Source of the DNA: Heliocidaris erythrogramma
Taxonomy: Eukaryota; Echinodermata; Echinoidea; Camarodonta; Echinometridae
Reading direction: 5' to 3'
Assembly: GCA_025617745.1 (NCBI GenBank)
Contig: CM046855.1
Coordinates: forward strand, 16,275,880 to 16,339,879
Length of the DNA: 64,000 nucleotides
This document shows positions 1-64,000 of this stretch, in pieces. Both the position numbers and the translations under genes were made by a program. Below the pieces are notes generated by a model. That model searched no databases, was not told where the DNA came from, and was given only the letters and a program-made list of their open reading frames with translations. The first letter of the stretch is position 1; each line of letters starts with the position of its first letter.

Positions 1-300
1 GTGTTTTTGATGGTACGTATTTTTACAAAAAAATCCCAAAAAAGAGCATAAGAAATTTCCGAGAACTCACCAGTATTTGTGTATCCATGCCTCCTCTTAT
101 CATGCAGATCATATAAAATGGCGGCTGCGTGCGACGGCGCCAAAGCCGCAATTTTATATGATCGTGAGTAATGGAAGAGGAGTATGAGGTTATGAGGTTA
201 TTATCAAAAATATCAAAAGTCACCAACATTCACTCAAAATCGGTATTTAATTTACAAAAACCGACCCCAATATATTAGACCGCCGGGCGACCCCTAGAAT
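1..300. repeat. Composite of dispersed-repeat fragments
   Basis: Bases 1-95 resemble one arm of the foldback element at 11.9-12.7 kb (shared text around 'gagaactcaccagt' and the 'tttgtgta' that follows). Bases 108-163 form an imperfect hairpin centred on a GC-rich loop. Bases about 200-300 match the end of repeat family A (copies at 4.1, 11.2 and 49.8 kb), sharing 'cactcaaaatcgg' and the 'accgacccc' stretch. No gene is seen. Confidence 0.6.
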
Positions 301-598
301 TCGTCGGTTTTGTGACCGAACCTCCACATCTACTTTTTAAGTAGAGGAGTTTATTGAAAAATATATTTAGATATTATATTCAAAACTCGTCAATCATAAG
401 AAATGCACACAAGCTCAAAAAACGGAAAAAAGTGGTCAAAAATGTCGATTTTTGTTAACGAAAATTGTCCAATCACTGAGCATGTATCAAGAACGTTTAC
501 AGCGCTTCATGCTTTTCAGCCAATCACACGCAGTGTTGTGTACATAACACTAGAGCGCGCTAGCGTATAGTCTATTGTGCTTCCAAGTTCCAGTAAAC

Positions 599-2047
599 AT
601 GTCGTCCGCGACTGATACTTCTGCTGATGATTCAGAAGAAAATACAAGTTTTTGCTCTATGCATGTTGTTTCGACACACAATGAGTAAGGTTATTTCTTT
701 CAGTGAGAGGAGTTTTAGAAAGTTCAGAGACTGTGCAGATCTGTGGAAGGGTGTCAATTTTGGGTATGAACTGGAAAACAAAATTGCTGCCAATGCGGTC
801 AACTTCGTATTCGACAAGGAAACGGATTCAGTTTTTGAGCAGCAGTCCACGTCCGTCGGCAGAGGAGAGGGCCAGGGAAGTGCTTCAACTATAACTAGCT
901 CAAGGACAAGAAAGAGGTAACGTTATTCCAAATTATATGAATGTATCAACCAAGGCCAAGTCAAATAATAAAGTAAAACTACTATACTAAAGTCTAATAA
1001 GAGTACTTCTTGTTCTAGAAAATCAGAAAGTAGAAACCAAAAAGTTTGACTTTTTAAGTTTTTCTTTGTCTTGAGTTGACTTGAGTTTGATTTGCATGAT
1101 TGACAAGACATGACGGTACCATGATGACACAATGTCACTTGTCTATGACTGTCAGACAGATCTCTGAAAATAGCGGACGAAGAAGAAGAAAAGGAAGAAG
1201 TCATTGTCATTGACAGTTGAGCTCAACATACTAGGCCTAGTTCATTTATTATTGAATAGGTCTACCAGTGTCTACTCTTAATTTTACTAGTCTAACCTGA
1301 CTAAAGTAAAGAGCAGGTTTTCATCGCACTCCAAGTGGGTGTAACGTTAGACCTATATTGTCTACGTCATGTACGTGTCGAACTTTGTCCGAGTTTTGTC
1401 ATGGTTATGAAACAGTTTAGTCCGACTAGTCTGATGGTATGAGAGCAGTTGAACCAGATTTAGACAATATAAAGAGAAAACAAATGGAAGTCTTGCAGAG
1501 TAATCGCTTTTGACGGCTTTTCACTGCATGAATGGAAAGTATTACTAGTGTCTAAATGCATATTTACTTTGTTCCTTTCCTGTAGATGAGCAACGTACTT
1601 GTACTTCAGAGCTGGAAGATCCAGGCACCTCTCAGGATGCAGTATTCCTCCCTCCTCCAGCACGTCTCCTACGATCAGATATGGGTACCCCGACTGCTGC
1701 GATTCCTGGACGCAAACACGTTTTACCAGTCGAGTGCCTCATCTGCAAACGAACAAAGTATACTACAGAGCGTAGTACAGGAAAGAGGAGGATTGAACAT
1801 CTTGTCAGATGCGAAACTGAAAGGGGAGGAAACTTGGTAGCAGCTGCCGAACTTCGAAAAGATGAGCGAGTCCTTTTGCAAGTCCGGGACAAGTTGTGTC
1901 GAGCTGCAAAAAAGTCGTTGCTCCTGCAGGCAACACAATATTCCATGCACAGATCTATGCAAGTGTGTTGCCTGCAAAAATTCTGTAGTTGTTGAGAGCA
2001 GTGATGATGACGATGATGAAGATTTTGATCAGCTTGAATCCGTCTAA
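599..2047 (+). pseudogene. Decayed gene-like remnant, unrecognised family
   Basis: An ATG at 599 opens an acidic N-terminus (MSSATDTSADDSEENTSF). A second open stretch from the ATG at 681 reads MSKVISFSERSFRKF and runs to a consensus donor at 917. After an intron-like gap, an open stretch from about 1586 contains a Cys pair (VECLICKRTKY) and DERVLLQVRD. In another frame, a cysteine-rich tail (CSCRQHNIPCTDLCKC) is followed by an acidic run and a stop at 2047. The pieces look like the N-terminal and C-terminal parts of one larger protein, but their frames do not agree across junctions, so I call it a remnant with an internal deletion. A CCAAT box lies about 80 bp upstream of 599 and an AATAAA lies at 2243. 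The Cys-rich tail loosely resembles CxC-type DNA-binding motifs. The family and function are unknown. It could also be a living lineage-specific gene with introns I have not placed. Confidence 0.35.
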
Positions 2048-3330
2048 GTTACTTGCATTCACAGTATTCACAGAATAACTCTATCTTCTCTAAATTAGAA
2101 TTTTTCTGATGCACCCTTCCTTTTCAGTGATAGTGGGTTTGCATGCAATTGGGTGTTAGTTTATTATATCTATGTACCAGAGAATTTTTGATAGATCCTA
2201 TGGTAAGATTCACTTTTTTTTTTATAAGTTGATCATGAATCAAATAAAGATCCAATATTGCCCAGTAACCTAAAATCATTGCTCCTGGCTCTAAATTTAA
2301 ATAATAATGCTAGCAATAGAATTATCAACTTATTCCAAAACGCATGTATTCAGAACAGTGTAAAAAGTCCTTTTTTGTTCACAGGATTTTTTGTGTGGAT
2401 TTGTTGTAAAAGTGTGCTTTTCTCAATGCCATTTTTTATTGTTTTTATTGGTGTCTTTTTTTTTTTTTTTTTTACCAGAGCTCTTTTTCACTTTACCATA
2501 GCTCTTTTGGAGATTTTGTATGTATTTTTTTTCGCTGATTCAGAACCTGTGCATATTACGTATCAAACTGAAATAATTAACAAATGTATGTTGAAATCTA
2601 TCTTTCATGATCAAGTAGAACTGTTACCATCAATATCAAGTCTTATATTTCATTTGTTTATACTTTGTCAATTGTATTTCGATGCAAATTATTTTCCAGT
2701 ACATATCTACAAATCAGTGGAATCGGTCAGTTCATTTTAGCCGTGATATGAAATGAATATTGTAGATTTGGACAACTCTTTCACTTTGGAAGTTCTTTGT
2801 TAAAACAGGACTTTCAAATTTATATTTTGGCAGTTTATGCAGGTTAGATGAAGCAGTGAACTATTATGAAATGGTATTTGTACTATTTGGACATAAGCCT
2901 ACCTGCAGGGTATTTGAAAGATCATGAGTATATTCTTTATTCGATTTCATAAAGATATGTGCAAACTTTGTCATTTTACTAGCCCAAACTAAATCCTGAT
3001 GCATGGTAACGATTTTTGAGCTTTTGTTGAAAGAACATTTGATTATGAAAATATTTTGATACGGATTGACAATGATTTGTATTATTGATGATGATTCATG
3101 CTTTACATCAATACAAAAAGCAGTATAGTCAATCATACCTTTCATTGACAGTTTTTTGTTGTTGAAAACATAGAAAATAATATGTCATACATGTATTTAT
3201 GTTTGATGTGAATCCAGATTATACTTGGTCATACATGCTTTACAAAATGTATTTTAAATTGTGATTTATTCTATTGTAAGATCAACGAGATGCAGAAATA
3301 AAGTATATTTCAGGGAATGGCATAAAAAGA
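2048..3330. other. Downstream stretch without gene; AATAAA at 2243
   Basis: AT-rich sequence following the remnant. A canonical AATAAA at 2243-2248 could serve as its polyadenylation signal. The open frame at 2258-2740 is low-complexity, rich in Phe and Leu from T-runs, and is not considered coding. Confidence 0.5.
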
Positions 3331-3826
3331 GGGAGAGCGATGTAAAGGAGAGAGAGAGGGGGGGTGCGGAAAGAGAAGAAATGAGGAAAGCGAGAAGGGT
3401 GAAGAGTTAGAGATGGGGAAAGAGAGAAGAGTTAGAGAGGGGATAAGGAAAGAGAGAAGAGTTAGAGAGAGGATAAGGAAAGAGGAGGATGGGGAAAGAG
3501 TGAAGAGTTAGAGAGGGGATAAGGAAAGACAGAGGGGGGGGGGGGGGGGTTAGAGAGAGAGAAGGATGAAGAGTTACAGAGGGGATAAGGAAATAGAGAT
3601 GGGGAAAGAGAGAAGAGTTAGAGAGGGGATAAGGAAAGAGAGAAGAGTTAGAGAGAGGATAAGGAAAGAGAGTGGGTGGGGAAAGAGAAAAGTGACGAGT
3701 TAGAGAGGGGATAAGGAAAGAGAGCGAGTGGGATGGGGAAAGAGAGAAGAGTGAAGAGTTAGAAAGGGGATAAGGAAAGAGGAAAAGAGGGGGATGGGGA
3801 AAGAGAGAAGAGTAAAGAAACATCAA
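3331..3826. repeat. Purine-only minisatellite (GA-rich, ~40-50 bp units)
   Basis: About 500 bp almost entirely A/G on the + strand, built from irregular repeats of the type 'gagaagagttagagagggg' then 'ataaggaaagag'. The only breaks are short T-containing words (gttagag) and a G run at 3533-3549. The antisense open frame here (repeating Ser-Asn-Ser-Ser-Leu-Phe-Pro-type text) is a by-product of the repeat. Long mirror-like polypurine tracts are known to favour triplex (H-DNA) structures; whether this one does is inference. Confidence 0.85.
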
Positions 3827-4094
3827 TTACATTCACTTAAATTGATATTCGAATGCACAAGTTGCAAAAATCCAAGATTTCCCATAGGATAACACACAGC
3901 TGTCTAAGGTTGGACTCAAGAGGGCGTTTGTCATATTTATCAAAAATTAATATGGAAATTATCAATCTGTGTGCACTTTTTCTGACTGACGAGTTGTACC
4001 ATCATCTTCAGTATATTTTTCTACACACTAAAGGAGATTTTCAAGTAGATGCCAGGGATGGGTCGCAAAACACAAAAACAAAAGCATTTTTGAT

Positions 4095-5155
4095 TGTTCA
4101 CCCGGCGGTCTATATCCAAGAAATGCAATAAATTCAACTCACCGATGTTGGAAAAGATGATTCCAAAAATGAAATCCGTAATTTACTGTCAATTCTCGCG
4201 AAACGAGCTATCGGAGTCATTGTGTACATTTCCTGGTTGCTGCGGGCGCTGACATCTCCCCAAAAGAATTTTTTCGTTAAAAATTTGGTCCCTATCCCGT
4301 ACACGGAAAGTCCCGATTTTCTGTGTGCGCGATCGTAGAGAACGATGTGGACAAAAATTTTATTGGCCGATTTTAGTTATGAATATCCCAAACCCAACCT
4401 ATCTCTATCCACAAAGCAGCAGCTCAAAGTTCCTCCGGCAATCAGTAGTCATCAGAGCACAACTCTTGTGCCAAACATATCCCACTCAAACCAGACTTGT
4501 CACCATCAAGAAGACCACAACAGCTACCTGTCAGCTCTGCTACAAAGAAGAGGAGGATACATTTCACTTTGTGGCATCATGTACACAACTGGAGACACAA
4601 AGACAGGATTTCCTGAAAAAGCTGAGAAGTAAACACCTGCCGGAAGAGATCTTCTCCCTCTATGACCAAACCGAGAGCAGAGCATTTACAAAGGCCATAC
4701 TCTTACCAAGCTCTCTTTACCTCCCTTCTCTGAGCTGAACACAGTTACTCTACTCTTTATCTACAATATTCATATAAACCGTATCTCGTCTCTTTCCTCT
4801 CGCTGAATATAATGATTAGCTGACCTGCTGAATCACATGTACACGCAATAATCTGTTGCTGATCTCCGACAAAAGCGGAGGGAGAACAAGAAGAAGAAGA
4901 AGTCTAAGACATCGGCGGTATGTAAACAACACGCTATCGCGAAACAAATCGGCGGGGATTTCTTCGGTTTTGGGCATGATTTTGACTTCGGATTTTGCTG
5001 GAAATATGGAAAGTTCTTCCTAACAGCCATTTGATGTAGGAGTGAGATTTTTAAGGGCTGAATTTGAAAGCAAGGTATTTAAAATATTTATCTTATTTTC
5101 CCCCCATACCTAAGTACATGCGACAGAAAATACCAACTATTTTACAGTAATGTAG
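4095..5155 (+). repeat. Repeat family A, copy 1 (split by a LINE insertion)
   Basis: Homologous to copies at 11216-11884 (- strand) and 49770-50456 (+ strand). Shared landmarks are 'ttctcgcgaaacgagctat', 'cgggcgctgacatctcccc', 'ggccgattttag' and the terminal 'ataccaactattttacag'. In the intact copies 'gattttag' is followed directly by 'tctaagacatcgg'; here 525 bp of LINE sequence sits between them. The class is unknown: no terminal inverted repeat or poly-A tail was found. Confidence 0.75.
4377..4902 (+). mobile_element. 5'-truncated non-LTR retrotransposon (LINE) 3' end
   Basis: An open frame ending at 4738 carries a C-terminal zinc-knuckle-like pattern (CQLCYKEEEDTFHFVASC), the C-x2-C...H-x4-C arrangement found after the reverse transcriptase in several LINE clades. 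It is followed by about 160 bp of 3' UTR and an (AAG)n tail at 4887-4902. Both edges are defined because family A resumes immediately on each side. The catalytic reverse transcriptase core is absent, so this is a dead 5'-truncated copy. No clear target-site duplication is visible. Confidence 0.65.
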
Positions 5156-5227
5156 CCAGGCATGAGCCATGATAGCCCGGGACGCTTGTAATTAAGAGAC
5201 ATCCAAGCAATCAAAGGACTGCTGATC

Positions 5228-5256
5228 GCAGCCCGAACACTACGTGTTCGGGCTGC
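5228..5256. repeat. Perfect 13-bp hairpin with 3-nt loop
   Basis: GCAGCCCGAACAC, loop TAC, then the exact reverse complement. Flanking sequence (gacatccaagcaatcaaagg) also matches, inverted, the sequence around the identical hairpin at 27420-27448, so both belong to one dispersed element. Confidence 0.8.
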
Positions 5257-5262
5257 CGCAGT

Positions 5263-7249
5263 AAGAGCCATGACTGTGAGTGCTGTTTTTATTTTTTTGT
5301 GGCTACCAATTGGCCTCTAAAGTCTAAACATCACTGTATCATGATATTCTAATATAATACCAAGCTTCCATGAGTCTGCTGAAATTGGCGGCAAGAGTTC
5401 CTTATGTCCCATGGCATTAATTATAATATTAAAGATCGCACGAACCAAACAATGATCATACACCGCACTTACTTCAGTTCGCAACGTCATTCGTTACACT
5501 CACATATATCAACAAATCTGTGTACATTGGTTTCATCCAAATTCGATTAAAAAGTTCCATATTCATATTTTCGCAAACGTTATTATTTTCGCTCCCATTT
5601 TTATTCAAGAACTAGGACAAGTAGTTAGTACGGTACTGGTACGGTACTTACTGGTACGTATATTGATAACGACGATCAGAAGCGTATTCTGGATTAATAT
5701 AGATTTGGCATTTCCAGAGTGTCAGCTAGCAGACTCAACTCACATGACTCAGTTCAACTCAACTCTCAAGTTCGTCCTCGGGCTCGGGCCCGGGTTGTTG
5801 CCTATAGCTATCTGATAATGATATGCTTACAGTGCGCGCGTCCGCAGTGGCCGCCCCCCCGTCCCCCACACACAAAAAAACAAAACAACGCCAACTAAAA
5901 AAAAAGCGAGAGTGAAAAGGGGGGGGGGGGGGGGGGAATGAGAGAAAAAAGCGTAAAAAGGCGATTAAAGCCGGATCTTTCTCACAAAATTTGCTCAAAC
6001 GTCAAAGTTTTTCTCAATCTGCAAGGGAAGAAGTGCAGTATTAATATTGCATCCAAATAATTGAAAAGCAGTCAGGGTGTCGAACTATAACTTTTTGCCT
6101 AATAAATACGAGCCGTTATCTTTCTCTCAAATTAGCTAAAATTTCAGAACCTTCGCGAGAGGGGGGGGGGGGAAACTCCCCCCTGACTGCACCCATCCCC
6201 CTGGGGAGCACGCTTTGCATGCTCAAAACCGCCCCTGGGCCTAAAATGAAATTCTGGCTACGCGGTTTGTGCCAGATTATTGGGTTATTTCAGAGCATCC
6301 ACTCAAGGTTATCGAAGACCCCCCCCAAAAAAAAAAAAAAAAAAAAAAATGAAATAAGATGAATAAATAAATTACAAAAAAATAAATAATTTTTTTTTTT
6401 AAATATAAAATTTTTTTTTTTAAATGAATTAAATAAAACAAATAAATCTGACAAGCAAGGTTAAAAAAGGGATCCAGACCCCCGTAACCCCCATCCCCAG
6501 GTTCGCCCTTGAAATTCAAATCAATCTGATCGATTTTAACATGAGCTGCAAATTTTTTTTTAAGTTTTAACCCTAAAAAACGCAATTTCTTGTGCATTTT
6601 ACGCAGGAATTTTTGCAATTGAGCTGGGGGAGGGGGTGTGGGAGGGGGTATCCCTCTCCCACACCAGAAACTTTTTTTAAAATCTGTCTATAAAACTGGC
6701 ATTTTAGAACATCCCAAAATGGTTTTTAATAAAAGAAGGAAAGCACGGTTCTATAGTTATACGCCAATGGACGGAACCCCTTAACTGAGAATAACAATGC
6801 GATCGAACAAATTTTCTTCAATATTTTTGCATTGAAGTTACGGCATTTCTTATTTCTTTACTTCTAATCATTATACTATGATGGTATTTCAAGATCAAAC
6901 ATAATGATTTTGGATAATAGTTTTAAGTTAAATGTACATAATTCTTATTTATTTTATAAAAAATATTGGGGGGGGGGGGTGATAATACAGGTCATCCCCC
7001 CAAGTCCCAGAGGCGTCCCAAAGAGACCCTGCAGAGAGTCTGGTTGTTTTCACCTTATCCCCATGCACAAAAGTTTGTCAGTAGGGAGTCGTATAACTGG
7101 ATATTACAGAACACAAAAAAAAAATCACAAAAATTTCTGTTGGGATGGGGTAAATTCCCCCCCCCCCCCTGGAAGATTTTTGCCCACCGTTTTTTTTTTT
7201 TCAGAAGTTTTTATTATTTTCTCTCATTAAGAAAATTGAACGTAATTTG
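5263..7249. other. AT-rich repeat debris, no gene seen
   Basis: About 2 kb with long homopolymers (G runs near 5920, 6162, 6969 and C/T runs near 7158-7200; A run near 6326-6349). No splice-bounded coding stretch or recognisable element boundary was found. Homopolymer lengths here are unlikely to be reliable. Confidence 0.5.
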
Positions 7250-8399
7250 AAACATTTCATACAATATAATTTATTTATTTATTTATTTATTATGGTATAT
7301 GATGATCGACCAGCAGCACAGGGGCTGAAGGGGTCAATTTACAATCAGATAAATATGTGCATATATACAATAGAATCGCATCAAATATATAAAAAGATAC
7401 ATAATACATATTACGCTACACAAATAATAAGATAAGTGTGAAAAGTGAGAGAAAGAAAGAAAAAGTAAAGAATAGGAAAGAAAAGGGAAGAGAGAGAAAG
7501 AAGGAGATATATAGAGAGAAACGAGAAAATTTGGGAGGAATACATAAATATAACCAAGTTAGAAAGCCATAACCATGCAAAATGAGTCATTACATCTAGG
7601 CATGGCATCTGAGAAGTGAAAATGTTTGGGATGCAAAGCGTGGGGGGGGGGGGGGTGAGGGATGGTGGATTTTCGATATCGTTCTGTATTGCATTTAATT
7701 GTAGGGAAGCCAGTCATGTTACGAAGCTGTCTTACATTTGAATTACATCTAGGGACGGGAAGAAGGTGTTTGTGGTGATCAGAGTTTTTGAGTTTTTGTC
7801 CAAAGCTGAGCAAAAGGGAATCTCTTCTATCAGATAGAGTAGTGAGTTTAGTTATGGCAAGGGCATTGGCATAAGTCACGTTATAGCCTACAATTATTGT
7901 GAGGGCCCGCTTTTGAACAAATTCCAATGTATTATTCTCATTTAGGGTAATTGAGGTGTGCCAAACAGGGGAACCATATTCGAGTATGGGTCTTATGTAC
8001 GTAGTGTAGAAAGTTACCATATCTACCAGGCTTAATTGCCTTTGATTTTCTAAGGATACATAGTGTGTACAATCTTCTGGATCGGACACAATATCTGAGA
8101 TATGTAAGTTCCATTTTAGATCATTCTGAATTGTGATTCCGAGTAGTTTGAGATTTTGAACAACATTGAGTTGGGTTGAGTTAAGCTGGAAGTCGGTCCT
8201 GGGGTTTAAGTTCCTTAAAAATGATATGGTCATGAGGTTACATTTGGATGGTTTGGGGAGCACGTCATTTATCATTACACCATATTGAAAGACGATCTAA
8301 TACAGATTGCAATGCAGGGTCAGCATTACGCTTCACAATTTCTCCAAGTGTCAAATCATCAACGTATTTCCATCGATTCAAACATTTCATACAATATAA
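7250..8399 (-). mobile_element. 5'-truncated LINE (RT C-terminal part) with 20-bp target-site duplication
   Basis: The element occupies 7270-8379 and is flanked by identical 20-bp copies of AAACATTTCATACAATATAA at 7250-7269 and 8380-8399. Read on the - strand, it starts with the reverse transcriptase catalytic motif YVDD (8366-8355). It continues through open sequence with classic RT/thumb text (KLLGITIQNDLKWN, TYIRPILEYGSPVWH, LEFVQKRALTIIVG) and ends in an (AAAT)n tail at the 7270 side. One frame change lies between the YVDD portion and the long open stretch that begins at 8275. This is a CR1/jockey-like RT by its C-terminal motifs (family knowledge). The perfect TSD implies a fairly recent insertion, dead on arrival. 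Confidence 0.9.
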
Positions 8400-8782
8400 A
8401 TAATCTTCACATAAATATTACTAACTGAAGTTTCACATTTCAAAACAATACAAAACCTTTCATGTAAAAATATATTAGCAAATAGAAATACACGTATCAA
8501 GAAGAATAAGATTCATATATTTAAGTTACACGTTTCATTTCATTACAGAAAAAAAGGGAAAAGGACGGGTAAGTGAAATGTATTTTCAATAAACAAATCG
8601 CAAATAAAGTTTTATATTTCGTATGAAATTACCTTAACATTCTTTAAAACAAAAATAAATATTATTGGGTGTTATAACAATTTCCTTCAGAGAGAAAAAA
8701 GAATACCGTACATATGTAAAGAAAACCCATTTTTGCGATCGCCATGCGCCATCGATCATCTGCGCAGCGCTAGCTAAATAGC

Positions 8783-8794
8783 TGCGCATGCGCA
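8783..8794. promoter_or_regulatory. NRF1-type palindrome TGCGCATGCGCA
   Basis: Exact match to the NRF1 consensus, 54 bp upstream of an ATG at 8848 in good Kozak context (ataagATGA). It sits in a local GC-richer patch (8735-8812) in otherwise AT-rich DNA. Such motifs are known at housekeeping-gene start sites; its use here is inferred. Confidence 0.5.
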
Positions 8795-8847
8795 GTGTCA
8801 TCGCGGTGAATTAATTTGGCATAAATTGGACAAGGACCTCCGATAAG

Positions 8848-8854
8848 ATGAAAG
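8848..8854 (+). CDS. Candidate first coding exon of the SR-like RNA-binding gene (ATGAAAG)
   Basis: ATG AAA G followed by the donor-like GTTTGT. Joined to the acceptor before 18220 it gives MKGRLYVGSLNHS, a short N-terminus directly ahead of the RRM as is usual for SRSF3/7-type proteins. Phase is correct and a perfect NRF1 site lies just upstream. The implied intron is 9.4 kb and full of mobile elements. The exon is only 7 nt of coding sequence, so it rests on phase, position and promoter context alone. Confidence 0.35.
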
Positions 8855-9106
8855 GTTTGTTTGTAAATTGTTGTTTATTGTATTCATTGTAAATTATTCA
8901 TTTGATCAGAATCATAAATTTGAATTATAGACCAGTTTAGCTTACATTTTGAAGGTAATTACTTCATGAAAATGCATTTAAATTGCAGTTAAATGAAGCA
9001 TATGTGCTGTGTTGGAGTGTTGCTGTGTGAGTGTGCAGTGAGTGACTGGCGGTGTGCGAGGGGAACGCCGCGTGCGTGAGTAACCGAGACGCTGGGGTGT
9101 GAAGAG

Positions 9107-10994
9107 GGTTACCAGTCAAAACGTCCCCGCGTCAAAACGTCCCCGCGTCAAAACGTCCTCGGGTGATACCAAAACGTCCTCGGGTGATACCAAAACGTCC
9201 CCTTGTTAGACCAAAACGTCCCCGGGTCAAAACGTCCTCGGGTCAAAACGTCCCCGGGCTCTTTTGTTTAAAAATATGTTGAATTCTCACCGTTATTACA
9301 TCATATTTTGAAGTAAATGAAATCTTTAACCAACAAGAATAGTTTTGTGTCATTTACCATCCACCACACGACTGAATTACCGCTGCATTCACCTTACTAA
9401 GACATATCCATTTAAATCTCCAATAACAACAACAAAAGGTGAAAAAATCTACAGTGACAGTTACCAGGGATTTATTGATACAGATAAATTGATATATTAA
9501 CAGATTATGGCGAAATTAGTGAATAGAAATATAGTATAGATACATTAATACAGTATAATTACAACAACAACAATTGTACTACTACTAGGGTGCGCGCGCC
9601 GGTATTCGGTCACTTAAAAAGAAATCACCGCTGATATGAATACCTATCTCTTTAAATTGACAATCTACCGTCAAAAGAACCGCAAAATTGTCCTTTAAAT
9701 AATTATCAAAATAATTTAAAACATGGAAACTTACCCCAAAAAATATCGCCGACAGAAGAAGGAGAAGTTTTCCGCCCAGTATTCGGTCGGCGCCGCCCAC
9801 AATTCGGTCACGCGATAGTGCGCTGCATCTCGGAAGAGTTATATAACCATTTTTGTCACATTTCTGCGTTTTTAGGCATTTTCTGTGGCTTCTATATATT
9901 CATACTTAAATGTATGAGAATTTTTATCCATTAAAATCCACAAATCAAAGCTCTAGGGTCAGAAATAATGCACAAAATGTATTTCTAAAAAGAGCAAAGC
10001 GCGTCAGCAAAGCGCAAAGCGCGTCGGCGAAGCGCAAAGCGACAAGTTGCACACAAAGCGCGTTGGCGCAAGGCACTCAATGTTGCCTGACCGAATACTG
10101 GAAGAGCGCCATCTCACTGGCAGGGGTGAGGTATATATTCTCTTGCTCCTCGCTGAGATCGCCATTTGCAAATTCGCTGCGATAGATGGAAGACCCGGAA
10201 GCTCCTCTTCACACACATACTAAATTCATTGCACCTGCACACATAGTTATTTCACCATAGGCGTCTACATATGGCTATGCGTGTTAACTCACGCGCTAAC
10301 GGAACCCGGAAGTGCGGAAACTTGGGTAACACTGACCAGTTTCGAGGGTATTTGGAGATCTTTTCCAGGGCGTCCGACCTGAATTGTTTTCAACATTAGA
10401 GGTACCTTGTTCATGTGTCTGTTATGTACAGGTTTCGAGCCTCAAAAATTATTCATGAGTTCTTCACAGCAGTTCAAAGAGCTGCGTGACCGAATTCTGG
10501 AATATGACCGAATACCGGGCACGCGACCCTACTACTACTAATATTTTGGGAATAGTAATAAATAAATAACAAGCAAAATTAGACTCGGACTCCCAAAGCA
10601 GCAATATAGTACAGATACATTAATACAGTATAATTACAATAACAACAACAACAATTATAAAATAAATATACATGTAAAGCAAAATTGGACTCGGATTCCC
10701 AAAGCAGAAATATAGTACAGATACATTAATACAGTATAATTACAATAACAACAACAACAATTTTGTGGAGGCACTCGGTTTTAGGGGTTTTAAAGCAAGT
10801 TCACTCGTGAGTCAAACTTTATATAGTTATACTTTGCAGAAGAAAAAAAATAAGAGTAAGCAGTCTACCAACTGACAATAGAAAGAGCGAATGACGCAAA
10901 AATTGAGCCAGAGGCAGAGCGGGGGAAAAGGGCGGGGACGTTCTGGTACGCTACCCGGGGACGTTTTGACGCGGGGACGTTTTGACCGGATACC
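9107..10994. mobile_element. Non-autonomous DNA transposon, 8-bp TSD (hAT-like), 1,888 bp
   Basis: Ends are inverted: GGTTACCAGTCAAAACGTCC at 9107 and, on the opposite strand from 10994, GGTATCCGGTCAAAACGTCC. Direct 8-bp target duplications GTGAAGAG lie at 9099-9106 and 10995-11002. Subterminal tandem words 'gtcaaaacgtcccc' occur eight times at the left end (9117-9250) and three times at the right. No transposase frame is present. The interior holds a nested element (9588-10529) and repeats of an 'atacagtataattacaa'-containing unit near 9550, 10630 and 10735. An 8-bp TSD fits hAT or P-type superfamilies; the superfamily is inferred. Confidence 0.8.
9588..10529. mobile_element. Nested 942-bp DNA element with 8-bp TSD
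   Basis: It begins GGGTGCGCGCGCCGGTATTC and ends, read from the other strand, GGGTCGCGTGCCCGGTATTC, so it has inverted termini. 'attcggtca' words are repeated inside both ends. The flanks are TACTACTA at 9580-9587 and TACTACTA at 10530-10537. The surrounding DNA is (TAC)n-like, which weakens the TSD call. A block of 'gcgcaaagcgcgtc' tandem words lies at 9991-10045. No coding capacity was recognised. It lies wholly inside the 9107-10994 element and is therefore the younger insertion. Confidence 0.7.
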
Positions 10995-11215
10995 GTGAAG
11001 AGTGAACGTAATTAATGAGATTGAGATACGGTACCAACTACCACCATCATGACCATGACCACTAATGTAATTGTACGCAGAGCCAGAGAGAGTGGCCTGG
11101 GAAGAGGGGTCAGACTTCATGGACTTAGGCCAGGATGGCTTCCTGAGTAAAAAAAGAAGGGCTAGGCCACACCACGAATAGTGGTCATATTGACCACTAC
11201 GAATACAATATGCAA

Positions 11216-11884
11216 AAATAGTTGGTATTTTCTGTCGCGTGTAGTAAAGGTATGGGGGGAAAAATAAGATAAATATTTTAAATACTTGCTTTCAAATTCA
11301 GGCCTTAAAAATCTCACTCCTACCTCAAATGGCCGTTAGGAAGAACTTTTGATATTTTCAGCAAAATCCAAAGTCAAAATCTTGTCCAAAACCGGAGAAA
11401 TCCCCGCCGATTTGTTTCGCGATCGCGCGTTGTTTACATACTGCCGATGTCTTACACTAAAATCGGCCAATAAAATTTTTGTCCACGAAAAAACTCGGGA
11501 TCGCAAGCGCACATCGATCTTTACGATCGCGCACACAGAAAATCGGGACTTTTCTGTGTATGCCGCAGGGACCAAATTTTTAAGGACAAAACTCTTTTGG
11601 GGAGATGTCAGCGCCCGCGGCGACCAGGAAATGTACACATTGACTCCGATAGCTCGTTTCGCGAGAATCAACAGTAAATTACGGATTTGATTTTTGGAAA
11701 TATCTTTTCCAACATCGGTGAGTTGAATTTATTGTATTTCTTGGATATTTTGATGTCGGTTTTTGTAAACTAAATGCCGATTTTGAGTGAATGTTTGTGA
11801 CTTTTGTGCAGTGGTGTTTTAAAAAGTTGAGGTGTATGAATGCCTAAATTATACACACGAAGTATAGGAATGTAGCTATGAGTG
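11216..11884 (-). repeat. Repeat family A, copy 2 (intact, reverse orientation)
   Basis: Full-length relative of the 49770-50456 copy in the opposite orientation. Terminal sequences correspond ('aatagttggtattttctgtc' at the left; 'gaatgtagctatgagtg' at the right). It contains overlapping open frames on both strands at 11336-11690 (111 aa on -, 113 aa on +) that are also open in copy 3. Confidence 0.75.
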
Positions 11885-11889
11885 GGTTA

Positions 11890-12750
11890 GGCCTAGGATA
11901 TACGCCATTTACACTGCATGAAGCCAAGAATTTTATTCCGCCATTCTAATGACTAATCGAGCCGGTTTAGCAGTCTGCAGCCTTTTTGAGTTTTGTGCAG
12001 GTTGTGAAAAATGCCGTGGTCCTGGAATTTGGAAAATCCCTTTCCTGTTAACTCCCGCCACCAACAGGTTCTTCACCACAGTGTTTCCTCCTAGGGAAAC
12101 TTTTGGCAAGTTTTTCATAATTTGGGGGGGGGGGAATTCAGCTAAAAAGAGACCAAAAAAGCATAAATTTTTGAGAACTCACCAGTGTTTCACTATTTGT
12201 GTAGCTACATGTATGGATCCTCTTGTAAAGTAATCTCTTGTAATCGAAAGTATACGATATGGTGGAGATGTCTGACGAAATTTCCATTAATGCTGAACAA
12301 AAAGTCAATGTAGATGGCACTAAGCCATTTGAGACCTCAATGTTTAGCATTAATGGAAATTTCGTCAGACATCTCCACCACTGCACCAAATCGTATAGTT
12401 TCGATTATGGTTCTATCGCCGACAGCGCGCGCCATTGCACGCAGCTGCCATTTTGAATCTGCATTACAAGAGGATACACAAACACTGGTGATTTCTTGAA
12501 AATTTCTTCTGCTATATTTTGTCTTTTTTTAGCTGAATTCCTCCCCCCCCCCCCCCAATTACCAAAAGCTTGCCAAAAGTTTCCAGAGGAGAGGAGACGC
12601 TGTGGTGAAGTCAAGAACCTGTCGGTCACGGGAGCTAACAGGAAAGGGATTTTCCAGGGCATTTTTCATAACCTGCTAAACTGACTCGATTAGAATGGCG
12701 AAATAAAAATCCTGGCTTCATGCAGTGTAAATGGCGTATACATGTAGCCC
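11890..12750. repeat. Large foldback element (~330-bp arms) with a second internal hairpin
   Basis: Bases 11895-12230 and 12450-12745 are inverted copies (e.g. 'gccatttacactgcatgaag' versus its complement near 12720; 'gtgaaaaatgcc' versus 'ggcatttttcat'). The central part is an additional inverted pair: 12261-12294 against 12346-12379, around 'ggtggagatgtctgacgaaa'. G/C homopolymers at 12123-12132 and 12543-12556 occupy mirrored positions. No transposase frame. A fragment of the same family starts the window. Confidence 0.8.
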
Positions 12751-12789
12751 TCTTTTTTTTTTTAACACTCGGGAAGCCATCCTGGCTAG

Positions 12790-13764
12790 TCGGGCAAACT
12801 CAGCACTAGGGCAAACTCGGCAATAGCGGAAAATTGAGGCCGAGCTAGCCTGGAGGGCTTAAATCGATCATGAAATACCAACTGTAAGGTTTTGTTGTAA
12901 TTAGACCTACTAGCTAAGAACGTTTATTAACCATTATTTTTGATAGAATTGTATGAAATACTCACTTTGAAGATAATCTTGCAATTTTCTTGAGCTAAAA
13001 TGATTGAAAAGTGACATTTTAGACAGTTTAATCGTTGAGTTGTTTGCTTCGCAATGTAAGCACCATGGCCCATTGCTGGAATACTCCCCAGGGAGTGGAG
13101 AATGTGCATACATTGTGTGCGGGCAAGCCAGAATCCGATGACCGGGTAATAATATATCTGTAAAGTGCTTAGAGACATCGTCGATGTATTAGGCGCTATA
13201 TAAAAGCGGAATATTATTATTATTAATTACACGATGCAGCTCGCCATCGCCGTGCACAGCATGCACTGTTTTTTGTACTGACACACATTTTGCAAAACTA
13301 CAAAACTAACAGTCGGTAAAATATTTATATCCATCGTGAATTTATATGGATCGAATATAGTTTCAGTATGTTTCAGACATGATTAATATTCAAATTTTGC
13401 AGTAATTCCTTCATCAAAATATTTCTCCAGATACAAGTCTGAGTACCAAACACAGTCACTGAGTCAGTGAATGCAACGCACAGCGATTGCAAATGCGAGC
13501 TGTGAATTGTGATTAAACTGCCTATAATGTTACTTTGATATAATATTAGCTCAAGAAAATTGCAACATTATCTTCAAAGTAAAAATTAGTATTTCATACA
13601 ATTCTATCAAAAGAACGGTAAAATACATATTTTTAGCTAGTATTTAGTAATCAAAACGAAACCTTACGGATTAGTATTTCATGATCGATTCAACCTCTCC
13701 AGGCTAACTCGGCCTCGCATTTCCGCTAGGGCCGACTTGCCCTAGTGCCGAGTTAGCTTGGATT
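12790..13764. repeat. Foldback element with ~210-bp arms carrying a SINE
   Basis: The left arm 12790-13000 and the right arm 13545-13764 are inverted (e.g. 'cactagggc' at the ends, 'aatcgatcatgaaata', 'gaattgtatgaaata'). The interior contains the SINE at 13030-13226 and non-repetitive sequence. Flanking duplications could not be defined. Confidence 0.75.
13030..13226 (+). mobile_element. SINE with (ATT)n tail
   Basis: The 3' part 'gtaaagtgcttagagacatc' followed by 'ggcgctatataaaagcgg' and (ATT)n is the pattern of abundant sea-urchin/deuterostome SINE 3' ends (recalled, not searched). It sits inside a foldback element, so it either inserted there or was carried with it. No pol III A/B boxes were confidently located in the 5' part. 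Confidence 0.6.
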
Positions 13765-14214
13765 CCTGTGAATAGGCTACAATGTTTTGACGGTTTGCAG
13801 CCCTATGCTTGCTAGTCGGCCATCATGTCTTCCACCCTGCAGTTTGACCCGATATTTAACAAAAATTATTATTCTGTTCCTGATCTGTAGGCTGTAATTG
13901 TATTGTAATTAGTAAAGGTGTACAGCCAATGCGAGACTGTTTCCTATTTTAATTTATGGAGACTGTCTCCCATAATTTTGAGATTTAGCTTACAAAATGA
14001 AAAGGACAAAAGAAACAACACCAACAACAAGGCAGTTTCTCCAAGGCCAAACCAAATTTTTGTGTCGCTGATGTCAGAAGCCCATTTGTTTTGTGTGTGG
14101 ATCCACTGGAGCTGAAGAACTCCAACTCCAACTCCTTAAGGGCAACCTAAAATCCCATTCGTTCAATCTTGCGTTTTGAAGACAGATATTTTTTTTCTTT
14201 TTCTTTTTCTTGTT

Positions 14215-14326
14215 ATTCATTCTCTTGTTATGTTTGTATAATTTTCTTTATGTTGTAAAGCGCCTTGAGCATTTAATCAAAATGGATAATGGCACTATAG
14301 TAATCTAATGTATTATTATTATTATC
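14215..14326 (+). mobile_element. SINE/LINE 3'-tail fragment with (ATT)n
   Basis: 'gttgtaaagcgccttgagca' followed by 'ggcactatagtaatctaatg' and (ATT)n, a second tail type resembling the one at 13.1-13.2 kb. The body of the element cannot be delimited. Confidence 0.5.
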
Positions 14327-14832
14327 ATAATAAAAAATGTTATAAAAACATAAGTAGATGGAGAATTTGTAAAGTTGAAGGTCAAATGGGGTACATTTCA
14401 TGAGGAATCTGCTTGTCACATTTTTATTTTGATCTGACATGGCCGAGGTAATCCCTTGCAGCAAATGTAAACGAAGAAAATTTGTCTTCTAAATGGGAAA
14501 CTGTCTCCCAAATAGGCTACCAAAAATGTTGCCAAAACTAGTGTCTGACAATAGAGACAGTCTTACAAACAAGAAACAGTCTCCAATATTGGCCGTGTGC
14601 AACTACTACCCTGGTAATAATTACTCTTACATTTTTCTTGTACAAAGAATAAGTTTGCCGAAATTCTTATCAAAATTTGAGAGAGAACAATGAAAAAAAA
14701 AATTGTCATTTTCGCAAGACACCAAGAACAGACATGACAGATGGAATTGTCATTTTTGCATTGGTTATGTTATCGCAAAAAACAAATGTTTTTCATGTCC
14801 GCAAAATCATTATTTCATATGCAGTTCTAGAT

Positions 14833-15065
14833 TTTAAAGGGCAATCCAACCTTGGTAATAAAAATAAGAAAAACAGGATGGTGAAAGTTTGAAAGAAATT
14901 GGACAAGCAATTAAAGTTATGGATGTTTGAAAAAAAGAGATCACTACGTCTATGCTAATCTCAAATTGGCAATTTGGTGAGTCGATTGTGACATACTGAC
15001 AGACAACTCTTCTGTTTTGTTGTACAAAAAAATATTAATTTGCGGTTTTCTCTGAAGTGCCTTTA
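14833..15065 (+). repeat. One arm of the AAAGGGCAA-type MITE
   Basis: Starts 'ttaaagggcaatccaac' and continues 'aggatggtgaaagttt', parallel to the left arm of the foldback at 40911-41512 ('ttaaagggcaacccaag ... aggatggtgaaagtt'). The opposite arm was not found, so it is a partial copy. Confidence 0.6.
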
Positions 15066-18000
15066 CCAGCGGGACCAACGCTCGCTACCGTTAAACCAAC
15101 GCTAAAGCAATGCCGGCTTCAGCGGTGCACCGCTAACAGGCCTCAAAAGTCAGCAATTTTAGGGGCAGGCAATTTCTGGTTTTGGGGGCAGTCTCTTTCA
15201 ATATTTTTTTAGGGGCAGCAAGGCAAGTCAGTGGGGCACCAAGGCAAAAAATTAAAAAATAAATAACAAAACACAAATGACTGACTTTACATGTAGGTAC
15301 CATTATTCTGAATCATTTTCAGATGATGACGACAATGGGACTAGAGGGGTGGCTTATTTCACGATTTGGCCATAAAAATAAGTTTTGGTTTCAAAATGTA
15401 GAGATTTTATTTCTATCTGGTACACTAAAAGTATAGTCACGCATTGTATTACCGAACGTGTTATGTCTATGGGAAAATCGAAATTGCAACTTTTACCGAT
15501 TTTGGGTGAAATCAAGATTTCAAATATTGAATAAAAGCTGAAAAATCGTCGAAATTTTATATATTTTTTGTGACCGGGTTGGAAATATTGTAAAGATAAT
15601 ATGGTGTGAAAATCAGATTTTGAAAGCTTTGAATTCGCTCACAGCCAGCGACGAAAGATCGACTTGCAAGAACGAACATCTGCGCTCGCACGCTGCTCCA
15701 TTGATAGCACGCGCAAAATCGCGGGGAGGTGTGTTGACGGCAGAAATGTCATTTCCCCAGCCCCATAGACAATACACGTAATCCGATAATACCAGTTCGT
15801 TTTGCGTGCGTCATATGTAACAGAAATTTTGCAAGGTCGTGTTTCGGAACTTATATCTCGAGACAACGATCATCATTTGCAAAACGGATTTCATATTTGG
15901 ATTCATCATCACTCCCTTTATGAACATCGTATTGGGAAGCAATTTTGAAGGTAGTTTCCAGTCTACAAAATTAGAGGAAACTCTTAAGTGTCCGGTAATA
16001 CAGTACACCACTATAGGCAAAAAAACAAACAAGAAGGGACCCTGCGTAACACGATACAGTGTACATGGGACTCTAATCTTCAATAGATTTTATAGGCAAT
16101 AGCATTCATTCTATGATAGCCTTACCTTTTAATAAAGAAGTTGAGCATTCGGCTTTAAGCCGCCGCGTTCTTCAGCTCACCATCTTTAATCGCTTTCCTG
16201 CGATTGACTTTCGGCATTTTTTATTATTTTTTATTAGTCGATCTAATTAAATTAGGGATTTGTTATGTGTGTCGCATCATCGCATGCTCAGCCTATACAA
16301 GCGACACACCTTGGATACTTACCCAGGCCATGTGCGTGAGCTGAGAGAAAAGACTGACCGTGCCATCACTGGGTGTGCATGTCAGAACTCGGTACCATGG
16401 AGTTACATGTAACTCTATGCTCAGTACATACTGCTGCCTTTGGCCGGCGTGCCCGGCTATGCCCACCAGCCAGCTACGTTAATTGGGTAGCTGCAGCTGG
16501 CTGGCGGGCAGCAGAGAGCTCGGCCGTGCAGAGATCCATCGAGCGATGTTAAAAAGTTGCAGTTCGTCGTCATGCAATGACATTATGTACAGTACATTTC
16601 TATGAGTGCGTGTGGACACGTAATAATGTCATTTTGGTGTAAAAAATTCACTCGTGTAGTGAGTTCCTCAACAAGCTATAGTTTGTGTATGTTTCGGGTG
16701 AAAGGGCATCACGGCAAAATAAAAAAAAGGGGCAGCCACAAGTTGCTGTAAGTAGCGTATTTTTAGAGGGGCATTGCGGCAAATTGCCTTTTGCCGAACG
16801 GGTAATTCGAGCCCTGCGCTAAGGCAACGCCCGTGTTTTCCATTTTGTGCGCGGTGACGAGCGTTGTCGAAATTCGGCCCCCTCTCCCTACCGTTCAAGG
16901 AACGCTCCAACAAAGTTCTGGCGGTGTGACCTGGCCTTTAGATCTTTGAATAACAAAATATGAGTTGTATGCATCCCTGCACATCAACTGAAATCAACTT
17001 GCATTTGGGTTGCAGTGGACCTTTAACAAGGCTCTTTACTAAGTACTGCTATTAACTTTTGTTTCCCCTTTGGCTTTAGTTTGTCAAAGAATAATTTTTT
17101 TCCCTGTAAAGTAGGGTCTAGTAATAATTTGAAATAGTAGAATGTAAATGCAGCTTTTAAGCAAAATATTTTTTTCTGCTGAAATAGTTTTTAATTATCA
17201 TGGCGATTACAAGCCTCTATAAAAAGTAAAATACTGGATGATAAATCTATGTTTGCCAATTTCATCCTGTTTCATGGCTTCAGGAGGGTCATGGCATTCC
17301 CAACAATAATTGAACTAAATTAGCTGGACAGGAATATGGAATCTATATGAAATCATGTTTTTAAAATCATTCAGCATAATTCCTTTATCAATGATTGCAT
17401 ATTGAAATTATGGAATGTATCCATCGGACAGTGGAAAAAAGACAGGGCTGAGGATGATTTGGCCTCTTTCTTTTGATAAAAAAAGTAATATTAATTTTTA
17501 AAAAGCCATTTAGTTTTTGTTTTTGTTTTAGTTTCAGTTATTCAAGTCACATAAATTGTTTGGTGGTGCATGTGTGTGGCTGCTGTGAAGGAAGAATTTC
17601 AAGAAGCCTGATGAGATTTTTTCCGGGGATGGGGGGGGGGGGGGATGGGTGTAGGCTGTGTCAGCAGGATTAAACTAATAAAGGCTTTGTTTTATTGTAA
17701 GGACTACATTATGGACAGAAAAGATTTACATGTAGATGTAGGGGCTTTTGAAAATTGTATGTGAGCTTTCCTAAGAGTTTAAGGACAAATTGCCTACATC
17801 AGTCCATTTTCTCTCATTCGAGCAGGCAGAATTCAACATGTCTGGCAGTGGCCATTCCTGATACATGGCGTTATGCTGTACATTTTATTTTCCATTAGGG
17901 TTTATGTACAGCTCCTTTTTTTAGGGGGGGGGGAATTCTCGTGGCCCTCTCGACCACATCGACTAGACTGCTCAGTAGACTTCAATTTTCTAACATGGGT

Positions 18001-18219
18001 TTGTACATTGATCATTGCATTAAAATTGGTTACTTTTCTCAGCTTTGTTGGCCCCTTTTTGGTTATGTTTTCAATGCAAATAATCAATTGAATATGAACT
18101 ATTTCCTATTTTGAAAAGTATAAAGAAACTGTGAACTATGTTTTTGTGTATGAATCATGCTGACCTTTCATAATACATGTCATCTTATTTCGTAATATCA
18201 TCAGACCAATTTTTAGCAG
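15066..18219. other. Intronic/upstream stretch, repeats only
   Basis: No splice-bounded coding sequence recognised. It contains a hairpin at 16461-16509 (arms 'gcccaccagccagct' / 'agctggctggcgggc'), CpG-bearing repeat-like DNA at 15.6-16.9 kb, and T/A-rich sequence leading into the RRM exon. The acceptor used by that exon is 'tttttagcag' at 18210-18219. Confidence 0.5.
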
Positions 18220-21200
18220 GCCGACTGTACGTGGGCAGCCTCAATCATAGCACAACCAAGGATGACATTCAAAGGGAGTTCGGCAAATACGGTCATCTCA
18301 CAGATATCTGGATGGCGCGTAACCCTCCAGGATTTGCGTTCGTTGAGTTCGAAACTGCCGGACAAGCAGAGGCAGCACTAAAAGAGCTCAATGGTCGCAC
18401 CTTCTTGGGTAATCGCATTATGGTGGAACCATCTCGTGCCCAGAATGGCCGTGGAGGTCGCGGTGGAGGAAGAGGTGGTGGAGGTGGCGGTGGCGGAGGA
18501 GGAAGATATGACGGCAGACGAGATGGTGACAGAGGAAGAACCGGGGGACCAACTAGATCACCACGAGGCCAATATCGAGACTACCCTCCTAGCGATTATG
18601 GTCGCAGTAGCGATTTTAGTCGCGGTGGCGGAGACTTCGGTCGTGGTGGAGGTGGTGGTTACAGAGATGACAACAGAGGGTCCAGATACAGCGATTCCTA
18701 CAGCTACGGAGATTCAGCATATCGCAGCCGCTCACCAATTCGTCGCAGGTATCGCTTAGTGGATGTGTCAAACTCTATGTTAAACATGAGCGAAAGGGGT
18801 CGATTTATTTACTACATCGCGTAACCCAAAGTTAAGCAAATTTTTGGCTTCCGTCGTATGGAACAGTGTATTACTGTTCTGATGATATTCCAAATTTTAT
18901 AGGATAAAGATAATAAAGCGCATTTTTTTTCTCCTACTCACTTCAGGACGTTTGTCGAGCAAGCGAATCATGAATTGAATGATTCCAAATTACAAAGTAA
19001 AGAGTTAATAATTTTATCTTGGGTTTATTCATAGAAGGTTTGGAATATAAATGAATGACTTTAAACTTCGCAGTAATCGCAAAGTGCTTCGTTCTTCAAT
19101 ACAGCTGTGACGCCAATGAAACTTACAGAGCGCGAGTTTATCCGTCAAAATTGCTACTTGTACACAGAATCGGATAGGGGTAATATATGCATCTTGATGG
19201 ACATAGTTTCTTCTGGAGAATTCTGTGTTCGTAGTTGCCTCAGTATTCGCACTATAGTAGCAGATGTGGAAGCTATCTTGTCGCAATACATTTAGTTCAG
19301 AGCATATGGATACACTACACATAATCGCAGTAATCGCAATTACCCGAAAATCGACCCCTATTTGCTGATCTTCAATATGTCTTTTCTACTAGCGTAGCGT
19401 CTTCTCACTTGATGCAGTTATTTTTATTCAAAGAGCTTCAAGTTTGATTTGATGTTAGACGTCCTCTACAAAAAAAACACTACTTTCTTGGGGTAGAAAT
19501 GGTATACATATACATTCTACTTGCTGACTTACACATGTATCAGAAGTTTTATTGTAACAAACAATAATCTCTTTCTACCACATGTGTTGTTATTGCACGT
19601 GCATTGCAATACAATGTACACATTACCCCAAAATTATTCTGCCTTCTATTGCTGCCGATGTTATCCTTGTTTCTCAAGCATTTGTCTTGTATTAGGTTTT
19701 GTTATTCCGATGGCTAACAAAGGAAAGTATAGAGCATGCAATTCCATTGATTTGATTTATGATAAATTAAATTTCAATCATTATATGAATGCTCAAAATT
19801 ACTTTTCAAAAGTGAAAATAAGAAATAGAAAATATGCATGTTACAATATTTATACAAACAATATGACATTCAAGGTATTATATTGATGTTTCTACTGCAG
19901 AATTTGCAAGATTGCATGTTATTAGCTACATGTGACTGGGTAATATGGGAAGGACTTTTCAGGGACTTTTCAACTTGAAAACAATGATTTTGCAACCAAC
20001 CAGTCATAACGAGTTTCAGAATTCTCTTTTCTGTTTTTTTTTTTGGACTTAGTGTGTTAGTATGTCCTTAATTGTTAGTTACAGGAGATGGCAAATATGT
20101 AATGGTAATGATGAAAAAAGAAAAAGGATAATTTTTATTCCTTCATCGTTCAGATTTTTTTTTCAGATTTATTAGTAATGCTTGGTTTTCAGTTTACTTT
20201 TTTGATTATTTTTATTTATTTATTTACTTTTTGGTTAATTGTTGTTTCAAATTTTGTTTATTGTAATATCTTTATTTCTAGCAATGATTTTTTATTATCT
20301 ATTCTTTTTAAAGCTCCCAACACCCACAATTATTTAGCTTGCATACGTGTAGCAGTGGATATTCTACGTATTTCAAGCACGTGGTCGCTATCGCAAATCG
20401 CATATTGCAGTTGTTTATCACTACAGAGAAGTTTCGCAAGAATTCAGCATTAAGTTCTCTCAATCGCGAAGAAACCTCAGCTCTTTCATTGGGAGGATAA
20501 ATTGAAAACATCAGTTGCTTGATGCAATATGTTGATATCGAGCGATGAGTGATTCTAGATTGCTCATTAATTTCCTTCTGAATCGCACACGCACAACAGC
20601 AGTATCTACGATATCTTGATGAGCGAAGCAAATTATTAATTGACTTTGTAATGGAAGCACCTGATTTGAGCAAATATGTATAATGTACATTTATTTGGTC
20701 AACATACATGTATGTTTGAACCCTGATGCAAATACATATAAATGATATGTAGTTAAAATCACTATTAATTATTCCATTTTGTTGTTCTGTAGGAGTCCTG
20801 CCTTTGCTGCTCCCCCTCCTGCAAGAGGCCGTGATTATGGTGGGAGGGATTATGGTGGTGGGCGTGACGTAGGCAGCAGAGATATGGGTGGCCGTGATTA
20901 TGCTAGACGGGAACCAAGAAGAGACTATGAGCGTGAACCTAGAGACTACGCTCCAGGTCCCTCTGCTGGGTAAATACCTTTTTTTTTGGTTATTGTCAAG
21001 TGTAAGTAAGCAATCTGAATAACAAAGGTGCTTTTGCTTGTAATGTTGTTTATTGATGAGAAAGCCTTTGGAAAAGCCAAAAGTGATCTGTTATTAGTTA
21101 ATTTTCTTGTTTATTTATAAACAAATCCCATTGGCCCATGCGCTGTATTCTCGAAAGTGGCAAAAGTTAAGCTTGGCTTAACTTAGGCCACTGATTTATG

Positions 21201-22001
21201 GAAGGCCACATGTCAACCCCTAAGTCCCGTATAAATTACTATACATGTATTTATGTAACAAGATAAAGAAACCAAACTATTTCCTTGCATGAAATTAGCA
21301 TCAGAACTCCATTCTATCGTGAGATTTTTGTATTAGGATTTAGTTCCAGAACTAGAGGGAGTCCATGGTGATTTTGTAGGATTAACCCTTTCAAGACAAT
21401 TGACCACATTTTGTGGTTTGGCTTAATAACTTTTGATTCAGAGCTCTATAAAATAGTGCCATGGTGCTTGTGTTGATTATGTTATATGTAGCTGATATTC
21501 AAAAATGGAGAAAAGAAATGGATGGTGGTAAACGTATAAGTGATGTTCAGTGCTAGACTCGGTACCCGCTGTGGCTCAAAACCCCAGACGGCCACATTTG
21601 GTTGAAGTACATGTATGTGTTATACACTATACATGTGATGTGACAAAAGTTGACTGAGGGAGTCCGCTGTTTGTTCCATGAGTTGACCCAAGCCTGTAAT
21701 GAGTTTCAATGTTAGTACACTGGAATCCTCTCTTGGCACCAAAATCATAACAAAACTATAATATCTTGTTGAAATTATATGTACAGTAAACCAATAATCA
21801 CAAGTGTAAGTATGCTATACATTGTATAAGACCAATATTAAATCCTTTGTTTTATTTTTTAAAACTAACAGCTATGGTGGTGGACGACCAGAGCGATCTC
21901 CATATGACAGTAGGGGATCTGATCGAGGCTATGATAGAGGAGGCTTTGATCATGGGGGCTACGACAGAGGCAGCAGACGTTCTCCTCCCCCAAGACGCTG
22001 A
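18220..22001 (+). CDS. SR/RGG-type RNA-binding protein (SRSF3/7-like RRM)
   Basis: Three secure exons: 18220-18748, 20793-20969 and 21872-22001 (stop TGA at 21999). All have GT-AG borders and consistent phase. The N-terminal RRM shows RNP2 LYVGSL and RNP1 within RNPPGFAFVEFE, the arrangement of SRSF3/SRSF7 and fly Rbp1. It is followed by a glycine-arginine tract (RGG box), SRSPIRRR, an RDY-repeat exon (GRDYGGRDYGGGRD) and a GYDRGG tail ending RRSPPPRR. True RS dipeptides are few, so it is intermediate between a small SR protein and an hnRNP-like RGG protein. The expected role is nuclear pre-mRNA binding in splicing or export. With the candidate first exon at 8848 it would be 280 aa. Read-through of the first exon into the intron gives an alternative end (see 18749-18824). 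The orthologue name is uncertain, so no symbol is given. Confidence 0.88.
18749..18824 (+). CDS. Alternative C-terminus of the SR-like gene by intron retention
   Basis: The frame of the RRM exon stays open for 25 codons past the donor at 18749 (GTATCG, not a strong consensus), adding RYRLVDVSNSMLNMSERG and a stop at 18822-18824. Retention would remove the RDY and GYDRGG exons. SR-protein genes commonly autoregulate through retained introns or poison exons (family knowledge); use here is inferred. Confidence 0.35.
18825..20792. other. Intron of the SR-like gene
   Basis: About 2 kb with scattered CGCAAT/AATCGC words near 19040-19340 and 20380-20640, typical of decayed repeats, and AT-rich filler. 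No gene seen. Confidence 0.5.
20970..21871. other. Last intron of the SR-like gene
   Basis: GT donor at 20970 (GTAAAT), acceptor 'ctaacag' at 21871. No recognisable feature inside. Confidence 0.6.
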
Positions 22002-25000
22002 AGCCCTCCTTCCTAGATTTTTCTGATTTGTCAGAGATATTTTCACAAATTCCAATGGGGGTCTAGAATGTGACCTTTTCCTCATGGACCTAATCTGGAT
22101 CCCTTTTTTAAAAATGTCATTGTAGAGCCCAGGTGTAAGTGTTTGATTGTGCATACCTGTAAAAAGCATTGGATATACATGTATATACCGTAAATGTTAT
22201 GTTTTTGTTATTGTTGACGTTGCTCCTGTTAGCTTCCTGTTCAATTTGTAAACGCTGCTGTCCCAAATGGAGGTTACATTGTTATTTTTTGTGAAGTAAT
22301 CACAGGGTAGGATCTTGGATTACCGGTATTTTAAAGTATCCAGGTATCATATTCCGCATGTACAAATCACTCACTTGTGAGGGCTTCAGTTGTTTAAAGG
22401 GGGTGTAAACTGGCGAGACTGTGCCTTTCCCGTTGCCTGACTCTGGGCCAATCAAGTTTATCCTCAACTCTTCGGACAGGCCATGCTATTCCCTCAGGTA
22501 TGTACTTGCAACATACACGAAACTGAAGAGTAAGGATGACTTAGGTCTGTTTCGCAAACGTTGACCATGTAGAGATTAAGTCGCTGACTACCGTTAGCCG
22601 AGGTCCATTTGTTTACGTGTAGTTGTCAAAAAAAGACGTAGATGGCGTTAACCAGTATTTGCCGCGCAACAAGCCCTTTAATATAGCATTATGAAAATAA
22701 TATGTAATACCTGCATTTACATAGCATTATAATTATGAATACCTCCAATAATTGCAGCATAAGTTCGCATTAAATATAAAAGGCTCCTTTGCATTGATAA
22801 TTACATCATGGTTTGTGTAGTGAAGGGGGTTGTCAATTGAGAGATGAATAGTTTGCTTTAAATCTGGCTTGACAAGGTGCATTTATCTACCTAGGTTGTA
22901 GAATGGTGGGTACCAGGTAGGATTTATTCTTTGTATGCTCTCCATGCTATTAAAAGCTGAAGGAACTAAGTCGGTGAACAATGAGGTTATGAGGATATTG
23001 TTTGATACTGTATGTTACATATTTCCTCATGATACAATTCAATTTGAAATTTGTTATTTTACATAGATACACACAGGAGCTACATTTTCAATTTGTTTAA
23101 TTTAATTTTTCACTGTAGCCAAAGCAATTACTGTTTGCCATTTTTTCTACTACTTTCAGTTTTATCATTGCAGTGGTGTAGACATGCAATGATATTTCAT
23201 GGAGGGATGATCTATTCACCATACCCCAAGTATGTGTCAGGTTGTCATTGTCATTAGTTGTAAAGTAAAATGCTCTGTAGTTTAATACCAAGTAAACCCA
23301 ATTGTGGATTTTTTTTTTTTTACGTAGGAAAAAAAGTTTCAAAAGGTAAGGTAGTCAGTTATAGAAAAAGTAAGAATAAAAACAATTTTAATTTATTATT
23401 ATTATTATTATTATTAAATATTTGACCTGTGCCACAGTTTGTCTTGCAAATGAACATGGACATGTAGAAACTTAATACAGGCATGTTGTGTCATTATTGA
23501 ATTTTTAAAATTAATTTCTCATGTGTAACCAAATTGTTTCGACAGCTTATTAGATTATTTTGGGACAAACGTGTTTTGTTTTGTTTATCCCCAAAGAAAA
23601 CAAGTAAGATATTGCAACTGCATGGCATTATCATTGTATGATATACATGGATGGACAAACTCAAATGCCCCTTCTTTCCATATTGACTCTTTTTCATTTG
23701 ATTTTTTATTGAATATCAAAAAGCACATCCTGTTGCCATTCATAACAATTTTTTTCATACATAAATATTTCATTCTTGTATGGCACATAGAACTGGCTGG
23801 AAGCTTTTTTAGGATCCCATCATGTTTGGTGCCAAATTGTGATCATGGAACTTGAAATACATGTACATGCACATGTATTGGGAACCACTATATGTCAAAT
23901 ATCACAATTTTTTTTCCAAGCTGAAAAGTATTGTATGTGGATTGTTTTCAGTGACAGTGATTGTGCAGACATGTAGGGCCATGCAGTATTTAGATATGCA
24001 AGTTATTTGAGTTATAAATCAGTATTTATCGACATTTGTGTTTATCTGTAGCTTGCTGAAAGAGGTACAGGCATATTGCGGGGAAAAAGCGTTCCCTCCA
24101 ATTTTTGTTGGTTTTATTGTCGTCACATGTAAGTGACTTTTAACACGAGCATCGACTATTTTCTTGTCTTTTTATAATAAAAACAAATCGTGATAAAAGA
24201 ACATTCAAGATTAGAGGAATAATTATTTACTATTTCATGAATATATGTTAGAAAAAAAAATATTAGAATTTATAAGTAGCATTTGGAGGGTCGTGAAATT
24301 AATGGTTGCTCATTATTATGGAGATCCCATCGACATATATAGTGAAGAATGACGAAGTATAGAGAAGAGATGAAATAAAGGAGAATGTTTTGCATGAAAG
24401 ATTGAGAGAAGAGGAATAAGAACAGTGAGGAAATGGCTAAGTTGAAGAGAGAGAGAGAGAGAGGGGGAGTGTAAGGTTATTTGTTGGAATTGATGAGGGC
24501 TAGAAACAAAGTTATAGAACATGTCTGTAGACAGTAGTTACAGCACCTGTATAGAAGGGGAGAGTCTACATAAAGAGAGAGTGAGAAAGAGCACATCTTA
24601 AATGTAATCTTGAGCCAAACACATTAATTGTAAACATTCATAATTATAAGGAAGAAAAAGTGATATCACAATCTTGTGCAGACTTTTTAAAACAACGTAG
24701 ATCCACTGTGTGACTATGAACCAGTTTTTTTTGTGTTTTGTTGTTTTTTTTAGTTCAAGGAAAACAGATGTTGACTGCTTGCATGGCAAGGTGTTGAAAA
24801 TTTTACCATGAAACTCATTTCTACTACTACAGCTATGAGGAAAGATAAACCTAACAGTCATTTTGAATTCCATTGTGAATATAATATAGTCCAACATTGT
24901 ATTTAGTATTTAGCTTATAATAAACGGGGAATACCACTTTCTACCTTTTGTCTGGGAGCCTGCCCCGAAATAGTCAACCCATTTTATAGTTCAGATTTGA

Positions 25001-25449
25001 CCCCTTAAACTTACTTAGACCATCCATACATTCAAAAAAAGTTTATCAGCCTAAACGTAGGTGCCAGGTTGGCCCCCAGGGCCCCCGAAAACGTCCCCCA
25101 AGTCGGGTTGATTTAACATGCACCAGTATTTCAGAAAGAAGTATGACTCTACATCCCCAAAACACAAAAAATGACAAAATTTTGATTGGTTGTCAGATGG
25201 CCCCTGAAGATTGGGGTAAAGCGGCACATGGACCAAATTTTGGCAGAAGAAAGAGGTATACATTACAAAAATATAAAAACTGATAAAAATTTCCATCGGG
25301 AAGGGGGTGTAACGCTCCTCTGAAAAAATCACCAAAGTGCCCCTTGACCAAGCTTTGCTGCCCCAAAATGCCCGGGAAGTATATAAAAAACTTTTTTCTT
25401 CTTCATTCCAACCTTAACAGGAAAGTCTGTCCTGAATACAAGTTGGTTT
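22002..25449. other. 3' UTR and intergenic stretch, no further gene seen
   Basis: Follows the SR-like stop codon. AT-rich, with an (ATT)n tract at 23395-23415, a (GA)n stretch at 24449-24462 and a low-GC interval thereafter. ATTAAA near 22771 could be a polyadenylation signal. Open frames here are short and unsupported. Confidence 0.45.
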
Positions 25450-25885
25450 TAAAAGAAACAGATCAGTGAAAGTTTGAGCAAAATACAATAAGAAATAAGA
25501 AAGTTACAAATATTTGGAGTTGTAATCAATCAAACACAAATTGGCAACTCCATGACATATCTTGTGAGCTCCTTTCCCATTTGCCATGTACCCCTAAAAT
25601 CATTAATTTCTATTTTCTCTAAAGACAATATTAAATCATACATGCACCTTAGATACGATTGCTCATATCTTTTTTACACAATACCTGTATGAAACAAATC
25701 TATTCCTCATTAAAAACTAAGAAAATGAAAATTTATGAAATTTTCTGAACAACTGGGAGAGGAGCTCACATAGATGTGTCATAGAGTTGCAAATTTGTGT
25801 TTGATTGATTACAACTTTAAATATTCATTACTTTCTTATCGGATTTTCCCAAACTTTCACTAATTTGTTTCTCTCATTTTTCTGC
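25450..25885. repeat. Foldback MITE (~130-bp arms)
   Basis: The left arm 25455-25580 and right arm 25755-25885 are inverted copies, e.g. 'gttgtaatcaatcaaacaca' versus its complement at 25798-25817 and 'gtgagctcctttccc' versus 'gagaggagctcacat'. Related in layout to the element at 40911-41512. Confidence 0.75.
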
Positions 25886-26525
25886 TTTAATTTATGCAAA
25901 GCAACTAAATACCAGGGTGGACGGTTCCCCAAATGTTTCTTATTCAATTCTGGTCAAATTATCTCCAGTATTGTAATTTTCTTGTGGTGCAATTTGGTGT
26001 TAATTGATTTCAATAATAATGGTTATTACATTGTGAAAATTGTATTGTTTTCTCAAAAGTAGTCGAATGATGTCAGGATTATGTAAACACACCCATTGTC
26101 CATCTGCACCTGTTTGACAAGACATAATAGAGGAGCTTGCTCTGTATCTGATGTCTATATCTGGGCTAAGTGGCTACCATACTGGAATCTACCATTCATG
26201 TGTTAATTATACAAATGCCTTGCAAGCTTCTTCTTTCTTTTGGACTTTTGGTTAATATTCGACTCCACTTAATTCCATTCTGTTTCAAGTCGTGTATCAT
26301 TTCCACTTTTTGCTAAATGACATATGAAGTAGTCAAGAAACGTAAAGCTAACACTACAAGCTTAAGAAGAATAAAAGAAAAATCATGATAAATGTATTGA
26401 CTCATTCCACATGTGCGGTACGGTATACATTTGTTGAGTTGGAGGAGATTTAAAAGTATTTAATACTAGCTGAGACTTGCAAAAAACTACTAACACTACA
26501 TCGTGTGGAGAAAACTTGTTCCGGA

Positions 26526-29500
26526 ATGGCTGATCAAATATCAGATGTGAGTGTTTCTTTCTGTTCCAGTTCGAAATATGTGACACCTTTCCGTCTACAT
26601 TATAAGCAGGTAAGTATTATAACTATTTAATCTAAATCGACAGGTTTACAAAGTCAACAAAAGCCCTTGCTGACAGTGGCTAATAATATAAGCCAGGTCC
26701 TGCCTTTCAATTATGAGACAGCGGCAGCGGTTCCCTGAGCTTGACTTCCCCGGAGCTCGGCGGGTAGAGTTTGATGGGGGAGGGGGTAGCAAAACGTTAC
26801 AATCGGTTTGATGGAGTCTCGATGTCAGACCCAAGTTTTCTGTATTTTTTTCTATTTTTGTGTGATTCTGATGTGTTACTGTGTCATGCAAGTGTGACTG
26901 ATTTACCAAGAGTTATGAATTTACCTTTACTTATATTATTATTCCTTTGGCAGTTTGGCTATAATATAGCTAACACTAACAGTTAATAGTAATATGCCCA
27001 GTAATCCTCAAATTGGCAAGAATCCTACCTAGGATATTAAAAAAAAAAACCCAGCAGAACGGAGGTATAGATAGGATTTGTATGGAGCAGAGGTATATAC
27101 TAGTGCAGCAAGATCAGATTCGCTGTCAATTGCTTGTGGTTTAGTGGTAAAGGCGTGTAGTCAGACTGTCAGAGTATTGTCTTTCTAATTCTACAATTCT
27201 CTTTTCAATTCTCTCAATTCTACAAATACAATTCTACATTCTCTTCTCTAATTCTTTTTTTTTTTTTTTTTTTAAAGTAAAAACGGAGACGAATGCATGT
27301 ACACGTAGTGGTAGAGTAGTTAAACGTCCTATACGCCCACATCAGCAAGCAATGGTCATATTGACCATTAGAATCATATACATGTGTGTATACTGGGTAT
27401 TGGGGATACAGTTACTGCGGCAGCCCGAACACGTAGTGTTCGGGCTGCGCTTCGCAGTCCTTTGATCGCATGGATGTCACATAATTACAAGGTCGTTTGT
27501 CAAAATGATAGCCATGAAACATGAAATCAGTTGATTTTAGGCTATTTTAGGTACTTACAATACTTTACGATTGACTGTCGTCTTTCTTTTCAATGAGGAT
27601 GATACAAAAAAGGCATATTTATCTCCAAGAGCCTGTAGTAAAAACTTCCGAAAGTCGGTGTTTTGCTTGCAATGCGCATGCGTCAGCAGCTCAATTATAA
27701 TACAGACAAGAAGGGAGGATTATGAATATTCATTAAGACGAGCTTGAGCGAGAGCGCTAGATCTATACGCTAGCGATCGGCGGATTACAGTGGGTATATG
27801 AATATTCATTATTCCATTGACGAAAACTATGCCGTCATTGTAATAAACATTCATAGGCGCATGCGCAAGTGCCTATTTTCAATTTGGCTTTAACAACATG
27901 GCGAATGGGACTGGTTTCGAAAATTGAGAGTAAAAAGTGACATTCATCGATTCTACACATTTTTTAGGAAAAGCTGATTTGCGTAAAGTCTGTTTAGGTA
28001 AGTGGCATCGTATATATGATACTTTAATTAAAAAATAATAATTACATGGCCATTTTTTAAATGGTCATTTGAACATTGGTAGATTGTGAGACCCACCGAA
28101 TCGTACTGGTTTCACTCAGGACGCTGCCACTTCGTGGCAGCGTCCCGGGGCTAGGGATACAGATGTAATTTTGTTTGAAATTGATGTTTTTGTGGGCAAA
28201 CTGATACTTAAGTATCATTCTTTAGATTTTAAGTTATCAGTTCGTTAAGATACAAAATGTAGAAAGTTATAAAAACTTACATTTACAGCCCTCTTTTTGG
28301 TACTTGTTACCCACACCTCCATACGGATGACGACTGCTCTCAATAATGTTGCGCACTAGTGAGGCCGCTCTACATGGTTACGCACCGTAGATACGTACGC
28401 AGAATGTTACGCACACAAGCTATTCTACGAAGACCTGGAAGGGCCAAACTGACGACGTAAAAAAATAAAAAATATTACGTACGTACGTAGTAATTATTAC
28501 GTACGTACGTAATATTTTTTTACGTCGTCAGTTTGGCCCTTTCAGGTCTTCGTAGGAGATCGACGAACCCATCGCGCCGGTACTACTACGAGCGCTGAGG
28601 GCTCCCTTCATCATAATCGTGAAAAATACAAACTGGATGCTGACGGGACAGTCTCGATAGCAGTTATCGACAAAAAGGACCCAAAATTTCAGGAAACCCT
28701 CTTCAAAGGTCACAAAACAACCTGGTAAGTTTTAATCATCTATTATTCAATATAATTCTTTGGATGTAAGTAAACTGCAATATATGATATTCAATTAAAT
28801 ATAGCCAAAAATGCACAGTGATGCAGTTTAGCCATGGGATGTGTGTTGGCTGCGTTACTACACAGTCGGCAATGGCGTGTACCTATGAGTGTATACGCCT
28901 TGATTTGTAAATGTGTTTATTTGTATATTATATTTTCACGTGTATATGTACATTATCACTTATGTTTTTGTAATCATATATTGTAAATATGTTTGTACTC
29001 TCATACCCCGAGAGGGGGTCGATAGAGTCAATAAAATCTTACAAATCTGCGCTCGTGTTTAAGGTCCCGGGTTCGAATCCCACTCTTTCTTGCTGATAAT
29101 TTTTTTCAGTTATGAATTGATAACGAAAACGTTTATTCCGTTATAAATAACTGAATTATAACAATGAAAACCAAGAAAATTGACTAATTATTCACTTGTT
29201 CAGGCGGATTTAATGGCGGCTGGGCATAATAACGACTTTGGCCATTCCTTTTTTGTATTCTAGGTCAGTTATAAGTAACTGTTACTGTTAGTTTTTTATT
29301 ATGATTTACAATTACAGATATCATTAAGTAATGACATTGCCATGACAATACTTTTTTAGGGCTGACATTAATTCACATCAGTCAGCTCAGGGAGCTGTAA
29401 ATAGGAGTGGAAACAAGCTGCTCTCCTTTGATCCCATGCTCGGTGCCGCCGAAAAGTTTTGCGCTACTCCGCAACTGTTACCAGGTGATCGCATGGATGT

Positions 29501-32500
29501 CACATAATTACAAGGTCGTTTGTCAAAATGATAGCCATGAAACATGAAATCAGTTGATTTTAGGCTATTTTAGGTACTTACAATACTTTACGATTGACTG
29601 TCGTCTTTCTTTTCAATGAGGATGATACAAAAAAGGCATATTTATCTCCAAGAGCCTGTAGTAAAAACTTCCGAAAGTCGGTGTTTTGCTTGCAATGCGC
29701 ATGCGTCAGCAGCTCAATTATAATACAGACAAGAAGGGAGGATTATGAATATTCATTAAGACGAGCTTGAGCGAGAGCGCTAGATCTATACGCTAGCGAT
29801 CGGCGGATTACAGTGGGTATATGAATATTCATTATTCCATTGACGAAAACTATGCCGTCATTGTAATAAACATTCATAGGCGCATGCGCAAGTGCCTATT
29901 TTCAATTTGGCTTTAACAACATGGCGAATGGGACTGGTTTCGAAAATTGAGAGTAAAAAGTGACATTCATCGATTCTACACATTTTTTAGGAAAAGCTGA
30001 TTTGCGTAAAGTCTGTTTAGGTAAGTGGCATCGTATATATGATACTTTAATTAAAAAATAATAATTACATGGCCATTTTTTAAATGGTCATTTGAACATT
30101 GGTAGATTGTGAGACCCACCGAATCGTACTGGTTTCACTCAGGACGCTGCCACTTCGTGGCAGCGTCCCGGGGCTAGGGATACAGATGTAATTTTGTTTG
30201 AAATTGATGTTTTTGTGGGCAAACTGATACTTAAGTATCATTCTTTAGATTTTAAGTTATCAGTTCGTTAAGATACAAAATGTAGAAAGTTATAAAAACT
30301 TACATTTACAGCCCTCTTTTTGGTACTTGTTACCCACACCTCCATACGGATGACGACTGCTCTCAATAATGTTGCGCACTAGTGAGGCCGCTCTACATGG
30401 TTACGCACCGTAGATACGTACGCAGAATGTTACGCACACAAGCTATTCTACGAAGACCTGGAAGGGCCAAACTGACGACGTAAAAAAATAAAAAATATTA
30501 CGTACGTACGTAGTAATTATTACGTACGTACGTAATATTTTTTTACGTCGTCAGTTTGGCCCTTTCAGGTCTTCGTAGGAGATCGACGAACCCATCGCGC
30601 CGGTACTACTACGAGCGCTGAGGGCTCCCTTCATCATAATCGTGAAAAATACAAACTGGATGCTGACGGGACAGTCTCGATAGCAGTTATCGACAAAAAG
30701 GACCCAAAATTTCAGGAAACCCTCTTCAAAGGTCACAAAACAACCTGGTAAGTTTTAATCATCTATTATTCAATATAATTCTTTGGATGTAAGTAAACTG
30801 CAATATATGATATTCAATTAAATATAGCCAAAAATGCACAGTGATGCAGTTTAGCCATGGGATGTGTGTTGGCTGCGTTACTACACAGTCGGCAATGGCG
30901 TGTACCTATGAGTGTATACGCCTTGATTTGTAAATGTGTTTATTTGTATATTATATTTTCACGTGTATATGTACATTATCACTTATGTTTTTGTAATCAT
31001 ATATTGTAAATATGTTTGTACTCTCATACCCCGAGAGGGGGTCGATAGAGTCAATAAAATCTTACAAATCTGCGCTCGTGTTTAAGGTCCCGGGTTCGAA
31101 TCCCACTCTTTCTTGCTGATAATTTTTTTCAGTTATGAATTGATAACGATAACGTTTATTCCGTTATAAATAACTGAATTATAACAATGAAAACCAAGAA
31201 AATTGACTAATTATTCACTTGTTCAGGCGGATTTAATGGCGGCTGGGCATAATAACGACTTTGGCCATTCCTTTTTTGTATTCTAGGTCAGTTATAAGTA
31301 ACTGTTACTGTTAGTTTTTTATTATGATTTACAATTACAGATATCATTAAGTAATGACATTGCCATGACAATACTTTTTTAGGGCTGACATTAATTCACA
31401 TCAGTCAGCTCAGGGAGCTGTAAATAGGAGTGGAAACAAGCTGCTCTCCTTTGATCCCATGCTCGGTGCCGCCGAAAAGTTTTGCGCTACTCCGCAACTG
31501 TTACCAGGTGGTATTTAAAGAGCGCATGAATTATCAGGGGGTCGTTTCATCAAATCAACTCCATGCCACTCATAACTGTTGTCGGCGATCTACGGAAATG
31601 TCATGGACCTGAAAAACTGTTTCACGAAGACATGATAAACGACAACTCAATGATATCGATACTCATCGGCGAAAAAACATAGTCTATATCACAGTTCATT
31701 GGAAATTACCCAAACAGATTTTGAGGCTCAGTTTTCCCCAAACTATTCCAAAATGTAAAAAATGGCAGCGAAGATGAATGCTAGTGATACAAACATCCAG
31801 TTTACATGAAAAGATGCGTTTCTTATGGCATCTTAGAATTTATAAAATTGATTTTGCGATGTACGAATCAAGATTTGTAGGTAAGAGGATACCGTAATAG
31901 ACTAATTACGGAAAGAAGACCCAAATCGTGTTCATTTTAGAGAAAATGATTAAATTAAGATATCTTATGGCCCAATTTTAAATATTTATTCATTAAAAGA
32001 TACATATATCATTCATGTCAAAGCATTGCGTGAAAACGGGGAAAAAAGCGAAAATACATACAAAAAGTCATGATAAATTGTCGTCGTTCACATGGGTCTG
32101 TATATACAGACTGTTCGGTTTTCGATGCTGATTCTATGGTAGACGGATGTGGGTATTTTTAATATTAATCTCATTTACTTGTTGGGGGGTCAAGAAGCCA
32201 TAAAAACATATTGTTCGTTTGTACAATATTATAATACGGACATTAGTAATACTATCTGGTAAAGGAATGATAAAGGATAGTGCTTGGAGATCAGGAAATA
32301 AATGTTCTCTTAAGTTACATTTGTTATTTTTTCGCAGCCCATAGACTAACTAAAAGCTGGCTTGTGATGGCGTTCTAAAAAGATATGACAGGTCTGGAGT
32401 ACCGACAAGTCACTTGTCAGCGAAGTTGTCGCTGGTCTTGGCAAAGACGGCTTTGTGAAACACTTAGCGGACAAGTTGAGCGACAGCGTCGAGATGTTGC

Positions 32501-35500
32501 TAGTCTTGTCGTTATGACGGTTTGATGAAACCCCCAGGGTTTCAAACTCCTACATCAGAAAATGGTATCTCAGCAGCTGTTCGCTGTCCCTTTCAATGAT
32601 TTCTAATCAATTGTCGATTGTGTTATGAGTTGAACGAGCGAACGGAAACTTATGTAATTTCATACCTTTTATCAACTCCAAAAATACGAAATGCGCGCAC
32701 TAGCGAAGTACTTTATATCGAATATTGTAGATCATGGATTAAATGACGGGACATTGAAACGACCGGAGATGACCGGAATATCCTAAACTATTGAGTTTTT
32801 GTGAGGATTTAATTTTCCTTTCACCGACGCTGGCACAAAAATTATAGGAAAAGCGGAGTACTAATTTTGAAAAATTGTTCGATGCACTGTTCCCAACACA
32901 ATCCCTACATAAATTTGACAGTTTACACTGAAATTTGGCTGGTAATTTGAAAGAGCGGCACCACGCATGGAACCTCAAAGCCAAGTGGAATGTTACAAAT
33001 CCATTGTTAAGCTTTAGAACTCTTGCATGCATAATTTTACAAGATTTTCCACTCCTTCTATTTACAGCTCCCTGGTCGGTTTTAAAGCACTCACAAATAT
33101 GCGTGGTTAATATAGATAACCTCGTACTCCACACCTTCATACCACGGAGAATTGCCTCCCATAATGAGTGTGTAATTCTTCAGCACATATATGTGTAATG
33201 AAGGAGCGAGGTTACCAGCCAAAAACAGCTAGAAACAGCCAGAAAATCAGTTGATCATGGTGATAAAGATCCTATTGAAGAATTTGGCTTGAAACTGGCT
33301 TTTCTATCATCCTAAAATTTAGAAGGAAGTATTTTCTCAAAGTTTTGCCTATTTATATTACACCAGTGTTTTAACCTCTTCAACTTAGAGTTATGACCAC
33401 CGCCGAAATTGACACAGGCTCACGCAGTGAAGTTTCCATGAGTGGCTTCAAAGTAAAGATTTGCATTAATTTATTGCCTTACGTGTGCGGAGCTCGAGGA
33501 CAAGGGCATCGATATCTGAAAAGTTTTGATGGTTTATTTTACCTGACTGCTAAGAAAGCATGTGTATGCTTGTAAGTAAGCAACCAGGGGACCGACGGCT
33601 TTAAGTCCTCCCCGAGGATAATTTAACTTCAGAATATGTAGAACCCAGGGCAGCGTTTCATCAAACGGTCATAAGTACAAGTTCACCAACATCCCATTGA
33701 AACGCGTGTATTAAAATTAACATGCTTTTCAATGGAATGTCGGCGAACTTGTACTTAAAACAAATTTGCATACATGTAAACCACTGAATCAGATGACTTT
33801 AGATGCCAAAAACAAAGTGCTTAGCTTATGGTCCCTCCATCATATCAATCTAAATCTGCTTTAAAATACAATACATGTATCAGGAAAAATAGGATTTATA
33901 TTTGTGTTCTTAGACTATATACATTGCTGCTCCTTTTTCTAAATTCTTCTGCCAAAAGTTTGTTGGAAATAATTTTCACTGGAAAATTTTCAGTTCATCT
34001 GGACTCATGTACATGTAGTCAGGAGACTTGGATAAGATGCATTCATGCATATATATTTCTTTATCGTGTAATTACACTCCAGTCCCAGATATTTGTTTTA
34101 TTGTTTCATGTCATGATAATGTAGACAACTAGACATTAGCCAAATCAGGTTCAGTGACATGAAAACATGTCATGGTGCAGTGATACTTTGTTTAATCGGG
34201 CAAGTGGTGAAGCACACAACATAACAATATACACCATATTATTTCCCCACTGTAATGTTAGCTAATGTCTGTGTGTAGATGGTTCTGACTTCTGTTTGAA
34301 ACTTTGAATGCATTGACATGGCATCTTTAGGCAAATTCATGGTACAAATTTTCTATTTTGTCTTACTTTGATATTTGTCTTTTGAACGCAGGATGGTGTT
34401 GGAAAGACTTGGGACTACATAAAAGGACATGACAGGTATGCACTGTAAACTTGGAAGGCTTGTACCAAGCACAGGTGTAGACACATGATTATCCATTGTT
34501 AGTGAGGGGGGGGGGGGGGGATGATCTATTCATCATCCCAGTGGTGGATCTAGCCTGGTAAGACACAATACATTCTAGGGGCCCGTCATTGTGCACAAAC
34601 AAAGCGAGCCTATAGAATGTATTGTCTAATCCGGCTAGATCAGCCACTGCATCATCCCCCCACTAACAATAGAAAGTGTGTTCGTATCTAAGCCAATGGT
34701 ACCAAGTGATCCATGCCATTTTCTTTTTCATTTGGATTTCATTTCTTAGGGATGACAATCATGACACAGTGTTTGCTTTGAGATGTTGGCAATTTAGCAT
34801 ATAAATGTTTTTATACAGTTATTGACAAAACTTTTTTTACAATTAAGAAATTATTCATGAAGTATGTTACTCTCATTTGATACAAGTTGAGTGCCTTTTT
34901 TAATGAAATTTTGTCATATCTCCAAATAATGAAAAGGAATGTCAGTCCAACACCTTTCAGTATTATTTTGGATGTCACTATTTATTTTTTTTTAGGTTTG
35001 TGTAACTGTATATAAAAACTCTCAAAAAAGTGCTGCAAGTCAAGTTTTAGCGTTGATATCTCTCTTGTTACAGTATATTGCTTGAATTTGGTAGCATTGA
35101 AAAGCATGTTTATTCCCCTTTACAATGATATGCCCCATTGGTACTGATTATCATAGAATGTGCATGCAGTACATCTAAATACAGGGCCAAGTCAAAAGTG
35201 AATTGTTGCAAAATGCATTGTTATTGCCAACAGTGAATTTTCCCTTATTTTGTGATGTTTGGAGGATGAATTTGTGTTTTGAGTGATGTTGAGGTGGTCA
35301 TTCATGAATACAATGATTTTTCTTATTTTGTTTAGAAAATGAAGTGAGTCAAAAGTGAAATTTTGCAAAATACATTATTGTCAACAGTGAATTCTTCATT
35401 TGTTTGGAGAATGGATTTTGTTTTGAATTATGTTGGGGTTGCCCTTCTTGAAGCGCAATGTTGTTTTCACCTTTATTTTGGAAGATGGCATGTGTTTTAA

Positions 35501-37219
35501 TCAAGTGATAGTGGGATTATAACTTTGTTTGCATTTCAGACAGACGCAAAGTACTTTTCATCTTCCAAACAAAAGAAGAAAACATTGCATTCAGGAATGA
35601 TCACCTCAACATCACACAAAACACAATCCATCCTCCAAAGAAAGGAGAATTCACTATTGACAATAACAATGCATTTTGCAACATTTCACATTTGACCTGG
35701 CCGCATATTCATTTGTACGGTACTGCTTATTCCATTATTACATAATCAGTACAAATGGGGCATCATTCTAAAGGGTAATAAACCTGTGTTTCAAGGATAC
35801 TAAATTCAAGTATGATGATATATAAATGCTGTAACCTAAATTGCAGAACTTTTTTGAGAGTTTTATATTTATTCAGATTTTTCAGAATAACAGCTGATTG
35901 TGCATTACACTTTACTCGCTTGTTCTGTGTGTTCTTTTACAGCATTGCAATTCTGTTATACAACAAGGACAGGGATGTATTTCCAGTTGTAAAGCAATTC
36001 AGACCAGGTAAATCATTTATCATTATCTATATTTATCATTTCTACATTTTTCTCCAAATTTACAGTGTACAAAGCGATTGAAAAACTATGTATAGTATAA
36101 TTGAACAACTGCATTTTCACCTTATCCTCTTCAGCACATTAAGATTTGTGAATTGTAGGAAAAGGAAGTCTTTTGGAAATTTTTTTTGAATATCAAGTAT
36201 CAATTTTGGCTTTGAAATGTACATCAGAAGTAGGCATTAAACTATCTGACCGGTATTTTTTCACTAACTCTTCTAACAATTGTGTCTTTCTTTCTTTAAT
36301 AACTGCATGACTTAAATGTTTGTTTTTTTTCGCTCATTTAGCGGTGTATGCGGCCAAAATCCAAGCGTTCACAGATGGACAGACCGTGGACACAACCAAG
36401 CATAAAGGACAGGAGGGGATGACCCTTGAACTTTGTGCAGGGATCATGGATAAAGACAAAGATGTCAGGGAGATGGCTCAAGCAGAGGTCCTAGAAGAAA
36501 CTGGTTACAAGGTTCCACTGGATAACCTCAAGAAAATAACCAGTTTTAGGTAAGTTTGTTTCTTTTAACAGATCATTTAGCCAAACATTGAAATATTGCT
36601 TTCAGTTTTCTCATTTTGGGTCAACAAAAAAACAAAAAAAATTAATCAAAATAGGAGGAAGCAAGATACCGCAAGATACCTCATAGATCCTCTATAACAT
36701 GTGCATATATCCTGATATAAATAACTTATTACCCCCTCTCCTGATAAATGGACATTATTGTATAAGAAAGGATGTGTTAAGAAAATCCTTTATTTTGATC
36801 GTGCTAAACAAGGCCTTTAAATAGAAACATTTCTGGTGCATTTGTACTTTGGTACTTGAACATATTGCTGTTGTAGATGAACAAAAGATTGAGTTTCAAT
36901 AAGCTTATTTCCAAATAATAGTTTGGTAAGTTCAGTTAAGTGACATAGTGTGTATGTTCTGTTTTCTAGATGTGGAGTAGGTACAGAGGGATCCCATCAG
37001 CATCTATTTTATGCTGAAGTTACCGATCAAATGAAAGTCAGCTCTGGGGGCGGTTTGGTGGAAGAAGGAGAAATGATTGAGGTCATTGAACTGAGTGGCC
37101 AGGAGGCCATGAAGTGTATTATGGATGAGAAGATTACCAAACCACCGGGAATGATGTTTGCATTCACATGGTTCTTTTTTATGAAAGACAAAGAGGAGAC
37201 ATTACTTGTTACAGAATGA
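26526..37219 (+). CDS. NUDT14: NUDT14-like UDP-sugar diphosphatase (Nudix hydrolase)
   Basis: Five exons: 26526-26609, 34392-34435, 35943-36007, 36342-36549 and 36970-37219; GT-AG borders and phases all agree and give 216 aa (human about 222). The start is set by alignment: MADQISDVSVSFC then YVTPFRLHYKQ matches the human N-terminus in length and text. Exon 3 gives SIAILLYNKD and VVKQFRP; exon 4 AVYAAKIQAF, MTLELCAGIMD and the Nudix-box core EVLEETGYK. The usual Arg of REUXEE is replaced by Ala (AEVLEE), which is unusual but the human protein also departs from Arg here. The last exon carries LFYAEVTDQM and GGGLVEEGEMIEV. The family hydrolyses UDP-glucose and ADP-ribose-type substrates in the cytosol as a dimer. 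The 7.8-kb first intron holds the 2-kb tandem duplication; a foldback precedes exon 3. Two extra last-exon copies follow. Confidence 0.93.
26610..27462. other. Start of NUDT14 intron 1, with a tRNA A-box-like fragment
   Basis: 27140-27165 reads 'gtggtttagtggtaaaggcg', which resembles a pol III A box (TGGTTTAGTGG) as found at the head of tRNA-derived SINEs; no matching B box follows within normal distance. A T run lies at 27256-27275. No gene seen. Confidence 0.4.
27420..27448. repeat. Second copy of the 13-bp hairpin, at the duplication edge
   Basis: GCAGCCCGAACAC, loop GTA, then its reverse complement: the exact reverse complement of the hairpin at 5228-5256. It ends 15 bp before the left border of the 2,023-bp tandem duplication. 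Confidence 0.8.
27857..27866. promoter_or_regulatory. NRF1-like GCGCATGCGC upstream of predicted gene
   Basis: Palindromic core 32 bp before the ATG at 27898, with a second TGCGCATGCGTC at 27673-27684. Repeated at 29880-29889 and 29696-29707 in the second unit. Similar sites precede the SR-like and WDR43 starts. Confidence 0.4.
27898..29484 (+). CDS. Predicted four-exon gene of unknown family (copy 1)
   Basis: Candidate exons 27898-27913 (ATG, Kozak aacaacATGG), 27968-27997, 28556-28724 and 29360-29484 have AG acceptors (ttttttag, cttcgtag, ttttttag). Donors are GTTTCG (weak), GTAAGT, GTAAGT and GTGATC (moderate). Phases agree at all three internal junctions, giving 113 codons that begin MANGTGKADLRKVCLGDRR, continue EKYKLDADGTVSIAVIDKKD, FKGHKTTWADINSHQ and end LLSFDPMLGAAEKFCATPQ. 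I do not recognise the protein. Exon 3 could alternatively start at 28546. An NRF1-like GCGCATGCGC lies 32 bp before the ATG. The last exon ends in phase 1, which does not fit NUDT14 exon 2 (phase 0), so this is not an alternative NUDT14 start; it would be a nested gene whose 3' part is not identified. Splice consensus plus phase are the only support. Confidence 0.35.
28119..28145. repeat. 12-bp hairpin with TTC loop (copy at 30142-30168)
   Basis: GGACGCTGCCAC, loop TTC, then its complement. Same geometry (12-13-bp perfect stem, 3-nt loop) as the hairpins at 5228 and 27420, but a different sequence. Confidence 0.7.
28425..28555. repeat. 131-bp near-perfect hairpin (MITE-like), copy 1
   Basis: The arms 'ctacgaagacctggaagggc' onward and its complement ending at 28555 pair over about 60 bp with one mismatch and a short A/T indel. 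The centre holds the self-complementary 'tacgtacgtacgta'. The last bases of the right arm (cttcgtag) are the splice acceptor of candidate exon 3. Confidence 0.85.
29065..29090 (+). other. tRNA B-box-like motif (copy at 31088-31113)
   Basis: 'cccgggttcgaatcccac' matches the T-arm/B-box GGTTCGAATCC with a paired GGG/CCC stem. No acceptor stem, D arm or A box in the correct positions was found, so this is a tRNA or SINE remnant rather than a tRNA gene. Confidence 0.45.
29921..31507 (+). CDS. Predicted four-exon gene of unknown family (copy 2)
   Basis: Exact counterpart in the second duplication unit: 29921-29936, 29991-30020, 30579-30747, 31383-31507, with the same splice sites except the final donor, which becomes GTGGTA because the duplication border falls inside it. 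If the duplication is real, the two copies could be two genes, or one transcript using repeated exons. Confidence 0.3.
30448..30578. repeat. 131-bp near-perfect hairpin, copy 2
   Basis: Duplicate of 28425-28555 within the second 2,023-bp unit, identical as far as read. Confidence 0.85.
31510..33179. other. NUDT14 intron 1, repeat-like without gene
   Basis: Contains 'gtttcatcaaa' and 'tttgatgaaacccccaggg' words (31530, 32520) that mark the ends of a dispersed element family, but no clean inverted pair was delimited. The antisense frame at 32739-33140 has no splice or homology support. Confidence 0.45.
33180..33445 (+). repeat. Dispersed repeat family B, copy 1
   Basis: Homologous to 48847-49115: shared 'gataaagatcctat', 'ctatcatcctaaaat', 'tagaaggaagtatt', 'cctcttcaacttagag' and 'gtgaccaccgcc'-type words. 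About 260 bp; class unknown. Confidence 0.75.
33671..33760. repeat. Short foldback fragment
   Basis: 'ataagtacaagttcaccaac' at 33671 pairs with 'gaacttgtacttaa' at 33745-33758, and 'cattgaaacgcgtg' pairs with 'catgcttttcaatg'. Arms about 38 bp. Confidence 0.65.
34495..34670. repeat. MITE with inverted ends (176 bp)
   Basis: Ends ATTGTTAGTG / CACTAACAAT; the inner parts also pair ('cagtggtggatctagcc' with 'ggctagatcagccactg'; 'acaatacattctagg' with 'cctatagaatgtattgt'). It lies 60 bp after NUDT14 exon 2. Confidence 0.8.
35011..35867. repeat. Large foldback just upstream of NUDT14 exon 3
   Basis: The left end TATAAAAACTCTCAAAAAAGT pairs with the right end at 35849-35867. The inversion extends inward for roughly 350 bp per arm (e.g. 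'atgccccattggtactgatt' versus its complement near 35740-35765; 'aaaatgcattgttattg' versus 'caataacaatgcatttt'). TA lies at both edges. The right end is 75 bp from the exon 3 acceptor. Confidence 0.85.
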
Positions 37220-37324
37220 TCTGATCTGCGATAGATGGCTTCAACATGAAACTAATGTAGAAATGAAATTTTGTTGGGTTCATTATTTTATTAACCAGAA
37301 AGTAATTCTTGATTGGTAACTCAG

Positions 37325-37432
37325 CTTAACCATTTGTCAGTCTTTCAGCTAATCAACTGATGTACAGCATGATAACACCTTAACTGTTTGTCAGTCTCTC
37401 AGCTAATCAACTGATGTACAGCCTGATAACTT
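37325..37432. repeat. 54-bp tandem duplication between NUDT14 exons a and b
   Basis: 37325-37378 and 37379-37432 are near-identical ('cagctaatcaactgatgtac' in both). It lies in the 3' UTR of exon a. Confidence 0.85.
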
Positions 37433-37613
37433 TCGGTGTATATGTGTATAGGATATTCTGAGGGGAAAGGTGTTTTAAAATGGAAATAAGGTGTAGTCTG
37501 TTTTAGAATTTATGAAATATATATTTTGGCCAATGAGATTCTATTCAGTTTTCAATGCAGCTTTGTAGTTAATGTGCAAAGTACGGTAAATCGTATTGAA
37601 CATTCATGTACAG

Positions 37614-37842
37614 GACTGGAGTTGGTGTGAAGGGAACTCTGCAGACTCTGTTTTATGCTGAAGTTACTGATCAAATGAAAATCGGTTCTGGTGGGGGATT
37701 AGTGGATGAAGGCGAGAGGATAGATGTCATTGAACTGAGTAGCCGGGATGCTTTGAAGTGCATTATGGATGAGACAATAACCAAACCAGTGGGAATGATG
37801 TTTGCGTTTACATGGTTCTTTTTTATGAAAGACAAACAATAG
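37614..37842 (+). CDS. NUDT14: NUDT14 alternative terminal exon b
   Basis: Acceptor 'catgtacag' at 37605-37613, then an open frame of 75 codons plus stop in the same phase (1 nt completing the split Arg codon) as the exon at 36970. It reads TGVGVKGTLQTLFYAEVTD, GGGLVDEGERIDVIEL and ends in FTWFFFMKDKQ. It differs from exon a at many positions, yet keeps the catalytic-region GGGLV-D/E-E and the FAFTWFF core, so it looks under constraint. Splicing from exon 4 to this exon would give a 209-aa isoform. It could instead be the last exon of a collapsed duplicate gene, but no copies of exons 1-4 were seen nearby. Confidence 0.8.
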
Positions 37843-38087
37843 AGTTTAATTGCAGCTGAATGGTCAGCAATACATTCCTGAAACATGGAAAGGAATATGG
37901 TTAGTTTCATATTTTTTCTTTATCAGAAAGTCTCTTTTGAAGTTTGTAAGCAATAGGGATGGGAGGGGATTCAAATTTGCCAACAAGCTTACAAGCTAAC
38001 AAGCAAAGAAGTCTCAATGCGTTTGCCACCTTGGTTTGAAAAAAATTGAATCTTGCATTTCAAGATGTGGCAACAGACATATACTAT

Positions 38088-38189
38088 GAACATCCCTTCA
38101 CTGCTATTATGTAAAATAAGTAGAACAGGTGAATATGCATGTGACACCTGTTCTACATATTTTTACATAATAGCAATGAAGGGATGTTC
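38088..38189. repeat. Near-perfect 102-bp hairpin MITE
   Basis: Ends GAACATCCC / GGGATGTTC. Arms of about 45 bp pair with few mismatches ('gctattatgtaaaa', 'gtagaacaggtg') around a short central loop 'aatatgcatgtga'. Confidence 0.9.
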
Positions 38190-38474
38190 TATTGTCAACC
38201 AGAGCAAGTGTGGGAGGTACAATGAGGAGCTGTATATTTTGTCCGCTTCTTTGTTCGCCATGTTCATAGTGATATTTCATTTGAGGGTGTCACTCCACTC
38301 ACATTCCTGCTTTCTAGCTTCGCTGACTGAATTTATTGAAAGCATCAATTCAAAGGTGTGCGCATATTCATGAGTACAGTATGTTTTTCATGTATTGGGG
38401 CATTCCATGAGGTGGGCAAATCAAAATATGACAATGTCCATGTAACCCTGGTATTCGATCTTCTATTACACATA

Positions 38475-38620
38475 TAGAGGGTTCTCACGGCAGCCATACA
38501 AGCTGGGGGACATAACAATAAAAAACCTGTGCATCAGACTATGAAAAGCCATTGTTGTCATGGTCTCGTGCACAGGTTTTTATTATATCCTCCAGCATGG
38601 CTGCTTCTGGGAACCCTCTA
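38475..38620. repeat. Hairpin MITE with TAGAGGGTTC ends
   Basis: Left TAGAGGGTTC, right GAACCCTCTA; inner 'aaaaaacctgtgca' pairs with 'tgcacaggttttta'. TA at both ends suggests a Tc1/mariner-type target (inference). Confidence 0.85.
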
Positions 38621-39043
38621 TAAGATGAAATCTGTTGAAGATTTTAATGCAATGAATTATAGTAGTGCCCTGCCCAATTTCACTCGTTTCAGTTTGTACT
38701 CTTGTAAAGCTTTGCTAAATACACATTTCTTTTTACCAACGTTAAATGTACATCACATTTATATAATATTACATAAACTGTGGGTCTATAAATATTGATT
38801 CACCATGATGATAGACTACTTCTATACAAAGATGCCTATTTTTTTTTATGTTGAAGTCAATTTTAGCAAGCATTGTTATGGTTGATAGGAGACAAAGCTT
38901 CTCACTGGTATGTCACAAAAATTGACCCACATTTACGGATTGACTCATGAAGTTATTGATTTTGAAGTGGACAAAATCATTTTGAATTAGGCACCGAGTT
39001 GCTCTTTAATACTGGGTTATTTATTTGTCACATTCATGCGCAG

Positions 39044-39284
39044 GAATGAAGTTGGCGTGAATGGAGCATTGATGACACTGTTTTATGCTGAAGTTACCGA
39101 TCAAATGAAAGTCAGTTCTGGAGGTGGATTAGTGGATGAAGATGAGCAGATAGAGGTCTTAGAACTTTCAAGCAAAGATGTAATGAGGTATATGATGGAT
39201 GAAAATGTTGCAAAGCCTGTTGCCATGATGTTTGCTTTTACTTGGTTTTTCTACATGAAAGGTAAAGAAGAAATGTACACTTGA
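39044..39284 (+). CDS. NUDT14: NUDT14 alternative terminal exon c
   Basis: Acceptor 'catgcgcag' at 39035-39043, then 79 codons plus stop in the same phase. It reads NEVGVNGALMTLFYAEVTD, GGGLVDEDEQIEVLEL and ends FTWFFYMKGKEEMYT. It is the most diverged of the three copies (Gly to Asp in GGGLV-x-E-x-E, and NE in place of the CG or TG that opens the other two copies). The intron text just before exons b and c is shared ('cattcatg'), so these two probably arose from one duplication. An isoform of 213 aa is predicted. AATAAA lies at 39525. Confidence 0.8.
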
Positions 39285-40549
39285 GGAAGATTCATGTCAT
39301 AATAGATCATTTTTATTGAAATATAACGTATATGTAATGAGAAAAATGAGGCAGGGTAGTCTTTGTACAAGCAAGCATTTTAAAGTTGATTTTCTGCGAC
39401 ATTATCCCCAGTGGGAATTTTCACATTCAGTGTCTGCACAGTGTACAAACAAAAGTGGCAGACCTTGATGAGGTTAATTGTTATTAAAGGCCAAATCTCA
39501 TTACACACACAGTTCACAGGACCAAATAAATCACTACAGATATTACAGACAGGATATTACATTTTGTGAAAAGTGATGTTTCATTTTAGGCCTACATGTA
39601 AGTGCCATCCTGTTCTGCTTGTGGCCAGTTTGTTGGTCTTGTGAAGTTCTGAAATGTCTCGGGTGCAATTGTTATTTTGGACCTCTGTTGCTGTAACAAA
39701 ATGTAGGAATGTATGAATGTAGAAAAAGAACGTACATGTACATTAAAAAAAAATCCTTCCATATAAAAATCTCAGTTATAGGAATTCTTTTAACAAATTG
39801 ATTCTTTTCATCACAAAGATTCGATATGTCATATGTCAATTTCAATTTAAGGAGAGAATTTACAGTATTGCATTACAGTATCAAAAGGTATTCCTTGTTC
39901 ATAGTGCATACTTTATACATGTTTTTGTCAAATATAACTATTTGCGAATAATTGAACGACTTTCATCCACCTCAAAGTTAAATTCTCAGGAAAGGGTTTG
40001 GTTTCATTGCTTCATTGAAACATGTAAATTAAAAGTAAATGTATCAGCGAGCAATTTTTATAACATAGTCTGGATTATTGATACATCTTTTGGAGTGTTA
40101 TGCTATTTTGAAGTGAAACAAATGTCATTAAAAAAAAAAAAATTACTTGAAATAGATCATGACATGAAAATAGAGAATGTTCTTTTGTATTTTCATGAAA
40201 CAGAGTTTTGTGATATTTTTATGAAGAAGTATTACAATACGGCCTCTGAATATGTCAGCACATACATACATACATGTAACACATTCTATATACATGTACA
40301 TGTACCATGGGCGATATTCTGAAAATTATGTCAGTTTATATTAGTACAGGAATATGCTGCCAAGTATGTGCAGACATTAACCAGTTATTATACCTAAAAT
40401 GTAAGTCTTCAGATACATGTACCATCCCTTAACATGAAAAAGTAAGTGACTGTATTACTTCAGAATGCAAGCATGTTTTAATACCTTTCATTTTCCTACT
40501 GTAACATGTGTACCAGGCTAGGGCATCTTTAGCCATCTTGAAAATGATG
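39285..40549. other. NUDT14 3' UTR/downstream; AATAAA at 39525
   Basis: AATAAA at 39525-39530, 241 bp past the stop of exon c, is a fair polyadenylation signal. The 174-codon open frame at 39798-40322 is AT-driven with no recognisable motif and no splice context; it is left uncalled. Confidence 0.5.
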
Positions 40550-40737
40550 TACTGTAAAACCAGAAACTTTCACAACATAAAACTTTCGCGAATTTTTTAA
40601 TAACAATTTTGCAGCAAGAAACAGCAATGTTTCATTTGTGATTTTATTCATTTGCGGCATGAACCTTTTGTGAATCTCGACCACTCGCGAAATTCGTGAA
40701 AGTTTCATGCACGCAAAAGTTTAGGTTTTACAGTGTA
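40550..40737. repeat. MITE with TACTGTAAAAC ends
   Basis: Left 'tactgtaaaaccagaaactt', right 'taggttttacagtgta' read inverted; inner 'aaactttcgcgaatt' pairs with 'aattcgtgaaagttt'. This end type is common in marine invertebrates (recalled). Confidence 0.8.
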
Positions 40738-40910
40738 TTATGAAGGGGAGACAGTACTTTCCCCCTTCAATCCATTATATGTCCATATTTTCTATTTCAG
40801 AATAGAGCTCAAATTACACAGGCTTGGGGCAATCACTTGAGCTTGTGAAAAGCCCTCGAAGCCCTCCAAGTAGGCCTTATCTTTTTTCTTCTGTATGATA
40901 CATATTTTCT

Positions 40911-41512
40911 TTAAAGGGCAACCCAAGATTTGTAATAAGCCAATTTGTGTGAAAGCAGAATATTTGAGAAGTAGGATGGTGAAAGTTCGAATGAAATCGG
41001 AGAAATAATAGGAAACTTATGAATGTTTGAAAAACGAGATTACTAATTATATGCAAATCTAAAATTAGCAATTGGGTCAGTCGATTTTGATGTATTCCCA
41101 GTCACCTCTCTCGTTATTGCACATGAAAAAGGCATTAATTTCCGTTTTCCTCCTAAAAGCATCTTTTCTTTGGAGGGGGGGGGGGGGGCAGTACTCAAAA
41201 TATATGGTAGCATATTTTCGTACATTCTCCAAAAAGAAAAAGATCAAACCGCATAAAACTTTTTGAAAAAAGAAAGATATTTTAGTCATTTTGTGTGTTA
41301 GAACAAATGGGAGAGTTGTCTGCCACGACATCACAGTGACAATACAATTTTATCCGAAATTCCCATATGTACATGTATAGTGATTGCAACCTTCAAAATT
41401 TCATAACTTTCATATTGCATGTTCGATTTTGTTCAAACTTTCACCAGTCTGTTTCTCTGATTTTTTGCTTTGTTTCCCATTAATTCTCCTGTAAGATTGG
41501 GTTTCCCCTTAA
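40911..41512. repeat. Foldback MITE with TTAAAGGGCAACCCA ends
   Basis: Left 'ttaaagggcaacccaag', right 'ttgggtttccccttaa' inverted. Arms about 130 bp ('aggatggtgaaagttcg' versus 'cgaactttcaccagtct'-type text). A G run at 41176-41188 lies in the middle. Partial relatives are at 14833 and 25450. Confidence 0.8.
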
Positions 41513-41734
41513 GAAAATGTAGTCTTTGGTTGAAAAAATTATTTGGAGGGTTATTGAGAATAATTTAATTTTAGTATACAAACTATACATCCAGTTTGTT
41601 CATGTACATGTACCAATTGTGTTTATGCAAGATATTCCAAAATAACATTTTTGTGAACAGTCATGATTTGTATACATTTTAATAAATTTATTGAAGTAAT
41701 TGTAAATATATACCTGTGGTAAATTGAAACTGAA

Positions 41735-41772
41735 AGAGAGAGAGAAAGAGAGAGAGAAAGAGAGAGAAAGTT
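41735..41772. repeat. (GA)n microsatellite
   Basis: Imperfect GAGAGAAAGAGAGA run of about 38 bp. Confidence 0.9.
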
Positions 41773-42048
41773 TGCCACTTATTTAGAAGGTTGTCTGAGT
41801 GATACAGAATACAATGTCATCCCTGAAATGAAAAATGAAATAAAACTCTTCAATTATACATTGTACCACAAAATTTTCCTATTTTGGGGGAAATTTTTGC
41901 AGAAATTTATTTTGGTTATGGTAATGGTTAAAAGTGTTTTGAAAGTATTGGTTAGTTTATTCAGATCTATTACCTTAAAAAAAAAGAAACCTCTGTGTAA
42001 ATTAAAAATGAAAATAAAGACCCTTATAATTTCCTGGTTACTACAAAA

Positions 42049-42581
42049 TTTCAATATGGCACGAAAAAGAGACATGATAATTTCTCAGCGGTTGGCTGAT
42101 CGCATTAAACAATATGGCACGAAAAAGAGACGGGATAACTTCTCAGCTCGCGTCCCCTCGACTATTCAGAACCATACATCCAATCAGCGTACGCAGCCCA
42201 TCCGTGCCTGCAAATCAGAAAAGCACGCTAAAAGACCAAAGACAGCCAAATGCGATTCAGCGATCGCTCTCCATTTACTGAACAATCCAGCTTGCGCACA
42301 AAGCTATGTCGATGATCAATTCTCAATTATGTCCCGGGCCAGAAGCGTAGCGCATTTATGCTTTCTGAAAGCTGCCTACATTCAATCGCATGAACCCCTT
42401 TTGTGTAGACAAAAGGAGTTCGTCCAAGCTGCGCGGTTGTTCTGAAATTACAGCATCCGTGTTCATCAAGTATAATATAGTTGATTTCAAGTAATTTGTT
42501 ACATACCTGCGTGATAACCTGATGAGTGCAGGTCGAAAAGCTACGTTATCAATCATGTCTCTTTTTCGTGCCATATTGAAA
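42049..42581 (+). mobile_element. TIR-bounded element carrying a retroelement-type C-terminal ORF
   Basis: TTTCAATATGGCACGAAAAA at 42049 recurs inverted at 42562-42581; arms pair through 'gagacatgat'. The word AATATGGCACGAAAAAGAGA is also repeated directly at 42111. The + frame through 42445 ends in DSAIALHLLNNPACAQSYVD, FSIMSRARSVAHLCFLKAAY and LCRQKEFVQAARLF. That pattern (SAI..HL..N..C / FSI..RARS..HL..LEA / LCRQK.F) I recall from the C-termini of invertebrate non-LTR or Penelope-type retroelements, possibly the GIY-YIG-like region. No reverse transcriptase core is present. It is either a retroelement remnant flanked by a fortuitous inverted duplication, or a MITE that captured it. Confidence 0.55.
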
Positions 42582-43162
42582 GACCATTATAAAAAACAAC
42601 TCTATAATTGGAAAAGTTTCGAATTTCAGTAGAGTTGTGTAATTGTGCATTTGCAATATCAAATTAATTCTAACAGTTGTTTTGTTAGGGGTTGGTAAAT
42701 GTAACGGTGTATTTGATCCAACACAAATAAAAGTTTACTGGTATGTTCATTTTGGGGAATAATATTAAAACAAAACTGCTTTGAACAGTCTACACATAAA
42801 GGCACAACTTTAAAAATGTCTTTTTTATTTGACTTTTTTTTTACCAATCATATTAAAATGTGAAAACATGAAAATTATATTAACACTTGACACAGTTTGA
42901 CTAGCCAGGTTCAACATTTGTGAAAATGCATATTTCTCATGTAGTTTGAAGCATATGATATGAAGAAATCTATTCATATTTTATCAAATTTGTGAAATAG
43001 CATCATTGAAGAAATCATGGATGCCAAACCTATCCAGCCTCAAGATTTTGTATAAATGTAACATATATTTACTACTACCGGTATTTGTAATGTAAATTGC
43101 CCTGCTCTTGCATAGCATTTGGAGTGTTTATCTTGGCACAAATATTACCTAATTATCTACTG

Positions 43163-43324
43163 CAGTGGAAACTCACTATAACGAGGACCATGGGACAATG
43201 AAAAATACATCGTTAAATGAGGAATCTCCTTATATCGGGGATTATAAAACAAAAGAACAAAGAATTGGGGACCAGCAAAATTACCTTGTTATATCAGAAA
43301 TGTTGTTATATTGAGTTTCCACTG
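43163..43324. repeat. MITE with CAGTGGAAACTC ends (Tc1/mariner-pogo-like)
   Basis: 'cagtggaaactcactataac' and, inverted, 'cagtggaaactcaatataac' define 162 bp. A decayed second copy ('gttacaagaaagtccttgg' ... 'gagatttcactgta') follows at about 43381-43526. The end sequence is a widespread Tigger/pogo-type terminal repeat (recalled). Confidence 0.8.
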
Positions 43325-43922
43325 TAGCATACACAAGCGATCTCAAAACCCTCTCCCCTCTTCTCACATACTATAAAGTGGAGCCTTGTTACAAGAAAGT
43401 CCTTGGGACCAAATAGAATTAATTTGTTGCATTATGGTTAAAAACAGTAGAATAACAAGAATTTGGATTGGCAAAATTACATGTATAGTGAGTTTATCAC
43501 AAGAGTTCGTAATGAGATTTCACTGTAAAAACTGTTATGCAACAATGAGTGTTGGTGGTGCAAGTCCATCTTGATAGAAACTGCCCAAAAAGTTCTGAAT
43601 GGTTCGTTATGAAATATTAGGTTCTGAACCATTGAATTTATAGCAAATCAGGGTTTTGCTGAATTCCACAAATACTAAAAAACATGGGACTACAGGCACA
43701 TGTGACAAAAATAGTTGGGTCTAGCAAATACAATGCTGTTTTGTTAGAAATACAGGTATGAGCACAAACCATCACATGTTACTATGACATTCTTTCACAT
43801 CTGAATAGAAAATGTGAGATTGCTCACAGATGACTGTTCAACCTTCACCATAACTCAACACTCCCTCTGCACAAATTGGAATACAAAGTACTGTAAATGG
43901 ATGTTTGCTGTAGCCAAGGTTC

Positions 43923-46900
43923 TCATTTCTTCTTCTTTGATTCAGTGGGAGTTGGCGAGTCTTCATCTTCAAATACAAAATAGTATCCCTGCAGCATCAT
44001 GATGATAGAGACACCTGCAGATAAAGGGAATAAAACAAAAGATTATAAGTTAAATAATGGTTTAAGTTTTACTTTATTCATACTTCAGAGAGATCATCAA
44101 CATTATTGTTGATGTTTATACAGTATTTCTCTTGCTATAAACTAATAGGGCTTTAACTTTTGTTGATACTATCATGTAGATATTGTTTGGCTGGTTCTAA
44201 CAATTTGAAGATTGTTACTATTACAGCTATGTTTTCACTTGTGAAAATAACACAATGTAAACTCAGTCCAGAAGGTAATGGGAATTCTTTTAAATTAATC
44301 TATATCTGACACTATGGTACTAAGTATTAAAAAAAAACAGTTGACACTTCTTATTAATGACTCAAAAACTATACCTTGTATCAGACTGAGGTTTTTACCT
44401 TGTAAAGTTGAAGGATGTAAAATCTATTGGGAGCAAGTTTTATGACATTTCTCAGAATACTTTTCTTTATATATTTAATTAGATTTTTTCACTTTTTAAA
44501 ACATCAAGGCCACAAAATTTGTGTGTATCGGTAATTAATTCAGAGCACAACAATTGTCATTGTGTCATGCAGCTGTCATTTCTGCCAACCTTTTGCTGTC
44601 CAGTGTCATTAATGATTCATGACTGCGTTAAAAAGGTGTTCTGGAGTTTCAGCTGCAACACACAATTGCAGCTGTTGTGTTTTGAATTAATCAAAATGAA
44701 TTAATCATCGATCAAAATTGTCCACTGTATTTTTAGCTCACCTGAGCCTAAGGCTCGAGTGAGCTATTGCGATGGAAATTTGTCCGTCGTCCGTCGTCCG
44801 TTAACTTTTTACATTTTCATCTTCTTCTCCAAAACCCATGATCGGAATTCAACCAAATTTGGTAGGAATCATCCTTAGGGGTAGGGGACCCAAAGTTGCT
44901 AAAATGGTACATGCGGCCCCCAGGGGGGCCCAGGGGGAGGGCCCCCAATTGTAAAAGCTATGTAAATTTCAAACATCTTCTTCTCCAGAACAAGGTATAG
45001 CTCAGACTTGGTATTGTGTATGGAGATACCTCTATAGATGAAGAATGAATGTTGTTCACAAAATTTCTCTGAGTGGCCCTATAGGGGCCCTGTGGGGGTA
45101 ACATACTGGAGGGGGGGGGGGGGAGCTGCCAGGCAAAATGTACATTCTCATCTTCTTCTCCAAAACCCATGATCGGAATTCAACCAAACTTGGTAGGAAT
45201 CATCCTTAGGGGTAGGGGACCCAAAGTTGCTAAAATGGTACATGTGGCCCCCAGGGGGGCCCAGGGGGAGGGCCCCCAATTGTAAAAGCTATGTAAATTT
45301 CAAACATCTTCTTCTCCAGAACCAGGTATAGCTCAGACTTGGTATTGCGTATGGAGATACCTCTATAGATGAAGAATAAATGTTGTTCACAAAATTTCTC
45401 TGAGTGGCCCTATAGGTGCCCTGTGGGGGTAACATACTGGAGGGGGGGGGGGGGGGGTTGGGGGCGCTGTCAGGCAAAATGTACATTCTGATCTTCTCCA
45501 AAACACATGATCGGAATTCAACCAAACTTGGTAGGAATCATCCTTAGGGGTAGGGGACCCAAAGTTGCTAAAATGGTACATGTGGCCCCCAGGGGGGCCC
45601 AAGGGGAGGGCCCCCAATTGTAAAAACTATGTAAATTTCAAACATCTTCTTCTCCAGAACCAGGCATAGCTCAGACTTGGTATTGTGTATGGAGATACCT
45701 CTATAGATGAAGAATGAAGGTTGTTCATGAAATTTCTCTGAGTGGCCCTATAGGGGCCCTGTGGGGGTAACATACTGGAGGGGGGCGCTGCCAGGCAAAA
45801 TGTACATTCTGATCTTCTCCAAAACACATGATCGGAATTCAACCAAACTTGGTAGGAATCAACCTTAGGGTTAGGGGATCCAAAGTTGCTAAAATGGTAC
45901 ATGTGGCCCCCAGGTAAATATGTAAATTTCAAACATCTTGTTCTCCAGAACCAGGAATAGCTCAGACTTGGTATTGTGTATGGAGATACCTCTATAGACG
46001 AAAAATGAAAGTTGTTCATGAATTTTTTTCTGGGTGGCCCTATAGGGGGTCTGTGGGGGTAACATACTTGAGGGGGGGGGGGGGGGTGGGGCAAGTTGTC
46101 CGCCATCCATAAACTTTTTACATTTTCAGCTTCTCCAAAACACATGATTGGAATTTAACCGAACTTGGTAGGAAGCTCAGACTTGGTATTGTGTATAGAG
46201 ATACCTCTATAGATGAAGAATGAAAGTTGTTCATGAAATTTTTCTGGGTTGCCTTATAGGGGCCCCTGCACCAGATGTGAATTGATCCACCTCAGGTGAG
46301 CGTCGTGCCCCCTGGGGCTCTTGTTTAACACCTATTACAAAAAGACTTCTTATCATTACTGAAAATCAACAAAGCAATGATTTTTCTAAGAAATTTTCTG
46401 GGATGCCTCTCTTTATAAAAATGCCAAATAATTCAAATTCTTTTACATCCATCTCTTAATATTAAATAGACATAGTATATCCGATTATCATTATCTATCA
46501 AAGAAACAAAAAGGGGTTTCAGATAGTTATTTTTCTTTGCGCCAGAAGGGCCTTAATCAAGTTATATTGAGCCAGAAAGCTGCCAATGATTGAACTCGAA
46601 GCTCAGAATGACCATTTTGGTTGTAGATGTAGATTATATATAGATTATAATAATAATAACATGTAGATTATAATAATATTCATGGTTCTTTGCTGACAAT
46701 GGGACCAACTAGGACCAAATGAGCTTAACCCTCAATAGCCCCTGGACATTTTTGGCGATAATTTGTTAACGCGAAAAGATCTCGTGCTGAAATTTCATGA
46801 CTTTTTCTTTCACGTCTCGCGCACATTTTAAGATCCTATTTGTGAAAATCGGGGGTACGGTTGCGGAGATATAGCACATATTCATGACCAATGTCACAAA

Positions 46901-49295
46901 AAATGACGGTTTCCAATAATTTTGTGTATACAATGTATGGGCTTTACAAGAAGTGTTGTCAGAAGAATTTGCATATTTGCAAAATTAAATAAGAAAAACA
47001 ATGTATATCATAAATTTGACTATGCATTCTTGCACAATACATGATGAGACACAAACACGCCAAGTTTGGTCGCAATCGGTCTATAAATGGCCGAGATCTG
47101 GGGGACCAAATTAGCCACACCCCCCCCCCCCCCCCCCCCCCCCCCCCAGGCTATGCCAGGGCTATGCCAGGGCTATATAGGGTTAAATGATTAAATCCTT
47201 ACAAAATGGCATGACTTGTATCTATATAAAGAATCATAAATTCAGGGGGGGGGAATACAACACCTACCACACCCTGGATAAAGATAACTGAATAATTTGC
47301 ATAGCACTACTGTTGATAGAATATCACATAAAACTATATAACTCAATATTTCAACAGGCTGCAAATCTGTATAAAGACACTTTCAGCAGATCTCACAATG
47401 CTACAACGTACTGAAAGGTGGGGGAAAAGAGCTGTACATACCTGATATAACTAGAGGAGATATAATACCAAAGCTCAGCTCAACAGTCTCAAAGACAAGA
47501 TACTCAGTAGTAAAGTGTAGGAATGCCAGAATGAATGAGAAGAGAGTCAGGTCATACACCCTAAAGAAAAAAAAAATATGTGGATTAACTTAGATATTCC
47601 TTGCTCTCCTGTTAATCAATTTTCACGATACAGGAATCCAAGCTAGATCCCTGAGCATAAGAGAGAGATATTGATTGATCATACATAGCCATGATAACAG
47701 CAATGATAACACAAATAGCTTCAGAGATTCTGTCAAAGATTTCTATGCTGTTGGTAAATTAGTAAGTTCACACTTACATACATTAAAATTCTTTAAAAAG
47801 CACTAAAACATTTAATATATATCCAGTATGTATCCAGTTTGTTACTCAATTTCAGAACAAGGGATATACTGACACAACATCACAACAATTGCATAGCTTT
47901 GAAAAACAAGTCGTTCAAAATTTAAGCACCAATAAGTATTTTATGAGAAATTTTAACTGCATAATTTTATAGTGACATATATGTGTATAACATGTCAACA
48001 GGCCTGTGCAAATTTCAAAATGGTAGTGTACTAAACTTACGCTCTATTCCTAATGTCATACGAACACATCATCCTTACTGCACCTGCAAGCAATGTCCAG
48101 GTTCCGAATAACCTGCCCAGAACAGCATTCACTGAAAAAACAAAACATAACAAAGTATAAATATTTCTGTGGATTTGCATTGCTTGCAAAAAGGGGATAA
48201 TGGAGATATTGTGAAGCATAAATTAAAAAACAGAAATTAGAAAACAGCTACTGAATCATTATCACTCAGCAATTTTGTCTTACAACTTGTTCATGTTCTG
48301 CTAGCATGTTTTACACTCGATGTGAAGTACATTTATAAATAGCAGTTAAAAAACAAAATAAAACAAATCAAAAACGTAAGTAGTCATGCTGCATGACTAT
48401 TATCATGCATGCATACTATTAGCATCTCCCTGCTACTAGGACCAGTAAACTGTATTCTTTTTCCACTCATCATCTTAAGTACATGAACATGGGTATCATG
48501 TTTGGCTTCTTTCCTTTCCTCAATGTTTGTCATACTGAAGGGGGGGGGGGGGGGAAGGCAGCTTTGGGAGAGAATACCTTAGACCATGAATTACCTGAAA
48601 AAAGGAGCATTAAAGAAATTATTCAGTCAAATTGGTACCGTAAGTTGAACAGATTTTTTAAACTAATAGAGCCTAGGCTTAATCAATTCAATCATAAAAT
48701 CTAGATCTAGATAAATATATGAGGAAAAATCAAATTATTTTCAATTTTTCCAACTACACGTCGGCGTGTAGTCGGTTTGCACAGCAGAGTGATAGGCCCA
48801 TTTCTGTCTCTAAGTGAATAGCCGACCCTAAGCAAGTGTGATATTTAGCACATATATATCTTATGTGTACTGGAAAGGAGCAAGATCGCCGGGCCAAAAC
48901 AGCCTGAAAATTTCACTTCATCAAGATGATAAAGATCCTATCGAAGAATCTGTCATGTAATTAATTATTCTATCATCCTAAAATGTAGAAGGAAGTATTT
49001 CTCACAATTTTGCTGTTTTATTGGTGTTTTTACCTCTTCAACTTAGAGGTCGTGACCACCGCCAAAATTGACACAGCCCCATATAGTGATGGTTCCGTGA
49101 GTGGGTCATGCCAATGAATTGCAGTGTTCTTAGAAGTAAATTAGTTAAATCTAACTTACCCATTTCTTGAGCCTGTGTGTACATCCGTGTTGCAAGAAAG
49201 GAGCTTTCCATGAAGGCTTGCATAGCACTACCTACAGCCATGAATCCAATCAGGAAGATCCAAAATCTCAGCACCTTTGTGAAAGCATTGGCCAT
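43923..49295 (-). CDS. ERG28: ERG28-like sterol biosynthesis scaffold protein
   Basis: Four coding exons on the - strand: 49295-49160, 48131-48041, 47560-47442 and 44014-43923; GT-AG borders and phases agree, giving 145 aa (human about 140). It reads MANAFTKVLRFWIFLIGFMA, MESSFLATRMYTQAQEM, LGRLFGTWTLLAGAVRMMCS, LTLFSFILAFLHFTTEYLVF, SFGIISPLVISG and ends in TPTESKKKK. The order of four hydrophobic segments and FGTWTLL / LHFTTEY match human ERG28 (FGIWTLL / LGHFLSE). In yeast the protein tethers the C4-demethylation enzymes in the ER membrane (family knowledge). The C-terminal KKKK fits a dilysine ER-retrieval signal. A non-coding acceptor at 49314-49315 (ttttgtag, - strand) implies a 5' UTR intron leading up to the GC island at 50.7-50.9 kb. 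Intron 3 holds a 1.6-kb tandem-core repeat. Confidence 0.92.
44733..46324 (+). repeat. Dispersed element with ~330-bp tandem core units (AGCTCACCTGAG type)
   Basis: Begins TTAGCTCACCTGAGCCTAAG with a short palindrome, then GTCCGTCGTCCGTCGTCC. Repeated units start near 44811, 45141, 45483, 45804 and 46120 ('gatcggaattcaaccaaact', 'ggtagggatcatc'-like, 'cagacttggtattg', 'gagatacctctatag'), each with a G run near its end. It finishes CCACCTCAGGTGAGCGTCGT and 'cctggggctcttgttt'. The last units are shortened. No coding potential; antisense open frames merely repeat the unit. The architecture (short palindromic ends plus tandem core) recalls non-autonomous Helitron/'pearl'-like elements of invertebrates; class inferred. 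Confidence 0.8.
46325..47441. other. ERG28 intron 3 remainder; poly-C tract
   Basis: No gene. A near-pure C run of about 29 bp lies at 47119-47147, followed by a short tandem 'gctatgccagg' repeat. 46715-47200 looks like a dispersed repeat ('gttaacgcgaaaagatctcg') but no second copy is in this window. Confidence 0.5.
48847..49115 (+). repeat. Dispersed repeat family B, copy 2
   Basis: Relative of 33180-33445 inside the first intron of ERG28; see that entry for shared words. Confidence 0.75.
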
Positions 49296-49769
49296 GGTGG
49301 TAACAATCTGTTCCTACAAAAACAATTAAAAAACAAAGAATATTTGTAAGAAGCGAGTAGATTTCTGTGTGGAACCAAATAAACAATATATTTTAGTCGA
49401 TACATGAGGAAATAATGATGTCTGCTGGGGATAAAATGTTCACTACAAACACTGCATTATCTGCTGTTGTATCTTATTCTATTTTGGCAGTTTACAAACT
49501 CATCGCTGATCAGATTTTCTGTGGCAGATAGCTGTTCTCGACTTAAGCCCGGATTTTACTCAAGACTCTTCATAATAACACTTAACAGCTATATAATCCC
49601 ATTCCCTTATTTCAACGAAAAACTTATCCGGCAATCATTTAAACTTAAAGACTTGCCACTTCTTGATAACATTTTTTCAAGCATTTTACGATATGAATTG
49701 ATGGACTTAAACAGATAAATGTATAAAATTAAAATTGTGAGATTCTCCGGCAAAACATCAAGATAAGTA

Positions 49770-50456
49770 GAAGCACTCATAGCTACATTCCTATACTTCG
49801 TGTGTATAATGTAGGCAGTCATACACCTCATCTTTTTAAAACACCACTGCACAAAAGTCACCAATATTCACTCAAAATCGGCATTTAATTTTCAAAAACC
49901 GACCCCAAAATATCCAAGAAATACAATAAATTCAACTCACCAATGTTGGAAAAGATATTTACAAAAATGAAATCAGCAATTTACTGTTGATTCTCGCGAA
50001 ACGAGCTATCGGAGTCATTGTGTACATTTCCTGGTCGCCGCGGGCGCTGACATCTCCCCAAAAGAGTTTTGTCCTCAAAAATTCGGTCCCTATGGCGTAC
50101 ACGGAAAAGTTCCGATTTTCTGTGTGCGCGATCGTAAAGATCGATGTGCCAGTGCGATCCCGAATTTCTTCGTGGACAAAAATTATATTGGCCGATTTTA
50201 GTCTAAGACATCGGCAGTTTGTAAACAACACGCGATCGCGAAACAAATCGGCGGGGATTTCTCCGGTTTTGGACAAGATTTTGACTTTGGATTTTGCTGT
50301 AAATATCAAAAGTTCTTCCTAACGGCCATTTGAGGTAAGAGTGAGATTTTTAAGGGCTGAATTTGAAAGCAAGTATTTAAAATATTTATCTTATTTTCCC
50401 CCCATACCTTCAGTACATGCGACAGAAAATACCAACTATTTTACAGTAATGTACCC
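49770..50456 (+). repeat. Repeat family A, copy 3 (intact)
   Basis: Full-length copy that shows the undisturbed 'ggccgattttagtctaagac' junction where copy 1 received its LINE. It lies between ERG28 exon 1 and its GC-rich upstream region, probably within a 5' UTR intron. Open frames on both strands at 49959-50322 parallel those of copy 2. Confidence 0.75.
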
Positions 50457-50577
50457 GTGAGTGAGTACAAGGGACAAGTACGAGTACGACCATGTTTTCT
50501 CTCTCACAACTTTACACAATGCTTCATCCCAGTTATTTCCTGAGTGATGTATATACCGCAACTAACTACCTACCTAC

Positions 50578-50960
50578 CTTGTCTTGTCCAAGGCAAAATT
50601 AGAGTCTCCTATCCTGTACGTAAAAGGATGTGGCCGGAATTATGTGAGAGCTCTGCTCTTGCTCTTACCATATCCATGCACTGAGACTGATACCGTACCG
50701 TACACGTACGTTGTACCGCGCCACGCACTCGCGCGCCGCCGCCGCGCCGGAGCTCGGAGCTCGGGATCGGGACCGGAGCCCAGGCCAGGCCAGCGCCAGG
50801 CCAGGCCCACTGAACTCTACATGTAGTGTATGCGCATGCAAGCGCAAGCGCAGCGCCGCGACGCGCGGTACGTATATACGATAAGGCCCATTCTTCCAGC
50901 CACCCCACCCCTCCCGCCGCCAACCATCACCACCACCACCCCCGCCCCCCCCCCCCCCCC
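50578..50960 (-). promoter_or_regulatory. GC/CpG-rich island, candidate ERG28 promoter and first non-coding exon
   Basis: 50690-50960 is strongly GC- and CpG-rich (cgcgccgccgccgcgccgg) in an AT-rich neighbourhood and contains TGCGCATGCA at 50831-50840, one base off an NRF1 site. On the - strand a donor-like AAG|GTAGGT at 50578/50577 could end a 5' UTR exon that splices to the acceptor at 49314. The link to ERG28 is inferred from position and orientation. Confidence 0.45.
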
Positions 50961-51359
50961 TCTCTCTCTCTTCGACACCTGATAAATTAAAAAAGGGGGT
51001 TATGAAATATCTTGAAAAATTGATCAAATCCCAGGATCAAATTCCTGAAATTCCTGCTAGTTTTGATAGCTCATTCAGCCAGGATTATATCATTTTGAAA
51101 AGTAGAAAAAAAACCATCTCTTTCAAGGTATTGTAATGACAGCTTACTTGGGAGGGGGGTTGGTGTCTGTCCTGAGATATGGGGTTGGAATGAGAGCTCA
51201 CCTGAGATAGGGGGGTACATTGAGCAGTGTTCTGAATTTAGGGGGGTCTCCAAGGCAGGAAAGCACCCCCTGAGATAGGGGGGTGCTTTCAAAGGGAGGG
51301 AACAAGCATACGCGTACCCTAAATAATTCTGAGTTCGGGGGGGGGGGGGGGGAGCGGGC

Positions 51360-51596
51360 ACCACCCTTATCACCACCACCACCACCGGGCCACCACCACC
51401 ACCACCACCACCACCACTGCACCCACCACGCACCAGCACCACCAGCACCACCATGACCACCAGCACTACCACCATCACCATCACCACCACCACCAGCACC
51501 ACCATGACCACCAGCACTACCAGTACCACTATCACCATCACCACCATCACCACCACCACCAACACCATCACCACCACCAGCGGCAGCATTACCACT
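51360..51596. repeat. (CCA)n / CCACCAT microsatellite
   Basis: About 235 bp of CAC/CAT trinucleotide repeats, preceded by a G run at 51339-51352. The antisense Val/Met-rich open frame is a by-product. Confidence 0.9.
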
Positions 51597-51818
51597 AGTT
51601 GACTTTGTGTGAAATTAATAATTGTTTCACTCACAAATATACTCCTCGATCCCCCTCTCCCGATCGATGAACGCCCTGTCGACTTTTTTTCAATCCTATA
51701 CTCCTAGACCACTAGACTGGTGCCAATTAACCGTGCCACTGCCACTGCACGTGCATGGGGGGGGGGGGGGGATTCCTCTTATCCTAAATACATGCACGAT
51801 TTGAAATTATGGAGTGAT

Positions 51819-52031
51819 CAGTGGCGTAATGAGCCCATCATTTTGAGGGGCTGAGCATAGGCATACGGGGCCCAATTTCTTAATACTTGCGGGAAAAACT
51901 ACTTTTCTAAAATGAAAATGTAAAAAAAAAAAAAGTGATTTTTTTTTTTTCCCAGTCTTTTTTTTTTTTTTTTTGGCGTGGAACTTTTTTTGGGCTGCAG
52001 CCCCCAAGCCCCCCCCCCCAGTACGCCAGTG
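51819..52031. repeat. MITE-like element with CAGTGGCGTA ends
   Basis: Left CAGTGGCGTAATG, right complement CACTGGCGTACTG; the interior has A/T runs. A related 'cagtggcatagccagg' end occurs at 58855 in WDR43 intron 7. Confidence 0.6.
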
Positions 52032-53236
52032 CAAATGATGTTATTTTGGATGACTTGAATCCAGGCCCCTGGGAGCACCCCCAGAATTTTTTGAAGGGGT
52101 GCGCAGAAGGCTGAGGACCTTTTTTTTGCTCACAGCACCCCCAGTATTAATCGTTCCCATGTGCCTGCTTGAACTAATTAATCTGAACGTTTGATTTAGA
52201 CTTGGAAAAAACAAAAACAAAACACTTCACAAATTTCCTCTCCTCGATATGAAAGAAAAGGATAGTCCATGTGTTTGAAGCTATGGGTTCCCGCCAATTT
52301 AAGAATTTGTAGATTCATGGTCTATAAAGTTGATAGAATGCCGGGGGGGGGGGGGGGTAATTCACCCCCGTTTCATCCTAATTATCAATAAGACTTTGTA
52401 TCCTAGTTATGATTTTAATTACGTTTTTAATATCAGTTATCACCTTCCTTGGCCATATGTAGCAAACTTATCATTCTCATTTTGTTAATTGAGATGATAT
52501 TTTTTTTATTTGGAAGTTTGTTCCTCATAAATCATCACTAACAGTTAATGCCTGATGCATGAGGGCCTCCTAGCCAATGAAAATCAGATACAATTTCGAC
52601 ATTTGTCTGTAATGTTCTTTTAATTAGTCATTAATCCCCCTTCTAAAGTGCCTTTATGACCTAAAAGACAAAATGCATACGTAATTACACCGTACATAAC
52701 AACATTGGGGAACCTAGTTTTTTATGTGTTTTTTTAAAGCTGCATGTGCTTTCCATTAGGTTCTCCCACTGATAGGCCTACTGCCTTTTCTTGACTATAC
52801 TGTAACTTTTCACTCTTGATTATATATTGAATATGATATCTGTATTCGACAGTTTAACTATGTATACTTTCAAATGTAATGTTCATGGCAGATTTCTGCA
52901 GTATTATGAAAAAATAATAATTCATTCCTTCATTCATTTTTCTTCTATCTGCGGGGGAGAGGGGGGGGGGGGGGGGGGGGCGGGTGGCGGGATCATTACC
53001 CGATGTAGTTCCATCATCTCTCCTTCCCCTAATTTTTCGAAACTTCTACGTACCCTCGACAGACCTTCGCCGTTGCTCGTCTTGATAAAACATACAGTGT
53101 TTTCAATAAAAAAAAATTAACTTCTTATCAATTATGTTGAAATTGTAATGAAACAAATCAAGTTCAACTTCTTCAAGAGCGCTATCAGCAGCAGCTAGCT
53201 AGCCAGCTAGTTAATTTATTAGCGAGTTAGCTGGCA
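52032..53236. other. Intergenic between ERG28 and WDR43
   Basis: No gene. G runs at 52342-52357 and 52959-52980. The two flanking genes point away from each other, about 4 kb between their start codons. Confidence 0.5.
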
Positions 53237-53261
53237 GCGCATGCGTACAAATAGCCACGTG
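53237..53261. promoter_or_regulatory. WDR43 proximal promoter: NRF1-like site and CACGTG E-box
   Basis: GCGCATGCGT at 53237-53246 and CACGTG at 53256-53261, 37 and 18 bp before the ATG at 53274. CACGTG is the canonical MYC/MAX-type E-box, common at ribosome-biogenesis genes (family knowledge). These sites may lie in the 5' UTR; function inferred. Confidence 0.5.
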
Positions 53262-53273
53262 GTGTAATGCAAC

Positions 53274-56200
53274 ATGGCGGCTTCTCGAAACAGGTGCTGT
53301 GCCTTTTCGGTTTCCGACGGTTACTTTGCTACTTCTAGTGCTGATGGAAGGCTTTCAATATGGGATACTAAGACAGGAGAGGTTAAGCAACACTACACTC
53401 CAAGTTCCCATCTGTCGTCATCTTGTACTTGCTTGGCATGGCAGCGAAAATCACGTCGATGTGAGGTAAAGTCTGAAGAATGTTGAAGGGGTGGCATGCT
53501 TGAAAACGTACAGTTTACATGCAGGCAGCGCCTGACGGGCCGGCGCCCGGGTCGATGTCAAGCTGCACTTGCTCTTCTTGATGCAGCCGCAGCGCCGCAG
53601 GCACTGCGTGTAGTCAAAATCAACCCCCAAAAAAGAAAAAAAGAAGGAAGTTCTAAGTGTGCTGTAACCGTGGCAGAATATCAATTCTTAAATTTAAATA
53701 TCGCAATTTAAAACATCGAACACAAATATATTGTCGTTGCATCAGTGTTAAACAGGGATTTTGCTTACTCCAGCCAGAGCTCCAACGGGCAGCGTTGGAC
53801 TCCACGACCAGGTACAAATAACCAAAGTCGACCTCGCCCATTAGTATGGCTAATCGCATTGCTTAATTTCGGCAGGTAAGATAGAAATTTGTACTTACAT
53901 TTCTAGAGAATTACTGTAACTATCTAGCAGGCTCTTCGATTTTACGATTTAACGATTGTTTCGATGAAAAAATGGAATTTCCTCGCCGAGCCGATCTTTT
54001 CCCCGTACATGCCGTACTGTACCGTTGATTCAAATGACTCGATCGCACTGTGTGATCGAGTTAGCGACGGTATACGGTACATTACTGTACACACAGTCAT
54101 GACAGTGCTATCGAGTCATTTGAACAGTACGGGTAAAAGATCGGCTCGGCGAGGAAATTCCATTTTTTTCATCGAAACAATCGTTAAATCATAAAATCAA
54201 AGAGCCTGCTAGATAGTTAGTTTTTCCAGTGACAGATACAAAGTTTCTACAGCGTACCATAATGTGACATCGCTAATAAATAATATATGTAATAAATGTA
54301 ATAAATTGAACACAAATTTGCATTAGGTCAATGGCAAAATGCTGCTAAGTTGATTATTAAATTCATTTAGCACCTTATGTGCAGTCAGACCGCAGGTCGT
54401 ATGCAAATGAGCAAAAAACGCGCATTTTATTTCCAGTGCCCGAAATGGACTTTCTCCCTGCACCCAGCCGGCTGTATCGCATGGTCATCTTTAAAGTTAT
54501 GCTCTTCAATAAATATTAATGCTGTGCTCATTAGACTTTCTGCAAAAATAAATGAATAGTTTACCAACACAGGGATATTTTGTTTTAGTCAGAATTTTAA
54601 AAAGAAAATGTTTAAAATAACCGATGAAATAGTCATACAAAAGCCTTTTTTTCACAAGATTTCAAGTTGTTAAAAGACATATAAAAAGTATATGAGCCGC
54701 CATCAAGACACATATGTATGGAAGCGCTGGAATCTCATCTTTTTCATCGTTACATTCAAATCATCCATAAATTTATGACAGAGTCAGGATCCAGCAATAT
54801 TCAGCCGCAGATCATCCGTTGTCAAGACCATGGGCAAGACCATAGAATCTTAGCCCTGTGATTGGCAAGTGAGCCATCCGTAACCAAGTGCGCGTTGAAT
54901 GAAACATTGCGCAACCTGTTGCTTCATCCTTGCGCAAACATGCGCATAGCTGTTGCCTGGCTGTGAGAAAACATCTTGCGTGGTGGTAACCAATCAGAAT
55001 GCTGGAATTGACTTTTTTAAAGACAAAGTGTGTACATCGGTTACATATTGCTGGATCCTGACCCTGTCATGAAGTGCACATTAATGTTATTTCAATCTTT
55101 GGAAAGTACAGAAAATGCCCTTTACGCTCATGTCAAATTTGCCCTGGCTCACAATAAAACTATGGTAGATTTGGGCTTTTTGGCCAGATTTATATTTCAT
55201 TTCATTTCCATTTTTGGTCATAAAAGGAACACCATTTTATACCAATTTCGTCTTTTATTTTGAACACAATAAAAGTATGTCACAAATCTCTGATCCCTCT
55301 TCTTTTATTTGATGTATAACTCATGACAATTGGTGAATGATAAGTAGGCTATTCAATAGTTTGCAAATGAGATGTTCCTGGCTGTTCTTGCTCATTATGT
55401 ATTCATAGTCAGGCAGAATTGGAAATAAAATAGCGCACTTTTAGGGGACCTGCGGATTGGCTGTGTGTCTCTTGAGAGTTGAGATGCAAAGTATATTAAA
55501 ATGTTAAGTATCATGTTCTTTTTCTTCTTTTCCTTGTTCTTCTTTTCCTTGTTCTAGGAAAATCGGAAGAAAAAGAAAAGGAAGTCTGCTAGGGTAGAAG
55601 TTGAATCAGATGATGCAGAAGTCCTCTCTCCCACCAATCTCCTCGCCTTAGGGACAGTAGCTGGAAGTGTTCTTCTCTATAGTGTCTTGAAAGGGGACTT
55701 GCATTCAAAGCTGGTAGGTTGGAATTCAGGATTTTTATTGCAGAGTAAATATGAGTATTACATAGTTGAATAGAAATTTTGAATCTCATAAAGTGATGGC
55801 AACAATTTTGAAATGATTTTTTAAACATATATATATATATACCTTCAAAGTGTTTTCTAGTGAAAAGATGTGTGAAACCTAAATGTTCAGAATATTACAA
55901 ATTGACTCATATTATGTAAAAGATAATTTGTGTTGGTCAGTTTGGTTTACCTTAAATAGGGAATGCTTGTTTTGTTTTCATTTGTTCTAACAGCAAAAGG
56001 GTTAACTAATACTGAAGTGATGGGGTAAAACAAAAACAAATGCCTTTATTTCTCCAATATATTTGTACTCTGTTCTTCCTCCTTTGTCCCCAAGGTTGTA
56101 TTTCTCATCATAAATAATTTTATTTACATTGCCATTATTGATTTTTTTTCCACTTCTTTACTTGCACTGTCAATGGTTGATACCTTTTTACAATACATAT

Positions 56201-59200
56201 CTCCCCCTAGGATGGAGGTCATGATGACACCGTCAATGATGTCTGTTGGCATCCGAGTGATAATACTTTATACAGCTGCTCTGAAGACAGGCACATTGTG
56301 GAGTGGGACATCACCAACAGGACTGTCAGAAGGTAGCTAAGTTCATTCAATAAAGAATCTATGAATTAAAAAAAATTGTGAGGTTAAGAATAAAAGCTAC
56401 TAAAACTAGATGCATTAGATAAAGTCAACTGCATGATTTGAAAAAAACAACTTATATGGTAACATTTCATTTGGATTTGTGCATTTCGCATTTCAATTTT
56501 TGTTGAGTATATGATTATATGTGATTATGTATATGATTATGTTATTTCTGATTGATTGCTAATCTATGATGAGAAACCATGCACCACGCATATAACCTGT
56601 GAATGATAACACATGTCTACCACAGAAACCTCTGAGATTTATGCTACGATCAAAAGTAATTCAGGAAAGTGATTGGTTAATGAATGGTGAACAGTCTAAT
56701 TGTATCCTGATCATTATGTCCCCAAAACAGATGAAGTAGAATTTTTTATGAGTAGAGTTTAGGCCTACTGTGCTCTCATTTTCATTGCTTTATTGTCATT
56801 TTTCAATTCTTCCTCGTCTCTTTAGTAAGTGGAAAGGAGACAAGACATCTGTATATTCCATTTGTGTTTGTCCGGGAGGAAGTACTTTGCTTAGTGCAGG
56901 TAGAACTATTCAGCTCTGGAATCTTCATACCAAATCTGTCTTAAAAGTAAGTAATCTTCCACCCAAAGTTAATTTTGAGAAGCTTTCATGTACATATACA
57001 TGAGGCAAGACTTGAACACTAACAAGCGCATCATGGGCCCTCACATTTTAACTCTTGACCTACACAGTTTCAGAATTTAAACAGTGGCCCTATACACACA
57101 GACTATAACGAATTTCATTCCAAGCCCCTGATGAGAACAGTTAGTGTGGAGCCCAAAAATAAGGAGGGATTATTTTTCTGCTGGATAAGTGGCGACCAAA
57201 TATTGATCAAGTGCTTTGTTGACATTTGTATTATGCTGTCACCATGTCACTATGTCACCATGCGCAATTCTTAGCAGTATCATTTTTTTCTGCAGATATT
57301 TAAGGTTTTTTTTCTTTTTTCTTTTTTGGTTCAATCTCCTTGTTCACATCACATGGTTGAAGGTTTTCCTGTCATGTCATCTCAGTAATATCTTTTAATG
57401 TCTTTACTAATTGTATGATATGCCTTCCTTTTTTTTTCTCCAGAAATTCACAGGCCATGCTAGCCCAGTGACTAGACTAAGGGTGGTACCGACATTATCC
57501 CCCCAATCAGTGGAAGATGATCCTCTGGATTCTGTAGAAGGACTCTATTTCATGTCTTCAGCTGCTAGTGATAGAATTGTCAATATCTGGTGAGTATTTC
57601 AGTCTGTTTGATTGGTATGTTATGGCCACGTCTATCCTTTAATCTGTGAATACTAAGTGTGAGGTAACTTACGATAATCTGTGTAAAAGTGAAATAATTG
57701 TTTGTCTTATTGATTGCTAATCAATGATGAGAACCCATGCACCACGCATACAAGCTGTGAATGATAAACCATGTCTACCACAGAAACCTCTGAGATTCAT
57801 GCAACCATCAGCAGTAATGATTCAGAAGAGATCATTGAATTAATAACCGTCTACTTTGACATGATTCAAAGAGATATTTTATAATTTTGTTTTCTTTCAG
57901 GCAAATCAAGTCGGGTAGTAAGGACAAGACTTCTCTCGCCTCATTTGCTGTTCCTGATGAGCCCAACGATTTTGATGTCTGTGTGTCTTCAGATTCGGTA
58001 ATGAAACATTAATGTCTATCTGAATATGATCATTACAGTATTTGATGCTTGCAAAAGAAATGATATAACTTTTCAATTTGTTGAAGAGCGAGAACAAAAA
58101 ATTACATTCATTATGAACTGGGAGCGTTTTGTCAGTGACTTTTACTGACAAATTTGCTCTCAGCCAATCAGATGCAAGGATTTCAATAGCTTATAACAGT
58201 TGTCGGTAAAAATCACTGACAAAACGCTTGATGAAACGCTCCCCTGATTGTTTCCCATTCTGTAATAGATTGACATGGTGAGAACACATGCATCACACAC
58301 ACAATCTGTGAATTATAACATATGTCTACCACAGAGTCTGCCTAGATTGTTTATTCTAATTCAGGAGGGATTCTTTTTATGGTCTTAGTCAATTCTAATG
58401 TCAGGATTCCATGTTTAATTTATATTTTGCATGTTAATAGGGAAAAGGTTTGTTAAGCCTTGAGAAATACATGGTTTTATGCTTTATATGTGGTGAGTCA
58501 GGCAGTATAACACAGATTTCATATTTGTTTTTATTATCTGTGTAATCTACTATATATTAGTTGGTGCTATTTTTAACAATAGTGTAAACTTGTGTACTAC
58601 AGTGTATTACAGTATATACTCCATTTTTAGTAATATTTACAACTTGATATCTCTGTTTTCTTGCAGGCGGTGTATACTTCTGTAGTTTGTCAGTCAGGAC
58701 AAGTCCACATATTCCAGACTCTGCTTAATGGGTAAGCTACAGGTAGAATTGGAAACTCAAATGAATTGGTTTGAAGGAAAATGGTTGGTAGGCTTTATAA
58801 AGACATGGTTATATTCCTCTGGTTCTTATAATGTAAGTGATGTGTGCAGTGGCATAGCCAGGATTTTTGCAAGGGGGGCAAATTTTGTCAATTGAATTGT
58901 AAAATTCTGGTTGGAGGGAGATTTTTTTTATTCTGCCAGCCCTCAAAGAAAGGTTGCTCAGTGGCTACGCTAGTGGATGTGTGTAAAAACTGTCCCATTG
59001 TAGTAGCAGAATGATGTTATAAATGAATCTATGATGAGAACCCATGCACCACGCATACTAGCTGTGAATGATAAACCATGTCTACCACAGAAACCTCTGA
59101 GATTCATGGAACTATCAATGGTTTATTTCAATGTTTGACTATTTGATGTGTGCTCCTTAAAGTAAGAATATGAAATTGATCTATTTGATTTAAAAAAAAA

Positions 59201-62200
59201 AAAATGACAGAAGAAACAGTGTTCATATGAAAACGAATGGAGACACTGAATAAGAATTGACTACTCATTCATCACATCGTAGTAAAATGTTCCTGGGCTT
59301 TTAATATATTTAGCTTTTGGATAAAAAGAAAACAGATAGCAAAACAACATTAGCATGTAATCTTATTTTGAAATAGAGATTCTGAACACAAATTTACTGA
59401 CCGCTTGAAATTATATCCTTGTCAAATCCTGCAGAAGGGCGAGGAAACCTTTCCAAGCAAGGCATGTGATCAACGTGACAACAGAGGGTAGCAAACTGTC
59501 TCCTGCAAGGCCCATTCCAATTCTGACTTCGCATCTACAGCTAGTTGAGGGTCAACCACAGCTCAAGATTGCCTATGGTGTCAATCTCAAGCCAGCTTTT
59601 GAATCAGTGGTGAGTTAAATAGAGTGTTGAAGATTCTTTGTCACTATTCATATCGTAAATGTGTAGTGCACATCTCAATTTCTTAAATAGCATACTTAGT
59701 ATTTGTAAAGGGAATATTGATTGATTGATTGATTGGTTGCTAATCTGTGATGAGAACCCATGCACCACGCATACTACCTGTGAATGATAACACATGTCTA
59801 CCACAGAAACCACTGAGATTTATGCAACCACAATTCATTAGTGATCAGAAAAAACTTCATAATCAATCATTAAGAGACTACTCCAAATGCAAATCTTTTC
59901 TCCAATCATGGTTCCATTCATTTTGACAAAGGTTATTTCTTTATCTAATTGTAATCGATAAGTGCTTAACAGATTGATATGAAATTTTTACTGCCTCTTC
60001 TTATTCTGTGACAGAGTTTAGAATCAGAGTCGAAGGAGATCTGTTTAATACGAGATGATCACTTACATGCAGACAGGAGATCAGATGAAGCTGGTGACAG
60101 AGTGAGTACCACAATAATTGATTTAAGTATAGATAATGAATGTAAGCATTTAGAATTGTGCTCTTATAGTGATCAAATCAATAAATGTCTTTCAAAACTT
60201 TTAATCTCTAGAGCATCGGAAATTCATCTCTATGTAGTTATAAAATGTTTTAAATGAATGTAATGTATGTTTACTTAATGTCAACAGGTGAAGAGACCAT
60301 TAACATCAGGTGATGTTACAGTGCTGGGTCCCAACAACATGGCGCCAAGCAGACCGATACAAGGACTCGAAGAACCTTCTAAATCAGCAAGGAAGAAGGC
60401 CAAAAGGAAATCTCTTAGAACAGAGGTAATTACAGATATGAATTCAGTCATGTTGAGATTATTGTATTCATTTATTATCAGATCTCACTACATGTGTCTC
60501 AGATGTAATATGTAAAAGAAAATATCCTTAAGTAGACAACTTTTTCTTGGTGCAAAAAAACAAAACTGATGTAGCTTCTACAGTTCCCCCCCCCCCCCGA
60601 AAAAAATCCTTATTTATGTTTTTAATGGTAACAATACCAAGCCATTAGTAGCATTCAAGCTAAACTAATATAGAATATTTACATGCTTCACCTTCCCGAA
60701 TGTGATATGTAGTAAGTGGGTACCTGGTCAGCAGAAATTCCTTGAATTAAAAGCATTTTGTTGTGGCTGGTCAGCTGGTACTAGTAATTAGTTTTTCGAA
60801 GCACTTTAGAAGAGCTGAATATCATTACAGAATATCATCATGCGTGCCATGCTGGCAATTTCCTACCTGCTCTAATCATATAATTTTTATCCCATATGCA
60901 GTTGAGTATGGAGGACAGACTGAATGCTCTGAGTATTGCCCAGGCAAGACCCGAGATTGACAAGAGCCAGCCTCCAAGAGCTGATGTCATGGTCACCTTA
61001 CTATCACAAGGACTACAGAGTCAAGATAGAGAACTGCTAGATGTAAGATCAAAGCAAATAGTTTTTGTTTGTATAAGTCTTAGTTCATATGAAGGAATTT
61101 ATTCGTGTATTGATAATACACATAAAAATTCATGTATTTTTTTTAAAAAGGGGATTGTCATTTAGTATATCCCCAGAGATTTAATCCTTGAGAAGTGGCT
61201 TGTAGTCTCCAATACTTGGTGAATTTTACTGTTTTCATTTATGTAAAATGCAGAAGATCAGAGATTGGCTTGGGCTGTGCATATTTTCCTGGTAACAAGG
61301 AAGTTGGCAATATGCCAGTGAACTGGTCAATTTACCCTTGATTTTATTTGTTGTCAACTTGGTATCTGTTTTGATTTGTGCTTATATTGTAAATTATACC
61401 CTTTTATCAACTTATCAGGAAGTACTTTTGTCTAGCATTGTTCAGACATTTTTACAAAGGGTCCTCCGTTCAGATACATATCTGTGATTGTACTTGTTTA
61501 CAAAATGACAGCCGTGTAACAAGCGGAGGTAGAATAAACCCAAGAACCCCCTCCACCTGTCACAGCTTGTTCCACGCTGATGACAGACTAAATAGGGTTC
61601 TACAGATATCCATGTCACGTGGGTCATATCGTCTGTTTGGAGCCAGAAGGGCGTTAACTCTGTACAAATAATGGGACTTACGCCTTTCTGGCTCCAAACA
61701 GACGATATTAATGCTTTAGAGAGTAATTTTTTAGTGTTTGGTTTTTATTTACTCTGTTTCTCCTTATTTTGACTTCCTATGTCTTTGAGGTACCTATCTT
61801 TCTGTCTTGCATTTATCATTTTCTGTCTGTTCCTTCTATCCCTGATTCCTCTTTCCTTTTCTTCCCTCATCTTTCTTTTTTTTTCTATTGTTGTTTTTTG
61901 TAGTGTTAACTGTATTTATTTTGTTCAAATGATTTGTAATGATGTGTTCTATCTGAAGCAGAAGACTAACAATCATCATTTCCATATTCTTCATTATAGA
62001 GAGTACTAAAGCAGGACCGAGCGAAGGTAGTAACCAACACCATCAAGAGATTACCAGTACCTCTCATTGTACCTCTTGTTCAAGAGTTAGCCAGAAGGAT
62101 GAACACTGCACCCCAAAGGTATGCCATAGTATATTCTTGTAGTCATACTGGTTTCAGTATAGTTTAGAAAGTTTTGTATCCAGCATATATTTCCTAAAGA

Positions 62201-63531
62201 CAAATCTAATCATGTTTTCTAGCAGGTACTCTCACTGTTGATAACATGAAGGGGAGATCACTTTTAGCAGAATCCCATGCTAAGCTATTTGCCTCGGCGT
62301 CTGGGGTATAATAAATAGGGTGTCTGTGAGTGCAAATGATGTGGCCCCTGTTGACATTTTGATGTTTTATATTCTTAGTGAAATTCCATATCCTTGTTAA
62401 TGTCAAGCCCAACTTAAAGTAATTGCATGAACTACTGCCAACAGTTTGTTCTACGAAGCAGACTTATTTTGATGATGGAAGGTCTTCTTAGCAGCCCTTT
62501 TTATGCCTCCGCCCACCGAAGGTGGGTGCCGGAGGCATTATGTTTTCGGGTTGTCCGTCCGTCCGTCCCACTTCTCGTTACCGCGATATCTGAAGAATCA
62601 TTTGAGGTAGGAACCTCAAACTTGGTACTAGTATGTATCCCCATACGAAGATGAACTGATTAGATTTTGGGGTAAGTAGGTCAAAGTTCAGAGGTCACAG
62701 AGGTCAATTTACATGAAATTGCATGGAATTACTGGTTTTTAGCACCGTTACCGCGATATCTCAAGAACTATCTGAGGTGAGAACTTCAAACTTGGTACCA
62801 GGATGTATCCCCATAGAAAGATGAACTGATTAGATTTTGGGGTAAGGAGGTCAAAGGTCAGAGGTCACAGAGGTCAATTTACATGAAATTACATGAAATT
62901 CTTGGTTTTTAGCACCGTTACCGCGATTTCTGAAGAACTATTTGAGGTAAGAACTTCAAACTTGGTACCAGTATGTATCCCCATAGAAAGAGGAACTGAT
63001 TAGATTTTGGGGTAGGTAGGTCAAAGTTCAGAGGTCACAGAGGTCAATTTACATGAAATTACATGGAATTACTGGTTTTTAGCACCGTTACCGCGATATC
63101 TCAAGAACTATCTTGAGGTGAGAACTTCAAACTTGGTACCAGTATGCATCCCCATAGAAAGATGAACTAAGTAGGTCAAAGGTCAGAGGTCACAGAGGTC
63201 AATTTACATAAAATTACATGAAATTACTGGTTTTTAGCCTCGTTATCAAATATTTCTAGAACAGTTTGAGCCATCAACTGAATTTAGGCGGAGGCATATA
63301 GGAGACGCAGTCGCATTCATCTTTTATCTTCTAAATCCTCTGTTTTCTTACAGCGGCTTGGTGATTGCCCATTGGACCAAGGAAGTGATACGAGAGAGGG
63401 CGTCCTACCTAATGACCTGTCCTGAACTCATGCATAGATTAAGTCACATCTATGAAACCATCAATACAAGGACAAGCTCTGGTGGTAAACTTAGTAGGCT
63501 GCATGGAAAGTTGGACCTCATGTTGGCTCAG
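53274..63531 (+). CDS. WDR43: WDR43/UTP5-like small-subunit processome protein (3' end beyond window)
   Basis: Thirteen exons: 53274-53465, 55558-55713, 56211-56332, 56826-56946, 57444-57589, 57901-57997, 58667-58731, 59435-59609, 60015-60101, 60288-60425, 60902-61042, 62000-62118, 63354-63531; all GT-AG with consistent phase, 579 codons so far (human 677 aa). WD-repeat region at residues 1-360: [85 protein letters not shown] linker with basic clusters follows ([13 protein letters not shown], about 420-432). The Utp12-type C-terminal domain comes last ([48 protein letters not shown]). The start matches human MAAG... by position, in Kozak context aacATGG. It acts in nucleolar pre-18S processing within the UTP-A/t-UTP complex. 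A donor at 63532 shows the gene continues. Introns 3, 5, 6, 7 and 8 hold snoRNA copies. Confidence 0.95.
53913..54225. repeat. Foldback element in WDR43 intron 1 (~140-bp arms)
   Basis: 'aactatctagcaggctctt' at 53918 pairs with 'gagcctgctagatagtta' ending 54222; inner arms 'ggaatttcctcgccgagccg', 'gatcttttccccgtac' and 'caaatgactcgat' all have complements. The centre 'gtacattactgtac' is self-complementary. Confidence 0.9.
54776..55069. repeat. MITE with TGACAGRGTCAGGATCCAGC ends
   Basis: TGACAGAGTCAGGATCCAGC at 54776 and the inverted TGACAGGGTCAGGATCCAGC ending at 55069; 26-bp terminal repeats with one mismatch. No clear TSD. Confidence 0.85.
56561..56639 (+). ncRNA. C/D-box snoRNA copy 1 (WDR43 intron 3)
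   Basis: Box C ATGATGA at 56566-56572, box D CTGA at 56632-56635, and a terminal stem AATC (56561) with GATT (56636-56639). A C'-like ATGATAA at 56603-56609 follows a D'-like CTGT. The body includes 'ccatgcaccacgcat' and 'tgtctaccacagaaacc' just before box D. Human WDR43 hosts SNORD53 and SNORD92, which supports the host relation; I cannot say which, if either, is the orthologue. Confidence 0.82.
57719..57797 (+). ncRNA. C/D-box snoRNA copy 2 (WDR43 intron 5)
   Basis: Box C ATGATGA 57724-57730, box D CTGA 57790-57793, stem AATC 57719-57722 / GATT 57794-57797, C'-like ATGATAA in the middle. The end of the stem is 103 nt from the 3' splice site, near the spacing usual for intronic C/D snoRNAs. 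About 90% identical to copies 1, 4 and 5. Confidence 0.85.
58120..58243. repeat. MITE with GGGAGCGTTT ends (WDR43 intron 6)
   Basis: Left GGGAGCGTTTTGTCAGTGA, right complement GGGAGCGTTTCATCAAGCG followed by an inner 'ttttgtcagtgattttt'. 124 bp. This end type ('gcgtttcatgaaacg'-like) is common in deuterostome genomes (recalled). Confidence 0.8.
58266..58346 (+). ncRNA. Degenerate C/D-box snoRNA copy 3 (WDR43 intron 6)
   Basis: Recognisable by 'tgtctaccacag' and 'aatctgtgaattataaca', but box C is ATGGTGA and box D is lost (gcctaga at its place), and the antisense segment reads 'catgcatcacac'. Probably a dead copy. Confidence 0.6.
59026..59104 (+). ncRNA. C/D-box snoRNA copy 4 (WDR43 intron 7)
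   Basis: Box C ATGATGA 59031-59037, box D CTGA 59097-59100, stem AATC 59026-59029 / GATT 59101-59104. Guide regions as in copy 2. It lies 330 nt from the 3' splice site. Confidence 0.85.
59742..59820 (+). ncRNA. C/D-box snoRNA copy 5 (WDR43 intron 8)
   Basis: Box C GTGATGA 59747-59753, box D CTGA 59813-59816, stem AATC 59742-59745 / GATT 59817-59820. The base before box D differs (cca-CTGA versus cct-CTGA). Confidence 0.83.
61626..61708. repeat. 83-bp hairpin MITE (WDR43 intron 11)
   Basis: ATATCGTCTGTTTGGAGCCA at 61626 with its exact complement ending at 61708; the loop contains 'ctctgtacaaataatggg'. 'gccagaagggc' also occurs at 46541, so the family is dispersed. Confidence 0.9.
62500..63325 (+). 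repeat. Dispersed element with 170-bp tandem core units (ATGCCTCCGCCCACC type, WDR43 intron 12)
   Basis: Starts ATGCCTCCGCCCACCGAAGG, a palindromic head, then GTCCGTCCGTCC. Core units begin at 62577, 62747, 62917 and 63087 ('gttaccgcgatatctgaaga', 'acctcaaacttggtac', 'gaggtcacagaggtcaattt') with a shortened final unit. It ends 'ggcggaggcatataggagac' and 'gcagtcgcattcatc'. Same plan as the element at 44733-46324 but unrelated units. Confidence 0.85.
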
Positions 63532-64000
63532 GTAAATACATGGCTCAAGTATGGAAAGAGAATAGTAGATGTTTTCAATAGCAATCGCTTTAATACAAGA
63601 ATGTGAAAACAATATTTGCTGTCCAAGAACTGTTAGTATTATATCACTACACATAGTGAGTAGGAATTAAAAACTTACAATATTTACATACTTGCTGTCA
63701 ATAATAAACAGATGTAGTTCATAAAGCTTTGTGTCTAATCACTCAAACAGCAAAATTGAAAAAGCTTAGCATGAAGTAAAAAATAACCAAGAACCAGAGA
63801 GAAATGATTGGAATCTATTCATGTGCAATTTGTGTGATTGGCATGTTATGTTGAGCTTCACATTTTGATAGTTGGTGATAAAGTGATCTCTGAGGAATTA
63901 CAAATGAGAGTAAATTACCTTTAAAAATCGTATACATGCTTGTATGACCTTTATACGTGATATGCTGACATCTACATCTTATCTCCTTGTATACCTATGT
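63532..64000. other. Start of WDR43 intron 13, no feature seen
   Basis: Donor GTAAAT at 63532; AT-rich sequence to the window end. The acidic C-terminal exon(s) of WDR43 would lie beyond. Confidence 0.6.

Follow-up and report, generated by a model that had tools for sequence, protein, structure and literature searches.

What does a gene do with three intact copies of its last exon? In the 64-kb stretch of Heliocidaris erythrogramma DNA analysed here (the window), the sea urchin NUDT14 gene consists of exons 1-4 followed by terminal exons a, b, and c, side by side on the + strand. The original prediction, made from the letters of this DNA, read them as alternative terminal exons giving enzymes with a shared Nudix box and differing C-terminal halves, a reading now well supported by matching isoform entries and low dN/dS. 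We postulate that the locus is very probably one NUDT14 gene with three mutually exclusive terminal coding exons derived from an old tandem exon duplication.

Exon layout of the NUDT14 locus

The first four exons were located by tblastn. Exon 1 (MADQISDVSVSFCSSSKYVTPFRLHYKQ; 26526..26609, + strand as for all features below, donor GTAAGT) matches isoform X1 of Strongylocentrotus purpuratus at 26 of 28 residues (92.9%). It is followed by exon 2 (34392..34435, donor GTATGC), exon 3 (35943..36007, donor GTAAAT), and exon 4 (36342..36549), which carries the Nudix box and whose 3' end is the AG of a split arginine codon. As predicted, the last base of exon 4 is 36549 and its donor (GTAAGT) starts at 36550. 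Exon a (36970..37219, class CGVGTEG) has the acceptor TAG, completes the arginine codon as AG/A, and ends in TGA. Meanwhile, exon b (37614..37842, class GVGVKG, stop TAG) and exon c (39044..39284, class NEVGVNGALM, stop TGA) both have the acceptor CAG and complete the codon as AG/G. All three retain LFYAEVTDQMK, GGGLV, and FAFTWFF. Joined to exons 1-4, they yield proteins of 216, 209, and 213 amino acids for a, b, and c, each with a single, terminal stop. The original prediction of three intact, in-phase last exons was hence accurate in its coordinates, AG acceptors, split arginine, stops, and motifs.

Within the 64-kb window, exons 1-4 were matched once each, as had been claimed, and the last exon three times when the S. 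purpuratus protein and window exons a and c served as tblastn queries; tblastn and blastn found neither a fourth last-exon copy nor second copies of exons 1-4 there. This is the layout of tandem duplicated exon substitutions, with homologous adjoining exons, equal phase, and unduplicated flanking exons.

We propose that splicing would connect the exon 4 donor with one of the three acceptors, at a, b, or c. Because every copy ends in its own stop, exclusive use would follow from the layout, with no special mechanism needed. All products would have the same N-terminal domain and metal-binding Nudix helix, and their differences would lie in the last 75-82 residues. We infer that all three exons are used in Heliocidaris erythrogramma, and by this splicing route; the animal can probably make three enzyme forms with a common front half and a differing substrate-recognition part.

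Terminal exon classes in other sea urchins

At the level of sequence, the decisive support for alternative terminal exons comes from isoform-named entries of other species, which sort into the same a, b, and c classes (isoform labels are those assigned by the database sources, and one entry is marked PREDICTED). In Lytechinus variegatus, isoform X2 is of class a (66 of 75 residues identical to window a) and isoform X3 of class b (63/75 to window b), the two being identical at all 134 residues ahead of the last exon. In Strongylocentrotus purpuratus, isoform X1 is of class b (65/75 to window b) and isoform X3 of class c (68/75 to window c), with 133 of 134 residues identical ahead of the last exon. 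The L. pictus entry belongs to class b (64/75 to window b), and Diadema antillarum isoform X2 to class a, less closely (58/75 to window a). The best class matches elsewhere (66, 65, and 68 of 75 for a, b, and c) exceed the identity between any neighbours in the window (57, 49, and 51 identical residues over 75 codons for a-b, a-c, and b-c).

These isoforms resemble the predicted Heliocidaris products in combining a common N-terminal part with ends of class a, b, or c, and differ in being known here from proteins. The expectation that the same triplet would occur in other echinoids held in part: L. variegatus has a and b, S. purpuratus b and c, and D. antillarum a, but all three classes together were found in no species besides H. 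erythrogramma in a protein collection clustered at 90% identity, which may hide isoforms.

In the tree, one branch splits the four class-a rows from b, c, and D. setosum (support 97/96). The two class-c rows are paired (100/98), and D. setosum (TGVGVKGTLMT) is placed near class c (78/90). When the tree is rooted on the outgroup, the class-a rows do not form one clade, and window a is nearer to S. purpuratus b (60/75) than to D. antillarum a (58/75); hence, the class motifs carry more weight than the tree for the age order. Judging by these motifs, a appears to have split from b and c before Diadema split from Lytechinus and Strongylocentrotus. Branch support for the age order of b and c is low.

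Protein family and possible functional differences among the forms

The predicted gene product is NUDT14, a UDP-sugar pyrophosphatase of the Nudix superfamily (NUDT14/YffH-AdpP subfamily). From exon 2 on, the a, b, and c forms score 112.6, 114.4, and 111.6 bits against TIGR00052 (curated cut-off 79.55), and 22.9, 21.6, and 21.7 against PF00293 (cut-off 21.1). Homology with human and mouse NUDT14, a UDP-glucose pyrophosphatase, runs from exon 2 almost to the end (E-values of 6e-39 and 2.9e-35 for the b and c forms, respectively). Predicted structures of the a and c forms of other urchins have human NUDT14 as top match (TM 0.89 and 0.88), and human and mouse structures (PDB 3q91, 8otv, 9gem, 9gzv, and others) are the first matches of the models. 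To our knowledge, a duplicated last exon is not known in vertebrate NUDT14. The bacterial enzymes NudK (GDP-mannose), AdpP (ADP-ribose), and the Bdellovibrio NDP-sugar hydrolases share the TIGR00052 subfamily; they are single-form genes, 15-25% identical to the modelled forms among the matches listed.

By position, the terminal exon holds loop L8, loop L9 with the catalytic glutamates, and the C-terminal helices. Excerpts of PMC4629899 describe bacterial relatives as swapped dimers with L8 and L9 loops, and L8 of one relative as extending into the active site of the partner subunit. The loop glutamates E138 and E140 lie outside the Nudix box and are kept in a, b, and c; their assignment as the catalytic pair is positional, from excerpts of PMC4629899 and PMC3655063. 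Glutamate occupies these positions in 100/114 and 114/114 other rows, respectively. L8 also bears class signatures, namely TEG (acid), VKG (base), and VNG (neutral), and the loop ends in Q or M.

All exons might be used and the enzymes nevertheless be equivalent, with expression or the 3' UTR differing and the array purely regulatory. We regard this as a credible alternative, though at less than an even chance. In its favour, a, b, and c have the same residue at the catalytic-loop glutamates, at 38 degenerate codons, and at several M/W codons, and the modelled a and c forms agree in secondary structure to within 1-2 residues. Against it, nine exon positions are constant within each class yet distinct between classes (nine rows), and four of these fall in the first ten residues, the substrate-binding loop of bacterial relatives in the excerpts of PMC4629899.

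The original prediction placed a possible functional difference elsewhere, in a change of EEGE to DEDE in the GGGLV-EEGE motif of exon c that might alter substrate preference. Exon c does read DEDE, but b (DEGE) also has D for the first E, and only the G to D change is special to window c. DEDE is not a class-c feature, since S. purpuratus c retains DEGE, and with both glutamates kept the proposed shift in preference is unsupported. DEDE as the key functional change in exon c was hence rejected. NudK has D at the position aligned with that of window c.

The loop at exon residues 1-10 is a better candidate than DEDE for a functional difference, and the a, b, and c forms would differ in substrate recognition or regulation. 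A bolder and rather doubtful proposal is that the three exons are substrate-specificity cassettes, in which splicing would combine a constant nucleoside- and metal-binding half with any of three halves for sugar recognition and gating. If so, one echinoid gene could provide several NDP-sugar hydrolase activities; mixed dimers would contribute hybrid sites as well, given that L8 of a bacterial relative extends into the active site of the partner subunit.

Divergence and selection among the three copies

Exons a, b, and c are under constraint, with pairwise dN/dS of about 0.21 for a-b, 0.10 for a-c (dS saturated), and 0.16 for b-c, the range of purifying selection. These values lie well below 1 and favour the original prediction, which had proposed the comparison. 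Synonymous and non-synonymous differences among the copies contrast accordingly (Fisher p 1e-5 or less). A simulated selection-free copy at 0.33 substitutions per site had a mean identity of 49-50% (97.5th percentile 60%), lower at higher rates; the likeness among a, b, and c, given above over 75 codons, therefore exceeds chance. Simulated drift kept 75/75 codons open in 3.7-17.2% of runs (2000 simulations per setting). Selection has maintained all three copies.

Synonymous divergence among the copies is at least 0.5 by each method that returned a value. It is lower for a-b (0.67) beside a seemingly old split, a hint that these two exons may have undergone gene conversion. Similarity among the copies ends at or close to the coding edges, and the flanks are unrelated.

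It is improbable that one or two copies are in use and the others are slowly decaying relics of exon duplication. T145 and G167 (P0005 and P0006 numbering) are invariant in an alignment of 28 proteins (T in 89/114 and G in 107/114 of a wider set), and window a has H at the former column and window c has D at the latter, so some relaxation is possible. The pyrimidine tract at exon b is weak (11/20, no better than the mean of 10.2 at random intronic AGs; exon c has 13/20), and P0123, a class-a exon on another contig, departs from the class sequence after MMFGF in a frame-break-like manner. However, all three copies are open with intact sites, each class occurs in at least one other species, and pairwise dN/dS of 0.10-0.21 contrasts with the value of about 0.5 or more that we reason would be expected had one copy drifted freely, although for the a-b pair alone the upper bound of uncorrected pN/pS (0.53) is compatible with 0.5. 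An origin of the copies as an assembly artefact, as alleles, or as pieces of separate complete genes is hardly credible: misassembly can generate tandem sequence, but exons 1-4 are single in the 64-kb window, synonymous divergence of at least 0.5 and unrelated flanks are too distant for alleles, and L. variegatus has isoforms with an identical first part.

Relation to known exon swaps

Tandem exon swaps are described chiefly in ion channels and similar proteins, and our literature search found no paper on NUDT14 alternative last exons. The three mutually exclusive terminal exons that we favour resemble tandem duplicated exon substitutions and the terminal exons of Drosophila pip, which, in excerpts of PMC9741552 and PMC9013439, are adjoining homologous exons with one used per transcript. 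The former excerpts report that 77 of 236 human events alter the C-terminus and that predicted ligand-binding residues fall within tandem duplicated exon regions less often than expected. Unlike the regions described there, the NUDT14 terminal exon carries active-site loops; the array is a known event type in an unusual place. A conserved swap of the substrate- and catalytic-loop half of a small metabolic enzyme would show splicing tuning an active site. The a, b, and c forms would also be a natural chimera set for locating the loop behind NUDT14 substrate choice.

Splice and 3'-end signals

Within LFYAEVTDQMK, 8 of 10 degenerate same-residue codons are identical in all three copies, whereas outside it the count is 10 of 28 (block picked post hoc, Fisher p 0.027; scan permutation p 0.034). 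This synonymous conservation may reflect a splicing enhancer, conversion, or chance. The pre-acceptor stretches of b (ACATTCATGTACAG, 37600..37613) and c (ACATTCATGCGCAG, 39030..39043) have 12 of 14 positions in common by sequence comparison. In P0122, TFMYR is translated ahead of the exon, compatible with the same pre-acceptor stretch in another contig. For exon choice steered by competing RNA structures, duplex energies between the intron after exon 4 and sites before each copy gave no signal beyond 60 shuffles each (z -0.4, -1.3, and 0.7), in a crude comparison within one genome.

A pattern scan found no AATAAA or ATTAAA between exons a and b. Between b and c, an AATAAA at 38517..38522, within an inverted repeat (38473-38622), is a candidate poly(A) signal for b, and the first AATAAA past exon c (39525..39530) is a further candidate.

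Probable alternative terminal exons of NUDT14

NUDT14 lies on the forward strand of the window, with four coding exons (26526-26609, 34392-34435, 35943-36007 and 36342-36549), each followed by a GT donor, and three terminal exons: a (36970-37219), b (37614-37842) and c (39044-39284). Their coordinates and joined translations confirmed the original observation of three in-phase copies, each with an AG acceptor and its own stop. The last bases of exon 4 (AG) are part of a common split Arg codon, completed as AGA in a and as AGG in b and c, and the products have 216, 209 and 213 residues, respectively. As also noted originally, exons 1-4 occur once each and the terminal exon three times in the 64 kb. 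Exon 4 would be joined to one of the three acceptors. A scan for the strong-donor pattern GT[AG]AG[AGT] gave no match from the start of a through the stretch preceding c and one match downstream of c (39598).

The likeness of a, b and c exceeds chance. Over 75 aligned codons, a and b share 57 residues, a and c 49, and b and c 51. The proposed check by dN/dS among the copies came out in favor of constraint, with Nei-Gojobori ratios of 0.21 for a-b (0.139/0.666), 0.10 for a-c (0.248/2.43, with dS close to saturation) and 0.16 for b-c (0.185/1.19). The LWL85 estimates of dS were 0.51, 1.28 and 0.96 in the same order, and codon-bootstrap 95% intervals of uncorrected pN/pS were 0.15-0.53, 0.18-0.43 and 0.18-0.39. 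A simulated selection-free copy at 0.33 substitutions per site retained about half of its residues and was open in 13-17% of simulations; at 0.6 or 1.2 substitutions per site, 3.7-7.9% were still open.

The LFYAEVTDQMK block (37004-37036 in a, 37648-37680 in b, 39078-39110 in c) is almost without synonymous change, with 8 of 10 degenerate codons identical across the three copies versus 10 of 28 elsewhere. This sameness may reflect a splicing enhancer, conversion or chance. The blastn match between a and b slightly overruns the stop of a (36973-37221 with 37617-37865). In fixed register and 20-base blocks, no flank similarity was clear except in the block adjoining the acceptors of b and c, which is identical at 14/20 positions, 12 of them among its final 14 bases (ACATTCATGTACAG and ACATTCATGCGCAG). 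Upstream, there was one block at 12/20 for a-b and one at 10/20 for a-c. A 54-base tandem duplication (37325-37430, 92% matches) lies between a and b, and two self-complementary, hairpin-forming repeats (38088-38189 and 38473-38622) lie between b and c.

Exon classes in other sea urchins

A protein search (best 120 of 1939 matches) of a collection clustered at 90% identity, which possibly hides isoforms, returned seven NUDT14-named clusters from S. purpuratus, L. variegatus, L. pictus, D. setosum and D. antillarum, and their end parts sort into the classes of the window. Using the isoform labels of the source entries, L. variegatus X3 belongs to class b and X2 to class a, with 134/134 residues before the exon equal, and S. 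purpuratus X1 belongs to b and X3 to c, with 133/134 equal. The L. pictus entry is of class b and D. antillarum X2 of class a; D. setosum falls on the b/c side and shares 132/134 residues before the exon with D. antillarum. Hence the expectation of the same triplet in other echinoids held in part: two classes co-occur in each of L. variegatus and S. purpuratus, but all three were found together only in the window.

Window a matches L. variegatus a at 66/75 residues, window b matches b of S. purpuratus, L. pictus and L. variegatus at 65, 64 and 63, and window c matches S. purpuratus c at 68. These cross-species class matches all exceed the best match to a neighbor in the window (57 for a and b, 51 for c). 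Against tidy classes, however, window a matches S. purpuratus b at 60/75 and D. antillarum a at just 58/75. In the tree, four a rows split from b, c and D. setosum (support 97/96) and the two c rows pair (100/98); class b does not form a single clade, nor does class a when the tree is rooted on hemichordates and amphioxus. Based on the class motifs and the two Diadema species, the split between a and b/c seems older than the divergence between Diadema and the remaining sampled urchins, on the order of 200 million years ago. Two further proteins were observed: P0123 has a class-a exon that departs from the class sequence after MMFGF, as with a frame break or read error, and P0122 has a class-b exon with W where S. 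purpuratus X1 stops.

What the terminal exon replaces

Predicted models of relatives of the window forms, covering classes c (S. purpuratus, P0006; mean pLDDT 89.4) and a (L. variegatus, P0005; mean pLDDT 88.5), both had human NUDT14 as first match (TM 0.88 and 0.89 to 9gzv_A). In both models the exon starts at the end of strand 128-134. It covers residues 135-142 (a loop) and 143-151 (a strand), then the GGG loop as far as about 169, a strand that stops at 176 and the two final helices. Judged by their order along the modeled chain, these parts would correspond to L8, L9 and the C-terminal helices. In a Bdellovibrio NDP-sugar hydrolase, L8 is described as a "specificity loop" touching substrate in the other subunit's site, glutamate-to-glutamine replacement in L9 abolished activity, helix 3 contributes to recognizing the sugar, and nucleoside and metal are bound by the N-terminal domain and the Nudix helix, respectively (PMC4629899). 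UDP-glucose hydrolysis by the S. pneumoniae UDP-X diphosphatase is reported to require a glutamate in a loop that is not part of the Nudix box (PMC3655063).

Nine exon positions (2, 5, 6, 10, 31, 39, 46, 50 and 60) are constant within and different between classes across nine rows (a: window, L. variegatus, D. antillarum; b: window, S. purpuratus, L. variegatus, L. pictus; c: window, S. purpuratus), with D. setosum, P0122 and P0123 set aside. Four of the nine lie within the first ten residues (chance 0.015, a soft value since c has two rows and the limit was set post hoc). Position 6 is E in a, K in b and N in c. Position 10 is Q in a and b and M in c and D. setosum; Q is found in 103 of 114 other family members. 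Among echinoid rows, H at position 11 is confined to window a (T in 89/114 others) and D at position 33 to window c (G in S. purpuratus c and in 107/114 others); both are invariant columns in the alignment of 28.

The change from EEGE to DEDE following GGGLV, originally ascribed to exon c with a possible shift in substrate preference, is in fact two changes: E to D is also present in b, and G to D is seen in window c alone. Both glutamates are kept. In the HMMER alignment, this D of window c falls on D150 of E. coli NudK, directly after a two-residue gap; shifting the gap places E-D-E in both stretches.

Splicing and 3′ ends

Pyrimidines occupy 14 of 20 acceptor positions in a, 11 in b and 13 in c, compared with 12, 15 and 17 in exons 2-4 and a mean of 10.2 at 192 random intronic AGs. 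Acceptor a, the nearest to exon 4, also has the highest pyrimidine content of the three, so a may serve as the default, with b and c possibly depending on assistance. A rough check for pairing between docking sites gave a negative result. In a pattern scan of the forward strand, neither AATAAA nor ATTAAA was found between a and b; AATAAA follows b at 38517, inside the inverted repeat 38473-38622, and ATTAAA (39483) and AATAAA (39525) follow c. Transcripts ending in a would use a weak candidate signal, AATATA at 37516, or their 3′ UTR would continue across both b and c, and the choice would then depend solely on competition among the acceptors.

Swaps of tandem duplicated exons are a described class, in which 77 of 236 human events are reported to alter the C-terminus and the regions concerned tend to avoid small-ligand sites (PMC9741552). 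Clusters of tandem terminal exons are described in Drosophila pip (PMC9013439). Our literature search, covering open-licence papers judged partly by title or abstract start, found no published account of the NUDT14 triplet among the papers listed. Public annotation already includes such isoforms for other urchins, so the triplet adds one more instance, in an unusual target, to this described class.

Other features of the window

About 8 kb upstream of NUDT14, a forward ORF (18174-18824) matches PF00076 (RNA recognition motif, E 4.6e-18), continues into a Gly/Arg-rich, RS-containing tail, and looks like an SR-type splicing factor. A weak zf-RVT match at 4253-4738 (+), scoring 23.4 bits against a cut-off of 27.5 (E 9.8e-5), is probably a retroelement remnant, and a forward ORF at 63238-63606 has a Utp12 match that stays under its cut-off (25.1 against 31.5 bits, E 2e-5). 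Tandem arrays lie at 44823-45914 (331-base unit, 3.3 copies) and 62576-63245 (170-base unit, 4.0 copies), and a long inverted repeat, recognized by eye, at about 30455-30590 has the core ACGTACGT.
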